From: Chrysophaeum taylorii
Lineage: Eukaryota > Sar > Pelagophyceae > Pelagomonadales > Pelagomonadaceae
Direction of reading: 5' to 3'
NCBI GenBank assembly: GCA_029834535.1
Contig: JAQMWT010000466.1
Span: 150,931-214,930, forward strand
DNA length: 64,000 bases
A program made the position numbers and the translations under genes. The notes beneath the pieces were generated by a model. It had not been told where the DNA came from. It made no database searches and saw only the letters and a list, made by a program, of their open reading frames with translations. Shown here one piece after another: positions 1 to 64,000 of the stretch (positions are counted from its first letter, which is position 1; every line of letters starts with the position of its first letter).

Positions 1-292
1 GCCGCGGAGTCATCTTTTTCTGCGTGGCCGCGACCAAGGCGTTGCGGTTGACGTACACATAGATTGCCGCGGCGAGCAGCAGCGTTACGAAGAGATTATT
101 CAACGATGAGCCCCCCGACGAGGGGACCTCGTCGTCGGCGGCGCCGACGCTCGAGAGGTACTCCTTGCTAAGCGTACGACTGTACGTGCCGTCGGGATTC
201 TTCTTGAGGCCCGGCCCGGGCGTGAATTTGACCTCGGCGGCGGCCGCCGCCGCCGCCGCCGCCGCCGCGACGAGGACGAGTGCCGAGCACAT
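1..292 (-). CDS. Small signal-peptide/membrane protein, C-terminus off the window
   Basis: The frame opens with ATG at 292 on the minus strand and is still open at base 1, so at least 97 residues are present. The first ~18 residues are a hydrophobic leader that ends in a long alanine run (GCG/GCC repeats, 245-270), which looks like a signal peptide. A polar Gly/Ser/Asp stretch follows, then one hydrophobic segment near residues 70-84 (NLFVTLLLAAAIYVYV) followed by basic residues. This suggests a single-pass ER or endomembrane protein. I do not recognise the family; a small Sec61-beta-like or RAMP-like protein is possible but unproven. The region just upstream is retrotransposon-derived (see the gag fragment). 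Confidence 0.5.
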   Translation of the reverse strand, partial: MCSALVLVAAAAAAAAAAAEVKFTPGPGLKKNPDGTYSRTLSKEYLSSVGAADDEVPSSGGSSLNNLFVTLLLAAAIYVYVNRNALVAATQKKMTPR

Positions 293-640
293 AATATTGA
301 GTGAGGGTAATGTTTCGCCTTGAAAACCAACCAACCCTCTCGAAATCGGGTGTCTAAGAGAGCGAGGGCACGCTTAACATCCTCGTTTAATTCGGGTCGA
401 ACAAGATTATATGACTCTTGATAGAAAAAAAGTCGTTCGAGATCATAACGTGCATCGACTGATAGTTGATGTGTATAATTAACGTGCCAAGTCTTGAGAT
501 GTGCAGGCAAGGCATCTTCGTTAGGCAGATGTAATTCGTTAATTTTCTCGGATTTCCATCTTGAAAAGATGGCATCTACTTCGTTCGTTATCAGGGATTT
601 AACTTTATTCCGGAGTATTCCGGGTTTTGTTTTTTTTAGG
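293..640 (-). pseudogene. Gag fragment of a divergent Copia-like element
   Basis: A minus-strand frame is open through this interval. Its residues align with the Gag of the 12-kb element at 9590-11886: both have ILRN[K/Q][V/I], then [IV]F..WK[ST][ED][KR], then LP....WH, then RPE.N, at nearly the same spacing. Identity is low (about a quarter to a third by eye), so it comes from another, older family. No LTR or pol sequence accompanies it. It ends within about ten bases of the start codon of the gene at 292. Element 1 lies just beyond its far end. Confidence 0.55.
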
Positions 641-677
641 AGAAGTATAGTGGTTTATCAAGGTAGGTTAGAGGATT

Positions 678-993
678 TGCAGAGCATTTAGCAAGCAGTG
701 GTAAGTCACTTGGGAAACCATCCCGTCTCATCATGAACGTCTGGAAGTATTTAATTCGGGGAATGAAAGGGTATGTTCCCTCTGTCCTCAGAACACGACA
801 GGCGGCATCTAGAACTGCACGAGAAAAGGTAAAGTGTATAGTGCTACATACCTCGGGACGCGCTAGACCATGATGATGAGCGTAGGCACAAATCAGAGGA
901 CTATTTGATTGTGTAGAAAGGAAGAAGAAGGGTAAGGAAGAGATCACGTTCTCAACGGACGGATAAGGGTAAGAGGCTGCAGATTTCTGTGCA
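678..993 (-). repeat. Element 1 3' LTR (316 bp)
   Basis: It matches 12410-12737 along its length with scattered substitutions and lacks a 12-bp stretch present there near 12630. The same LTR family flanks element 2 at 45554-45867 and 56356-61718. Confidence 0.92.
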
Positions 994-1003
994 CCCCCTC
1001 GAG
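994..1003 (-). other. Polypurine tract of element 1
   Basis: The sense strand reads CTCGAGGGGG immediately before the TG that opens the 3' LTR. The identical tract precedes the 3' LTR of element 2 (56347-56355). Its position and base composition fit the plus-strand primer of reverse transcription. Confidence 0.75.
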
Positions 1004-1149
1004 ATGTCTTGAGCGCAAGGTGCGACTATAGAGCATCTCTTGAGAAAGATGATGATGAAGAAAAAAGAAGGAAAGAAAGGAGCATACAGTCTTGATGGTC
1101 GCAGAGGTCACATAAGAAGCATCAAGAGCATAGCAGGGTGTCTTTGGGC

Positions 1150-3138
1150 TTAGGACTTGGACTTGGTGGAGCTGAGAGTCGACTTGACGCTTTTGAACAG
1201 AGCATTACGAAACACAGGTACGACAGACAGTGTGTTAAGGCTATCTGAGGTGGTGGACATCGTTACTGGTTCGAGATTATCGGTATCGTCTTCGTCAGCT
1301 TCTGCTCTCAGGTGGTGAACACCAATAGCAGAATGGTGTGGTACCATACGAAACGTGAGTGCAAGTAAAGCATTCAGTATGGATGGCACTATTGAGTCAA
1401 GTTGTAGGGTGTCCAGTTGGTTTTCCAAGAAGTTGGACTCAGCGAACGGATCCGAGAAGATAGAAGAGTCTTCCGATTCACATGCGAAGGGAATGCTTTG
1501 AATACACGAGAGCAACTTATCACGCAGATGATGGAGGTGATCGTCCGGGGAGAAATGGTTGGCGGCATATTGGTCATGAGCTGTAAGAGTTAAGCGAGAC
1601 AGCAACTCTGTGATCTTGTACAGTGTTATGAGCAACACGTGTGCATTTGATGTAGGAGGAAAGAGCTGGTTCTCCAGGGAGGTAATTGAAGCAATGGCAG
1701 CCTGCAGATCTGTGCGCAGAGATAGGTTCTCAGCGCTGAGGGTGTTGACCTTGCGAATATGTAAGCGAAGAGTTTCCTGGAGTTGCTAAACTTGTTGATG
1801 CAAGGCATCGACATCATCAGGCGAGGCAGAAGGAGCAGGGTGTGTCGATCGCGAAGACATTTCCAGAGTAGGTTCTGATGTGGAGAGTGAGTAGTTTAAC
1901 GACGTTTCGGTCAACACATGCTGTGCAAGTAGGGGGTATTTCGCGCTTAGAAAGTGCAGAAAGTCTTGATGTTCTGCCGGAGTATAGGTGGGGCCGAACA
2001 TTACATCCAGGAGTGATGGCGGCTTTGTATCATCTGAGGATGATACGTAGTCGTCAAGATGTTGTGCCCACGATTGGGCAACAGTATTAATCACATGGTG
2101 GTATTTGGAGGGCTTGAACATAGCCTGAGCTTTACGAGCCTGTGTTCGCACGAGAGTTACAAGAAAGTTAAGATGCTCCAGGTGCATCGGAGTAATAAGC
2201 CGAAGATCCAGTGCGAATGGCAGTTGAGTGGTGGAGTCTGTGGCTGCATCGGTTACCGATAAGACTAAATGAGCAAGTGACGGATGTTGCGTTAGACTGC
2301 TAGTCAAGAGAGTATGTAGCTCCTTTGGCAAATGATAAGTGCGTATGATGGTTGCGCGTATATGACCAGCTGAGCACCCATCACAGGAGGATTGGAAGGA
2401 AGTAGCATTGCGTGCACATACGATAGGTTGTATAGGCGCCTGATCGGTGTTGTGACAAGCGCAGCAAATGTTCATGGTGATAGTTGAGATGGGGATGTGA
2501 CCATTCTTCTTATGGTCGTCTGTGTTGAGGTGACTCAGCACTTCAGTGGGGAGTTCACGAGGTGCTTGTGATTTCGAATTATATGTGGCGGAGACAAGGA
2601 ATGTAGGTTGTCCCAAATCGTTGAGGCATTGCGTACAGTAGGATGGCAGAATGAAACGTTCACGTTTGGGGCCTCTGTAGCAGCCAATAGAAGCAATAGC
2701 AGGAGCAGCTTCCCAAAATGTAGGAATGGGTAGGCACATGGATATGAATGTTGTTAGTTCCACAAACAGTGAAAAGTCAGTAGACCGATAGATCGAGTTG
2801 AGTGCCGTAGAGATTTCCGCTCGCATAAAAGAAGAGAGAAAGGGAGTGGCAGGGATACGGAAGTTCTTAGAGAGAGAGATTCCTCGTTCAAACAGGGGAA
2901 AATCCATGTTGAGGCCATCCTGGAGTGTTAGGGATTGTTGTGAAATATGTTCAGCTGGTGTCGGTGAGACAGCAGCAGCCTGGGAGGTAGCAGGAGTAAA
3001 GGTGGTTATGGGTTGTCGCTTTTGAGACAACTTGGGAGAAGGCTCGGCCGTGGAAAGCGAGCGTGGAATTGTCCTTCGAACGACTGGAGAGATGCCACGG
3101 CCACGGCCACGGCCACGGGAGTGCCAAGAAAAAGACAT
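1150..3138 (-). pseudogene. Element 1 extra 3' ORF (ORF3), broken once
   Basis: This ORF lies between RNase H and the 3' LTR, where standard Copia elements carry nothing. The ATG at 3138 opens an Arg-Gly-rich N-terminus (RGRGRGRG). A central domain follows with Cys pairs (YCTQC, CCACH, CDGC) that may bind zinc. Then come the SLNY motif near 1892-1912 and a coiled-coil-like C-terminal part. A stop at 1786 and a frame change split the C-terminal part (to 1150); the copy in element 2 reads through this region (55530-56219), giving roughly 600-660 residues overall. No membrane segment is seen, so it does not look like an envelope protein. An RNA-binding or capsid-accessory role is only a guess. 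Confidence 0.7.
1892..1912 (-). other. SLNY boundary motif, site 5 (element 1)
   Basis: 21-nt repeat, here coding LTETSLNY inside ORF3 between the Cys-rich and coiled-coil parts. Element 2 has the equivalent at 55535-55555. Confidence 0.8.
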
Positions 3139-3206
3139 GAGCGACACTCACACGACACGTACAAAAAAAAATGTGGCAAAAGAAGGTAGGGCCAGGGCTA
3201 GTTTGC

Positions 3207-3227
3207 TAGTTTAACGACGTTGCGGTC
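3207..3227 (-). other. SLNY boundary motif, site 4 (element 1), non-coding position
   Basis: The same 21-nt sequence lies after the RNase H stop codon. In the RNase H frame it would read VTATSLN followed by TAG in place of the Tyr codon. Equivalent to 54230-54250 in element 2, which has the same two stops. Confidence 0.8.
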
Positions 3228-3244
3228 ACTAGGGTTAGGCATCT

Positions 3245-3829
3245 TCAATCCTGTAAAGGATTGTCGTCAGAGGCATGATGCATACCGAGTAGAGAGCGAA
3301 AGGTGGAGAACTCAGCAGCAAGTGGCTTTGTAAAACCATCCGCCACGTTTAGCTTGCCGGGAACATGATGGACTCGTATTTTCTGTAGCGAGATGTACTC
3401 ACGGATTTTAAACCATCTGGTCGACAGTGCCTTGGATCGAGAGGACCCATCTGGGTTATTAGAGGTGTGAACAGCGGCAGCATTGTCAGACAAGAGAGGT
3501 AGGCTTCTGATGAAGCGCATATCTTCAGCAATTGGGTTGTCATTGTCATCGAAGTCAACAGGGTCAGCGGTGTTCTCACCATTAGCATTGTTGACGTAGA
3601 AGGTGGGGTTGACGACAAAGGAGAGTTCCAACAGCAGCTTGCGTAGCCAAACAGCTTCATCAGCACAAATACTGAGGGCAATCAACTCAGCTTCGTGAGT
3701 TGAGCAGGAGACAATCGGTTGAAGTTTGCTTTTCCAACCAATAAGGCAGTTGAAAAGATAGAAGACAAACCCGGTGGTAGATTTCCTATCTTCCTGTGCT
3801 AAGGAAGGGGCGTTGTCAGCGTCAACCAT
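3245..3829 (-). pseudogene. Element 1 RNase H domain
   Basis: This is a Copia-type RNase H. It has ADN (from D-A-D-N-A-P), the family signature DRKSTTGFVFYLFNCLIGW, then SCSTHEAELIALS with the catalytic Glu, a later S.NAAAVH stretch with the third acid, and the C-terminal sequence HHVPGKLNVADGFTKPL. It hydrolyses the RNA of the RNA-DNA hybrid during reverse transcription. A one-base deletion relative to element 2 places a stop (near 3836) between it and the RT frame, so the polyprotein is broken here. The frame ends with TGA at 3245. Confidence 0.88.
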
Positions 3830-3834
3830 GGCAA

Positions 3835-6672
3835 CTAAGGGTCAAACTGTCCAGTAGATACATCCTGCGGTTGGTAGTCGACCACAGTGGATAGATCAAT
3901 TCGATTAGCGGAGACAGTGCGAAGGTGAGCTTCAATGGCATTACCTTTAGGATGGAACCAGAGGCGAAGTGAGCGGTTTTCCGGCTTCTTGAGGTAGCGA
4001 AGCAAATGCTCTAGCATTTGGACGTGAACATACGTGGGTGCATGCATACCACGCGAACATCTGCCCAAGGCTTGCGAGAAGTCAGGTCTGCAGGCAACTT
4101 GCATGAACACCAGCTTGCCAAGGAGGGTGGCAAAGTGCGAATTGATGTACAACTCTGTTTCAGAGCTGGGAGTGCCATCTTTATACTTGAAGGACGATGA
4201 CATAGGATATTTAAGCGGGGTCAGTTGCTGCAAGACTGGGTGATCAGCGAAGAGTTCATCCAGCTTGGCTTGCACATCCAGAGAAATGGAACCGTCAGAT
4301 GTGCGACACACACGCATGCCTAGGAGGGTATGGACAGGTTCAAACTGCTCTACAGCATACCGTTTGTGGAGGGCATCCTGTAGTTCAGTACGAAGAGGGT
4401 CGTCATTGGACACAATAACAATGTCGTCTACAGACAGACTGCATACGACGAACTTAGCATGTGCGGATACTCGAGCATATAGGCAAGAGTCCGAATGCAG
4501 GCGTTTGTAGCCAAGGCTACGGAAGAAGCCGTCTATCTCTTTGTTCCAAAGAGATGGTGATTGCCGAAGTCCATAAAGTGACTTCAGCAGTTTCGGTAGA
4601 CGTCGGCCTTTGTACTTAGCGTCATTGGGGTCGATAAGCTTGATGCCGTCTGGTAACTGAACATAGACGTTGGCATCAATGTCAGACTGAACGAAGGCGT
4701 TCGGGACGTCTGCATGGTAGACAGGCAATTGCTTGTATGGGGCAATAGCTAGTAGTACCCGGATTGCGGTCATGGTGGCCATGGGGCTGAAGGTGCCAAA
4801 GAAATCGGCGCCAAGAGATGCTAGGAAGCCACGTAGCACGAGGCGAGCCTTGTGCTTAACGTATTTGCCTGCAGAGTCTGTTTTAATCTTCAGCACCATC
4901 TTGCTGTCAATAGGACGAGAGACACCGTCGGGTAAGGAAAGTTTGAAGCAGCCAAAGCGGATAATGTCGTGGAGTTCCTTGGCGATGGCCTTGAGGTAGG
5001 CGTGCCTGTTTTCAGGCGACAAACCGTGGAGGCACTTGAGTTTATATTCGTCAATGGAAACGTCCGCTTCTTGGACCTTATATTCGTCAGGACCAACAAT
5101 GGCTGGTGAATTATAGTTTAGCGACATTGCGGTCGAGGCAGTGTGCGCAACTTCGGAATAAGCGGAAACAGCGTCAGTAGGAGTAGTAGAGGCAGATTCC
5201 AGTTGAATATGGATAGTAAGGTCGGTGTGTAAGACCTGGGTGATAAACTCTGTAGAGACCAGAAGGTATTCCTCCAAGTCAGCCAGAGATGCAGAAGTAG
5301 CGCCAAACTCGGAGGAGTTGTGATCAATAAAGCTGGTCGGCGCCAGGTACGTAAGTGCATATTGTAAGGAAGAAGTGCCGAAGGCAGCAGCGTGTTCAGT
5401 GAACGCAGATAAAAGGGGCTGAGGAATGGGGCACGCAGGTGAACCATCAGCAGTTAAAAAGGTTGCAGCTGGGATGCTGGATGCGCACTTGGCGTGGGCG
5501 AAGTAACCATCGACGTGCGGGTAGCGGGCAAGTAAGTCAGTGCGCAACGGGAGAAGAAGACGAGCTAACAACGCATGTTCCCCCTCTGAGCAGATAGCAG
5601 ACCAGAGGATACCACCACGGAGATGAAGGGCGGAGAGGGCGGGAGACTTGAACGTAAGAAAGTGGTGGCGAAGATCCCAGCGGAAATCGGCGAGTTTGCC
5701 ACCAGCGGCTTTGTAAGCACCAATAGTAGACGCTTGTAACCGGGCTTGGATAGTTTTCATAGAAGTGGCCTTGCGGGTGTTGGGCTGTTTGGAACCTGGG
5801 ACAAGAATGAGGTCATCTTGTGCAAAAAGGTCTTTGTAAGAAGGAAGCAAGGGCGGCGGTGACATAGAGCCAGAATCGTCGGCGAGAGTGTTAGAAGAGG
5901 GAGAAGAGGCAGGAGCAGGGGACGAAGAAGGAGCTGAAGGAGGTGGGGAGTGCCCCCTCTGAGGATGAGGAGTCCGTGTCCCCCTCTGAATGACATGGTC
6001 TTGGATAGCGGCGTGGGGTGTGAGCGAGAAAGGCGCGGGAGGAGCGTGAGGCGGAGGAGCAAGTTCAGGATCAGGAGTAGGATGCTGAAGCATGTAGAGG
6101 AATTGCAGCTTGGACGAAACACGAATTTGTCCGTTTTCAGGGTTGAGGACGACGTCAGCGAGATGGTCGACGCGTGGGGAGACGAGCGGGTTTTGCGCGT
6201 TGGCGCAACAGAGATATAAATATTTGCGGCGGCACGGTTCCCACTTGTGGTGTTCATGGGGCTCCAATAGAAGGTAACATTCAGCGCCAAAAATCTTGAG
6301 CATGTCATGTTGGGGAGTGTTGAGTTGGTTGTAGAGTAGCTGTTGCGGACTCAGGATAGCATGATGAATGCGCTCGAGCGTGGCGTTCGGGAGAAGGTTG
6401 TAGCTTTGAACGGTGTGTATCACCGCCCACGGAAACATGATGGCTGGTTCCACGATCTTGGCGCCACGATAGTGAGCATTAAGGAGAGAACGAAGGCGAG
6501 TTGAGGAGGCGGAGGCGATGAAACCGATGGCGGACTCAACTTCAAAGTTAAAGTGGTGCATGTACGGCGGGAAGGCGATGAGTTGAATGCCCTTATCGAC
6601 GCGGTACGGGGAGGTAATGTGCTGGCTAAAGTAGGGCTTGAAGGCATCGGAGTAGAGGGTGCGCATGTGCAC
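3835..6672 (-). CDS. Element 1 Pol: integrase core (part) and reverse transcriptase
   Basis: This long frame (945 codons) begins inside the integrase core. The YSDAF motif (about 6640-6652) supplies the second catalytic Asp and FEVES the Glu. PWAVIHTVQSYNLLPN is the usual post-core Copia sequence. A Pro-rich linker follows, then the SLNY motif at 5114-5134. The RT follows with KARLVLRGF, the first catalytic Asp in HADVPNAFVQ, LYGLRQSP and the active-site box SVDD (near 4425-4440) in place of the usual YVDD. All residues needed for RT activity appear present. The upstream integrase half is in another frame because one T was lost near 6691 relative to element 2. Confidence 0.9.
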   Translation of the reverse strand: MHMRTLYSDAFKPYFSQHITSPYRVDKGIQLIAFPPYMHHFNFEVESAIGFIASASSTRLRSLLNAHYRGAKIVEPAIMFPWAVIHTVQSYNLLPNATLERIHHAILSPQQLLYNQLNTPQHDMLKIFGAECYLLLEPHEHHKWEPCRRKYLYLCCANAQNPLVSPRVDHLADVVLNPENGQIRVSSKLQFLYMLQHPTPDPELAPPPHAPPAPFSLTPHAAIQDHVIQRGTRTPHPQRGHSPPPSAPSSSPAPASSPSSNTLADDSGSMSPPPLLPSYKDLFAQDDLILVPGSKQPNTRKATSMKTIQARLQASTIGAYKAAGGKLADFRWDLRHHFLTFKSPALSALHLRGGILWSAICSEGEHALLARLLLPLRTDLLARYPHVDGYFAHAKCASSIPAATFLTADGSPACPIPQPLLSAFTEHAAAFGTSSLQYALTYLAPTSFIDHNSSEFGATSASLADLEEYLLVSTEFITQVLHTDLTIHIQLESASTTPTDAVSAYSEVAHTASTAMSLNYNSPAIVGPDEYKVQEADVSIDEYKLKCLHGLSPENRHAYLKAIAKELHDIIRFGCFKLSLPDGVSRPIDSKMVLKIKTDSAGKYVKHKARLVLRGFLASLGADFFGTFSPMATMTAIRVLLAIAPYKQLPVYHADVPNAFVQSDIDANVYVQLPDGIKLIDPNDAKYKGRRLPKLLKSLYGLRQSPSLWNKEIDGFFRSLGYKRLHSDSCLYARVSAHAKFVVCSLSVDDIVIVSNDDPLRTELQDALHKRYAVEQFEPVHTLLGMRVCRTSDGSISLDVQAKLDELFADHPVLQQLTPLKYPMSSSFKYKDGTPSSETELYINSHFATLLGKLVFMQVACRPDFSQALGRCSRGMHAPTYVHVQMLEHLLRYLKKPENRSLRLWFHPKGNAIEAHLRTVSANRIDLSTVVDYQPQDVSTGQFDP
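5114..5134 (-). other. SLNY boundary motif, site 3 (element 1)
   Basis: 21-nt repeat coding STAMSLNY between the integrase C-terminal linker and RT. Equivalent to 52329-52349 in element 2. Confidence 0.8.
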
Positions 6673-8836
6673 GTTGAGTTGTGTACGACAAAGTCATACA
6701 CAAAATCCAGAGCTTGAGTGAACTCCGTGGCGTTGGTGGTGCGTGTAAAGTACACCAAGAGAAATTTCGAAATGAGTTCCTTGAAGACGATGATATGTGT
6801 GAAGCCTCCCCATTCGGATGGGATGGTCACATAGCCGCCGTCGCACGCCCAGACTTCGCCGGCTTTGTGAGTTTGCTCAAAAGAAGGCTTGGTCGCATTG
6901 AAATGCTTGTGCGGGTGGCGCTTGTTGTGTGCGATGCAGTCGGTGCATAAGTCGCGATATGGTATGTCAGAAGCAGAGAATCCAGGGCGAGCAAGTACGT
7001 TGGGGGCCTTGGCAGCGACGTTGTCGGGGCAGTGATGCACCCGGTGGAAGCGATTGGCACGTTCTTTGGCATTGAGATATTCGGTGGATCCGTGTGCGAG
7101 GACTTACGAGGAATGGGATGAGCGGGAATATGCCGTTTGCGCCGAACATCGAACTTGAGTTCGGTGTCTAAGGCAGGGGAAGGCGGTGCGTCGTCATCCT
7201 GGTGCGCAGCAGGGTCACTTGGAGGTGCATCCTCATCATCACGAGTAACGAGAGTATCTTCGTAGGACGAAGATATATAGTTTAACGACATTTCGGTCAA
7301 GCAGTTGCTGGAAATAGACATCATAAAAGCTTGTGCCAAAGACAAGGTATCTGTGCTGCACGTGGTGGAAGCTTGATCAACGGTCATGAAATTGGATACA
7401 TAGGATTTCTTCGTCACGGCAGCAGTATGTTGGAAGGTAGGGTCCAACATAAGGGATTTAATATCGGCAACGAGGAGCGAAAGGTGCTTGTACAGAGTGC
7501 TGTACGTACCGGCAGGCAGAGCATTGCTGAGCATGTCACAGCAAAGGTCGTGGCGAAGAGACAAGAGGAAAGATTCCTGTTGTTTGGTGTGGTTGTTAGC
7601 ACGAATCAACTCCGGTCGAGTGGGGTAGCGTAATTTCCCGTTGCGAGGGTCGAGTAAAATAATATTGGCATACCCTCGGACGGTGGGCAATGGAGCAAGC
7701 ATGGAGTGGATTTTAGAGCCGAGTTTGCGGTCACTTCCACGAAGGTACCCTATATAGCGACTATGAGATAAGTGGTGATCTTCCAGAGCAAAATGAGAAT
7801 CCTTGTAGTCGAAAGAGTTGTCGGTGGCCTTGTAGGTAAGGCAGCCAGGCATCACAAGAGAGCATCTGGACAAGAGCTTTTGCATGGCGGTGCCATAGGT
7901 GGCAGCGGAGCCAACTTGAGGAAAGGCTTGGACTATCCACAAGTAACCCCTAAACGGCTCCAAATATATGGACCTGTCCCGGTCGCGGGGGATGTCGGAA
8001 GCAGTGAACGTATACGTGCTTCCAAACGCGTCAATGGAAGCATGATATTGGGTGGCGGCGTTCTCTATGGTGAGGTCGCCGTCAGAATGGTGGCCACCAG
8101 TTAGGAAGTAGGTATTGTGTGATGTTGATGAGGTTGTAAGTAGTAACCTGTGTGACGGTTGGTTAGTTTCGAAAACGGTTATGTAATAGGACACAGGAGT
8201 GGGTGAGTTAGTGTGTAAGCTGGCAAACAAGTTATAGAGGATTGTAAAACCTTGACGTGTATAGGGTAGGTTGCATTGGGTAGCGGCTCCATAGAGGAGC
8301 GTTTAAAGCACAACTGATGATAAGTACACTCGGATTGAACAGAGTGAGTACGTTGCTCGTGAGCCTGTTGTGAGTGAAGGCGAAGCAGTAACATATTGAG
8401 GGATTCAAGGTCAGCCATAGTAAGCTGAACAGAACCTGTGCGAGTAAGGTGCAAACGTTTTAGGAACGGGGATATATGGAGGATCGGGGAACACCCGGAT
8501 CCAGTCTTTGGATACGTGTTTAGGTAGCCAAAGGCGCTTGGGAATAGCTTGTAGATCATCCACGATCTTTAGGAAGGGGCGTGGATGGAGGATAGGCCAC
8601 GACAATAGTTTAATTGGTCCAGTAGAATACCTGCGTGCGATGCATATCCATCTTTCTCTAGATTGGTAGTCGCCACAGAGGTAGGTCGGGAACCTATCAA
8701 CAACATCGACACAGTAATCAAGTGTAGTATGGATAAGATTGGCCACTGTGATGTGGTCTTGATGACAGTACTTATGTGGAGGCGTCATCTCAGCCAGTAG
8801 TACCAAGGGCTGGAGTAGCTTGATGACAGACAACAT
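6673..8836 (-). pseudogene. Element 1 Pol: pre-integrase domain and integrase N-terminal half
   Basis: The part at 7300-8836 matches the segment after the protease in element 2 and includes the Gag-pre-integrase region. After the SLNY motif (7278-7298) comes an acidic linker, then the zinc-binding integrase N-terminus (H-R-V-H-H, LCTDC) and the first catalytic Asp in WACDGGY. Element 1 has single-base deletions near 7095 and 6691, and further frame changes near 8200 and 8450, so no single protein spans it. Element 2 (49502-51703) keeps the integrase stretch in one frame, showing that the breaks are secondary. Confidence 0.85.
7278..7298 (-). other. SLNY boundary motif, site 2 (element 1)
   Basis: 21-nt repeat coding LTEMSLNY between the pre-integrase region and integrase. 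Equivalent to 50161-50181 in element 2. Confidence 0.8.
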
Positions 8837-9625
8837 GCTGTCGAAAAGAGAATCGTCCAGCAGGCTGTGTAAGTCTTCTGTCTTATGCTGTTTTAGTAAA
8901 TTCCTGTTTGTGCAGGGAGGAGTGATCTCAATTATATCACAATAGAATGTGCGCCTTTCCTCTGGTGAGATTAGGTGAAGATGGTTAATAAAGGCGGGGA
9001 GAGATTCAAATAATAATACAGTAGGAAACGGTGGCGTAACATACGAACAAGCGTATCATCAGACTCAACAACAACTTTTACATTGATATTTAAGCCTAAG
9101 TCATTAGTGGCTTGAGACAGGAACGCCGGAGTTGACAAACCAGAACAAAGTAACATGACAGAGGGTTTGCGGAGATTGGACTCTTGTGAGAGAAACACTG
9201 GGCGTGAAAGTAGTCAAGTTAATGGCTGCGTATTTTGCTGAACAAACTTGTTCTGTTTCCGAAGATTGAGAACCAAAGGGCGAATCCACGGGCGATCTGG
9301 TAAAACTCTTTGGAGTAGGTAGTTGTAGTATGCCAGTAGATCCCTGTTTTCATGGTATCGCTTGAGGGGAAATGCGAGGGAACGAAGTTCGAGTTGCTTG
9401 TCGCGAGCGATGTTGTAAGTGAGACAAGGGAGAGCAGGTAAATTAGCTGCTATGTAGTGTATGGGAATACGTACATCTTTGTCTATGCGGCTCGTGACAG
9501 CGCTGAGCTTTGGCTCAGCTCGATCATTGAACACAGTGGTCAGGTTCGTCTGGTTCCACTCGAGCATGCTCAGGATAGCGAGATGTCGGTCATGCACTGG
9601 CTGAAGACATAAACTGAATAACAAT
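8837..9625 (-). other. Segment of element 1 absent from element 2
   Basis: Elements 1 and 2 are collinear up to about 9625 and again from about 8830. Between these points element 1 has ~790 bp where element 2 has ~30 bp (near 48605-48635). The first inter-motif distance is 2,874 bp here against 2,130 bp in element 2, which agrees. The segment contains a 130-codon open frame on the sense strand (9214-9624) that I do not recognise. It interrupts the protease after its active-site region. Whether it is an insertion in element 1 or a deletion in element 2 cannot be told from two copies; the protease continues sensibly in element 2, which favours insertion. Confidence 0.6.
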
Positions 9626-11886
9626 CGGCGCGTATTTGGAGTCCAGTGGAATTATATGATTGGGTATTGCAAAATCATAAGTGGACATCAATGAGATGGT
9701 AGCACAAGAGTCAAAATATAGAAAAGAGCAATGTGGAGGGACACTGTTTACCTTCATATAGTTGGTGAGGAAGGCGTTTTCCGAATGTGGGCAAGTAGTG
9801 GAGAGGCTGGCTGTGAAGAAGTTCTCCAGCAATAACAGATTCGTTGGAATAATAATCGGTTGAACAGGTGGTGATGGTTCGTCAGCCTCATCAGCCATGC
9901 CGTGCTTTTCATCAAATGACGATAGCGAAGTATGATCGGCATCCCTTTTGGTTTCGGCTTGTGATGGTAGGTTGAGGGCAGATTGGACCTGTGAAGATAG
10001 CGAGGACAATAACGCTGGTGGTAAAGCCGAGATGGCGGAAGCGGTAAAGAGGTTAGGCACGGTATTGGAAGGATTACCCTGTGTGTTTGTAGTAGGAGGA
10101 GTTGCCTTTGGGGTGGGAGCAGTAACAACAGTATGGTGTTGTGGCTCCACGTAGTTTAACGACTTTTCGGTCGAGGATAGATGAACGTCTACATCATAAA
10201 TGATGTCTTCTGCAAACATGAGCTGTTCGTTTAGACGAAGTAAACTACTGTTGTCCTCAGTAGATGTCGTTGACAGAATGTCAGCTGATTGTAATAGAGT
10301 CTCAAATAACTTGTTGATATTCTGTTGTAGCTGAGCCGTGGTATCATTATCTGTCACATGCTTCGTAAGTTCACTACACTGTTCTCGCAGGGTGTTTAAG
10401 GTGTGGTTTGTTCGATCTAATAATTTCATGTTAGACCGAGAGGACCTGTCAAAAGTGCGGGGGTAAATTGGACGGTCATGGGACTGTCCAGCAGTTTTCT
10501 TGGTGACGTAAGAATCACCAGAACGATAATACGATAAATCGCTGCGAGAGAAAGGCTGGCGAGCATCATTAGAGTTACGCAAGCGTCTAGCATTAAACGT
10601 GGAAGATGTACCAGGTTGGGACGAAGTGATGAAGGCGAGTGTGTTAGCAGTTTGAGTCAGACTTTTGTCTGCTGAATCCAGAGTGTTTGTAAGTAGTAAC
10701 TTTGGCTTTGGTTGAGATGATAAACCTTCGACATAGGGTTGCCAAGAAACAGGGCGTTCTAAGCGTCTTTTGTTCGACCCATTTGATACTACATTGTATA
10801 AGTCTAATGCGTATTCTAAAATGTAGCTAGGGTTGGTAGGGTGACACAATCGTTCAGCTTCTGGCACAGGCCGAGATGAAGATCGGGTTTCATACATATA
10901 ACACCAATCTACCCAACCACGATCGTAACGATTGTTGCTGGTATTATCGGCATAATGCCGATGTATCTCTTCATAGATTTTTCTACAAAGAGTGCCAAAG
11001 TCGAATTGAAGGTCAGTCTCTTCCTGGTTAAGTTGGTAAGAGATTTGCCTAAATGCTAGGACAGCTTCGATAAATACATGGACATACCAGTTAGGATTAT
11101 AAACAACAGAGTTAAATTGCTGTTTCAAATAGGACACATCAGTAGTCGTAACAGACTCGTAGTGACTAAAGGCGATGAGCATAATGGCTCGAGCCTTGTT
11201 GGGTAAATAACTTTTGTTATATACCTCATTGATGGCGGGCCAGGCCGCAAGTGCTGGTTTTCCAACACTTTCAAGATTGAAGTAAGTATGCAAGAATGTA
11301 GCATACGTGTTCTGATAAGCGTGCCAGTCAGCAGCAGTTAACGAAAACATGGTAACAGGGGCACGAACACGGGTGTCGAAAGCTAATGCCTTCGGGTGCG
11401 CGCGATTTAAGATTCGTTCCTCTTCTAAGAAACGGGCATTGATTTCAGGACGTAATGCCTTGACTTCATAGTCGTAACAGACAGTAGCTAGCTGAGCTAC
11501 TTCTGCATCAGGTAAGTGGGGGAAAGCTTCGTTGGTGAAATGCCATTCCTGATACTCAGGGGGCAATTCATCAACAGCTAAACGGAGATCAACAGCCCTA
11601 TCGGTCTTCCATTCCAGAAAAACGCGATCGAGAATTTGATTCCGGAGGATCTCATAGTCCTTGCATGACCGAGTATATGCTTCGTACGAGTCGTACTCGA
11701 GGAAGGCATCGGCATGACTGGACCGTAACAATTGCTTAATGTGCTTGATTTGCAAGGATACCTTGCGAGTCTGAAGCTGAAATCGATTTCCATCGTTAAG
11801 AAACTCAACTACAGGAGCTTCGAGCTTCAATATATATCCGCACCCGTGATCGCCTTGGGTGCGGCTCGTGCTGCGTGTTCTGCCAT
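9590..11886 (-). CDS. Element 1 Gag and protease
   Basis: The likely start is the ATG at 11886 (MAEHAARA...), which needs one frame change near 11829 to join the 746-codon frame that ends at 9590. The N-terminal ~350 residues are a Copia-type capsid region rich in Trp, Tyr and His. There is no CCHC zinc knuckle; a basic, Arg/Ser-rich stretch (about 10420-10620) may bind RNA instead. After the SLNY motif (10152-10172) comes a linker and the protease signature FDSCATISLM (9701-9712 encodes DSCA). The usual retropepsin triad is DSG or DTG, so the Gly is replaced by Cys. Element 2 has the same DSC. The protease is cut short by the foreign segment at 8837-9625. Confidence 0.85.
10152..10172 (-). 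other. SLNY boundary motif, site 1 (element 1)
   Basis: 21-nt repeat coding STEKSLNY between Gag and the protease linker. Equivalent to 48031-48051 in element 2. Confidence 0.8.
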
Positions 11887-12394
11887 AGCAGTTGACGGGG
11901 AACCTGTGGGTTCAGTCACGCAGTTGACACTGTCTAGACATTCTAAGGGGGGTCTGTCTATCGGTGTCTATGTACACTCATCGTTTTCGATGAAAAAAAA
12001 TGTCTATTTGACGACTGTGCAAGCTGTGAGTCCAGAGTAGTGTCGCTAAGCGTAGTCACTCAGGCAGCTGGTTAGTTTTGGTGCTCTCAAGGAGCTTGTT
12101 AAGTGCATTGCCATGGAATGTACGAGTGGACGTACCCAAATATTCCATAACGCGTGTGCAAGAGTACAGGGTAGCCAATTACACACACATCAACATTGAC
12201 ATGACAATACGATACTATGACCAGGTGCACACAAGGTTGCACGATCACGTGTGCAAAAAAGTATTATATACAGCCCAATAGCAATGGCGTTGTATTTACA
12301 AGTGTGTTTACGTATCGAGGTTGAGCCGGCGCGGTAACGGCCCAATACCCATAGGTTACGTGCGCGTTTTAACACATGGTTTCTCAGGGACCCG

Positions 12395-12409
12395 CCTGGG
12401 CCCATAACC
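12395..12409 (-). other. Primer-binding site of element 1 (tRNA-iMet anticodon arm)
   Basis: The sense strand directly after the 5' LTR reads GGTTATGGGCCCAGG. Its complement, CCTGGGCCCATAACC, matches the anticodon stem-loop of eukaryotic initiator tRNA-Met, including the CAT anticodon, and not the tRNA 3' end. Drosophila copia uses the same trick, priming with a cleaved 5' half of tRNA-iMet. The site is identical in element 2 (45868-45882). Confidence 0.8.
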
Positions 12410-12737
12410 TGCTGAGCATTTAGCAAGCAGTGGTAAGTCGCCTGGGAAACCTTCCCGTCTCATCATGAACGTCTGGAAGTATTTAATTCGGGGAATGAAA
12501 GGGTATGTTCCCTATATCATCAGAAGACGACAGGCGGCATCTAGAACTACACGAGAAAAGGCAAAGTGTATAGTGCTACATACCTCGGGACGCGCTAGAC
12601 CATGATGATGATCGTAGGCACAAATCAGAGGACTATTTCAAGTAGTATTTGATTGTGTAGAAAGGAAGAAGAAGGGTAAGGAAGAGATCACATTCTCAAC
12701 GGACGGATAAGGGTAAGAGGCAGCAGATTTCTCTGCA
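12410..12737 (-). repeat. Element 1 5' LTR (328 bp)
   Basis: Direct copy of 678-993 plus a 12-bp insertion near 12630. It ends at the GGATT target duplication (12738-12742). The leader between this LTR and Gag (11887-12394) is conserved with element 2 but shows no convincing coding frame. Confidence 0.92.
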
Positions 12738-12742
12738 GGATT

Positions 12743-13260
12743 GATAGACAGGATGACACATAAGAATGAAGGGTTTCTTGAGTGCGGGTCATACGTACAG
12801 TACGCTATTTTAAGCGTGGGCTTTTTTATTTACAAGACCAAACAATTCAACATGCTATTGACACATGATGACTTGAGACTGAAGAATGGATTAATTCTCG
12901 AGCAGTCAGTCTTTTGTTGGGGAATGGAAGGGAAAACCCACGCACGTTTCCGCGGCTTGTGTAGGAAAATTTTAATTTTATTCGTTATGCGAGTGCACAT
13001 GACCAGTGACTGGCCCAACTCGGTCACAAACCAACTTCTTAACTCGTGGGCATGCACCGTCACAAAACATATATATACAGTAGACCACCGCCAAACACAT
13101 TGTCGCACTTTCACTCCAATCTCTTCGCAGCTTGGCGCGGCGCGGGCCTTGTTGCTCTCAACAATCCATTTCACAGGCGCCTGCTCCTCCTTCGGCGTGA
13201 GCGACATCCGGTCCGAGCTAGCGTGCTTCGCGGCTGTTTCATCAAACAAAACACGCTCCT
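12743..13260. other. Intergenic, nothing assignable
   Basis: Open frames of about 140-180 codons exist on both strands here but show no domain, no biased composition and no neighbour that would support them. No RNA gene was recognised. Confidence 0.4.
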
Positions 13261-13580
13261 TCAGTCCTTATCGTCGAGCTGTCTCCAGGTGATGAGCTCA
13301 ATCCACTCTGGGTGGTCAGTCATGCACTTCTCGGCCCCTAGTCCTTCCTTCTCGCAATACGCTAAGGCCTCCGCGAAGGCTTTCTGCTGCTGGCGTTTCG
13401 TTTCTTTTCCGCGTCCAAAATAGCCGTTATCTTGTTGAAAACTCGCTTCAGAGCCGTTTTTTCTCGATGCCGCTTCTCCCGGGCTGTCTCATAGGGGCTC
13501 GCCCAGGCTCCTTCCGTGCCTTGGGGCGCTTCGCCACCTTCGGCTTGGCACTAGTGGGCTTCCTAAGTGCGGAAGCTGAG
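13261..13580 (-). pseudogene. Frameshifted lysine/arginine-rich coding remnant
   Basis: Three adjacent minus-strand frames join into one plausible protein if two single-base shifts are allowed. The first has a Lys/Pro/Ala-rich stretch (VAKRPKARKEPGRAP). The second is a basic helix (REKRHREKTALKRVFNKI). The third is a conserved-looking C-terminus (ALAYCEKEGLGAEKCM, HPEWIELITWRQL) with a stop at 13261. No ATG in a useful position was found. It may be an old gene fragment or an exon set whose introns I cannot place. Family unknown. Confidence 0.35.
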
Positions 13581-13672
13581 TTTTTTTCGAAAGAGCGGGT
13601 AATTTTTAGTGTCGGGTGATTTTTTAGTGTCGACCCACCCTTATTATTATTTCTGCGGCGGGTTTTAGGATT

Positions 13673-14386
13673 ATGCTCTGGTACCAGAGCGTCATCGCGG
13701 ATACAATCGCCGGGACCGCCGGTGGCGTGGCCAAGACGATATGCGTCTACCCGCTCGACATCGCCGCGACGCGCGCCGAGGTCGGCGCTTCGGACACTGT
13801 TGGCGTCGTCGTCGACTGGCGAGAAACACACTTCCGCGGCCTCGGAATCGCGGTTGCGGCTGCGCCGCTCTACGCCCTCCTCTTTCACACGGCGTACGTC
13901 CTGAGCGGCACATCGACCCTCGGCTCCCTCGTCGCCTCGTGCGTCGGCGTCCCCGCCGAGTGCGCCAAGCACCGCGTACAACTCGGCGCGTCTGTCCGCG
14001 ACGCGATCCGCGGCGGCCGAAGCCTCTACGACGGCTATATCGCGACGCTTGCCCGCAACGTCCCCTACAACGCCGTCAACTTCACCGCCTTCTTCGCGCT
14101 CAACAGTATTCTTCCCGCGCCACTTGCTGGACTGCTGGCGGGCCTTCTGACGGCGCTCGCGACGCATCCCCTCGACCTCGTCACCGCCCGTGTTCAGACG
14201 GCCAGGCTTTCCTCAGCGCAGCCGCCGCCGACCAACATGCTGCGAACCCTCGACGACGCGCGCACCACCAACATCCTATTCAGGGGACTCACCTACAGAC
14301 TCTTCGCCTTCCCGCCCGCCTCGGCCCTCTTCTTTGCCATTTTCCACCCCACCAGAACGGCCGTCCTCGGCGCATTTCCCCAATAA
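13673..14386 (+). CDS. Mitochondrial carrier family (SLC25) protein
   Basis: 237 residues, somewhat shorter than the usual ~300. Two carrier signatures Px[DE]xx[KR] are clear: PLDIAATR near residue 27 and PLDLVTAR near 169, each ending a hydrophobic helix and starting a polar loop. The middle repeat is degenerate (VPAECAKHRV near 94). Glycine-rich helices (AGTAGGVAK, AGLLAGLLTALATH) fit six transmembrane helices in the mitochondrial inner membrane. The signatures resemble the S-adenosylmethionine-carrier branch, but the substrate cannot be set from the sequence alone. The stop codon overlaps an AATAAA at 14383-14388. The next gene, on the same strand, starts 290 bp downstream. Confidence 0.85.
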   Translation: MLWYQSVIADTIAGTAGGVAKTICVYPLDIAATRAEVGASDTVGVVVDWRETHFRGLGIAVAAAPLYALLFHTAYVLSGTSTLGSLVASCVGVPAECAKHRVQLGASVRDAIRGGRSLYDGYIATLARNVPYNAVNFTAFFALNSILPAPLAGLLAGLLTALATHPLDLVTARVQTARLSSAQPPPTNMLRTLDDARTTNILFRGLTYRLFAFPPASALFFAIFHPTRTAVLGAFPQ

Positions 14387-14603
14387 AAGATGAACGCGAC
14401 ACACGACGGGCTCACTTTCTTTCTGCGGGGAGGGAGGGAGGGGTCTTTTATTTACCAGAAATTGTTATTTCCTGCTCGTTTTTCGCGCGCGCCTGTTTTT
14501 TTATCCAGCAACGACGATGATATTGGTCATGAATAAATATCGGCCCGGCTCAACGACAACAGCAACAACGCCAACAACAACTACTCCCAGAGGAGAGCAC
14601 CGA

Positions 14604-14650
14604 TGAGGGTAATGTTTGTTTCGCCTTGAAAACCAACCAACCCTCTTCTT
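14604..14650 (-). repeat. 45-bp relic shared with the gag fragment at 303-342
   Basis: TGAGGGTAATGTTT, then CGCCTTGAAAACC and AACCAACCCTCT, are common to both places; this copy has a 4-bp GTTT repeat added. On the minus strand it reads EGWLVFKA like the gag remnant near the left edge. It lies just upstream of the ATG of the fusion gene at 14676, so it is in that gene's promoter or 5' UTR. Confidence 0.5.
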
Positions 14651-14675
14651 CGACGCGTCACAAGAAGGGTCTTCA

Positions 14676-16937
14676 ATGGTCACCACCACCACCATTTCCG
14701 GTGTCGACCTCGAGCTCCGCAGCGACTGGAGCGTCGGCATCGGGGGGTCGACCTGGACGTGCGGGGAGCGGCTGTGCGAGTACGTCGCCAGGCACCCCGA
14801 CGAGTTCCGGTGTCGGAGGATCCTGGAGCTGGGGAGCGGGACCGGACTGGTGGGTCTGTTTATCGCCAAGGTGGTGCCCGAGGCGAGCGTGATGGTGACC
14901 GATCTGCCCGACCACGTCGGTTTGCTCGAGGAGAACGTAAAACGCAACGGGGGTGCGGTCACCGCGCGGGCGCTGGACTGGGAAAGGGACGACGAGATTC
15001 CGGGAGCGTTCGACATCGTTGTCGCGACCGAATGCGCGTACCATCCGCGACTTCACGCGCCGCTCGTCGGGGCGCTCGCCCGCGCGTGCGGACCGGGCGT
15101 GCGATGCTTTGTCGGCATCACCAAAAGCGACACGACGCTGGACTTTTTTGACAGAGTGATTTCTGCGGGGCTCGAGTATCGTTTGCTCGAGGGGGACTCC
15201 TATTTTGGCCTCTTGGAGATTCGGAGACAGGTGGACTTTTACCGCGAACCGCGGACCGAGGTGGTGCGCTTGTGGACGCAATGCTGGGAAAATCGCGGCG
15301 AGGCAGTCGTGTGCACGCAGTGCGGGGAGGACCTCCTTAGGCCCGAGGACTGGGTGGAGGCGGCGGCCGCGACGATCGAGGCGTCGACGGGCAGCCGAGA
15401 CGACGTCGTCGCGTGCGCGTGCGGTGCCTTGTTTTGCAGCGAGGCGTGCCGGAAGGGCGCCGACATGCACCGGCTCTTGTGCGTTGGGCATCGCGACGCC
15501 GACGATCCCTTGGTTCGGTTCAAGACGAGACTGGCGGACGACGACGTCGTCGAAGACGCGGATACTCTGATTTTGGCGGCCGCGTGGCTCGCGACGGGCG
15601 CCCCCTGGCCTCGCCACCACGAGAACGGTGGTGTTGTTGTTGTTTCGGCGTGGGTGTCCGAGTTGTGGAAGCTGTTGGGCGAGCTCCCGGGGACCGCACA
15701 CAGAACGGCGACGGATTTTGGCGAGCTCCTGAGTTTCGTGAGATCGCGGGCGGTTCACCTCGAGAGACCGCACCCGTTGTGTCGCGTCTGTCGCGACGCG
15801 TACCTCCACGGCGAGATTCTGCCGGAATCGCTTCGTGAAGGGCTTGTGCGAAAGTACAAGCCGGACCCCGACATGACCGACGACCACGCCTTGAGCTGGA
15901 TTCTCGCCGCGCCCGACGAATTTTTCGAACCCGTTCGCTTAGTCGCGCTCTGCTTTCTCGACGTCCGACGCGCGGCCACCCCGACCTGCGCGGTTGCCTG
16001 GGCCCCTGCGGAGGGTCGCTTTGTCGTCGCGCGTCTCGACGACCGGTGCGTGGGCGGCGGCGGCGGCGGCGGCAACGAGACGGTCGGCCGAATAGAGGAG
16101 GAGGAGGAGGAGGAGAAAGACGTCGAGTTGTTGCTCGCGCGCGCGCGCCTCGAGGATCGCTGGGACGATATCGAGGAGCTCCTCGCTGGCCAGGAGTCTC
16201 CGGCGGCTCTCTACGAGCTGTCGCGCGTCGCCGGGTGGCGCGGCGATTGGAATCTCGCGCTCGAGCGACTGAGAGATGCGGTCGAACGCGCGCCCGAGGA
16301 CCCGACGATCGCCGCGGCCTGGAAATCCGCGACGAGCTTCTTCCCGTACGTTCTTCGCGAAGACGACGTGAAGATACCTTTCGTTCCGTCGTTGGAGCGG
16401 TACCTTGATGGACGAATCGCCGTGGCGAAGAACGCCCTGGACGCCGAGGCGTGCGGCCGCATGGTCGCCCTCGTAGAAGCGCGCGCGAGGGCGGTCGGGT
16501 GGTCGACGTCGCGTCACTACTCGGTGCCGACGACCGACGTGCCGGTCGGCGACGTCCCCGAGCTCCTCGATTGGTTCAACACGCAGCTCGCGACGCGGCT
16601 CTTCCCGCTCCTCGAGGCGACCTTTCAGGTCCCGGCGGCGTCGCTCCGCGTCATCGACGCCTTTTTCGTCAAATACTCCCCCGACGCGCAGCGCGACCTC
16701 CCTTTGCACGAGGACCAGGCCCAGTACTCCCTCACGATCGCGATGAACCCTGCTGTCGACTACGAGGGCGGCGGTACCTACTTTCCCCACCTCGGACGAC
16801 CCGAGCCCCTCAACGTCGACGTCGGAGGGGTCATCGCCTTCGACGGCGCGCTCCTTCACGGCGGCTACCCGACGAGAAGAGGAACGCGCTACATCCTGGC
16901 AGTGTTTACGCACAGTTGTATAGAAGAAGAGTGTTGA
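14676..16937 (+). CDS. Methyltransferase - MYND - TPR-like - prolyl 4-hydroxylase fusion
   Basis: 753 residues from the first in-frame ATG. Residues ~10-185 are a METTL21/FAM86-type class I methyltransferase: SAM motif LELGSGTGLVG (50-60), acidic VTDLPD (74-79) and ECAY (119-122), matching the family's DxxY-like post-II motif. Residues 213-272 carry a MYND-like zinc finger (CTQC, CACG, FCSEAC, H, LC). A helical region, an acidic run and TPR-like helices (~500-560) follow. Residues ~590-753 are a 2OG-Fe(II) oxygenase of the prolyl 4-hydroxylase type, with H678-E-D680, H728 and R738 as iron and 2-oxoglutarate ligands. It probably methylates and hydroxylates protein substrates, which are unknown. 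I know of no standard family with this order. Its stop is 6 bp from the stop of the convergent neighbour. Confidence 0.85.
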   Translation: MVTTTTISGVDLELRSDWSVGIGGSTWTCGERLCEYVARHPDEFRCRRILELGSGTGLVGLFIAKVVPEASVMVTDLPDHVGLLEENVKRNGGAVTARALDWERDDEIPGAFDIVVATECAYHPRLHAPLVGALARACGPGVRCFVGITKSDTTLDFFDRVISAGLEYRLLEGDSYFGLLEIRRQVDFYREPRTEVVRLWTQCWENRGEAVVCTQCGEDLLRPEDWVEAAAATIEASTGSRDDVVACACGALFCSEACRKGADMHRLLCVGHRDADDPLVRFKTRLADDDVVEDADTLILAAAWLATGAPWPRHHENGGVVVVSAWVSELWKLLGELPGTAHRTATDFGELLSFVRSRAVHLERPHPLCRVCRDAYLHGEILPESLREGLVRKYKPDPDMTDDHALSWILAAPDEFFEPVRLVALCFLDVRRAATPTCAVAWAPAEGRFVVARLDDRCVGGGGGGGNETVGRIEEEEEEEKDVELLLARARLEDRWDDIEELLAGQESPAALYELSRVAGWRGDWNLALERLRDAVERAPEDPTIAAAWKSATSFFPYVLREDDVKIPFVPSLERYLDGRIAVAKNALDAEACGRMVALVEARARAVGWSTSRHYSVPTTDVPVGDVPELLDWFNTQLATRLFPLLEATFQVPAASLRVIDAFFVKYSPDAQRDLPLHEDQAQYSLTIAMNPAVDYEGGGTYFPHLGRPEPLNVDVGGVIAFDGALLHGGYPTRRGTRYILAVFTHSCIEEEC

Positions 16938-16943
16938 TCAGCA

Positions 16944-19900
16944 TCATTTCCAGGTGGTGCACCGTTCGCCGCAGTATATACAGTGCGTGGCGCTTTGCGG
17001 GACCTCGTGGGAGCACTTGGTGCAGACGATGGGTTTTCCGCGCGACGGCCGCGCGGCTAGGTTGGCGATGAGATCACGCTTGTGCTGTTGGTCGGCGTCG
17101 GCCTGGAGCTGGGCTTTGGCGAGGAGGTCGAGGACGCGGTGGAGAAGGGCGCTCGCCTGGACGAGCTCCGGGGTGTCCTCGAAGGCACCCTTCGTCCAGA
17201 GCTCCCTGGCCCTCGAGACGGCCGCGCTCGTGTCGCGAACGGTCCGCTCGGCCGCCGCGACGCGCTTCAGGAGGGCGCGGCGCTTCGGGCTGACCTCGAC
17301 CCGCACGACCTTTTTTTTGCCGCTCTCGTCGTCGTCGTCGTCGTCGAGCAGGGAATCCCACTCGAAAAGGAGCGCCGCAGCGAGGTAGGCGCCGTACCTG
17401 ATTTGGTCGAGACACGCCGCCTTGGCGGCTTTTTGCTCTGGGGAGTCGTCGTCCGCGCGGAAGCGCGGGTCCTCGTAGACGCGCTCGCCCGTCTCGCCGT
17501 GCTCGAAGCAAAAGTTGCCGCGTTCGTCGCGAGACTCCATCCAAAACGGTGCCGCGTCCTCGTCGACGACCTTGACGAGGCCGGTAAGCGAGTTGAACCA
17601 CCGAGTCTCGTCGACCTTCTCCCAGCGTTTGGACTCGTCCTCGAGCTCCTTGGCTCTGCGCGCGAGGTTCTTGAGGTCGGCACGTCGGGCGCGGCGGAGT
17701 TCGAGCTGCGGGCGGTACGCCTGGTCGAGCATCGCCCACTCTCCGCGCGCGTCGTACAGTTGCACGCGGTCGGCGTTGGCCTCGAGATCGAGCCACTCGT
17801 AGTCTCCCGAGCCGTCGTGGTACTCGACGCGATACCTCTTCCGGCGACGGTGGAACTTGGCGAGCGTCCCTTCGTACCACTGGTCCATCGACGGCCAGTA
17901 GACGCGAACGCTGCAGCCGACGAGCTCCGCGTCGACGGGATCAACCAACGGATTCTCCGAGACCTCTTCGCCCGTACGCGCGTTGAGCCACGTCGTCGCG
18001 CGCGACGCGGGGTCGATTCGCTCGACCCACGCGCTGTCGGGGCTGGCGTCGTCCTCGTCGTCCCCGCTGCTGCTGCTGCACGAGTCGCGGTCGAGCGCGG
18101 CGACGAAATCCTGGTAACGCCGGGTCGCGCTTTCGGCGCTCCGAAGGACTTCGAATCGCTGTCGGTTCAAGACGCACGCGGCCGTCTCGTTGAGGCGAAC
18201 GTGCCGCCACGCGAGGATGCGGCTCCCGCGGAACGCGCGCTGGATGTCGACGGCGGCGCGCACGCGGCGGGCACCCGCGGCGCGACGACGTCGCGCGTCC
18301 TGGCGGCCGAACAACCCGCGCGTACAACGTTGAACGACGCGCGCCGCGCCGTCTCGCGCGGCCGCGAGGCGCTCGGCGGCGCGCCTGAGGCGCGTTGCCT
18401 CGTTGCGGCACGCGACGACGCGGAATAATCCGACGATGCGCCGCGCCGCCCACGCCTCGAGCTCGTCGCGACGCCGCTTTTCGAGGCGGCGCCTCGTCAT
18501 TTCGCGGTACGCGAGCCTCTCTCGCACAACGCGCTGCGCGTTGTGCGCGGCGACGTCGGCGTCCTCGAGGAGCCGCGCCCGGAGCTGCGCGTAGACTTTG
18601 GCGTGCCGCCGCGCGAGGACGGCTCGCACGACCGCCGCGAGCCGCGTTGCCGCGGCGATGCTGCGGCGGGCGCGGCGAACGTCGCGGATCCGTTCGATCG
18701 CCGGCGCGGCGACGTCGTCGGCGCGCCGGCACGCGTAGCCGCGAAAAAGCGCCTGGAACAACGCGATCTCCCGGAGTTTGGAGCTTCGCAGATCGCGCTC
18801 GCGCGCGAGGGCGTGCGCGAACCGGCGGCCTTTGACCGCGCGCCAGCTCCGCTGAAGAACCCGGGCGCTCTCGGCGGCGCGGTCGGCCGCGCGATCGCGA
18901 TTGGCCCGGGCTCGTCGCGAAAACCTGAGCGCGCACCGCGCGAGCACGAGCGACGCCTTGTCCTGCTTGATAAACCACACAATCTCTCGCGCGATGCGGC
19001 GCCACCTGTAGAACCGGAAGAGCGTACAGATGAGCCGGGCCGATCGGTGCTCGAGCTCGCGCTGCCGAGCCTCGAGCGCGCGAGACGCGTGGTCTTCGAT
19101 TGGCGCGAACCCGAAAAACGTCGTCGCTTCGCGCACGAGCCCGACGCCGGCGATGAGGGAGCGGAGCGACCGCACGGTGACTTGTTCGCACCCCGTCACG
19201 TTGAGCGTGCGCAACGCGCGGCACCGCGTTGCGAGGGTGCCGAGGGCCCCCTCCGAGACGAGCTCGGCGCCGGCGATATCGAGCGTCGCGAGCCGCGGGC
19301 ACCCGGCCGCGAGCGCGGCGAGGCCCGAGTTCCTGATGGGTCCGGCGCGCGGCGCGAGAAGCGCGCGGAGCTCGCCGCACCATCGCCCGACAGCGCGGAC
19401 CGACCGGTCCCCAATCCCTCGGCATTCCCCGACGGCGAGGACCTCGAGGCGCCGACAACTCCTCGCGACGGCGACGACGCCCGCGTCCGAGAGACGCGCG
19501 TTTCCGGTGACCGCCAAGAATCGCAGCCGTCGGCACCCTGCCGCGACGGCCCTCAACGCGTCGTCGGTCATCTTGGAGCACCGCGAGATGTCGAGGGACT
19601 CGAGCCCTCGACACCCGAGCCGCGCGCACCCGAGCGAGCCGGCGACCCAGCCGCACGCCTCGGCCGTTAGGCGCTCGCACCGAGCCAGGTCCAGCCTCGT
19701 CAGGGTGCGGTGACAGCAGGAGACCACGGCCTTAATCCCGAGGTTCGAGATGTTCTCGCACCCGGCGAGCCGCAGCACCCTGAGCTCGAACGTCCGCGCC
19801 GCGAACGCCTCGACGTCCTCGTCGGACGTCGCCGTCTGCGACAGGTCGACCGCCGTCAGCGACTCGCCGAGCGCGAGCGACAGCGAGCGCATTTTCTTGA

Positions 19901-20342
19901 GGAGAGGGCCCACCGTCCACGCCGAGGAGGACGACAGGTTCAACGTCTTGCCGCGCGCGACGGGGAACGAGGCGTCGTCGTCGTCGTCGCCGCCCGCGAG
20001 GAGTCGTTCGCACCACTCGACGACCGTGGTGGTGGTGGTGGTGGTGGTGGTCTTGGTGGCGGTGTGTCGTCGCTTTTCGTCGTCGTCGGCAAGAGCGCAG
20101 GCCCCCTCCCACAGTTGGGCATCGGTCAGCGCGACGCCTCGGAGGTCGAGGTTGCGCACCGAGGGAGGAAACTGCGCCAAGAGCTGTCGCGTCGAGACAT
20201 GCGGAAACGACGCCGCCGCCGCCTTGTTCTGCTGCTGCTTCTTCCCCCTCGCCTCGTCGATCGCCATGCGTATTCCAATGTTTTTGCCGTGCCAATAGAG
20301 CGGCCCCCGACGAAGGTCGAGGTCCGCCCGGGCGAGGTCCAT
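16944..20342 (-). CDS. LRR - IQ - Tudor-like - zinc ribbon scaffold protein
   Basis: 1,132 residues starting at ATG 20342 (ATG 20267 is an alternative). Residues ~155-400 are cysteine-containing leucine-rich repeats of the FBXL/AMN1 kind (LRVLRLAGCENISNLGI, LESLDISRCSKMTDDAL, LRTLNVTGCEQVT). Residues ~440-720 are a long Arg/Ala-rich helical region with IQ-like calmodulin sites (ARVLQRSWRAVKGRR, AAVDIQRAFRGSRI). A WW-like stretch (~770-795) leads to a Tudor-like domain (VRVYWPSMDQWYEGTL...YRVEYHDGSGDYEWLDL, ~805-850). It ends in a CxxC...CxxC zinc ribbon (CTKC...CIYC, ~1111-1125). A large cytoplasmic or ciliary scaffold is a reasonable guess. It is convergent with the fusion gene and divergent from the gene at 20463. 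Confidence 0.8.
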   Translation of the reverse strand: MDLARADLDLRRGPLYWHGKNIGIRMAIDEARGKKQQQNKAAAASFPHVSTRQLLAQFPPSVRNLDLRGVALTDAQLWEGACALADDDEKRRHTATKTTTTTTTTTVVEWCERLLAGGDDDDDASFPVARGKTLNLSSSSAWTVGPLLKKMRSLSLALGESLTAVDLSQTATSDEDVEAFAARTFELRVLRLAGCENISNLGIKAVVSCCHRTLTRLDLARCERLTAEACGWVAGSLGCARLGCRGLESLDISRCSKMTDDALRAVAAGCRRLRFLAVTGNARLSDAGVVAVARSCRRLEVLAVGECRGIGDRSVRAVGRWCGELRALLAPRAGPIRNSGLAALAAGCPRLATLDIAGAELVSEGALGTLATRCRALRTLNVTGCEQVTVRSLRSLIAGVGLVREATTFFGFAPIEDHASRALEARQRELEHRSARLICTLFRFYRWRRIAREIVWFIKQDKASLVLARCALRFSRRARANRDRAADRAAESARVLQRSWRAVKGRRFAHALARERDLRSSKLREIALFQALFRGYACRRADDVAAPAIERIRDVRRARRSIAAATRLAAVVRAVLARRHAKVYAQLRARLLEDADVAAHNAQRVVRERLAYREMTRRRLEKRRRDELEAWAARRIVGLFRVVACRNEATRLRRAAERLAAARDGAARVVQRCTRGLFGRQDARRRRAAGARRVRAAVDIQRAFRGSRILAWRHVRLNETAACVLNRQRFEVLRSAESATRRYQDFVAALDRDSCSSSSGDDEDDASPDSAWVERIDPASRATTWLNARTGEEVSENPLVDPVDAELVGCSVRVYWPSMDQWYEGTLAKFHRRRKRYRVEYHDGSGDYEWLDLEANADRVQLYDARGEWAMLDQAYRPQLELRRARRADLKNLARRAKELEDESKRWEKVDETRWFNSLTGLVKVVDEDAAPFWMESRDERGNFCFEHGETGERVYEDPRFRADDDSPEQKAAKAACLDQIRYGAYLAAALLFEWDSLLDDDDDDESGKKKVVRVEVSPKRRALLKRVAAAERTVRDTSAAVSRARELWTKGAFEDTPELVQASALLHRVLDLLAKAQLQADADQQHKRDLIANLAARPSRGKPIVCTKCSHEVPQSATHCIYCGERCTTWK

Positions 20343-20462
20343 AGGATTTCCGAAGGATACGATTTAGTGACATCACCTTACGAAAATTACAAAATTTTGC
20401 TTCGACGGGTAAGAATTCATACATACCCAAGTTGTGAGGACCAAGGGCAGGTTCGGAAGAGC
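20343..20462. promoter_or_regulatory. 120-bp divergent promoter region
   Basis: The start codons of the LRR-IQ gene (minus) and the F-box-like gene (plus) lie back to back with only this AT-richer stretch between them. Both core promoters must fit in it or in the flanking coding DNA. No TATA box was recognised. Confidence 0.5.
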
Positions 20463-21188
20463 ATGGTGGTGGGGGTGTCGCGAAGCGTGCTCGACGAGCT
20501 GCCCGACGACATGTTGGCGTCGATCGTTCACTGGGCCCTCGACGAAAGGCTGGAATTTTGCCTCGCGTCGCAACGAATCTACCGGACCGCGCGGACCCTC
20601 GACATCGATACCCTCCTCTTCGCGCCGCTCGTCGAGAGGGAGCACCCGGGGCTGCGCGAGGCGCTCAGGACGTTCTCGCCAACGCACCGGCACGACCTGT
20701 TTGACCTCGCGGCGACCTGGTTCGCGTGTTCTCGGAGCGCGCGGGAGCTCCTCGCGAAATGTCGGAGCGCGTCGCGTCGATGGGCGACGCTCCAACGACG
20801 CGGGCTGCCGCTGTGGGCGCGCGGGATGCCGCACAGCGTCTTGTTGCGCAAGGTAGTCTGGGATATTTTGGTGTGCGACCGCGACCCGCGGGACGCCTAC
20901 GGCACTTTTGACGATGCGCTGGATCATTACGCGCGCTTCGTAAAAACCAGCGTGCGCGGCGCCTGGCGGGCCAACCTCCTCGAGAGTTTGTGTGACACCG
21001 CCCACTTCCCCACCAACGAGCGCACGGCCACCTTTCTCCTCGGCGCCGTCAGGCTAGTCGACTCCTTTCCGGCCTACAAACTCCTCCTCGGGCCTCTCCG
21101 CGTCTACCTCATGCCCGACCAAGTCGCCGCCCTCCTCGAAGAGGCCGAAGCGACCTTTGACTACATGCGTGCGGGGCCCTACCACTAA
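20463..21188 (+). CDS. F-box-like hypothetical protein
   Basis: 241 residues from ATG 20463. The frame is open much farther upstream, but that part is the antisense of the LRR-IQ gene. The N-terminus (LDELPDDMLASIVHWALDE...FCLASQRIYRTART) has the L.-LP-D.L..I pattern of an F-box, though the usual Trp is not obvious. The rest is helical and rich in Arg, Leu and Trp with no other domain recognised. If the F-box is real, the protein would recruit a substrate to an SCF ubiquitin ligase. It shares a promoter region with the LRR-IQ gene. Confidence 0.6.
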   Translation: MVVGVSRSVLDELPDDMLASIVHWALDERLEFCLASQRIYRTARTLDIDTLLFAPLVEREHPGLREALRTFSPTHRHDLFDLAATWFACSRSARELLAKCRSASRRWATLQRRGLPLWARGMPHSVLLRKVVWDILVCDRDPRDAYGTFDDALDHYARFVKTSVRGAWRANLLESLCDTAHFPTNERTATFLLGAVRLVDSFPAYKLLLGPLRVYLMPDQVAALLEEAEATFDYMRAGPYH

Positions 21189-21242
21189 TCCATTAACAAA
21201 TCCATCCGTCCACCCCTCCGTCGGTCGGGAGCACCACCTCGA

Positions 21243-21292
21243 GGTAGGTAGGTAGGTAAGGTAGGTAGGTAGGTAGGTAGGTAGGTAGGTAG
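21243..21292 (+). repeat. (GGTA)n microsatellite
   Basis: About twelve GGTA units with one interruption. A shorter run of the same unit is at 30174-30191. Confidence 0.95.
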
Positions 21293-21653
21293 ACCCTATG
21301 AAGCGCGAGCACCATTCATTCCCGAATCGGACCTGAAGAGCCCGCCCGCGCCGAACCCGGTCCACCGCGATCGAAAACACCGCGACAAACCCCACGATCA
21401 CGCCGTCGAAGTGGGCATCCCAAAAATCTCGCGTCGCGAGGTCCCGCCATCCCAGGAGCGCTTGGCGCCAAAACGATCTCACGATCGGGAGCGGCAACAC
21501 GCGACGGCTGGCTGCGCTCTTCTACTACACGGGTATTATTTATCTCTAGGAAGAAGACGTGATTCTCTGATAAAGAAGAACAACACGAGCAGGGTAGGGT
21601 GTCACAGGAGGGGCGCGCACACACACACCAAAGGTGGTGGTGGCGGCGATGGA

Positions 21654-21911
21654 TCACTTGGCGGGTTTGGGTGGCGGCGGTGCGGGAGCCTTTGGTTTGG
21701 GCCGTTCAGCCGCGACCGCCTCCTCCCAATCCTCGGGTGGAAGGACCACGCAGCCCGATGCGACGAGGCAGGCGATGCTCTGAGTGAGCGTCCAGCTCTC
21801 GTCGCCGTCACCGTTGCAACTCACGCAAGCCGCGGAACACATGTCGGTGGTGGTCTTGTCCTTGTCGGCGTAGATCTCCACGGGCTCTTCATCCCCCATG
21901 CTTATCTGCAT
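21654..21911 (-). CDS. Small cysteine-containing hypothetical protein
   Basis: 85 residues from ATG 21911 (or 81 from ATG 21899). An acidic N-terminus (MGDEEPVEIYADKDKTTTD) precedes CSAACVSCNGDGDESW, then a hydrophobic stretch (LTQSIACLVASGCVVLP) and a Pro/Lys/Ala tail (PKPKAPAPPPPKPAK). Codon composition is that of the host genes. It is divergent from the RING gene, 73 bp apart. Family unknown. Confidence 0.5.
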   Translation of the reverse strand: MQISMGDEEPVEIYADKDKTTTDMCSAACVSCNGDGDESWTLTQSIACLVASGCVVLPPEDWEEAVAAERPKPKAPAPPPPKPAK

Positions 21912-21984
21912 GTGGCTGTTGCTGGGGGTCGTTGAAGGGACGTTGAGGGGCTTTCAAGTCGTGCGGAGTCAGTCACCCTAACCC

Positions 21985-22512
21985 ATGATACGTCTTGTGG
22001 TGGTGGTGGCGACGGCGGTCGCGGCGGCGCAGGACTGCTGCGCAGACGACGACGACGACGAAGGAATCCGGAGGCTCGAGCTGAAGGGGCCCTCCGTGTC
22101 GCGCCAAGGTCACGGCACCCGCCGGGACGACGACTGCCCGTGCGCGACCCGGCAACAATCGAAGAAGAACGTGAGCCGTACCTTGGTGTACAGCGCCGTC
22201 GTGGTTTGCATCGTGGCCATTGCAACGACGGCCGTGGTGCTGGCGCGCGCGACCTTGCAGTACCGGAGACGCGGCGATCCCATCAGCGAGAACCCCGACG
22301 TCGAGATGGCAAAGGGATCGCTGGTGAGCGAGCGTCCCGACGCCGCGGACGCCGTCTGCGCGATCTGCCTCGATGTGCTCTCGGGACAAGTCACGCGTCC
22401 TCCCAACTGTCGCCACCTCTTCCACGCCAAGTGCATCAAGCGCTGGCTCGAGACGGACGCTACGCGTGCCTTGACCTGCCCGACCTGCGCCGCGTCGATG
22501 CTCCCCGCATGA
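21985..22512 (+). CDS. Membrane-anchored RING-H2 E3 ubiquitin ligase
   Basis: 175 residues with an N-terminal signal peptide (MIRLVVVVATAVAAAQ). A lumenal/outer segment with paired Cys and an acidic run follows, then one transmembrane helix (residues ~68-88, LVYSAVVVCIVAIATTAVVLA). The cytosolic C-terminus holds a complete C3H2C3 RING (CAIC, C.HLFH..C, RWL, CPTC). The layout is that of the small ATL-type or PA-TM-RING-like ligases that mark membrane proteins for turnover. The RING runs nearly to the end of the protein. Confidence 0.88.
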   Translation: MIRLVVVVATAVAAAQDCCADDDDDEGIRRLELKGPSVSRQGHGTRRDDDCPCATRQQSKKNVSRTLVYSAVVVCIVAIATTAVVLARATLQYRRRGDPISENPDVEMAKGSLVSERPDAADAVCAICLDVLSGQVTRPPNCRHLFHAKCIKRWLETDATRALTCPTCAASMLPA

Positions 22513-22986
22513 CTCGCCCGCGGCACGCATCTTGAGGGAATACGCAGAGTCCCACCGCTCTCATTTTTTCTTCATGTTTCGTGCGCTTCCGGGTGTTGTG
22601 TTCTGTCGTGGGTCTTGTTTATATATCATCATCATCATCATCATCATCTCGAGCTCGGCGTTTTATGTTTATTGTGCATCATCTGTATCATCATCATCAT
22701 CATCATCATCATCCCGAGCCCGACGTAGCGCGAAAAAGGTAGTCACAGATCGTCGTCGTCGTCGTCGTCGTCGTTAAGACGACCGACCCAGCCTCTCGCG
22801 CGAGACGGAAGGTGTAGCGATGCAGGCGGCAGACACGAGTGCCAACACCGTGGTGGCGGCGTCGCTGCTGCCAAAAAAAAAGCACAAATTATCTGAACAA
22901 CAGGGGATGACGACTAATAACGCGCAGCGCCACCCCACCATTATTATTGTTTCCGTAGTAGTTTTTTGACGCCACGCGATAACATC
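22513..22986. repeat. Intergenic with (ATC)n, (CAT)n and (CGT)n microsatellites
   Basis: Triplet runs at about 22626-22647, 22689-22712 and 22751-22775. No gene is seen; this is the shared 3' region of the convergent RING and sulfatase genes. Confidence 0.85.
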
Positions 22987-24921
22987 TCAGTACACGAGTT
23001 CGCAGCCGCTCTTGGGTTCGCCACCCCAAGGGACGATGACGTCGCCAGCCTTGTAGAAGGCGTGGTTGGCGTCGACCGAGGAGCGGGAAATGTGGTTGAG
23101 GGGCTGGTAAAATGCGCGGGAGAAGTGACGCTTAGCCTTGTCCTCGAGGTCGCGGCGGATATGGCGGTAGTGCGGATGGTCGGCGAGATTGTTTTGCTCG
23201 AGGGGGTCCTCGGTGAGGTTGAAGAGAAAGTCCGTGAAGTCGCACCTCGCCTCCTGCGTGGAGTAGAGTTCGCGGTTCATCATGCAGAACATGGCCGTGC
23301 AGTTGGGGAGGTAACCTCGATCTGGTCTGTAGTAGGCGTCGTCGTCGGTGTGGCGCTTGAGGAGCTTGAGGTGTTTGTAGCGGTAGGCGATGATCGCGTC
23401 GGCGTAGGGGAGACGAAGGTCCTTCGGGGCGGAATCGGTGCCGTAGGAGAGATTGTAAGCAGCCGTCGAGATGTCGAAGACGATCTCGTCGCGAGGGCCG
23501 ACGGCGTCGAGGGGGGCGGCGAGCAGCGGCGAATCATCTTCGACTCGAACGGATTTTATCCAAGCCCAGTGGTCGACGCCGTCGATGCCGAGGTCGTCGG
23601 CGTCTGTTTTCGAAACGTCGCCGCCCGCGATGCCGGCGACGATGGTCGGGAGCCAGTCAACGTGGTGCATCAGTCCGCGGTAAACCCCGGTCGTCGGAAG
23701 AATCTCCGGAGCGTACACGAAGGCCGGGACCCTCACGCCGCCCTCGAAGTACTGGAATTTGCCGGAGCGAAGAGGGTAGTTCGAGCCCGGGACGTCGGCG
23801 GTGGGGCCGCCGTAGGTGCACGGCATGGCGCCGTTGTCGCTGTGGACGATGACGATTCCCAATCGGTTCGCGTCGCGAGCCGCTTCGACGACCAAGCCGA
23901 CGCCGTAGTCGACGACGTACATCGCTTCGGCGAATTTTATGCGGCCGTCGGTCGCGTTTGCGAGGCCGCGTCGCAGCTCGGCGAGGCCGCGAGAGCCCGG
24001 CTCGATCTCGTTGTCCGTTATGTTTTTTGAATCGTCGTTGTCGGCGTGAACGCCGTGGAACGCGAGCCACGCGAACAGAGGTCCGTCTGCCGTCGATATC
24101 GCCGCCGCAGCCTTTTTCGCGTACAACAGCGAGTCGTAAGTCTCGTCGAAGACATCCTCCGGCTTGCGCCACTCCCCCGTCGATGCCCAGCCCTCGAGCT
24201 GGTCGTATAACGGCCGATCCACGCCGCCGTGCGTGTAGTTTCGTCCGGTCGCGCGCGTCCGATAGTCTATCGCCGCCGTGAAGTAACCCAAGAAGTAGTC
24301 GAAACCGCGGTTCCACGGCAGCATGGCCTCGGCGCAGTGGCCGATGTTCCACTTGCCCCACCCAACCGTCGCGTACCCGAGCTTTTTGAGGCGCTCGGCG
24401 ATCGTCGCGTACCTCAGCGGCGTCGAAAAATTTGAGTACGCCGACACTTCCGAGTCCTGAAACCCAAGCCGATGCACCCACACCCCCGTCATCAGCGCGG
24501 CCCGCGACGGCGAGCACGACGGCTGCCCGTAATACTGACTCAGTCGCACGCCCTGCGAAGAGTACCTGTCGATGTTCGGCGTCGCCGAATACGCGGAAGG
24601 ATTCTGGTACCCGACGTCGTTGAACCCAGCGTCGTCGATCGTGATAAGCACGACGTCTGGTCGAGGCGTCGGGGCCGCCGGATGCGTGCCGAGAGCCTCC
24701 GCACCTTGGTCGTACCGCTGCCCTACCATGCCCACTACTACCACCCACAAGCATGCTAACGACCACGCAACCAACACCCGTCGCCTCGACATCCGCGTTT
24801 CCTCGGACCTTCTCCTCGACAAGTCCTCATCGAAAAACGTCAGACCCGATTGATCATGATGTTGATGATGATCCGACGACGACGACGACGACGACGACTT
24901 GGTCGCGCCATACGCCGCCAT
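22987..24921 (-). CDS. Arylsulfatase B-type sulfatase, membrane anchored
   Basis: 644 residues from ATG 24921. A Ser-rich cytosolic tail and one hydrophobic anchor (~49-67, VLVAWSLACLWVVVVGMVG) give a type II or signal-anchored topology. The sulfatase core starts at residue ~88 with VVLITIDDAGFNDVGY, where the two Asp bind calcium. CSPSRAALMTG (C136) is the CxPSR signature whose Cys is turned into formylglycine. GWGKWNIGH and HSDNGA add further active-site residues, and a C-terminal LFNLTEDPLEQNNL is typical of ARSB/ARSI enzymes. Several N-glycosylation sequons fit secretion. It probably removes sulfate from sulfated polysaccharides or glycans. An intron-free frame spans the whole gene. Confidence 0.92.
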   Translation of the reverse strand: MAAYGATKSSSSSSSSDHHQHHDQSGLTFFDEDLSRRRSEETRMSRRRVLVAWSLACLWVVVVGMVGQRYDQGAEALGTHPAAPTPRPDVVLITIDDAGFNDVGYQNPSAYSATPNIDRYSSQGVRLSQYYGQPSCSPSRAALMTGVWVHRLGFQDSEVSAYSNFSTPLRYATIAERLKKLGYATVGWGKWNIGHCAEAMLPWNRGFDYFLGYFTAAIDYRTRATGRNYTHGGVDRPLYDQLEGWASTGEWRKPEDVFDETYDSLLYAKKAAAAISTADGPLFAWLAFHGVHADNDDSKNITDNEIEPGSRGLAELRRGLANATDGRIKFAEAMYVVDYGVGLVVEAARDANRLGIVIVHSDNGAMPCTYGGPTADVPGSNYPLRSGKFQYFEGGVRVPAFVYAPEILPTTGVYRGLMHHVDWLPTIVAGIAGGDVSKTDADDLGIDGVDHWAWIKSVRVEDDSPLLAAPLDAVGPRDEIVFDISTAAYNLSYGTDSAPKDLRLPYADAIIAYRYKHLKLLKRHTDDDAYYRPDRGYLPNCTAMFCMMNRELYSTQEARCDFTDFLFNLTEDPLEQNNLADHPHYRHIRRDLEDKAKRHFSRAFYQPLNHISRSSVDANHAFYKAGDVIVPWGGEPKSGCELVY

Positions 24922-25158
24922 CACACCTACGTGTACGTACCCCAAATCCTACTCTCTCCTCTTCCTGCCACAAAAAACAACGTTGGGGGGTTCACTAACC
25001 CGCCTACGTTGATCGGGGGGATGCGGACGTGTTGCCACATACATGTGACCGACGGCGCAGCTTTCGTATACTTGTCGCGTGGTGCACCATCCAGTTGTGT
25101 TAGTTCCAAGGGCCATCTTCGAACCATCAGTGTGCTGGCGCGCGCCAAACCCTCGTCC

Positions 25159-25955
25159 CTACTTTGTTGAGGGGCAACAGGCGGCGATGAAGTCGGAGAT
25201 GACCCGGAACTCCTCGAGCGAGGCGGAGTGGGCGAGGCCGGGGAACATGCGGAAGGTCGCCGTTACTCCGAGGTCCGAGACGAGCTTGTCGTGGGTCGCT
25301 TTCCCGTAGTCTGGGTCGACGACAGGGTCCGCGTCCCCATGGCACACGAGAAAGGGGACCTCGGGATTGGGGAGCGGCGGGGCATAGGTCCCAGCGAGAG
25401 GGAGGTAGGTGGAGGCGGCGACGACGCCGACGAGGTTTGGGAGGGCGTGCCGGAGAGCGGCGCTCAGCGCGACGGCGCCGCCCTGCGAGAACCCGCCCAG
25501 CACGACGGGGGTGGATTCGCGCGCGACGAGAGCGACAACGCGTTCCACCGAACGCTTGATGCCCTCCTCGTCGCAGCTCGAGTCGCGGTCCAGGCCTCGG
25601 ATGTCGTACCACGACGGCATTACCATCCCCCCGTTAATAGTCACCGGCGATGACGGCGCCGTCGGTAGCACGACTCTCGACGGGCCCGGAAGGGTGATGC
25701 ACCCGCTCTCGACGAAGGCCGACGCCCAACCATAAGCCGAATCCCCTAGCCCGTGACACCTGGATTCCCATCCACATCCAACGAACGGGAGACGCCACAC
25801 CAAATAACGGTCAGCGCCGCCGGCTCGCCGTTCACGTTCAGCTGGAGACCCTCGCCGCCTGACCCGTCCCCGGCGGCCGCGGCGGCGCTGACGGCGCGCT
25901 GGGCAACTCCGCTTCGCCGCGCAACCAACCGCATCGCGGCAAACGCCAAAAACAT
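25159..25955 (-). CDS. Acyl-protein thioesterase / carboxylesterase, one 41-nt intron
   Basis: Exon 1 is 25955-25801 and exon 2 is 25759-25159. The intron at 25760-25800 is GT...AG and only 41 nt; removing it restores the family motif VIWCHGLGDSAYGW. The N-terminus (MFLAFAAMRLVARRSG...) looks like an organelle targeting peptide. The alpha/beta hydrolase triad is Ser in GGFSQGGA, Asp in CHGDADPVV and His in GLAHSAS. Members (LYPLA1/APT) remove palmitate from protein Cys residues or hydrolyse lysophospholipids. Total length, about 251 residues, is normal once the leader is included. Confidence 0.9.
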
Positions 25956-26701
25956 CCTTCCTTCCTTCCTTCCTTCCTTACCCGCGAGGGAGGGGTTTCT
26001 CTCGTCACGACACTCGCAAAACAACACCACAAAAGTTTCTCGGACTTCTCGGCTCCGTTGGTCCCAGCGGTTTCGGCGGCAACTGGCTGGTGACCATTGC
26101 CGGGCCATTCGACGACGCACGATTTACTACTACTAACCTCGTTCATTCGTGTCTCACCCACCCCTAGAAACTTAAACACATAGGCGCCGCCAACCAAGCC
26201 AGGCGTGTCTGTGCGGGCGGTCGTCAATTTTGTTGCGCGGGCTCTCTCCATCCAGACCCCTTCCGACGAACGACCGACCTTGGTTGGTGGGAGATTTTTT
26301 TTTTTGTTCGGTTCGGTTCAAAAAGTTATTATTTTAAGTTTCGGTTTCCGTTGCAAGCAAGGTACCACCAACTGCCACTTGTTGGTTTATTTATTTTCGG
26401 TGCGTTCCGAGGTGACGTATGCCGTCAGTATCTGACGTTTGCGCGTGGAGTGTCGACGTTAATGAGCGTAAAAACGCATACTGAGGTTTCCTTGCAGTTT
26501 CACGTGTTCCCGACCTACAACTCGAGTACAGTTTAAAATGGTGCGTAGCTGCTACGTCAGTGGGCATAGATTTCAGTCCCGTTCACGGTCCGTTTAAAGT
26601 ACTCTCTCCAGTAGTTGCGGCCAGCTGTTTGTTGGGACGTGTGCAAGGTCGCCCGCGAAGAGTTGTTGCGTTTCGTGGGGGAAGGCGCATAGACCTGCGC
26701 A
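25956..26701. other. Divergent intergenic region
   Basis: It lies between the starts of the thioesterase and ankyrin genes. It holds a short (TTCC)n run at 25959-25978. Small open frames here have no supporting features. Confidence 0.5.
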
Positions 26702-28096
26702 ATGGCAATACTTTCGCGCGAAGAGGTGGCTCGGAGCTCTGCCGAAAGGCAGCAGGTCCAGCACCATCAACAGAATCAGGAATACGCTGCTGGAAAACCG
26801 TGCGACGAAGACGACGAAGTAACCGTGGTCGACGAGCACCGCGAAGCTTCGACGTCGTGGTCGCGGCTGTGCCATGGCGTCCTCAACAACGACTTCGTGA
26901 TCGCCCACGTCCTCACGCACCTGCGGCTCGCGGAGATGCTGAGGGCGGCGTCGATTCGCAGATGCTTTCTCGAGGCTTTGTGCCGGGTCGAAGAGGTCAA
27001 GATGACGTGCCGGTGCCTCTGCATGCCGTCGCTCATGTCGCGGTTCCGCGGGGCGCGGTGTCTGACGTTGGAGGGCGGGATCGACCTCTTTAACGCGATG
27101 GGTCTCCTCGCGTGGCCCCTCCAGACGTCGCTCGGGCAGGTGTGCCAACTGAATTTCGAGATTTCGGGTGACGAGATCGGCGACGACGCGCGAGGCTTCC
27201 ACGCTTGGGAGCGCGGGCTCACGACCCTAGCGCGCTCGGGCGCGCTCCGGGACATGAGTTACCTCACCTTTTCGTTTCGCGGGCGTCTCAAGGGCGTCGC
27301 GCACTACTTGACTCACGCCGCGTTCGAGGCAGTTTTTCTCGTCGAGAGACCTCGGCGCCTCCTGTCGCTCGAGTGCGCCTTGCTCGTCGCCGCGGGACAC
27401 CCCGAGATCGACGCGACGATCGCGGTCGAACTCTTGCGACGACACGCCGACCCGAACGCACTCACGCCGCGCGGCACGCCCGCGCTCCTGCTCGCCGCCG
27501 AGTCCAACAATCGCGACGTCGTTCGCGCGCTCCTCGGCGCCGGCGCCGACGCGACCTCGCGATCCGCCGTCCTCGGCAACAAGTCAGCCCTCCACTGCGC
27601 CGTCGCCAACACCTATTGGTACTCGTTCCGGGACGACCGAGACGACGCGCGCATCGTCGTTTATTCGACGCCCCTTCTCGAGAAAAGAAAGCGGCCCGCC
27701 GCCGTGCGCTTCGAACGCGCGGCCATCGTCGACCTCCTCGTCGTCGCGGGCGTCGACGTCAACGCGCGAGACGAACTCGGCAACACGCCCCTCATCACTG
27801 CCGTCGCCAGCTGCGGCGGCGACCTCGACTGGGACGCCAAGTCGGTTATTTGTACCGTCCACGCCCTCCTCTCTGCCGGCGCCGACGTCACTCTCAAAAA
27901 CAAGGCCGGCTACACGGCGTTGGACTCGGCGGTCGAGCTCGACAAGCCCATCGAGCTCCTCAGCACCCTCGCCGAGGCCGAGGTTGCAGCCTGCGCGAGG
28001 GGATCCGGCTCCGGAGCCGCCTCGCCGAGCCTGCTGCTGCCGCCAGACCTCAAACGCGCGCGCTTCGCTCGTGATACTTCTCACTTCTTTTCCTGA
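26702..28096 (+). CDS. Ankyrin-repeat protein
   Basis: 464 residues from ATG 26702. The N-terminal ~60 residues are polar and Gln-rich. A Leu-rich middle part (FVIAHVLTHLRLAEMLRAAS) resembles an F-box-like helix pair but is not convincing. Ankyrin repeats occupy about 215-420: LLVAAGHPEIDATIAVELLRRHADPNA, TPALLLAAESNNRDVVRALLGAGADA, AIVDLLVVAGVDVNARDELGNTPLITAVA and LLSAGADVTLKNKAGYTALDSAV. The protein ends in a basic tail that could enter the nucleus. A protein-binding adaptor role is likely; the partner is unknown. Confidence 0.88.
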   Translation: MAILSREEVARSSAERQQVQHHQQNQEYAAGKPCDEDDEVTVVDEHREASTSWSRLCHGVLNNDFVIAHVLTHLRLAEMLRAASIRRCFLEALCRVEEVKMTCRCLCMPSLMSRFRGARCLTLEGGIDLFNAMGLLAWPLQTSLGQVCQLNFEISGDEIGDDARGFHAWERGLTTLARSGALRDMSYLTFSFRGRLKGVAHYLTHAAFEAVFLVERPRRLLSLECALLVAAGHPEIDATIAVELLRRHADPNALTPRGTPALLLAAESNNRDVVRALLGAGADATSRSAVLGNKSALHCAVANTYWYSFRDDRDDARIVVYSTPLLEKRKRPAAVRFERAAIVDLLVVAGVDVNARDELGNTPLITAVASCGGDLDWDAKSVICTVHALLSAGADVTLKNKAGYTALDSAVELDKPIELLSTLAEAEVAACARGSGSGAASPSLLLPPDLKRARFARDTSHFFS

Positions 28097-29048
28097 CACC
28101 ACCCCCCCCCCTTTCCCGTAGCCACGCCTTCCTCCTTCCCGCTGTGTGTGTACCCTTTCTCCTCCCCCCTCGTCGTCGCCCCCGTCGTATTCTCGTGTCT
28201 ACTCCTCTACTGCGCATTCAATTTCGTTTTCATTTTTTCTCTCGGCTATAATACTGCACGCGGCGGGTGACTCGCGGGTAGTGTGGTCGCCCGTGTGCTC
28301 AAAGAAAATTTTGGAACAAAAGCCGACAGTCGAGACTATCATTATACTGGAGGGTGTGGCGGGCACGCTGTGCGAAGAAGAAGAGCGAGCCAGAAGGCCG
28401 CGACGACAAGACAACAACGTCGGGCAGGCTCACGGAATGGGGAGGAAGAAGAAGAAGAAGAAGAAAGGGGCGCGACCTCCGTGACAAGGGGTGTTGGCTC
28501 CGTACATACTTTGTTGTTGATTTTTTTTTTCATTCATTCATTCATTCATTCATTCATTCATTCATTCATTCATTCATTCATTCAGAGGGACGCGCACCAG
28601 TGTTGTCGTCTTGCCGTCGGATCTGTCGCGCCGTTCGGTTCACCTAGTCCATCATTTCCTACGTCCAGAACATACATAATATCGGCAACGTGGCGTGCAG
28701 AAGATGTGTCGAGAGTAGGAGAGCCGCCAGACTTTCGTATATCGTTTGGTTCGTTTTTCCGCACGTGGAATAATTGTCGTCGCGCTTTCCGTCTTTGTCG
28801 TGACAACGACAAAGGTATCAAGGGCACATCCATCGCGGATCTCTATCCGGTCCCCACATTCGAGTTCTAGAATGCAACGGTACGGGCCGTTGTGATTAAT
28901 GAATTGAACCGTTGGATATCATCTCCTGGGACCCACCTTCGTACGTCACCCCTCGTCACTGATGAGGTCGGGTTCAAGTTCAACGGTTCATAAAGTTGAA
29001 CGGCACTCGACGGAAACTTCTTTGTCGGCGCGATAGTCTACAGAATAT
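28097..29048. other. Intergenic, with (CATT)n microsatellite at 28531-28584
   Basis: Thirteen or so CATT units follow a T-run. A GAA/AGA-rich stretch is at 28440-28465. No gene or RNA was recognised. Confidence 0.7.
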
Positions 29049-29882
29049 ATGGAGAACCACTCGATGATCGTTGAGCAGCTTGCCGTCCGAGCGAAGAAGA
29101 TCGCGGGCAAGCGGCCGGTCACGCTCGACGACGCTGCTCGCGTCGTGTCTTGCCCACGGTTGGCGTTCTGTCCCGCGACTGTTCTGAGCAGGCTGTCGAT
29201 CCCAGAGAAACTCCGCGACGCGGTCGCAGCGGAGGCACGCATGCCCCGGCAGCCTGGCGGCGGCTGCAAGGCGCCGACGCCCGAGGTCGTCGAAAAAGTT
29301 CGCGCCTGGCTCGAGAGGTACGACGAGCTTCGGAAAGCGACGACGGCACGGGCGGCTTTGGCCGTGGTCGAACACGTGTGCTGGCTGCCGACTCGCACGA
29401 CAGCGACGCCGGCAGAGGTTTTTGCGGCCGCGGACCACGTGGCGATCCCGTACCGCCGACCGCCGGTCGCCCGCGCGACGCTGCCGCGCGGCTTGGCCGG
29501 CCGACTCATCGGTATCGGCGGCCGTCGTATCCGACTCCTCGTGCCCAAAGGCCACCGCGTCGTGGTCGGCCCCGCCCTTGTCACGGCGACCGGGCCCCGC
29601 GCCGGGGACGTCGTCGCGGCATTCGCGCGACGCGCCAACGTCATCGAACAAAAGAGGATCGCGCGCGACCGGCGTCTCCTCGCGGACCGAAAACGTCGTC
29701 CCCTCGCGGCACCACTACTCGAACCCCACGAACTCCTTCGACTCGCGCGTGCCAGGAAGCGCGACCGGGACCGCCGCTTTGGTACTTCCTCGTCCAAAAA
29801 GTGCCGCGCGAAGCGTGCTCGCCGCTCCGACCGCAAACTCGCCGCCAACCGACGCGCTCTCCCGGACTGGGCCTTGTGTTGA
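29049..29882 (+). CDS. Basic protein with a KH-like motif
   Basis: 277 residues from ATG 29049. The middle has GLAGRLIGIGGRRIRLLVPKGHRVVVGPALVTATG (about residues 155-190). GIGGRRIR matches the GxxG loop of KH RNA-binding domains, with beta strands after it. The C-terminal 90 residues are strongly basic (RARKRDRDRRF, KKCRAKRARRSDRK), as in nuclear or nucleolar RNA-binding proteins. The N-terminal half is Ala/Arg-rich and helical without a known domain. RNA binding is inferred, not shown. Confidence 0.6.
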   Translation: MENHSMIVEQLAVRAKKIAGKRPVTLDDAARVVSCPRLAFCPATVLSRLSIPEKLRDAVAAEARMPRQPGGGCKAPTPEVVEKVRAWLERYDELRKATTARAALAVVEHVCWLPTRTTATPAEVFAAADHVAIPYRRPPVARATLPRGLAGRLIGIGGRRIRLLVPKGHRVVVGPALVTATGPRAGDVVAAFARRANVIEQKRIARDRRLLADRKRRPLAAPLLEPHELLRLARARKRDRDRRFGTSSSKKCRAKRARRSDRKLAANRRALPDWALC

Positions 29883-30269
29883 GTCGTAGTCTGCGTTGCA
29901 CAACGAAAGCTCTGGCCGTTTATTCTTTCCTGCTTGGTGGACGACGGGTGCTTTGCGCCGCGGAGGGAGCTCGGCCTGCCTTGTGTATATGGCCTCTGGG
30001 TTCCAGCACCCCCTCCTACCCCCCTCATCTTTCGTTGCGCCCGTCGCTTGCAGGCACGTCCTTCAACGGGGTTCTCCTCCTCCTCCACCATTGTCCAGCG
30101 CGCGTAGAACCTCTTCTCCCGCTTCTGCGCGCCCGCGCGCCGAAGGAGACGAGGGCAGCAGCTCCAGTGCATTGGTAGGTAGGTAGGTAGGTGCGTGGGG
30201 ACCACCCACCGCACTAAGACGTATTACCCTCTTACCCTCTTACCACTAAGACGTATTATTACCCTTAGC

Positions 30270-30642
30270 CTGATGGCCGACCGCATGGTTGCGATGGATG
30301 ACGGTGCCTCATGAATCCTGAGCCTTGCGAGGGCATCCGCCCTCCCGGCGTAGGTTGGCACCTATTCGCCTCCCGGGCGGGCCGGTTGGCAGCCGGAACG
30401 TTCGCAGTGGGACGGGGTATGGCCGGGGGGCGCAGACGGAAGGTTATCGACTAGTTGGTTGTCAGTCAAATCGCCGTCTCCTCGTCGCATGGCGACGAGC
30501 TTGATGATCACTCTCCGCCGACCCACCTTTCGGCGCCCCTCGTCTACAGGCCCGTGATTCCGGACTGGCTCCTGTCGGTCTGGCCTGGCTCCCATGCTCG
30601 GGAGAGGTCTGAAGTTAGTTAGTTAGTTAGTTAGTTAGTTAG
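30270..30642 (+). mobile_element. Non-LTR (LINE/SINE-like) 3' end with (GTTA)n tail
   Basis: The 3' end is a run of six or seven GTTA units (30614-30642). The 70 bases before it (from about 30550, GTGATTCCGGACTGGCTC...) match 45968-46042, which is a short insertion in element 2 flanked by a 12-bp target duplication. A simple-repeat tail, 5' truncation and long target duplications are marks of target-primed retroposition. The 5' boundary given here is approximate, and no reverse transcriptase frame is visible, so it is a SINE or a truncated LINE. Confidence 0.5.
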
Positions 30643-30722
30643 GCAGTCAGTCAGTCATTCAGACGAGGCGGGCGCGGGACCCCCTTCATCTAATAGGGCG
30701 GTGGCCGCGTGACTCCCCCCCT

Positions 30723-33700
30723 CTACTTGCCGCGAGAGAGAGGCGTGACTAGGGCCACGGGCTCTCGCATGAGCGAGGCGATGCGGTCGGGCGAGAGCGG
30801 GCCGCAGACCGCAAAGGAGAAAGAGGAGTCGGTGAGCTCGGGAGGCGCGGGGTAGAGCGCGATTTCGTCGGCGTGGAAGAGGCGGGCGCACGCGGACGAC
30901 AAGCGCGCCTTGAGTTCGCGGGTCTCGACACCCTGCCCCGATGATGATCGCACTAGCGCGACCGCGGCCTCCGGTGGGAACGGCGCCGCGCGCGAGAGGA
31001 TGTCCAGGATGCGCGCGTCTCGTGGCCAACTCGGCGTCATCAAGTCGGCGATCTCGCGGAAGGCCGCCCTCACGCGCCAAGCGCGGGCGGCGACGCGGCC
31101 AATCTTGCCGGGCGGAGGGACCGAACCGTCGGCGACGGCGCTGGAGAACGCCGCCGCGAGGGCCCCGGGCGTGGCGCGCTCTCCGAATGAATCGAGCGCG
31201 CTCGAGAGCTCGTGCGTGCGCATCGCGTGCAGCCACGGTGCGCCGCCGATGCCGCGCGCGCGCAGAGCTATGTCCAGAGCGTCCAAAGCGCACACCGAGT
31301 CGACGTCCTCGGCGACAGGGCGCGCGCTTTCTTCGCCGACGAGCGCGACGCTCACGTCGACCTCGACGCCCGCGCGTGTTGTCAAAGAGAGCACGGGGCG
31401 GCGCGGGGAGCGGCCGAGGTACGCGCTGCCCTCGTCTCGGAGAAGCGTCGCGAGACGTTCGAGAAGCGCGAGGGCATCGCGACTCGACGCGCACGACGAG
31501 CCAACGCAGACGAGGTCTACGTCGGAGCGCCGCCCTCGCGGCCACGACCCCACAGCCTCGCATCGCCCTGTCGCCACGATTTGCTTGTAGCGCGCGTCGA
31601 CGAGCGCGATCGCGTCGCGGCCAGCGGCAGTCTCGCTCTCGGGTCGACGGCCACGCCCGAAGCACGCGAGCCACTGCTGGAGAGGGGGGGCATCCGAGTG
31701 GAGGGTCCGCGGGTCCACGGATCTGAACGCGACGTCCTCGCACACAATCGCGACCGTCGCGGCGACGGCCTCGCGCGAGGCGGCGTCGTCGTCGTAGTGG
31801 CAGAGATCGGCGAGTCGAGGGAGCGTTGCCACGATCTTCTCGACCGTGCGCGCCTTAAAGTCGGCCGTGCTGCCAGCGTCAGGCTTGAAACAGAAAGCGT
31901 CGAAGAGCGCGTCGGCGCGATAACGCCGCAGCAACCGTCGAACCGCCGACGCGCACGCCGCTACGCGGCCGGTCAAGAGCACGTGAACAGCGCTCGAGTC
32001 TCGCCGGGCGAGATCGTGGAGACGCGCGAGGGCCAGCAGCGGCGCGCACGGCCGGTCGGGGGCGAGGGATGTGGGGTCGTCGGGGCTCGGGAGCGACGCC
32101 CCGCCGCAAGGTGCCGTCTCGAGCAGCGTGCCGTCAAAGTCCCACACGTACGCGTTTGTCGCCGACTTCCACTCGCGAGACCGCGGCGCCGCGAAGTCGA
32201 CGACGACCCGAGCGGGCGTCGTCTTCTTGTTCGGCTTGCTGCTGCTCAGCAGAGCGTATTCGATGAGAGCGGTGGAGGTCGTGATGACTTCGCCCGACAC
32301 GAGTTGGACGCCGAGACGGCCTCGGACTGTTGTCGTTACTCCTTTCTCGCGCGGTGCCGTCTCGAACGACGAAAAGTCGAGCGCGCGCGAGTCCGCCGGG
32401 CGAAAGTTCGTCGCGTGCGCGATCGTGATGTGCCCGCGCCACCCGTCGTGCGGAAACGACGACTCGGACGCGAGCGCGACGCACGACACGGCGTGTGCGT
32501 TCGCGTCGGCGCTCGCGGGCCCGACGGCGAGCGAGACGCCTCGCCCCAGATTTTGTGCCGTCGCGCGCGCCTGCGCCGACCCCGCTGCTGGCCGGAACGC
32601 TACTGTCGCGTGGTGCGCTCGCACAACGGCTGACCGCGGAGGGTAGGCGCGCACGAGCTGCTGGCGCGATGCCTCGGACAGCACGACGCCAGCATATGCG
32701 ATTTGGCGCCGCGACGCGAGGGCGTCTAGCGCCGCTGCCGCTTGATCTCGCGCCCCATCGACGACGACGACGACGACGCGCGTGGCGTCGGTCGTTGTTG
32801 CCGGAAGCGCCTCCCAGCGGCACCAAGCCGAGTCGGCGTTGACGCCGTGCTCGCCGCGACTCGCGAGTCTCCGAGCGTCTTCGAGCGACGCGCACGCGAA
32901 CTCGACGACGCCCAACGACGCCCCGTGCTTCGCGGCGAGATCAACGTACGGCGCCATCTCCCGCAGACCGCAATTGGTGTTGTCGATGACGACAATCCCG
33001 ACACGCGCCTGTATCGCTTTGGCAGCCGCGCCCCGGCACGCGCCGTGGGCTGTGTCGAGTTTTGCCGCCGAGAAGCCGCCGTTCTTGGCGCCGAAATAGG
33101 CGTCGGCCGAGCACGCCTCGCACGAGACGCTCGCCTCGGCGGCCAACGCGCCCAACTTTCTGGCCATCGTCGTCTTGCCGGAGCCCGGCACGCCGCGTAG
33201 GATAACAACAAAGCTCGTACTCTTCGCGTCGTCGAGGGCGCCCGTGCTCACCACGTCGTCGATGAGCGCCCGCGCAGCGTCGTCGATCGCGTCGAACGTC
33301 GCGACTTGGTTTTTCAACGTCGTCGTCATCTCCGCCAACGCGGGGTAATACGTCGCCAAAGTTCTGTAAAAGCCGCTCGGCGCGGCGCCACCGTTGAGGC
33401 CGGCGACGCAGAGGTGCACGCCGTCGACTTCCTGGACGCCGAAGATCGTATCCGGGCCGAAGCCGCTGCGTCGCCACGCCGTCTCGTCAAAGTACCCCAG
33501 CGAGCGCGCGAGCTGTCTCGGAAGTTTTGCGACGGTCACGTGCGCGCGCGTGGTGGCGCGACGACCGGCCGTGTTGAAGCCCGCCTGCTCGAGCGAGTCG
33601 TAGAGGTCGTTCGAGAGCGCGTTCAGTCGACCTCGCTCTTTCGGCGCAACGTACACGACTTGTCCGCGCACGCTGAACGAGTGAACGCCCTCGAGCGACA

Positions 33701-35741
33701 AGACGACCGGTCGGTTCCCCGCGAACATGTGGCGACCGAGCAACGCGGGGACCTCGTCGCGCAGGACTTGATCAAGGCGACGACGTTCGAGTTCGCCGTC
33801 GACGCGCGCCGTCGCGAGCGTGACGTGCAGCGAGGACGTCGGTTGGAGCGCCGAGTCGAGCCTCGGCTCGAAGTGAACGAGCGCATCCTGCAGCGCGCGG
33901 ACCCGCGACACGATCGCCGGAGCGTCGACCTTGATGGCGAGGAACAAGTTGGGTCTTCGTGGGTCTTTGATGTCTTTCTTGTAGACGACGGTTTTGTTCC
34001 GAGATGATGAGTCAGATTCTCCACGGGGGGCGACAACAACAGTGGGTTCTCTCCCCTCTTGGTGCGACGACGGCGACGATGATGCCAGGTCCCGCGCGAC
34101 AGGGTTCTCGAGGTGGTCGAGCCGCGTTTGCGAGTCAACGTCGCATACCTCGTCGACGCGGGTATCCTCCGCGGATGCCAGGTACCGCGCGACGAGGTTC
34201 TCGAGGTCGAGCCGCGTTTGCGAGTCAACGTCGCAGACTTCGTCGCGGATATCCTCCGTGGACATTCCGTTTTCGTGCGCGAGCGTAGCCAGCGCCTTGG
34301 GCAAGAAGGCCTCGACGCGAGCGGCGTCGCGCGAGACGAGCAGCGGGGGAAAGGCTTGGTCGTAGTCGTCGTCGTCGGTCTCCAGCAGGCTCGATAGTTC
34401 GAAGAAGCCGCGGTTGACTGTTCGGTCGCGGGCGCCGTGCGCTGCAAGGTAGGCACGACTCTTGATCTTGATCCTTCGTCCTCGCGCGTCGCGCGCGACA
34501 AAACCTTCGCGGTACGCTGGCAATCGTCGCGTGAACTGGAGCAGCCGCGCCAGGCGCGTGGTTCCCGGCATCACGGCGTAGGCGTTCGGCGACAGGACGC
34601 GTGCCCGGGCGACGACGTCGCCGTCGAGGTCCTCCTCGACCTCCTCGCCGCCAGGGAGAGCGCGCGTGAGGAGGTGGACGAGGCGCGGCGCGACGTGGGG
34701 CGCGATGACACGCGCACGAGGGTGGAGGAGCTCGAACGCGTAGCACCGGTCCTGCCTCAGCGCCTCGCACAGCTTGTCGAAGCCGCCGCTCGTTGCGTTG
34801 GCCGCCTCGACGAAGAGGCTCCCGACCGAGACGCAATCGGCGTCGTCGTCGTCGATCTCGTCGCCCCACCGAAACCGTGCGTCGAAAGCGTCGATGCAGC
34901 CGTTCGAGGCGACGCGCCAGCGGCCGTCCACAAAGTAGACCTTGGTCAGCAGCCCGTCGCACTTCTCGGTGACTACGGCGTCGTCGTCGACGGCGACGTC
35001 GGCCGCGCGATGATCTTCAACTTCCCAAAATTTGTCAAAGGCCGCGCACAGGAGCCGGTTCGTGTCCTGCTCGTACACGCAGCCGCGACAATGGTCGAGC
35101 GCGAGGTGAGCGAGGTCTGCCGTCGTCGTCGTCGTCTGCGGGGCGAACTGCGTAGCGTCCGCGTACATCGCCGAGTAGGCCTTAACTTTGCCGAGCGTCT
35201 TCGTAGCGACCTTGCACCGCAAGCCCAGGAGCACCGGGCGCACGTCGGAGAAGGCCTCGACGCCGCGCTCGCGAAGGTAGCGCTGCAACGGCGTCCCGAC
35301 CTCTCCGAGGGTCGTCGGCCTGCCGATTGTGTTCCCGCAGCCCGAGAGATCGCATCGCTCGAAGGGCGGCGTAGACCCGAAGACGCGATCGAGCCTCGTC
35401 CGCTTGTCCCAGACCACCGCGTCGTCGAATTTGAAGTAGACGATGCGGTGCTGCGGCACCGCGAGCGCGTCCATCGCCGCCTGCTCGATGCGGCCCCAGC
35501 TCGAGAAAGCCGACAACGGCTTCTCCACGATGGTGTTGAGAATGCGGTCGCGGTACCCCACGACGCACCGGCCCGCCTCGACCTCTGGGTCCCACAGAAA
35601 CCGATTTATCACGTCGAGCGCCACCCGCATGATGCTTCCGCCCCAACCGCCGTTTGGTCGCCGACACAATTCTTTCGGATGATCGCTCGGGAGTGTTCTC
35701 CGAGCGTTTCTGCGAGCCGTTGCCACCTCACTCCAGAGCAT
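30723..35741 (-). CDS. Multi-domain RNA repair protein (ligase, kinase, phosphatases, nucleotidyltransferase)
   Basis: About 1,672 residues from ATG 35741 (ATG 35630 also possible). In order: MJ1316-type RNA-end domain (~38-123, HRIVYFKFDDAVVWDK..RLDRVFGS); T4 Rnl1-like RNA ligase with KCDG (catalytic Lys260), FELLHP (336-341), EGFVARD (412-418) and KIKS (425-428); 2H phosphoesterase with two HVT motifs (639, 734); P-loop kinase GVPGSGKT (850-857) with DNTN (920-923); a second 2H-like module with HAT (1044) and HIT (1104); HAD phosphatase DFDGT (1201-1205); pol-beta-type nucleotidyltransferase GSW...SDVDL (1398-1411) with a third Asp near 1462. Domains of this kind open cyclic phosphates, clean and phosphorylate ends, reseal RNA and add nucleotides, so the protein could repair cleaved tRNA alone. 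All key residues look intact. A 30-residue tandem duplication lies at ~501-553. Confidence 0.88.
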   Translation of the reverse strand: MLWSEVATARRNARRTLPSDHPKELCRRPNGGWGGSIMRVALDVINRFLWDPEVEAGRCVVGYRDRILNTIVEKPLSAFSSWGRIEQAAMDALAVPQHRIVYFKFDDAVVWDKRTRLDRVFGSTPPFERCDLSGCGNTIGRPTTLGEVGTPLQRYLRERGVEAFSDVRPVLLGLRCKVATKTLGKVKAYSAMYADATQFAPQTTTTTADLAHLALDHCRGCVYEQDTNRLLCAAFDKFWEVEDHRAADVAVDDDAVVTEKCDGLLTKVYFVDGRWRVASNGCIDAFDARFRWGDEIDDDDADCVSVGSLFVEAANATSGGFDKLCEALRQDRCYAFELLHPRARVIAPHVAPRLVHLLTRALPGGEEVEEDLDGDVVARARVLSPNAYAVMPGTTRLARLLQFTRRLPAYREGFVARDARGRRIKIKSRAYLAAHGARDRTVNRGFFELSSLLETDDDDYDQAFPPLLVSRDAARVEAFLPKALATLAHENGMSTEDIRDEVCDVDSQTRLDLENLVARYLASAEDTRVDEVCDVDSQTRLDHLENPVARDLASSSPSSHQEGREPTVVVAPRGESDSSSRNKTVVYKKDIKDPRRPNLFLAIKVDAPAIVSRVRALQDALVHFEPRLDSALQPTSSLHVTLATARVDGELERRRLDQVLRDEVPALLGRHMFAGNRPVVLSLEGVHSFSVRGQVVYVAPKERGRLNALSNDLYDSLEQAGFNTAGRRATTRAHVTVAKLPRQLARSLGYFDETAWRRSGFGPDTIFGVQEVDGVHLCVAGLNGGAAPSGFYRTLATYYPALAEMTTTLKNQVATFDAIDDAARALIDDVVSTGALDDAKSTSFVVILRGVPGSGKTTMARKLGALAAEASVSCEACSADAYFGAKNGGFSAAKLDTAHGACRGAAAKAIQARVGIVVIDNTNCGLREMAPYVDLAAKHGASLGVVEFACASLEDARRLASRGEHGVNADSAWCRWEALPATTTDATRVVVVVVDGARDQAAAALDALASRRQIAYAGVVLSEASRQQLVRAYPPRSAVVRAHHATVAFRPAAGSAQARATAQNLGRGVSLAVGPASADANAHAVSCVALASESSFPHDGWRGHITIAHATNFRPADSRALDFSSFETAPREKGVTTTVRGRLGVQLVSGEVITTSTALIEYALLSSSKPNKKTTPARVVVDFAAPRSREWKSATNAYVWDFDGTLLETAPCGGASLPSPDDPTSLAPDRPCAPLLALARLHDLARRDSSAVHVLLTGRVAACASAVRRLLRRYRADALFDAFCFKPDAGSTADFKARTVEKIVATLPRLADLCHYDDDAASREAVAATVAIVCEDVAFRSVDPRTLHSDAPPLQQWLACFGRGRRPESETAAGRDAIALVDARYKQIVATGRCEAVGSWPRGRRSDVDLVCVGSSCASSRDALALLERLATLLRDEGSAYLGRSPRRPVLSLTTRAGVEVDVSVALVGEESARPVAEDVDSVCALDALDIALRARGIGGAPWLHAMRTHELSSALDSFGERATPGALAAAFSSAVADGSVPPPGKIGRVAARAWRVRAAFREIADLMTPSWPRDARILDILSRAAPFPPEAAVALVRSSSGQGVETRELKARLSSACARLFHADEIALYPAPPELTDSSFSFAVCGPLSPDRIASLMREPVALVTPLSRGK

Positions 35742-36807
35742 TCGGCGTAGACTGGAAACTGGACTAAACTTCTGGGAGGAAGAAAAAAAAAACGACCACC
35801 GTGTTTTCACAGAGGAGCGCCGTAGCTGCGCGGACGCGCGAAAAGTCGAAAGGGCAACCGAGCTCGAGCTGCTGGGGAAAAGAGAAAGTAGCCTCTCTCC
35901 TTCGTTGGTCGTCCTTGATTGTTTGGTGTCACCACCGTCGGGGTCGTCGTCGCCTCAATGGCTGGCTGGCTGCTTGCCGCCTCCCTCGAGCCGCCTCGGC
36001 CTCCCGATGGTTTTTGCTCGGGTCCAGTCTGCGCGGTTCCTAACATCACGGCCAAGCATTGGCATGGAATGTACTTGTCGCTCACTACCCAGAGCATGCC
36101 GCATTCTTTACTCAGATTTCTCTCAATATGACTGTGGCATCTCGTAATTGCGCACGCCTCGGCGCACAAATGCCATTCTCGACGCGGTTTTTTATGGTGG
36201 TCGGGGAGCTAATTGTCCCATCTACCGCTTCCTTGCGTGCGCGTCTCCTCCGAGCGCCGTTGTGGTCGGAGCTCGGTGCTTCTATTCTACCAATGGGTGC
36301 ACCTTTGCTTCAGCTGCTACCTCTTCTTCATATTAAATGAATAATAACGACCCCGCTTTTGGAGCCATGGTTTTGTCATCATACATCATAGCCTTTCTCA
36401 CAGTCACATCTTGATAATACCCCCCACTATCGTACGCCAGTATGCGAAGGGGCCTTTCCAGGCCTGATGCAGGCCCACCGCACCGCGCTTCTCAACGCCA
36501 ACGGTTCACTGAATTTACGAGTAGTGGTCACATAATTGTAGGTTATGGCGGAGATCCTCGCAATATCTATAGCCCTTTGTTAAAATGTCCATCGCATCAT
36601 GAATAACTGTGGTTTTTAAGACATCAGAGCGGGACCAAAACAGGGGTGCACCACACCACTGGAGTTTGTGCACTCCCTCGTCTCACAGAAACTTGCACGG
36701 CATTAATAAACTTCTCGAACGACCGTGTTGCTGCTGCCAGTGTGCACGAACACTTCTGCTCGAGACTCGAACGATGAGCCTCGACGAGGCGCCGCGCGCG
36801 TTCACAG
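35742..36807. other. Intergenic, nothing assignable
   Basis: Short open frames of 60-120 codons on both strands show no domains. The base composition is more AT-rich after 36300. Confidence 0.4.
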
Positions 36808-37546
36808 CTACCCCCTGCCAACGCGGAGGTCTCTGTGGAATTGGCGGTGGCTCGCCGTCCAGTGCGTGCGCTGGCCTGCGGTCGCGACGTGAGTGCGAGC
36901 CAACACAACACACTGTCGGGCGGACTCGGCGTATTTGTTACATTCGAGGCTGCAGTAGCGAGCCCGGTCATCAAGGGAAACGCGGTGCTCCGAGCACATC
37001 GAGCAGAGTGGGAGCCCGGGGTACTCCAGGCCGCACGCGACGCACGTATCGAGTTTAATATCGGTGCGCCACCGAAACACCAACGGAAGACCGAGTTCGA
37101 ACTCGGATTTTCCCGGGATGTCGTCGGAGCTGGCAAACGGGAAATAACGGCCGCCGAGCATGCACATTCCGCCGTCGGGAAAATTATCGTACGGCGGCCC
37201 ATAACCCCATGTTGTTATTTTGGCCATCTTCCAGAAAGGTTGCCCGAGAATGAATCGCCGCCAGGAACATCGATTCCGGAACTATAACGCACGGAATGTT
37301 GACCTCGACCGCCTTCCCATCGGCGTCGAACAAGGTGATTTTGACGTTGCGAGCGAGCTGAATCTGGTCGAGAGGAGCCTGAAAGCAAAGGTCCAAGAGT
37401 TGAGTCTTCGAGCGCAGCGATACGACGGGAATCCCGAGTTCTTCGGCTAAATCAGGCGTCATCATCTCGACGGCGCAACTCTTGACGAGGAACAGGCGCA
37501 GGCGTGCCCTATTTTCTGGCCCCTGCACTAGCCCCTCGAAGTTCAT
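36808..37546 (-). pseudogene. Retropepsin-like domain plus MYND-like zinc finger, one frameshift
   Basis: The first frame starts at ATG 37546. LFLVKSCAVEMMTPDLAEELGIP lines up with the retropepsin pattern LVDTGA...I...LA..LGIP, but the catalytic Asp is Lys and the Gly is Cys. A second frame, shifted by one base, takes over near 37240 with RFILGQPFWKM, which resembles the conserved ILG..F.. end of a retropepsin. It then runs into CVAC..., CSMC, YCSLEC and a His, a MYND-like zinc finger. No GT-AG intron explains the shift. It may be a host gene built on a retroelement protease that has now decayed, or a sequencing error may have broken an intact gene. Confidence 0.45.
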
Positions 37547-38289
37547 CGTGACGTCGAGACGACGAGTATGGAACCTTCAAGGTCTCAACAAAACATTAGT
37601 CGGACCAGAAAAAATCGTTCCAGCATACGTTAGTAAAAAAAGTTACCAATTAATTTCCTTTGCCTTGCCTATCTTACTTTACCATTACTTTACCGTCCTT
37701 TCAAAACGATGGTAAAGTACAGTCTTTACATTGATTTCTACATTACTATCACGGACGTCGTATGGGACGCCGCGTCAAGTCGCAGAACCTCACTAAGAGA
37801 GAGAGCTCCCAAGATCTCGTTGGCGTACACACTAATAATAATAATGCGTCCGCAAGCGTGCCGTGAAGATGAAGTTGGCCGCGGACTCGCGGGCGCCGGG
37901 ACGCCGCCGAGAACGCCAGACCCCAAGCTGATCCGAACTCGGCAAAAAAGGTCAAGACTCTCTCCGACGACGACGACCGTGGAGGCCGCCGCTAACCAGG
38001 AAACTGGCCCGAACCTGGAGACTGGCGCTCTATTCCTGGCGACGGTTGGAGACCCTTGGCTCTCTATCGAGGTCAACGCCGAGTGCAAGACGGACGAGCT
38101 CTATACGTTCGCTCGCTGCGAGGGCACCAACTACGCCGGCGCCTGGAGCCCCATCACACAAAACGACCGTGCCCAATCACGTCTCAGGGTCTACCACACG
38201 TCTGCATCGCGGCCGCGACTGCGAATCCGAACTCTGGTCGTCGCCCTAACCCTCCGCTTTTTTTGACCAAAGTCCCCCGACCGACCCCA
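37547..38289. other. Intergenic, nothing firm
   Basis: A plus-strand frame from ATG 37841 to 38266 is open, but I see no domain in it and cannot support it as a gene. Confidence 0.35.
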
Positions 38290-39552
38290 CTATCGAGGGG
38301 CCGCCATGGCATCGTAGACTTGACGCAACATCGGCTGGAGCTGCGCCTGGAGGCCCAAGATGGCGAAGTCGTCGCCCTCTTCGGGCACGTCAGCGTCAAG
38401 CATATCCAAAAGCCGCGCCGTCGCGGCCTCTTCGTCGTCTTCGCCCGGAGGTGGTGGTAGTACGGGGGCCGCAGAAGGCGGGGGTAGGCTCGGCGGTCGC
38501 GGGGCCTCCGTCTCGTCGAGCGAGTCGAGCCAGCAGAGCGGCAGGGTGATGCGGCCTGTCGCCCATCCATTCACACACGTGATGGCGATGAGTAAAGACA
38601 CACGCACAGTTGTAGAGGACGTGGAGGCGTCCGCCGGCAACGGCGAGCGCGCGGGGGACGAGGATGATGTGCTCCTGCTTGCCTCGGGCGAGGCCTGCCC
38701 GACGGAAGCGGCCGTGCAGGATAGCCTCGATACCCGCAGGCGGGTCGAGGACGTCGGCGTCGGGTCCGAGATCAACGTCGTCGTCAAAGAGCGGCTCCTC
38801 CCGGTTGTCGAGGACGACGCGCTTTATCCGATCCGGAATGGTGATGGTCGAGCGTCCGAAGAAGGCGGGGGAGCGGCGTTCGGCGGCTTGGACGGCAAAA
38901 ACCCGCGCTAACCGAGGCGTCGGCTCGGTCGTCTCGGCCGCCGCCGCCAAGAGGCGCTCGAGCTCCAGCAACTCGCTCGGCTGGCCGAGCTCGTCGTCGT
39001 CGTCGATCCCCAACGCGACCCGCGCCTTTTCCTCCGCGAGCGCGCGCACCTCGTCGCTCGCCTTGACGACGTAGCTATACCGAGGTGCGGCCGCGCGGTC
39101 GTCGACGCGGCGCCACTTGTCCGCCGGCGCTTCGACCGCCGCGTCGGGCGCCCCCAGCCACGGCTGGGCCGCCCACTCTGGCCACCGCATGAAGGGCGCG
39201 GGCCGTCCTTCCGCGATGCGCCTTATCTTCGCATCGCGAGGCTCTTCGGGCACGATGCTCGGCGCGAGTCGCCTGCGACCGTTCGGGTCGCTCAACGCCT
39301 CGGCCTGCTCCAGGAACTCGCCAAGCCCGGCGCGGTCGGAAAGGCTCGCACGCCACGCCTGACGGGAAGATGAGACGAGCACCAACACGCGCGCACGGTA
39401 TCAAGCTTCGAAGCGATCGCTTCGGCCCTCGTGCGCCCGCGCGACGTCTCGACCAACTCGATCACCGCCCGACGCACGTTCTCGCGGACCTCGCGCTGGA
39501 GCCACATGCCGGCGCGCACGCTTGGCGCGGTCTCGCGGAGGTCTAGCATCAT
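38290..39552 (-). CDS. Three-exon gene of unknown function
   Basis: Exons are 39552-39397, 39358-38608 and 38555-38290; the introns are GT...AG and 38 and 52 nt long. Splicing gives 390 codons with no stop. The N-terminus is helical (LQREVRENVRRAVIELVETSRGRTRAEAIASKLDT). The middle has conserved-looking stretches (FMRWPEWAAQPWLG, YSYVVKASDEVRALAEEKARVALGI, TITIPDRIKRVVLDNREEP). Near the C-terminus come LHVLYNC joined by splicing to RITLPLCWLDSLDE, then a Pro-rich and an acidic stretch. I do not recognise the family. The exact frame restoration by both introns is strong evidence that the gene is real. Confidence 0.75.
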
Positions 39553-40637
39553 AGGCGGGGTTTGGCTTATTACAGACTTAGTGACGATGATGCGTCGCGA
39601 GGGAGCATCTCCAGGAGAGCGGAAACACCAGCACAGCGAAATAAATCGTGAACCAGCGTCGTCGAAACATTCAATCAGAGCAGCGCCGCCACAAATTGTG
39701 GTGAGATGAGGTGAGCAAGCTACACCATCACGACATTATCGTGAACCATCGTACTAACATCGAAGCATGGGGTTCTCGCGCAACGACGTGATACACGCCA
39801 CCGGCAGCGGTATTCCGCGAAACAAGAACTTCTGCCATGGCGAAAGCGCACCAACGTACAACATGTCAGTATCATTGAGCGATGTCGAAAAAAATAAGCA
39901 TCCAATCCAGCCGTGGCACCCAGCCCTCGCGCGCACCACGGACGTTGACCAAGCCAAAAAAGACATCGCCGACACACAACCCGTTGTCAGGAACTATACA
40001 CGGGCTTCCTTCCTTTTTTTTTCCACGGGCGGCTGCGCATCACCTCCGTTGCGAGTCCACTCATCAATCATCGCGCGCCGTAGCAACCTGGCGCACGCGG
40101 CGGCAAGTCCGGTCCACGACCGCTCACGAAACGAAACGCCACCGAACCTCATGACCTAAAGTTTGGGAAGACGAGGGCCTCGAAGCCCGCCAGTCGGACA
40201 TACCCGCAATGTGGATCCAGGACTCTGCTTCATGCCTGCTTCGTCGTCAAATATTTCGCACGATGAAATGTCGAAGCACGACGACAACGATATTCATCTT
40301 AACCGCATCGATGATCAGAAAACACGGTTTGTTACCGGAAACGAAACGGCCGAGGTGCTGGCAGCTCCCTTGCGCCACTACCGAGAGTGAGAGAGAGACC
40401 CGCGCGTTTAGTCTCTTGTGCGCGCTACGCCGCGGATCAGGCTCTCAAGCCTGTTAGGTGGTGGTATAATGCCGGTCTCCCATGATCGTGCACGTTTGGT
40501 GCCCCGCGGTTTATTGGCCCATCGGAGACTATACCTCTACCGTCACAAGGTGCTGCTTGTGCTCTGAGGAGGAGGAGACACCCGCAGTCGGCCTCTGTTT
40601 TTGCCGGCCGGAATAAGGTGAGTAGTACTAGATAAAA
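39553..40637. other. Intergenic, nothing assignable
   Basis: Open frames on the plus strand (for example 39767-40159) have no recognisable features. No RNA gene was recognised. Confidence 0.4.
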
Positions 40638-41384
40638 TTATTGTGTGTAGGAGAAGTCCAACTTTGAGACCGAGTAGGGCTCGTCGAAAGCCGTGGCGAG
40701 CTCGCGGCTGGCGGTCCGGATGTAGGCATCAATGGCGTCGAAGGAGGCCCGGTCGGGGTCGAGCTGGAGGAGACCCGAGGCGAGGAACTGGAACTTGTCG
40801 TCGCCGCGGCGGCGCCTGTCGGCGGCGGTGACGAGCTCGGCGCAGGCGTCGCGGAAGACCTCGAGCTCCCACTCCAAGTCGTTCGCGTCGCGCCAGAGGC
40901 GGTCCTCGCGGGCGTCGAGGTCGGCGTTGCGCTTGACGAGGGCCGCGCGCTCGCGCCTCGCCGCGTCCGCCTCGGCGCGCGCGAGCTGGATTGCCTCGCG
41001 CAGCGCGCGGCAGTGCCGGCGCTCGGCCTCGATCTCGTCGTCGTAGGCCTCGGACTGGCGCGCGCGGCGTCGCTCAAACGCTTCAACGTCCAAGGCGTGG
41101 GACCGCTCGCTTCGCGCATAGAGCTCGGCCTCTTGGCGCGCGCTCCTGACCTGCTTGTCGAGCTCGGCCAGCATGGCGAGGAGGCACCGCTCGCAGGCAC
41201 TCTCGGTGCGCACATCGCCCCGCGCCTCGGCGGCTGCGCGGGACCGCAGCCTCGAATCGCGGCCGAGGCTCTCGCTCACGCTCGCCTGCCAGTCGTCCTC
41301 CAGCCGCTGCTCGACAACCACGAACGAGTCGTCGTGCGGTGCCTCAACCTCCCCGGTACTCGGAACGTGAGTGCACTTCCTCAT
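40638..41384 (-). CDS. Coiled-coil protein, Beclin/Atg6-like
   Basis: 248 residues from the first ATG (41384). Residues ~65-190 start with ACERCLLAMLAELDKQ and continue as a long Glu/Arg/Ala coiled coil ending in LWRDANDLEWELEVFRD. Beclin/Atg6 has the same plan: a CxxC followed by LL..LD.Q, a coiled coil, then a Trp/Asn/Glu-Leu cluster. The evolutionarily conserved C-terminal domain expected after the coiled coil is almost absent, so this is either a short Atg6 relative, an Atg14/UVRAG-like subunit, or an unrelated coiled coil. The (CTTT)n repeat at 41420-41455 is in its promoter. Confidence 0.45.
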   Translation of the reverse strand: MRKCTHVPSTGEVEAPHDDSFVVVEQRLEDDWQASVSESLGRDSRLRSRAAAEARGDVRTESACERCLLAMLAELDKQVRSARQEAELYARSERSHALDVEAFERRRARQSEAYDDEIEAERRHCRALREAIQLARAEADAARRERAALVKRNADLDAREDRLWRDANDLEWELEVFRDACAELVTAADRRRRGDDKFQFLASGLLQLDPDRASFDAIDAYIRTASRELATAFDEPYSVSKLDFSYTQ

Positions 41385-41418
41385 TTTTTCTTCGTAGGTA
41401 CTGGTAACCCCCAACCCC

Positions 41419-41419
<1 letters not shown>

Positions 41420-41454
<35 letters not shown>

Positions 41455-41455
41455 T
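41420..41455 (+). repeat. (CTTT)n microsatellite
   Basis: About nine CTTT units lying between the start of the coiled-coil gene and the stop of the SDR gene. Confidence 0.95.
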
Positions 41456-42238
41456 AGCCTCGGCCCACTAACGGCTGCTGCGTGGGCATCACGCAAAGCT
41501 CGAGGACGTTGGCCTCGGGTGGCATGGTCGCCATGAGGAGCACGCTGCGTGCGACGTTCTCCGCGTCGAGCAGGCCTTCGGTGCGTCGGCGGTCCTCGAC
41601 CTCCGCGGGGCTCAGCAGGTCCGACGAGACGTTGCCGGGGTGGACGACACCCACGGCGATGCCGAGGGGGCGCCCGTCGAGCCTACGAAGAAGAAAGAAG
41701 AAACCAATAACGGACGCAATAATAATTCGAAGCGCACTACGCACGCGAGGGACCTCGTGAGACCGTCGATGGCGTATTTTGATGTTGTGTAGGCCGTCGC
41801 ATCGGGCCTGGGGGCCATGGACGAAATGGACCCGACGTTGATGATACGCGGTACGCGGTGGCGGAACGCGGCCTGCGCGCATAAAAATGCGCCGACGACG
41901 TTGACGTCGAGGACCCGACGGAACGTATCCACGTCGATCTCGACGCCGCCGCTCGCCGTGATACCCGCGTTGTTGACCAATATGTCCACACGCTCGTACT
42001 TCCTTACGGCGGTCTCGAAGAGGGCCTTTACGTCGGCCGCATTGGTGACGTCGCCGGCGTGGCAGTCGACGGCGCCATCTGCGTTGTCTGCTTCTATCGA
42101 CCGTCGTACCTTTTCCAGCGCCTCGCCGCGGCGACCGGTGAGAATTACGCGGCACCCATTGCTCGCGAACACCCGCGCCACGCTCGCGCCGATGCCGCCG
42201 GAAGCCCCAGTTATTATGGCAGTCTTGCCGGCGAGCAT
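41454..42238 (-). CDS. Short-chain dehydrogenase/reductase, one 62-nt intron
   Basis: Exons are 42238-41745 and 41682-41454. The 62-nt GT...AG intron (41683-41744), once removed, gives SLALDGRPLGIAVGVVHPGNV, as expected for the family, and 240 residues in total. The Rossmann motif TGASGGIG (residues ~10-17), NNAG (near 90), an active-site Ser (GSIS) and the catalytic YTTSK (Tyr-x3-Lys, ~153-157) are all present. RR after beta-2 (TGRRGEAL) suggests NADP(H). It reduces or oxidises a carbonyl/hydroxyl substrate that cannot be named. Similar to bacterial YdfG-type and animal DHRS enzymes. Confidence 0.9.
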
Positions 42239-43037
42239 CTCCAATAACCCTTGGACGTAAAGTCGTCCTTTGTGAGGCTTCGGACGTGCACCCTTTACAG
42301 TGTCGGATAAGAAAGTCCGTACGAGCCGTTAACTATGTTTCAGTTTGTACTAAGACATACTCAACGGATCGCTGAGCTATGTTCATTTGTACTCAAGCAG
42401 TATGTGCCGCCACGCCGCGAGATCGTCGCGATGGAACTAGTCCCCATAGTGAAGTCGGCATCCTTTCGTCCCCTCACGCAAAAAAAGGAAAAAGCCCACG
42501 CGTTGTAGGCCCGCTTTCCGCGCCTAAACTTTTGAGTGAGTTAACTCCCCAGCCCTTGGCTCGCCCCTTCCGCCCAGCAGCCCATATTCCAACCGAGGAA
42601 TAGGGTATCCAAGCCAGCACCCCCCACATTGATCGGAGAAACAACGGGAGATAGATCTCAGCTCGTCCCTAACTGGAATTAAAAAAAAACCAAAGCGACG
42701 AACCAACGCCAAAGACCGACCGGGCACGCCGTCTCTACGACGCTGCTGCGGCTTCGTTGGTTAGTAAGGAGGTGGTGACCACAAACTCCAAAGGCCAACT
42801 ATACGACGCTGCTGCGGCTTCGTTGGTTAGTAAGGAGGTGGTGACCACAAACTCCAAAGGCCAACTATCTGAACGAGTTTCGGAGAGCCAAGTTTTTCCA
42901 GAAGAAGTAGAAGAAGAAGAAGAAAAGGACCGAGGCAGCCGCTTAACTTTACCCTTGTAGGCACCACGGCCCGACCAGGTCCGATTCAAAGGACGCACCC
43001 CGGCGCACTCCCCTTGTTAGGTTCGCAGTGACTTACC
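42239..43037. other. Intergenic with a 66-bp tandem duplication
   Basis: Apart from the duplication at 42736-42867 and a GAAGAA run near 42900-42925 I see no gene. Confidence 0.5.
42736..42867 (+). repeat. 66-bp tandem repeat, two copies
   Basis: 42736-42801 and 42802-42867 appear identical. The unit is a multiple of three and open on the plus strand (22 residues, with SKEVVTTNSKGQL), but there is no good start or domain, so coding is doubtful. Confidence 0.9.
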
Positions 43038-43844
43038 TTACAGGGGGGGTGATCTTCGGAGGAGGAAGGAGTAGTCGTAGACGGCGGCGGCCGACTCCGG
43101 GGGGTCGTCGAGGGGGGTGCGCGGGGGTTCGAAGACCGCGACGCGGAGGTGCTTTCGGACGCGGTCGGAATCGCCGCGGAGTTTGACGAACTTGGAGACG
43201 GCGGAGTACTCGCCCTGGGCAATGGAAAGGAGGTCGTCGTCGAGAATGCCGGTGGACTGGCCGGCGTGCTCGGCGAGAAGCCAGACGTCCTTGTCCTGGT
43301 CGCAGCGGCGGGCGCGTACGGCGACGTCGGCGCGTTGTCGCCTGGGACCCTTGCCGACGGTGGGCGCGACGTAGGTCACCGTGCGCGTGGTCGTCGAGGA
43401 GACGACGCTCTCGACGTCGGTCGCGTGGGGCCAGAAAGCCCTCAAGGTTTGGACGTCGTTAAAAGCAGTCTCGGGCCCGCGGCTCGAGTAGCGCTGCGCG
43501 TAGGCTCGGGGCTCGGCGCCAACGTTCGGGAGCGCGAGGATCGTCCCCATGCGCGAACCCAGGACCGTCGACTTGGGCCGCAGCCCGCCCGTCGCGAACC
43601 AGACGCTTTCGATGCGCGAGGCCTCGACCACCCAATCGCCCACGAGCCAATCGGGGGGTGCGCAGGACCGCTCGTCGAGCCCCGCAAGCCGCCGGACAGC
43701 AAGGGGGGGCGCCTCGAGGAAGGTCGAGTCGAGGCAGCACGCGTGCGCAGGAGGAGGGGGGGTTGCGGCGACCCCGGCGGTGCCGAGGAGGATCCCCCGT
43801 CGGTTGACGAGGCCCAGCGTGACCCCAAAAGAGATGAACAACAT
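43038..43844 (-). CDS. Probable thylakoid-lumen protein with twin-Arg leader
   Basis: 268 residues from ATG 43844. The N-terminus has a hydrophobic stretch ([13 protein letters not shown]), then [22 protein letters not shown]: a twin-Arg, a hydrophobic core and an AHA cleavage site, as in Tat-exported lumenal proteins. The mature part has a [16 protein letters not shown]...[10 protein letters not shown] pattern near its start, later RYSSR...FND, and a beta-rich C-terminus ([13 protein letters not shown]). It resembles lipocalin-like plastid lumenal proteins, but I do not assign a named family. It is divergent from the PDH E1 beta gene, 61 bp apart. Confidence 0.65.
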
Positions 43845-43905
43845 ACCCTCGAGTTGTTGTTCCGGTACAATCAATCGCCGGCGGCGTTTTTGTTTGTTTT
43901 CCGAA
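43845..43905. promoter_or_regulatory. 61-bp divergent promoter region
   Basis: This is the full distance between the start codons of the lumenal protein (minus) and PDH E1 beta (plus). It contains a T-rich stretch (43887-43900) and no recognised TATA box. Confidence 0.55.
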
Positions 43906-44985
43906 ATGCAGCAGCTTGTCCTGAGGCAGGCGGCGCGGCGGGTCCCGGGGCTTCGAGGGCTGGCGACGATCGAGGTCCCGATCCGCGAGGCGCTGAACAT
44001 GGCGATGGATGAGGAGCTCGAGCGCGACGACGCCGTGTTTGTGATGGGAGAGGAAGTCGCCCAGTACCAGGGAGCGTACAAGGTGACCAAGGGCTTGTTC
44101 CAAAAGTACGGCGAGCGGCGCGTCTTCGACACGCCTATCACCGAGATGGGATTCGCCGGAATAGCGACGGGCGCGGCCTACAAGGACCTGCGGCCCGTGT
44201 GCGAGTTCATGACCTTCAACTTTGCTATGCAGGCGATCGATCAGATCGTCAACTCGGCCGCCAAGCAAGCCTACATGAGCAACGGCGACATGTCGGTGCC
44301 GGTGGTGTTCCGGGGGCCGAACGGCGCGGCGGCGGGCACGGCGGCGCAGCACTCCCAGTGCTTCGCGGCCTGGTTCTCGCAGTGCCCCGGCCTCAAAGTT
44401 GTTTCTCCGTGGAACTCGGAGGATGCCAAAGGCCTTTTGAAGGCCTCGATTCGCGACCCAAATCCCGTCGTCTTTCTCGAGAACGAGTTGATGTATGGGG
44501 TTTCCTTTCCGATGAGCGACGCAGCCCAGAGCAAGGACTTTGTCCTCGAGCTCGGCAAGGCCAAAATCGAGAGAGAGGGTACCGACGTCACCCTCGTCGC
44601 TTTTTCGAAGATGGTCGGCTACTGCATGGAGGCGGCCGAAAAGCTCGCGGCCGATGGTATCTCCGCGGAAGTCCTCAACCTCCGCACGCTCCGCCCGATC
44701 GACCGCGACGCCATCATCAACTCGACCAAGAAGACTAACCGCGTCGTCAACGTCGAGGAGGGCTGGCCCCAGTGCGGCATCGGTGCCGAGATCTGCGCCA
44801 TCATCATGGAGTCTGACGCCTTCGACTACCTCGATGCCCCTGTCGAGCGCGTTACGGGGGCCGACGTCCCCATGCCCTATACCACGCTCCTCGAGAAAGC
44901 CGCCCTTCCTCAAGTCGAAGACATCGTCCTTGCCGCCAAACGCACCCTTCACCGCACCATGTACGGTGCCGCCAAGGCCGCTTGA
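43906..44985 (+). CDS. PDHB: Pyruvate dehydrogenase E1 component, beta subunit
   Basis: 359 residues from ATG 43906; an in-frame extension upstream overlaps the divergent gene and is not used. The N-terminus [20 protein letters not shown] is an amphipathic mitochondrial presequence. The transketolase-like domain follows at once ([20 protein letters not shown]), with [56 protein letters not shown] and FRGPNG, all hallmark E1-beta sequences. The C-terminal domain has LRPIDRDAI and [13 protein letters not shown]. With E1 alpha it decarboxylates pyruvate in the mitochondrial matrix. Length is normal and no introns are needed. Confidence 0.97.
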
Positions 44986-45553
44986 TCATCATGATGGTGA
45001 TGATGATTCCTCTTGTCTGGGACGCGCGTCGTTAAAAACTCGAACTCGAACTTGAACTTGAACCCCCCCGCGCTCGACGTCTCGCGCAAAGTATGTGTAC
45101 GCCACGTCGTCGGTTCTCCGATAATCGGAGACTCTTGGAGATCGATATTTTCGTACGCGCTTCTTCTGTATTGTTGAGGTCTATATGGTGGTGGTGGCAT
45201 CCAGCGAGGGCTATATGCGGCTCATGCCTCCTTTCTTCGCGGGGAGTTGAAATCAAGCTTCTTTTTTAGCAAGTGCGGGGCAGCAGGAGTCGACCTCTCC
45301 TAAGAGAAACGCGAAACGGCGGAAGGGGCGGGGAACTCCCCCTCTCTGAGCGGGAGGACCCGAGTCGACGATGCGACTGGCAGTGGGGAGAGCGCTGTTG
45401 CGGTCTACTACTGCGGAGCCAGCTGACCGGAGGCTGTCAATCGACGACGCCCGCAAACTAGCCACGTCAGCCTGCTAGAATGCATTAGACAGACAACTTA
45501 GCAGTCGACATTTAAAGACAGACAACTTTCAATGGCACACATTCTTTAGACAG
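44986..45553. other. Intergenic flank of element 2
   Basis: A short direct repeat AGACAGACAACTT occurs near 45488 and 45525. No gene is seen. Confidence 0.4.
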
Positions 45554-45867
45554 TACAGAGAAATCTGATGCCTCTTACCCTTTTCCGTCCGTTGAGAACG
45601 TGATCTCTTCTTTACCCTTCTTCTTCCTTTCTACACAGTCGATTAGTCCTCTGATTTGTGCTCAAGCTCATCATCATATGGTCTAGCGCGTCCCGAGGTA
45701 TGTAGCACTATACACTTAACCTTTCTCGTGTAGTCCTAGATGCCGCCTGTCATGTTCTCAGGATATAGGGAACATACCTTTCATTCCCCGAATTGACCTT
45801 CCAGACGTTCATGATGAGACGGGATGGTTTCCCAGGTGACTTACCACCGCATGCTAAATGCTCTGCA
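45554..45867 (+). repeat. Element 2 5' LTR (314 bp)
   Basis: Matches the reverse complement of 12410-12737. The opening TG has become TA. Confidence 0.92.
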
Positions 45868-45882
45868 GGTTATGGGCCCAGG
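45868..45882 (+). other. Primer-binding site of element 2
   Basis: GGTTATGGGCCCAGG directly follows the 5' LTR and is identical to element 1; complementary to the anticodon arm of initiator tRNA-Met. Confidence 0.8.
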
Positions 45883-45951
45883 CGGGTCCCTGAGAAGCCA
45901 TGTGTTAAAGCGCGCACGTAACCTATGGGTTTTGGACTGTTACCGCGCCAG

Positions 45952-46042
45952 CTGTGTGATTTTTGCTCTGTGATCCTGGACCGGCTACTGCCGGCCCAGC
46001 CTGGCTCCCATGCCCGGGAGAGGTCCGAAGTTAGTTAGTTAG
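45952..46042 (+). mobile_element. 91-bp LINE/SINE-like insertion in the element 2 leader
   Basis: It is flanked by TTACCGCGCCAG at 45940-45951 and 46043-46054; element 1 has one such site and no insert (near 12330). It ends in GTTAGTTAGTTAG. Its last ~75 bp match 30550-30625. It is a 5'-truncated copy of the repeat at 30270-30642. Confidence 0.75.
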
Positions 46043-46494
46043 TTACCGCGCCAGTCCAGCCTCGCCACGCAAACACGCTTGTTTATTATACAACGCCATT
46101 ACCATTGGGCTGTATATAGCATATTTTGCACATGTGATCGTGTAACATTGTGTGCACCTGTTCATAGTATCGTGTTGTCATGTTAATGTTGATGTGTGTG
46201 TAAGTAGCTAACCTGTACTCTTGCACACATGTTATGGAATATTTTGGGTTCGTCCACTCGTACACTCCATGACAATGCACTTACCAAGCTCCTTGAGAGC
46301 ACCAAAATAACCAGCTGCCATGAGTGACTACGCTTAGCGGAACTACTCTGGACTCACAGCTTGCACAGTTGTCAAATGGACGTCTTTCCATCGATAACGC
46401 ATGAGTGTACATAGACACCGATAGACAGACCCCCTTAGAATGTCGAGACAGTGTCAACTGCGGGACTGAGCCCACTGGTTCCCCGTCAACTGCT

Positions 46495-48600
46495 ATGGCA
46501 GAACACGCAGCACGAGCCGCACCCAAGACGATCACAGGTGCGGACATACTATCTCTCGGAATCAAATTTTCGATCGCGTTTTCCTGGAATGGAAGACCGA
46601 TCGGGCTGCTGATCTCCATTTAGCTGTTGATGAATTGCCCCCTGAGTATCAGGAATGGCACTTCACCAATGAAGCTTTCCCCAACTTAACTGACGCAGGA
46701 GTAGCTCAGCTAGCTACTGTCTGTTACGACAATGAAGTCAAGGCATTACGCCCTGAAATCAATGTTCGTTTCTTAGAAGAGGAACGAATCTTAAATCGCG
46801 CGCACCCGAAAGCAATAGCTTTTGACACCCGCGTTCGTGCCCCTGTTACCATGTTCTCGCTAACTGCTGCTGATTGGCACACTTATCAGAACACGTACGC
46901 TACATTCTTGCATACTTACTTCAATCTTGAAAGTGTTGGAAAACCAGCACTTGCGGCCTGGCCCGCCATCAATGAGGTGTATAACAGAAGTTATTTACCC
47001 AACAAGGCTCGCGCCATTATGCTCATTGCCTTTAGTCACTACGAGTCTGTTACGACTACTGATGTGTCCTACCTGAAACAGCAGTTTAACTCTGTTGTTT
47101 ATAATCCTAACTGGTATGTCCATGTCTTTATTGAGGCTGTCCTAGAATTTAGGCAAATCTCTTACCAACTTAACCAGGAAGAGACTGACCTTCAATTCGA
47201 CTTTGGTACTCTATGTAGAAAAAATTATGAAGAGATACACCGGCATTATGCCGATAATAACAGCAACAATCGTTACGATCGTGGTTGGGTAGACTGGTGT
47301 TATATGTATGAAACTCGATCCTCATCTCGGCCAGTGCCAGACGCTGAACGATTGTGTCATCCTACCAACCCTAGCTATATCTTAGAATGCGCATTAGACT
47401 TATATAATGCAGTATCAAATGGGTCGAACAAAAGACGCTTAGAACGCCCTGTTTCTTGGCAACCTTACGTTGAAGGATTGACGCCACAACCAAAACCGAA
47501 ATTACTACTTACAAACACGCTGGATCTATTCAGACAAAAGTCTGACTCAAACTGCAAATACTCTTGCGTCCATTACTTCTTCTCAACCTGGAACATCCTC
47601 CGCGTTTAACGCTAGACGCCTTTGTAACTCTAACGATGCACGCCAGCCTTTCTCTCGCAGCGACTTATCGTATTATCGTTCTGGTGATTCTTATGTCACC
47701 AAGAAAACTGCTGGACAGTCCCATGACCATCCAATTTACTCTCGCACTTTCGACAGGTCCTCTCGATCTAATATGAAACTATTGGATCGAACTAAGCACA
47801 CCATAAATACACGGCAAGAGCAGTGTAGTGAACTTAACAAGGCATGTGACAGATAATGATATCACGGCTCAGCTACAACAGAACATCACCAAGTTGTTTG
47901 AAACTCTGCTGCAATCCGCCGATATTCTATCAACCACATCTACTGAGGACAATGGTGACTTACTTCGTCTAAACGAACAACTCATGTTCGCAGAAGACAT
48001 CATTTATGATGTAGACGTTCATCTATCCTTGACCGAAACGTCGTTAAACTACGTGGAGCCACAACATCATACTGTTGCCACTGCTCCCACGCCAAAGGCA
48101 ACACCTCCTACTACAGATACCAAGAATGCCTCCAACACACAGGGTAACCCCTCTGATATAGTGCCTAACCTCTTTACTGCTTCCGCCATCTCGGCGTTAC
48201 CACCAGCGTTACTGTCCTCGCTATCTTCACAGGTCCAATCAGCCACGAACCAACCACCACAAGCCGAAACCACAAGGGATGTCGATTAGACCTCGTTATC
48301 ATCATTTGATGAGAAGTGCGGCATGGCTGATGAGGCTGACGAACCATCACCACCTGTTCAACCGGTTATCATTCCAAATAATCTTTTTAGTCTGGATAAC
48401 TTCTTCACTGCCAGTCGCTCCACTACTTGCCCGCATTCGGAAAATGCCCTTCTAACGAAATATATGAAGGTAAACAGTGTTCCCCAACATTGTTCCTTTT
48501 TATAGTTTGACTCTTGTGCTACCATATCGTTAATGTCCAGCTACGACTACGCAATTCCGAATCATATTATTCCACTGGATCCCAAATACGCACCGATCAT
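46495..48600 (+). pseudogene. Element 2 gag and protease, broken
   Basis: It starts at ATG 46495 (MAEHAARAAPKTITGAD), then loses ~190 bp that element 1 keeps. The capsid region resumes at about 46600 and is open to 47609, followed by several frame changes and internal stops (for example 48287-48289). The protease part has FDSCATISLMSSYDYAI, so the DSC active site is the same as in element 1, followed by IIIQTATGQQ, the expected continuation of a retropepsin. It cannot make a functional Gag. Confidence 0.85.
48031..48051 (+). other. SLNY boundary motif, site 1 (element 2)
   Basis: 21-nt repeat coding LTETSLNY between Gag and protease. Confidence 0.8.
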
Positions 48601-50160
48601 TATACAAACTGCCACTGGACAACAACGTGCCTGTCATCAAACTTCTCCAACCCTTGTTACTACTGGCCGAGATGACACCACCCCACAAGTACTGTCATCA
48701 AGACCACATAACTGTGGCCAATCTCACCCATGCCACACTCGATTACTGTGTTGATGTTGTTGACAGGTTCCCGACCTACCTATGTGGCGACTACCAATCT
48801 AGGGAAGGATGGATCTGCATCGCACGCAGGTATTCTACTGGACCCAATCAACATACTCTCATGGCCTATCCACCAACCATGCCCCTTCTTTAATATCGTG
48901 GATGACATACAAGCCTTTCCTAAACGACTTTGGCTATCCAAAGATATCGCCAAAGACTGGATCCGGGTGTTCCCCGATCCACCAGATGACCCGTTCCTAA
49001 AACTTTTGTATCTTACTCTCGTACAGGTTCTGTTCAGCTTACCATGACTGACATTGAAACACTCAATTTACTATTTCTTCGCCTTCACTCACAACAGGCT
49101 CACGAGCAACGCACGCACTCTGTTCAATCCGAGTGCACTTATCATCAGCTGTGTTTCAAACGCTCCTCCATGGAACCACTTCCACAAGCAACTAATCCAT
49201 TGCGTGTCAAGGCCTTCACCATATTATACAACTTGTTTGCCAGATTGCACACTACCTCACCCACTCCTGTGTCCTATTACATAACCGTTTTCGAAACTGA
49301 CCAACCATCACATAGGTTACTACTTACAACCTCATCAACATCACACAACACCTACTTCTTAACCAGTGGCCACCACATTGACGGCAACCTCACCATAGAA
49401 AACGCCCCGCCACCAAATATCATGCTTCCATTGACGCGTTTGGAAGCACGTATACGTTTACTGCCTCCAACGTTCCCCGCGACAGAGACAGATCTGTACA
49501 TTTGGAGCCGTTTATGGGTTACCTATGGATCATCCAAGCCCTTCCTCAAGTTGGCTCCGCTGCCGCTTATGGTACTGCCATACAAAAGCTCTTGTCCAGA
49601 TGCTCTCTTGTGATGCCTGGCTGCCTTACCTACAAGGCCACCGACAGTTCTTTCGACTACAAGGATTCTCATTTTGCTCTGGAAGATCACCACTTGTCAC
49701 ATAGTCGCTATATAGGGTATCTTCGTGGAAGTGACCGCAAACTCGGCTCTAAAATCCACTCCATGCTTGCTCCATTGCCCACCGTCCGAGGGTATGCAAA
49801 CATTATCTTACTCGACCCTCGCAACGGGAAACTACGCTATCCCACTCGACCGGAGTTGATTCGTGCTAACAACCACACCAAACAACTGGAATCTTTCCTC
49901 TTGTCTCTTCGCCACGACCTTTGCTGCGACATGCTCAGCAATGCTCTACCTGCCGGTACGTACAACACACTGTACAAGCACCTCTCGCTCCTCGTTGCCG
50001 ATATTAAGTCCCTTATGTTGGACCCTACCTTCCAACATGCTGCTGCCGTGATGAAGAAATCCTATGTATCCACCTTCATGACCTTTGATCCGGCCTCCAC
50101 CACGTGCAGCACAGATACCTTGTCTTTGGCACAAGCCTTCATGACCTCCAGCAACTGCTT

Positions 50161-50181
50161 GACCGAAATGTCGTTAAACTA
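50161..50181 (+). other. SLNY boundary motif, site 2 (element 2)
   Basis: 21-nt repeat coding LTEMSLNY before integrase, inside the open 49502-51703 frame. Confidence 0.8.
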
Positions 50182-52328
50182 TATGTCTTCGTCACCCTAC
50201 GAAGATACTCTAGCTACTTGTGATGATGAGGACGCACCCCCAAGTGACCCTGCTGCGCACCAGGATGACGACGCACCGCCTCCTCCTACCTTGGACACCG
50301 AACTCAAGTTCGATGTTCGGCGCAAACGTCGTATCCCCGCTCATCCCATTCCTCGCAAATCCCTCGCACACGGATCTGCTGAATACCTCAACGCCAAAGA
50401 ACGTGCCAATCGCTTCCACCGGGTGCACCACTGCCCCGACAACGTTGCAGCCAAGGCCCCCAACGTACTGGCTCGCCCTGGCTTCTCTGCCTCAGATCTA
50501 CCGTATCGCGACTTATGCACCGACTGCATCGCGCACAACAAGCGCCACCCGCACAAGCACTTCAATCCGACCAAGCCCTATTTTGAGCAAACTCACAAAG
50601 CCGGCGAAGTCTGGGCGTGCGACGGCGGCTATGTGACAATTCCGTCAGAATGGGGTGGCTTCACTCATATCATTGTGTTCAAAGAACTTATCTCGAAGTT
50701 TCTCTTGGTGTACTTTACACGTACCACCAACGCCACGGAGTTCACTCAAGCTCTGGACTTTGTGTATGACTTTTGTCGTACACAACTCAACGTGCACCTG
50801 CGCACCCTCTACTCCAATGCTTTCAAGCCCTATTTTAGCCAGCACATTACCTCCCCGTCCCGCGTCGATAAGGGCATTCAGCTCATCGCTTTCCCGCCGT
50901 ACATGCACCACATTAACTTTGAAGTTGAGTCAGCCATCGGCTTCATCGCCTCCGCCTCCTCAACTCGCCTTCGCTCTCTCCTTAATGCTCATTATCGTGG
51001 CTCCAAGATCGTGGAACCAGCCATCATGTTTCCCTGGGCGGTGATACACACCATCCAAAGTTACAACCTTCTCCCGAACGCCACGCTCGAGCGCATTCAC
51101 CATGCTATCCTGAGTCCGCAAAAGCTACTCTACAATCAACTGAGCACTCCCCAGCATGACATGCTCAAGATCTTCGGCGCTGAATGCTACCTTCTATTGG
51201 AACCCCACGAGCACCACAAATGGGAACCGTGCCGCCGCAAATACTTATATCTATGTTGCGCCAACGCGCTAAACCCGCTCGTCTCCCCACGCGTTGACCA
51301 TATTACCGACGTCGTCCTCAACCCTGAAAACGGACAAACCCGTGTTTCGTCCAAGCTGCAATTCCTCTACATGCTCCAGCATCCTACTCCTGATCCTGAA
51401 CTTGCTCCTCCGCCTCACGCTCCTCCCGCGCCTTTCTCGCTCACACCCCACGCTGCTATCCAAGACCATTACATTCAGAGGGGGACACGGACACCTCATC
51501 CTCAGAGGGGGCACTCTCCACCTCCCTCAGCTCCTTCTTCATCCCCTACTCCTGCTTCTCCTCCTCCGACGCTCCCGTCGACGATTCTGGCTCTATGCCA
51601 CCGCCGCCCTTGCTTCCCTCTTACAAAGAACTTTTTGCACAAGATGACCTCGTTCTTGTATCAGGCTCCAAACAACCTAACAACCGCAAGGCTGCCTATA
51701 TGAAAAATATCCAAGCCCGGCTGCAAGCGTCTACTATTGGTGCTTACAAAGCCGCTGGTGGCAAACTCGCCGATTTCCGCTGGGATCTTCGCCACCACTT
51801 TCCTACGTTCAAGTCTCCCGCCCTCTCCGCCCTACATATCAATGGTGGTATCCTCTGGTCTGCTATCTGCTCAGAGGGGGAACATGCGTTGTTAGCTCGA
51901 CTTCTCCTCCCGTTGCGCACTGACTTACTTTCCCGTTACCCTCACGTCGATGGTTACTTCGCCCACGCTAAGTGCGCATCCAGCATCCCAGCCGCAGCTT
52001 TTCTAACTGCTGATGGTTCACCTACGCGCTCCATTTCTTAGCCTCTTTTAGCTGCGTTCACTGAGCACGCCGCTGCCTTTGGCATCTCTTCACTACAGTA
52101 TGCACTTACGTATCTGGCTCCGACCAGCTTTATCGATCATAATTCTTCCGAGTTTGGCGCTAATTCTGCATCTCTGTCTGACTTGGAGGAATACCTTCTG
52201 GTCTCTACAGAGTATATCACTCAGGTCTTACATGCCGACCCTACTATCCATATTCAACTGGAATCTGCTTCCTCTACCCCTCCGACTGACGCTGTTTCCG
52301 CTTATCCCGAAGTCGCGCACACTGCCTC

Positions 52329-52349
52329 GACCGCAACGTCGTTTAACTA
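52329..52349 (+). other. SLNY boundary motif, site 3 (element 2)
   Basis: 21-nt repeat, here STATSFNY (one base changed from SLNY), between integrase and RT. Confidence 0.8.
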
Positions 52350-54229
52350 TAGTTCACCAGCCACTGTTGGTCCTGATGAATACAAGGTCCAAGAAGCAGA
52401 CGTCTCCATCGATGAATAAAAGCTCAAGTGCCTCCACGGTATGTCGCCTGAAGACAGGCACGCCTACCTCAAGGCCATCGCCAAGGAAATCCACGACATT
52501 GTCCGCTTTGGCTGCTTCAGGCTTTCATTACCCGACGGTGTCTCACGTCCTCTTGACAGCAGGATGGTGCTGAAGATTAAAACGGACTCTGCATGCAAAT
52601 ACGTTAAGCACAAGGCTCGCCTCGTGCTACGTGGCTTCCTAGCCTCCCTTGGCGTCGATTTCTTTGGCACCTTCAGCCCAATGGCCACAATGACCGCAAT
52701 CCGAGTACTACTGGCGATTGCAGCATACAAGCAGTTGCCTGTCTACCACGCAGACGCCCCGAACGCCTTCGTTCAGTCTGACATTGATGCAAACGTCTAC
52801 GTTCAGTTACCAGACGGTATCAAGCTTATAGACCCCGATGATGCCAAATACAAGGGCCGACGCCTACCGAAACTGCTGAAGTCACTTTATGGACTTCGGC
52901 AATCGCCATCTCTTTGGAACAAAGAGATAGACGGCTTCTTCCGTAGCCTTGGCTACAAGCCCCTGCATTCGGACTCTTGCCTATATGCTCGAGTATCCGC
53001 ACATGCTAAGTTCGTCGTATGCAGTCTCTCTGTAGACTACATTGTTATTGTATCCAATGATGACACTCTTCGTACTGAGTTACAGGATGCCCTCCACAAA
53101 CGGTATGCTGTAGAACAGTTTGAATCCATACCCTCCTAGGCTTGCGTGTGTGTCGTACATCTGATGGATCCATTTCTCTGGATGTGCAAGCCAAGCTCGA
53201 TGAACTCTTCGCTGATCATCCTGTCTTGCAGCAACTTACTCCGCTTAAATATCCTATGTCCTCGTCCTTCAAGTATAAAGATGGCACTCCCAGCTCTGAA
53301 TCAGAGTTGTACATCAACTCGCACTTTGCCGCCCTCCTTGGCAAGCTGGTGTTCATGCAAGTCGCCTGCAGACCTGACTTCTCGCAAGCCTTGGGCAGAT
53401 GTTCGCGTGGTATGCATGCACCCACGTACGTTCATGTCCAGATGCTAGAACACTTGCTCCGCTACCTGAGGAAGCCGGAAAACCGCTCACTTCGCCTCTG
53501 GTTCATCCTAAAGGTAATGCTATTGAAGCTCACCTTCGCACTGTTTTCGCTAATAGAATCGATTTCCTACTGTGGTCGACTACCAACCGCAGGATGTATC
53601 CACAGGACAGTTTGATCCCTTAGTAGCCATGGTTGACGCTGACAATGCCCCTTTCCTAGCACAGGAAGATAGGAAATCTACCACCGGGTTTGTCTTCTAT
53701 CTTTTCAACTGCCTTATTTGTTGGAAAAGCAAGCTTCAACCGATTGTCTCCTGCTCAACTCACGAAGCTGAGTTGATTGCCCTCAGTATTTGTGCTGATG
53801 AAGCTGTTTGGCTACGCAAGCTGCTGTTGGAACTTTCCTTTGTCGTCAACCCCACCTTCTACGTCAACAATGTTAATGGTGAGAACGCCGCTGATCCTGT
53901 TGACTTCGATGACAACGACAACCCAATTGCTGAAGATATGCGCTTCATCAGAAGCCCCCTCTCTTATCTGACAATGCTGCTGCTGTTCACACCTCTAATA
54001 ACCCAGATGGATCCTCTCGCTCCAAGGCACTGTCGACCAGATGGTTTAAGATCCGTGAGTACATCTCGCTACAGAAAATTCGAGTCCATCATGTTCCCGG
54101 CAAGCTAAACGTGGCTGATGGTTTTACAAAGCCACTTGCTGCTGAGTTCTCCACTTTTCGTTCTCTACTCGGTATGCATCATGCCTCTGATGACAAGCCT
54201 CTACAGGATTGAAGATGCCTAACCCCAGT

Positions 54230-54250
54230 GACCGCAACGTCGTTAAACTA
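54230..54250 (+). other. SLNY boundary motif, site 4 (element 2), after the RNase H stop
   Basis: The RNase H frame ends in TGA (54209-54211), then reads RCLTPVTATSLN and TAG. The layout is the same as in element 1. Confidence 0.8.
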
Positions 54251-54333
54251 GCCCTGGCCCTACCTTCTTTAGCCACAATTTTTGTGCCCTACCTTCTTTA
54301 GCCACCATTTTTGTGTGCGGGAGTGTGTCACCT

Positions 54334-56219
54334 ATGTCCTTTTCTTGGCACTCTCGTGGCCGCGGCTTCTCCCCAGTCGTTCGAAGGACAGTCCCACGCT
54401 CGCTCTCCACGGCCGAACCTTCCACCAGGTTGTCGCAAAAGCGACAAACCATGACTGCTGCTACCACACAGGCTGCTGCGGTTGCACCGACACAAGCCGT
54501 GCATGTCTCACCTCAGTCGCTGACGTTCCAGGACTACCTCAGCATTGACTCTGCTGCGTACGAGCGAGGAATCTCTCTCTGAGAACTACCGTGTTCCTGT
54601 CGCCCCATTTCTCTCTTCTTTTATGCGAGTGGAACTCCTTACTACTCTTCATTCCGTTTATGAGTCTAATGACTCTTCATTACTTGTGGAAGTGGTTACA
54701 TTCATATCCATGCGTTTACCCATTACTATCCCTAGGGAAGCTGCTCCTGCTATTGCTTCTATTGGCTGCTACAGAGGCCCCAAACGCGAACGTTTCATTT
54801 TGTCGTCCTTTTGCACGCAATGCCTCGATGATCTTGGACAACCGACTTTCCTTGACTCAACCACGTGTAGTTCCAAGGCGCAAACGCCCCGTGAACTACC
54901 TACCAATGTAGTGAGTCACCTCAACATGGACGACCATAAGAAGAATGGTCACATCCCCATTTCTGCTACTACTGTTGGCTTGTGCTTCGCGTGTCAAAAT
55001 ACTGATCAGGTGCATACGCAACCTACCGTATATGCTCGCAATGATACTTCTTTCCAATTCCCTTGTGATGCGCCCTCAGCTGGTCATATACGCGCCACCC
55101 TCATACGCGTCTATCATTTGCCAAGGGAGTTATACTCTTTTGACAAGTATGTTAGCTCAGCACCCGTCACTTGTTAACTTGGTCTTATCCGTATCCGCTA
55201 TAGCCACAGATCCCACCACACAATTGCCATTCGCACTGGACCTTCGGCTTATAACACAGATGCACCTTGAGCATCTTATTTTCCTTGTGACTCTTGTTCG
55301 AACACAGAGTCGCAAAGCTCAGGCTATGTTCAAACCACCCAAATTCCAGCATGTGGTCACTACTGTTGCTCAATCTTGGGTACAACATCTTGACGACTAC
55401 GTATCATCTTCAGATGATACAAAACCGCCGTCACTCCTGGATGAGATGTTCGGCCCCACTTATACTCAGGCAGAACATCAAGACTTTCTGCGCTTTTAAA
55501 ACGGAAAATACCCTTCACTTACACAGCATGTGTTGACTGAAACGTCGTTGAACTACTTACGCTCCACGCCAGACCCTACTCTGGAGATATCCTCGCCATC
55601 GTCACATCCTACGTCTTTTGCTTCGCTTGCTGACTTCGATGCCTTGCGTCAACAAGTCGAACAACACCAGGAAACTCTTCGAGTCCACACTCGCAAGGTC
55701 AACGCTCTCAGTGCTGAGAATCTATCCCTACGCACAGATCTACATGCTGCTATTGCTTCAATCACCTCGCTGGAGAGCCGGCTCTGTCCTCCTACAGCCA
55801 ACGCCTCCAACCACTCTTCTCCGGACGATCACCTTCTTCATCTGCGTGACAAGTTACTCTCGTGTATTCAGAGTATTCCTCTCTCATGTGAATCGGAAGA
55901 CTCTTCTATCTTCACGGATCCGTTCGCCGAGTCCAACTTCTTGGAAAACCAACTGGACACCCTACAACTCGACTCGCTTGTTCCATCCATACTGAATGCT
56001 TTACTTGCACTCACATTTCGCATGGTACCACACCATTCAGCTATTGGTGTTCACCACCTTACAGCAGAAGCTGACGACGATACCAACACTCTCGAACCAG
56101 TAACGATGTCTACCACCTCAGATAACCCTAACACACTGTCTGTTGTACCTGTGTTTCGTAACGTTCTGGTCAAAAGCATCAAATCTTTTCTCAGCTCCTC
56201 CACCAAACCTAAGCCTTAA
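54334..56219 (+). pseudogene. Element 2 ORF3, broken
   Basis: ATG 54334 opens MSFSWHSRGRG as in element 1 but with a shorter RG run. Frames change near 54580 and 55177, and a TAA interrupts at 55498. The C-terminal part, 55530-56219, is open: LTETSLNY, then a heptad-like helix (ALRQQVEQHQETLRVHTRKVNALSAENLSLRTDL) that predicts a coiled coil, then an acidic/Leu-rich end. This shows that the ORF3 C-terminus, split in element 1, was originally one reading frame. Confidence 0.75.
55535..55555 (+). other. SLNY boundary motif, site 5 (element 2)
   Basis: 21-nt repeat with two changes, coding LTETSLNY, inside ORF3. Confidence 0.8.
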
Positions 56220-56355
56220 GACACTCCTTCTATACTCTTGATGCTTCGTATGTGACCTCTGCGACCATCAAGGCTGTATAATCCTTTTTTCTTTCCTTCA
56301 TCATCGTCTTTCTCAAGAGATGTTCTATAGTTGCGGTTATGACATCTCGAGGGGG

Positions 56356-56578
56356 TGCAGAGAAACCTGATGCCTCTTACCCTTATCCGTCCGTTGAGAA
56401 CGTGATCTCTTCCTTACCCTTCTTCTTCCTTTCTACACAGTCAATTAGTCCTCTGATTTGTGCTCAAGCTCATCATCATGGTCTAGCGCGTCCCGAGGTA
56501 TGTAGCACTATACACTTAACCTTTCTCGTGTAGTTCTAGATGCCGCCTGTCGTGTTCTGAGGATATAGAGAACATACC
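56356..56578 (+). repeat. Element 2 3' LTR, first part
   Basis: Begins with TGCAGAGAAA after the polypurine tract (56347-56355) and is cut after AACATACC by element 3. It continues at 61605. Confidence 0.9.
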
Positions 56579-56673
56579 TGTGAAGAAGCTATGACACTTA
56601 CCCTGCACCACGTATCCAGTATCCTTACGTCTTTCTCTTATCGCTAGTCTAACGCCTCATACCATTCGTAATA
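56579..56673 (+). repeat. Element 3 5' LTR (95 bp)
   Basis: It differs from the 3' LTR by one C and one substitution at the last position but one. TGGTAGCAGGTG follows at 56674, a standard-type primer-binding site that starts with the complement of a tRNA CCA end and so differs from the family of elements 1 and 2. Confidence 0.92.
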
Positions 56674-56780
56674 TGGTAGCAGGTGTTCGTTGCCGAACGA
56701 CCTGAGCTTGACTTCACGGACAACAGCGACCCTCCTCGGCTTCGGTTCATTGCTACGTGTTCGGTTCGTTATCGTTTATC

Positions 56781-57535
56781 ATGTCCTCGATCGAAATTAA
56801 GGATAGCAAGCTTTCACAAAAACTCGATGCTTTCAGTGGTGAGCGACATCTTTTTCACCAATGGACCCGGCGCCTGGAAAACATGATCATTTCCACCGGT
56901 GATCGCATTATCTTGACCACTGACACTTGGACTAGCATTTCCGCTTCTGGCTGCTCTGAAGAAGAATTTGGTCTCAAGCAGCAACGCTGGTACAGCGCAC
57001 TCTTCATGGCACTACCAATGCATGATACCTTTCTTAACAAGTTCATCACTGGTGTTCAAGTTGCTCGGCATCATCAAGATTTCCCTGACTCAAGTGCATT
57101 GCAGTTGCTTCAAACGAAAATCCCCGACTCGCTCTTGTCTAAGGATCTCATTGCACTTGATCCTAAATTGCGCACATATGATGGTTTCGTTGATCGCCTC
57201 CACAGTAAAGTTTTTTGATTATCTTCAGACCAAGTCTGTGCACGTTCATGCTACGTTCCGTGAAAGTCCCGTCATCGTGAACGTTCCACTTTTATGGTCG
57301 CCATCCTTCTGAAAAGTATTTTCATCGCTTCAGCTTTGCGCTCTCAACAACGTTCTAGCCCACGCCCTCTTTTCGATCATCATTCCGTCACCCACCTTCA
57401 TCTTCACGTGGTTTTCATCGCAAGCGCCAACGCCATACTGATCTTTGTCACTTTTGTGGTATTCCTGGGCCATCACCAGAAAGATTGTCATAAGCGTCAG
57501 CGCTATTTGCTCTCAAGCTACCGCCCGCCCACGGC
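56781..57535 (+). pseudogene. Element 3 gag
   Basis: From ATG 56781, a Copia Gag (UBN2-like) is open to 57218: KLDAFSGERHLFHQWTRRLENM, WYSALFMALPM, then HHQDFPDSSALQLLQTKIPDSLL. After frame changes a zinc knuckle is seen at about 57445-57490, with CHFCGIPG in one frame and GHHQKDC in the next, i.e. a CCHC finger split by one base. Confidence 0.8.
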
Positions 57536-60500
57536 ATCAACACCAATACCCACGTCGGTTGCATTCCCAATACCCACCTCGGTCCACTCCCAATACCCAC
57601 CTAGGCCCCATCCACCCTTCTACCAACACCATCTTTTCACCCCCAATCCACCCTTGCCACCATCTCAATCCTCTCCGCCGCTTCTTGCGTTGCCACCCTC
57701 CACCACACCCTCTGTCCCGCCTTCCACCGCTGTCACCCTTCTGGGCCCATCCCTTTCTGCACCCACCTACCCGTCCTACTTTCCACCTTCTTTCCATCTC
57801 CCCTCCATTCACCAAGTCCTTTCCTCCACCAACGCCCTTACCGCTCTGCTCACCGCTCGTGAGCGCGACTACCTTCACAGCACCAACCTTCGTCTCGTTG
57901 TCTATGATACCGGCGCCATCGTCAGCCTTTTAATTCTCCCGCTGGCTTCACTGACCTGGACAACACTCAACAACCATCATTCTGCTATCGGCACTGGCTC
58001 TGTTTCCGGTTCTGGCACTGCTCACTTAACGTTCCCTTCAATTGGTCCTCTTGACAATCGTGGTCTTCCTTCTCCTGCACCCACTCTCCGCCCCTCATGG
58101 TATACATGTCGCGTTTCCGCATACCCTCATCTCTCCTGGCCTTGGTGACAAACGGATTCTTTCGGATCATTCCCTTGAACAAGTTGGTTACGATTGCCAC
58201 ACCATTCAGGCCGTTGATCCTGCTTATCCGCAACGTATTTTACGTCACCGTCAAACGCATCACGTTATTCCCCTGCTTCGTCGCTGTGGTCTTCTTTTGA
58301 TCGTCTGTTGGATCGGCAATACGACCGCTGCGCCCTACACGGACTACGTTTCACCTTTGGCATTTTCTTCTTCCCCTCGTGTCCATGATCCTTGTGCGTT
58401 TCCCGCTGTGTCTCAACGCACTCAACTAACTTTCGATCTTTGGCATGCTCGTCTTGGTCATTATAGTCCTGCCTATCTTCGGCGTTTATCTTCTCTTGCT
58501 GTTGGCGCACCGTTTTTCCCGAGCTCCGCGTCGCTTTCTTTTGTCCTGCTTGTGCTCTCGGTAAAATGCATGCTGCGCATGTTGGCCAACGTAAAGCTCA
58601 TGCTTCCACTTCGTGCTCCTTCCTCCGAGCCTTTGTCGTCCACGTGCCGTTGCGCCCTACCTTATCCACGCCGATCTCATGTTTGCTGGCGTCCCATCTT
58701 ACATATATCGATCGCGCGATCCTCGTCGATGATCATACGCGCCGCCGCACGCTTTTCTCCACGACACGATGCCCACGAACGCTCGTCAATTCGAACTTTC
58801 TGTCTACCGTGGTTCGCCCATTCGGATATCGCATTGCCCTCATCTACACCGACCGTGACCGCTCTCTTATGGGCCAATTCGAAACCTTCTGTCTAGGCAA
58901 CAATATTGCGCTTCGGCGCGCTCCGGCAGCACAATCCAAAACTTCACAGACTCACGCTTTCCGGTGTTGTGGAACGCTCTCATCGCGCAACCGCGGATAT
59001 TACTCACTCTTTTGGTACATGCGCACCGTCCACCTGATTTTTGGCGTTGGCCATGGAAACGGCTGACTTCATCTCTGAGCGTATGCCAAATGCCTCTAAT
59101 CCTGGATATATGACATATGAAATGCTACATGAAACACTCCGCGTGTCGATTTTCTTCGTGTTTGGGGCTGTCCTGCTGCAATTCTTACTGGCGACAAATG
59201 GCGCCAAAGCTATAACCGGCATCTTCATTGGGTATCCCTCTGCAGGCCCTGGATATCGCATATTGCTTCAACGCCCCACAGGTCCGTCATCCACACCTCG
59301 ATTGATGTTGTTTTTGACGAAAATTTCGCTCTGCGTAAGTCACTGTCCACCCAACCCCCCTCCGTCTCTCGTGGATTCTCGTTTTCCTGACTTGTTTTTA
59401 TTACGACCCTCGTCTATCTTCGGCCGTAGCCCCTATCTTCTGTTTTTGATGCTCCGGGCCGGCCTTATCGGGACTGATCACCCCAGAGACACTGCCTACA
59501 TTGTTACCGGCCAATACGAAACGGTGCACCATTACGTCGTGCCAAACGGGGCCGACCGCGCAAAGTCGATAACTTTTGGGCCATTTTTCATCCAATCACA
59601 ATGTTGATACGGGCCATTCTGATGTTGATACGGGCCATTCTGATGTCGATACGGGCCATTCTGTTTCCTCTGTCGCTTCTGTTTCCCCCTGTCACTCTTT
59701 GTATGTCTCTTCTGTTAGCTTTCGTTTGTTAGTTCATTATGTCTTCTTCCCCTTTGTTTAGCTAACACCCTTGTTGATCCTCATGCACACGTTTATTACT
59801 CTGCTTCCGAAGAAAGTCCAGTATTCAGACCTGACGAAACTACTATCACTTCCACCATTTACGTGAAGCTTTAGCTCCGACCAATCCTGAGCGTCCTGGC
59901 TGGTTGCAAGCCATCGCTAAAGAATACAGCTCTCTGGTCAACTTGGTTGTTGGGATGTGATTCGCCTCCCTCAGACTTTTCTGGCAACATTTGTACCCTC
60001 AAGTGGATCCTCCGCAAGAAGTATGACTCTGGCCGCTTCAAATCGTACAAGGCTCGCCTTGTCGTCCGCGGTTACAGGTTCACGGCGTTGATTATCATGA
60101 CACCTACTGCCGGTTTTAACATCGTCGATCCGTTTCTTTCTGACCTTTGTCGCTGTTCATGACTGGGATTTGCACAAGTTGGATGTTAGCTCCGCTTTTA
60201 TTCAAGCTCCCATTGACGAAGACATCTATGTCTGGCCACCCGAAGGCTATGCTCTCGCCAACCCACCGATGGTTCCAAAATCGTTTAAAGCTCCGTCGCT
60301 CTTGGTATGGTTGCAAACAAGCTTGTCGCAATTGGTGGCTTTATTTGGAACGCTTCCTTCTCAATGATTGTGGCTTCGTCCGCGGATCTGGTGACACTTG
60401 CCATTACAAGCTGTGCTCAATTCTACCGTGGTCCTCCGTCTCGTTTTGGTCGTTGATGATCTTCTTGTGGCGCACCCTCCTCATTGCATTGGCCATTACC

Positions 60501-61376
60501 AAGCTGACTTTCCTCCGTTTCCGCGCTTTCACTGACGTCAATGAACTCGATCTCACCTCTCGTTGGTCTTGCATTACGCGTGATCGCCCTCGGAGAACCC
60601 TCACTCTTGACCAATCATGCGTAAATCCTTACCGAACATCGCTTCATCAACAGTAAACCCGAAATCACTCCCTCCAAAGGTTTCATCTTTCTGCGGCTGA
60701 TTGTCCTCCGGTCTCCAGATCACATTTCATGGCACGCATCCCTTTTCGCCGTATTGTTGGCTGTGTCCTCTTCATCTCCATCATGACTCGCCCTGATATC
60801 ACTTGGTCCGTCATTCAGTGCGCGTTTTCCCACAATCCTGGTAAACCCTGGCACGCTTTATCCCACACTCTGTGTTATCTCAACGGTACTCAGGATCTTG
60901 CCCTTATTCTTGGTCGCGATTCTACCCTTCATCTCTGTGGTTATTCCGACTCCAGCTGGGCCGACGACCCTGATGACCGCCACTCTACAACTGGGTTTTT
61001 TTTGCTCCGGCTCTATGATAGCCTACTGCCCCGCTCAATGGCACACCTGCTCGTTCTTCTTTCGAAGCTGGATTGCTTGCTCTTTTGCTACTGCTGAGCT
61101 CTCTGGGCTTCTCAAACTTTTTGATGACTTTGATCTCCCTCGTCACACGGTCCCAATGTATGTTGATAATAGCACCACCGTCACCCAAGTTCGTCTCCAA
61201 TGTCCCACGGCGCACCCGCCATATTGACATTCGCTTTTACAGTACCGCCGAATATCATCGCAACCACATCATCGATCTCAAGCACATACCCCGCCTTAAC
61301 AATCTTAGCGACATTTTCACCCGCAGTACGGAAGCTCCTTCCTTCCTCCGGCTTCGTGCTCGTTACCTCACTTCGT
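57536..61376 (+). pseudogene. Element 3 Pol, multiply frameshifted
   Basis: In order: a Pro/Thr-rich spacer; protease LVVYDTGAIVSLL (DTGA, near 57900); pre-integrase FDLWHARLGHYSPAYL (near 58435); integrase acidic motif YTDRDRSLMGQFETFC (near 58850); RT with KWILRKKYDSGRFKSYKARLVVRGY (60003-60075) and KLDVSSAFIQAPIDEDIYV (60176-60230); MTRPDITWSV; RNase H SDSSWADDPDDRHSTTGFF (60946-61005) and the end IDLKHIPRLNNLSDIFTRS. At least ten frame changes occur, so it encodes nothing functional. Confidence 0.85.
59602..59664 (+). repeat. 21-bp tandem repeat, three copies
   Basis: GTTGATACGGGCCATTCTGA-type units (VDTGHSD when translated) in the linker between integrase and RT of element 3; the third unit has one substitution. 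Confidence 0.9.
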
Positions 61377-61508
61377 GATCTTCGCCCTGGTCTCTGTTGT
61401 CTCTCTTTTTCTTGCCACAATGCCTCTGTGACGTCTTCCTCAGAGCTTCTCCTCTGTGAGCGTCTCACTTACCCCTTTTTTTCTTTTTTCCTTCTTTTCC
61501 AGCACCTG

Positions 61509-61604
61509 TGTGAAGAAGCTATGACACTTACCCCTGCACCACGTATCCAGTATCCTTACGTCTTTCTCTTATCGCTAGTCTAACGCCTCATACCATTCGT
61601 AACA
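61509..61604 (+). repeat. Element 3 3' LTR (96 bp)
   Basis: Nearly identical to 56579-56673. It is preceded by a pyrimidine tract ending in CAG (61470-61502) and not by a purine tract. Confidence 0.92.
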
Positions 61605-61718
61605 ATACCTTTCATTCCCCGAATTGACCTGCCAGACGTTCATGATGAGACGGGATGGTTTCCCAGGTGAATTACCACTGCATGCTAAATGTTACCACTG
61701 CATGCTAAATGCTCTGCA
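61605..61718 (+). repeat. Element 2 3' LTR, second part
   Basis: Begins with the duplicated ATACC and ends at CTCTGCA. It contains a ~20-bp tandem duplication (TTACCACTGCATGCTAAAT, about 61672-61710) not seen in the other LTRs. Confidence 0.9.
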
Positions 61719-63091
61719 GATAATAGGTACGCCACCACACCACCTCTCTCGTATCAACTGACTGCTGATAGACGCGGCAGGGTTCGTGCGGTTTGGTGCG
61801 ACGTCGATAAACTGGGCAATCGCGCCGCGCCCACAACACATACTGGCGTTGGTATGATTCCGTATAAGTGATGGCAAAATGAGGAGTCGTTCGTGCCTAT
61901 AAAAACTAACGCAGTAGCAGCCATCTGCGACTCGAGGCCGTCCATCTTCTTCTTTTCTTCTTCTTCGGTATCATTGGAGGCCGAGGTCTGCGAGAAGGGA
62001 ATCGTCGCAGTCTCGAATAGCGAGACAGTCGTCGTCGTGGTTGGTGCCACATATCCGAGTTTGGTATTAATCACGCTCAGGTATTGATGGTCGTCCCAGA
62101 TAGCGATCGTTGTGCGTTTCTTAAATGAACGCCGGATGATTTGGTTCAAGCGCTCGAGTTGTCGGATTGGCCTCCTCGAAGTCGCAGAATAAATAAATAA
62201 ATAAATAAAGTGCCGATCACGCGCCTGCCTCGAAGGGCTCCTAGCACACACTTCATCAGGATCGAAATCGACGGGCCTGCCTTAGAATTTGGCGAGTGTG
62301 ACTCACTCCACAGTTCAGCATTGTTGTAGTCGTGGTGCAGGCCGTAATAATCTTGTGCGCGAAAAAAGGCACTCGTCGGGTTGCGTCGTCGATCATGGCT
62401 TTGCACGTACTCAGGCGTCGTAGTCTCCGAGCAGTACACACGCATTAGAGCAAGGTGGCGCGACTCATCACAGGGGCTGGAGCGGCGTTCGAGGGGTTGG
62501 CACTTATTATTATGGCGGTCTTGTACTACTACTCGCGCTCCCTGCCGTCGTCGTCGTTGCTTATTGTTGTTCGCGGCAGGCTGTCGTATCTCTAAAGCGC
62601 TCGGTTGATGTTCGCCGCAGGAGTAGAGCTCGTGATAGGCGGCCAGGCGCTGCACGCTGCAGCAGATCACTCGGTCGGTCGAGACGCCTCAGCCTCAGAT
62701 GCGATGGAATACGTACGCGGTGGAGTTCAAGACGAAAGTCGCGTAGCCCCTGTGATGGATGCCTGCACCCCGAAGCGAGAATTCATGAGCTCTCTCCCGC
62801 GATTCGGACCGGACTGGGACAAACACGACGTGTCACAAACACGACGTGTCTTCGTGGTTTCGCGTCGACCAGTCGCCATCTTCTCGGGGACACCCAACAA
62901 TACCAAGTTTCTTTTTTATATTTAGGTCATCAAAATCCGAACATAATAAAGGATTTGGAGGAGGAGGTCGACTGGGACCGCAAAAAAAAAGACACCGCTG
63001 ACGGCCGGGCCGGTTGGCCGGCGCCCGCAAAATATTGCGCAATATGGATGGATTTGATTTGATTTTACGCGCGCGAACAACGCAGGCATAA
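61719..63091. other. Mostly unassigned; possible minus-strand exons
   Basis: A minus-strand stretch at about 62270-62450 (CSETTTPEYVQSHDRRRNP, FFRAQDYYGLHHDYNNAELW) and another at 61870-62160 (LERLNQIIRRSFKKRTTIAIW) have protein-like composition. An (AAAT)n run at 62192-62210 lies between them, perhaps in an intron. I cannot place splice sites with confidence and do not recognise a family. Confidence 0.3.
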
Positions 63092-63575
63092 TTATGTATC
63101 GTCTGTCGAATTGTCGCCCAAAAGGGTGGTGAGCGTCGCCTGGGTGCGCACCGGCGGCTGGGCGGCCCGCTTGAAGTGGCCTGCGTCGTCGTTTCAATAA
63201 ATGGTCGCCAAGCACACCGAAGAGCGAGCGTACCGTTGAGAACGTCGACGAGGTCGTTGGAGCGGACGGCGGTGGCGTCCATGTCGTTGCGGAAGCGGCG
63301 GCGGAGGGCCTCGCCGGCTTGGAGGAGCTTGGCGTTGTGGTGGTGTGTAAGGTCGGGGGCGATATGGAAGTAGAGGGAGTGGACGGCAGAGAGCGGCGTA
63401 CGTTCTCTCGTGCGAGCCGAGGATGGGGACGCGGGTGTTTCCGCCGCCGACGTCGCGCTCCATCGTGTGGATCGCGGCGAGGATGGTTTTGAGGCCGTCG
63501 TGGTGGTCGGGAGGTCGAGTTTGATGTCGTTGACTTTGGTGCCTTGGAGGACGTGGTCGACGGATCTGGGCGATA
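63092..63575 (-). CDS. C-terminal exons of an unknown gene, with possible frame errors
   Basis: The last exon is 63180-63092 and the preceding coding DNA starts at 63234. The GT...AG intron 63181-63233 is 53 nt, and splicing joins NDLVDVLNG to HFKRAAQPPVRTQATLTTLLG with a stop soon after. Upstream in the same frame comes SLYFHIAPDLTHHHNAKLLQAGEALRRRFRNDMDA. Between about 63395 and 63510 the protein-like frame is shifted by one (LKTILAAIHTMERDVGGGNTRVPILGSHE) and shifts back to VDHVLQGTKVNDIKLDL. No introns fit these shifts. Either two compensating indels or sequence errors are present. The family is unknown and the 5' end undetermined. Confidence 0.5.
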
Positions 63576-64000
63576 GCGGAAGCCGCGAGTCCGCTCGCTT
63601 CTCTCGCCTTCTCGGGGGTATCGCTCGGACGGCGGCGACGGGCCAGACGGCGTCTTCGGGGGTGAGTGGACCCGGCGTGCGGCGGGATCTCGAGGATGGG
63701 GCCGGCGGCGGAGGTCTGCCGCGCGATCGATCGCCGCCGTCGCGAGGCGACGCGCCCGAGCGACCAGCCCGACGCCGAGTCGCGATCGCGTGGTCTGTTG
63801 AGGCTGCGACGGCGCGTCGCACGGCAGAAACTGCGCTCTCGGCGTCGAAATCGTCCTTTTATGTTCGAGGCACGCGGCCCACGCCGCCATCGTCCGCGCG
63901 ACGAGCCGCTTCCGTCTCCCCTCCGTATCCACCTCCTAGTTCCAAGTATGGTCCAAAGACCTCGTCCAACACGGTACGCGTCGCGAGAGGTCGCTTCTGG
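63576..64000. other. Right edge, nothing firm
   Basis: Arg/Pro-rich open frames continue on the minus strand and may be the 5' part of the preceding gene, but no start or domain is clear. Confidence 0.3.

Follow-up and report, generated by a model that had tools for sequence, protein, structure and literature searches.

A predicted one-chain RNA repair protein of seven modules in the pelagophyte alga Chrysophaeum taylorii

Background

What role may be played by a single algal protein, in which six kinds of RNA-end domain are joined on one chain? The question is raised by a long open reading frame within a stretch of 64,000 nucleotides of Chrysophaeum taylorii (contig JAQMWT010000466.1), here referred to as the window. 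An earlier note, made from the letters alone, had proposed for it a one-chain RNA break-repair protein, perhaps acting as a tRNA splicing ligase or in defence against anticodon nucleases. Eukaryotic RNA repair beyond tRNA splicing is poorly defined; a human 5'-3' RNA ligase, C12orf29, was reported in 2023, according to a passage of PMC9931718. From its predicted domains, the gene quite probably encodes a eukaryotic "Swiss Army Knife" protein, a single chain which would heal and seal RNA, in all likelihood tRNA, after cleavage by endonucleases that leave a 2',3'-cyclic phosphate and a 5'-OH.

One reading frame, seven modules

The features of the locus are reported in Table 1, where modules are listed from the N-terminus to the C-terminus; column "residues" gives their extent along the protein, while motif positions and Pfam scores are found in the last column.

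Table 1. Coordinates of the reading frame and of the modules encoded by it (positions of the window).
Feature	Position	Strand	Residues	Motifs and matches
Single ORF	30723..35741	minus		1,672 codons plus stop, ATG to TAG, 0 internal stops
MJ1316 domain	35403..35630	minus	38-113	Pfam PF04457 E=1.2e-18, full profile
T4 Rnl1-type ATP-dependent RNA ligase	34302..35294	minus	150-480	catalytic Lys K260 in EKCDG; EKCDG 259 (KCDG 260), FELLHP 336, EGFVARD 412, KIKS 425
First 2H phosphoesterase, AKAP7 type	33351..33953	minus	597-797	HVT 639, HVT 734; PF10469 E=1e-18
P-loop polynucleotide kinase	32844..33209	minus	845-966	GVPGSGKT 850, SAD 878, DNTN 920; PF13671 E=1.9e-13
Second 2H phosphoesterase, tRNA-ligase CPD type (weakest assignment)	32217..32729	minus	1005-1175	HAT 1044, HIT 1104
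HAD phosphatase, T4 Pnkp 3'-phosphatase type	31704..32174	minus	1190-1346	DFDGT 1201, LTGR 1256, K1296, DDD 1317
Pol-beta-type terminal ribonucleotidyltransferase, PAP/TUTase-like	30726..31688	minus	1352-1672	GSW 1398, SDVDL 1406, D1407, D1409; third Asp D1462, supplied by EVDVS 1460

The length of the frame was compared with that expected by chance in 200 sequences, generated by a first-order Markov model of window positions 30001-36500. The longest stop-free run of this region is 1,743 codons, while in the model sequences the maximum is 538 and the mean 308. Since, in addition, third-position GC is steady (0.75-0.85 in 12 out of 12 blocks of the frame, each of at most 150 codons), a chance origin of the 1,672-codon frame is excluded. 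Translation may alternatively start at M38 (35630), 37 codons downstream of the ATG at 35741: here the protein listed for the same contig (P0002, 1,635 aa) starts, and here solid conservation among relatives sets in. A whole-genome search (70.8 Mb, 697 contigs) gave one match, the gene itself; when P0006, one of the relatives described below, was used as query, the sole match was this repair gene, in two pieces. Neither this genome nor the controls gave any match to the PF09511 profile; as the repair gene itself was missed too, the result is uninformative on other ligases.

All motifs quoted in the earlier note are present, in order. The chain features seven modules of six kinds (MJ1316, ligase, two 2H, kinase, HAD phosphatase and nucleotidyltransferase), with the respective catalytic residues, conserved among relatives. 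Pfam supports five of the seven within the window protein itself; with the nucleotidyltransferase, backed by a family profile and by its predicted fold, the six kinds of domain originally proposed are all accounted for.

The MJ1316 domain, a predicted reader of RNA cyclic-phosphate ends, scores 8.1e-19 in the search of the alga's own genome. Assignment of the ligase to the Rnl1 type is indicated by the KxDG lysine, the downstream nucleotidyltransferase motifs and a match to the Rnl1 profile; in its fold list, T4 Rnl1 is followed by fungal Trl1 structures. The structure models reach pLDDT values of 69.0 and 67.5, a medium level of confidence. In the kinase, GxPGxGKT, SAD and DNTN are invariant in all three aligned sequences, the window protein being one of them. 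The kinase is followed by a DxDxT HAD phosphatase, an arrangement found in T4 Pnkp, and the HAD module matches Pfam PF10307 (HAD_SAK_1) with 30.7 bits, the cut-off being 25.6.

The second 2H and the nucleotidyltransferase

Pfam alone misses two of the seven modules. The earlier note had indicated the failure of profiles for two or more domains as evidence against its proposal; on balance the proposal stands, the nucleotidyltransferase being recovered by family profile and fold, and the second 2H by Pfam matches of the relatives and by its motifs.

The second 2H is the weakest of the module assignments, and its identification as a putative CPD-type domain is based on relatives and on invariant motifs. 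The piece from the window protein gave no significant relevant match in Pfam, whereas of the 8 members 3 match PF08302, the phosphodiesterase domain of fungal tRNA ligase (at best 5.3e-7), and 2 match LigT (at best 0.0016); P0011, searched as a whole protein, matches PF08302 with 24.9 bits (cut-off 23). The four H/T positions are invariant in 8 out of 8 aligned sequences, where P0006, lacking the second motif, is not included. No relevant structure was found when the family profile was compared with solved structures. A recent tandem duplication of the two 2H modules was also considered, and is unsupported: in an hhalign comparison of their profiles (probability 1.1%), similarity is limited to 11 columns around one HxT stretch. 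Both may share a very old 2H ancestor.

The nucleotidyltransferase of the window protein did not produce any significant Pfam match. Its likely assignment to the PAP/TUTase type, by profile and predicted fold, is accompanied by the presence of GS...SDxD and of the third Asp, the catalytic triad being invariant in 5 of 5 aligned sequences. None of the profile and fold matches listed is a CCA-adding enzyme, which does not exclude this identity.

Relatives of the protein

Relatives were collected by three protein searches, each scoring only the approximately 8,000 candidates with most shared words: 12 distinct proteins were found, the window protein included. The full set of seven modules, recognized by Pfam, motif or alignment, is present in four of them (P0001, P0003, P0004, P0008). 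P0003, an environmental sequence, is 49% identical over 98% of the window protein; P0004, from Aureoumbra lagunensis (Pelagophyceae), the nearest named relative, is 42% identical over 89%, and ends after the third Asp. In P0008, from the bolidophyte Triparma laevis f. inornata, the kinase reads DNTS instead of DNTN, and its lid is shortened. The predicted seven-module chain is therefore common to two ochrophyte classes, Pelagophyceae and Bolidophyceae, and the domain order, for which a survey of other algae had been suggested, recurs in Aureoumbra and Triparma.

The remaining relatives are less complete, as the ligase, the first 2H and the nucleotidyltransferase are each missing from some of them. 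P0007 (MMETSP), a transcript-derived ORF recorded as "type:complete", contains six modules, without the nucleotidyltransferase; P0005 lacks the first 2H and the nucleotidyltransferase. In P0006, from Tetraparma gracilis, these two are missing as well; its second 2H is without the second HxT motif, and its gene model breaks in the second 2H and in the HAD. P0009 and P0010 are fragments, the former nearly identical to P0006 in the overlap. P0012 and P0013 contain MJ1316 and AKAP7-2H only. PF10307 is matched by P0004 (34.0 bits) and, below the cut-off of 25.6, by P0003 (18.9), P0008 (17.0) and P0011 (18.8); no match to it is listed for P0005, P0006 and P0007. Because modules are absent from P0005 and P0006, and the kinase of P0008 is altered, either some modules are non-essential or the gene models of these three proteins are faulty. 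P0011 is more distant, of eukaryote type (1,394 aa, on a 120 kb contig): it contains all modules but the ligase, nucleotidyltransferase included, plus a C-terminal R3H domain. Being the same chain minus the ligase, it suggests that the ligase was gained or lost as one unit.

Relatives also bear on an alternative in which the open frame alone holds together distinct genes for the 5' and the 3' modules, or a fossil that is in part inactive. The second 2H and the nucleotidyltransferase do score weakly alone; yet codon-position bias extends to all blocks, identity with P0003 and P0004 runs over nearly the whole or most of the length, catalytic motifs are retained throughout, and six of the seven modules are found together in the transcript-derived, complete P0007. 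We regard this explanation as extremely improbable.

Two short peptide patterns were used to scan viral contigs (alignment A2; 37 pattern matches) and prokaryotic genome contigs (19 pattern matches): none was confirmed in either set, by which absence is not implied. Phage and giant-virus RNA ligases are listed when the model of the MJ1316-ligase region is compared with viral models by Foldseek; these model-based matches would fit with Rnl1 ancestry and point to no origin.

Other RNA repair genes and the neighborhood

RtcB, archease and two ORFs of tRNA-intron-endonuclease type are encoded by the same genome. Tpt1/KptA (PF01885) was not found by a six-frame search, which an exon-split gene could escape; among controls, PF01885 was matched in 3 of 14 prokaryotes, all matching controls being prokaryotic.

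These genes are relevant to the possibility that the chain is the tRNA-splicing ligase of the alga, similar to Trl1 with extra domains. The two endonuclease-type ORFs could be seen in its favor, as could the fungal Trl1 structures listed after T4 Rnl1 in the fold comparison. RtcB and archease, on the other hand, are available in the same genome, and Tpt1, which Trl1-type ligation needs for the removal of the 2'-phosphate, is undetected. A HAD of Pnkp type, moreover, would take off the phosphate retained along the Trl1 route. Also in favor of a splicing ligase, the ligase, the kinase and the putative CPD-type 2H occupy the relative order of yeast Trl1, as given in passages of PMC3400036 and PMC5434554. 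Taken together, we consider a splicing ligase rather unlikely, and the corresponding proposal of the earlier note is weakened. The presence of RtcB, archease and endonuclease-type ORFs, with Tpt1 undetected, argues indirectly for a splicing pathway based on RtcB and for a separate repair role of the seven-module chain.

Two further observations concern this genome. Within the RtcB gene (L036:866-3820, plus strand, contig C548) lies an in-frame insert, about 470 aa long, starting with Cys and ending with His-Asn before Cys, which matches the intein-type Hom_end_hint domain (4.5e-12): it is apparently an intein in an algal RtcB RNA ligase. A second, stand-alone MJ1316-like ORF of 197 aa (L037:1372-1965, minus strand, contig C390) scores 26.4 bits in the genome search and 24.7 bits when taken whole, the cut-off for both being 26.3.

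Eight other ORFs of the window were scanned, and none indicates RNA repair or defence. Neighbors include a sulfatase (22987-24945, minus), an ankyrin-repeat protein (26702-28096, plus) and a leucine-rich-repeat protein (16944-20342, minus); none suggests a cluster of RNA repair genes. Retrotransposon frames are located at 3835-6672 (minus; RVT_2 and SH3_retrovirus matches) and 49502-51703 (plus; weak SH3_retrovirus match only); they lie on either side of a GC-rich middle, in two stretches of lower GC content with a strong GC skew (about 1-12 kb and 46-62 kb).

A ligase for non-conventional mRNA splicing or RNA processing (Ire1/HAC1-like, circular RNA, snRNA 3' end), rather than for damage repair, would find a suitable tool for 3'-end processing in the PAP/TUT-type domain. 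No clue in this direction comes from gene neighbors or substrate, and the patchy domain content of relatives suggests an accessory, not a core, function: we judge such a role very unlikely.

Proposed function

The presence of healing and sealing parts on one chain, claimed by the earlier note, is supported by the predicted domain content. For a repair protein, the following steps may be envisaged. The MJ1316 domain would recognize the cyclic-phosphate end and a 2H domain would open the ring, as suggested by their families; the HAD, to judge from its T4 Pnkp-type fold and residues, would strip the remaining phosphate, leaving a 3'-OH. The kinase would phosphorylate the 5'-OH, and the Rnl1-type ligase would then self-adenylate on K260 and seal, as family membership predicts for both. 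With the HAD route, a chain acting by itself would generate mainly a clean junction. More speculatively, the PAP/TUT-type domain could add 3' nucleotides, to refill trimmed ends ahead of sealing or to tail irreparable ones, and the AKAP7-type 2H would probably clear 2'-5' or cyclic ends on which the CPD-type 2H does not act.

A broader proposal is that of an autonomous machine with both known cyclic-phosphate healing chemistries (2H and HAD): it would choose whether to leave a clean junction or one marked by a 2'-phosphate, and would rebuild lost nucleotides by its own polymerase. Marine ochrophytes would retain it, beside RtcB splicing, for protection against viruses or ribotoxins. As a whole it appears doubtful, with some chance of being correct. 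Ochrophyte algae are hosts of giant viruses, and are marked here as a place to seek RNA-damage conflicts in eukaryotes. With all needed predicted active sites on one chain, the protein offers a ready tool for dissecting the 3'-end route, end refilling and the RNA target.

Comparison with known systems

The "Swiss Army Knife" class of RNA repair proteins (Pfam HAD_SAK_1) was reportedly defined by Burroughs and Aravind in 2016; RNA repair by this class is a computational prediction. The window protein resembles them by its HAD_SAK_1 match, above cut-off, and by six kinds of RNA-end domain on one polypeptide. The general kind is already known, PF10307 being named for it: the chain, described as unusually complete, does contain all seven modules, but its novelty was overstated, as the set recurs in 4 of 12 proteins. 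Fusion of MJ1316 to RNA repair domains across eukaryotic lineages is mentioned in a passage of PMC6514570, and a table row of a phage paper (PMC7765460) applies the "Swiss Army Knife" HAD label to a T4 Pnkp-like phage kinase. No ochrophyte protein of this kind was found among the matches listed by a search of open-licence papers.

The bacterial Pnkp1-Rnl-Hen1 complex differs in being composed of three separate proteins, with the Hen1 methylase, and to our knowledge includes neither 2H nor MJ1316. Animal LENG9-type proteins (P0012, P0013) have the MJ1316 and AKAP7-2H families in common with the window protein, but no ligase, kinase, HAD or nucleotidyltransferase motif.

An Rnl1-type ligase, a P-loop kinase and a Pnkp-type HAD are shared with bacteriophage T4, whose Pnkp and Rnl1, as far as we know, are devoid of MJ1316, 2H or terminal nucleotidyltransferase. 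According to the pertinent passages of PMC3400036, ligase and kinase/phosphatase of T4 are, in contrast, separate polypeptides: Pnkp converts the 2',3'-cyclic phosphate to a diol and the 5'-OH to a 5'-phosphate, after which PrrC-cleaved tRNA-Lys is restored by Rnl1.

The relative order of ligase, kinase and CPD-type module is that of fungal and plant Trl1/RNL, with an AKAP7-2H located between ligase and kinase. We know of no MJ1316, HAD, nucleotidyltransferase or second 2H in Trl1/RNL. The likeness lies in ligase, kinase and putative CPD-type 2H, domains which passages of PMC3400036 and PMC5434554 place in that order on one chain of Trl1/RNL; yeast and plant ligases use the 2H domain and leave a 2'-phosphate behind (PMC3400036, same passages). 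Among these systems, the window protein stands out for the predicted combination, in one chain, of the T4 3'-end healing route (HAD), the yeast and plant route (2H) and a terminal nucleotidyltransferase.
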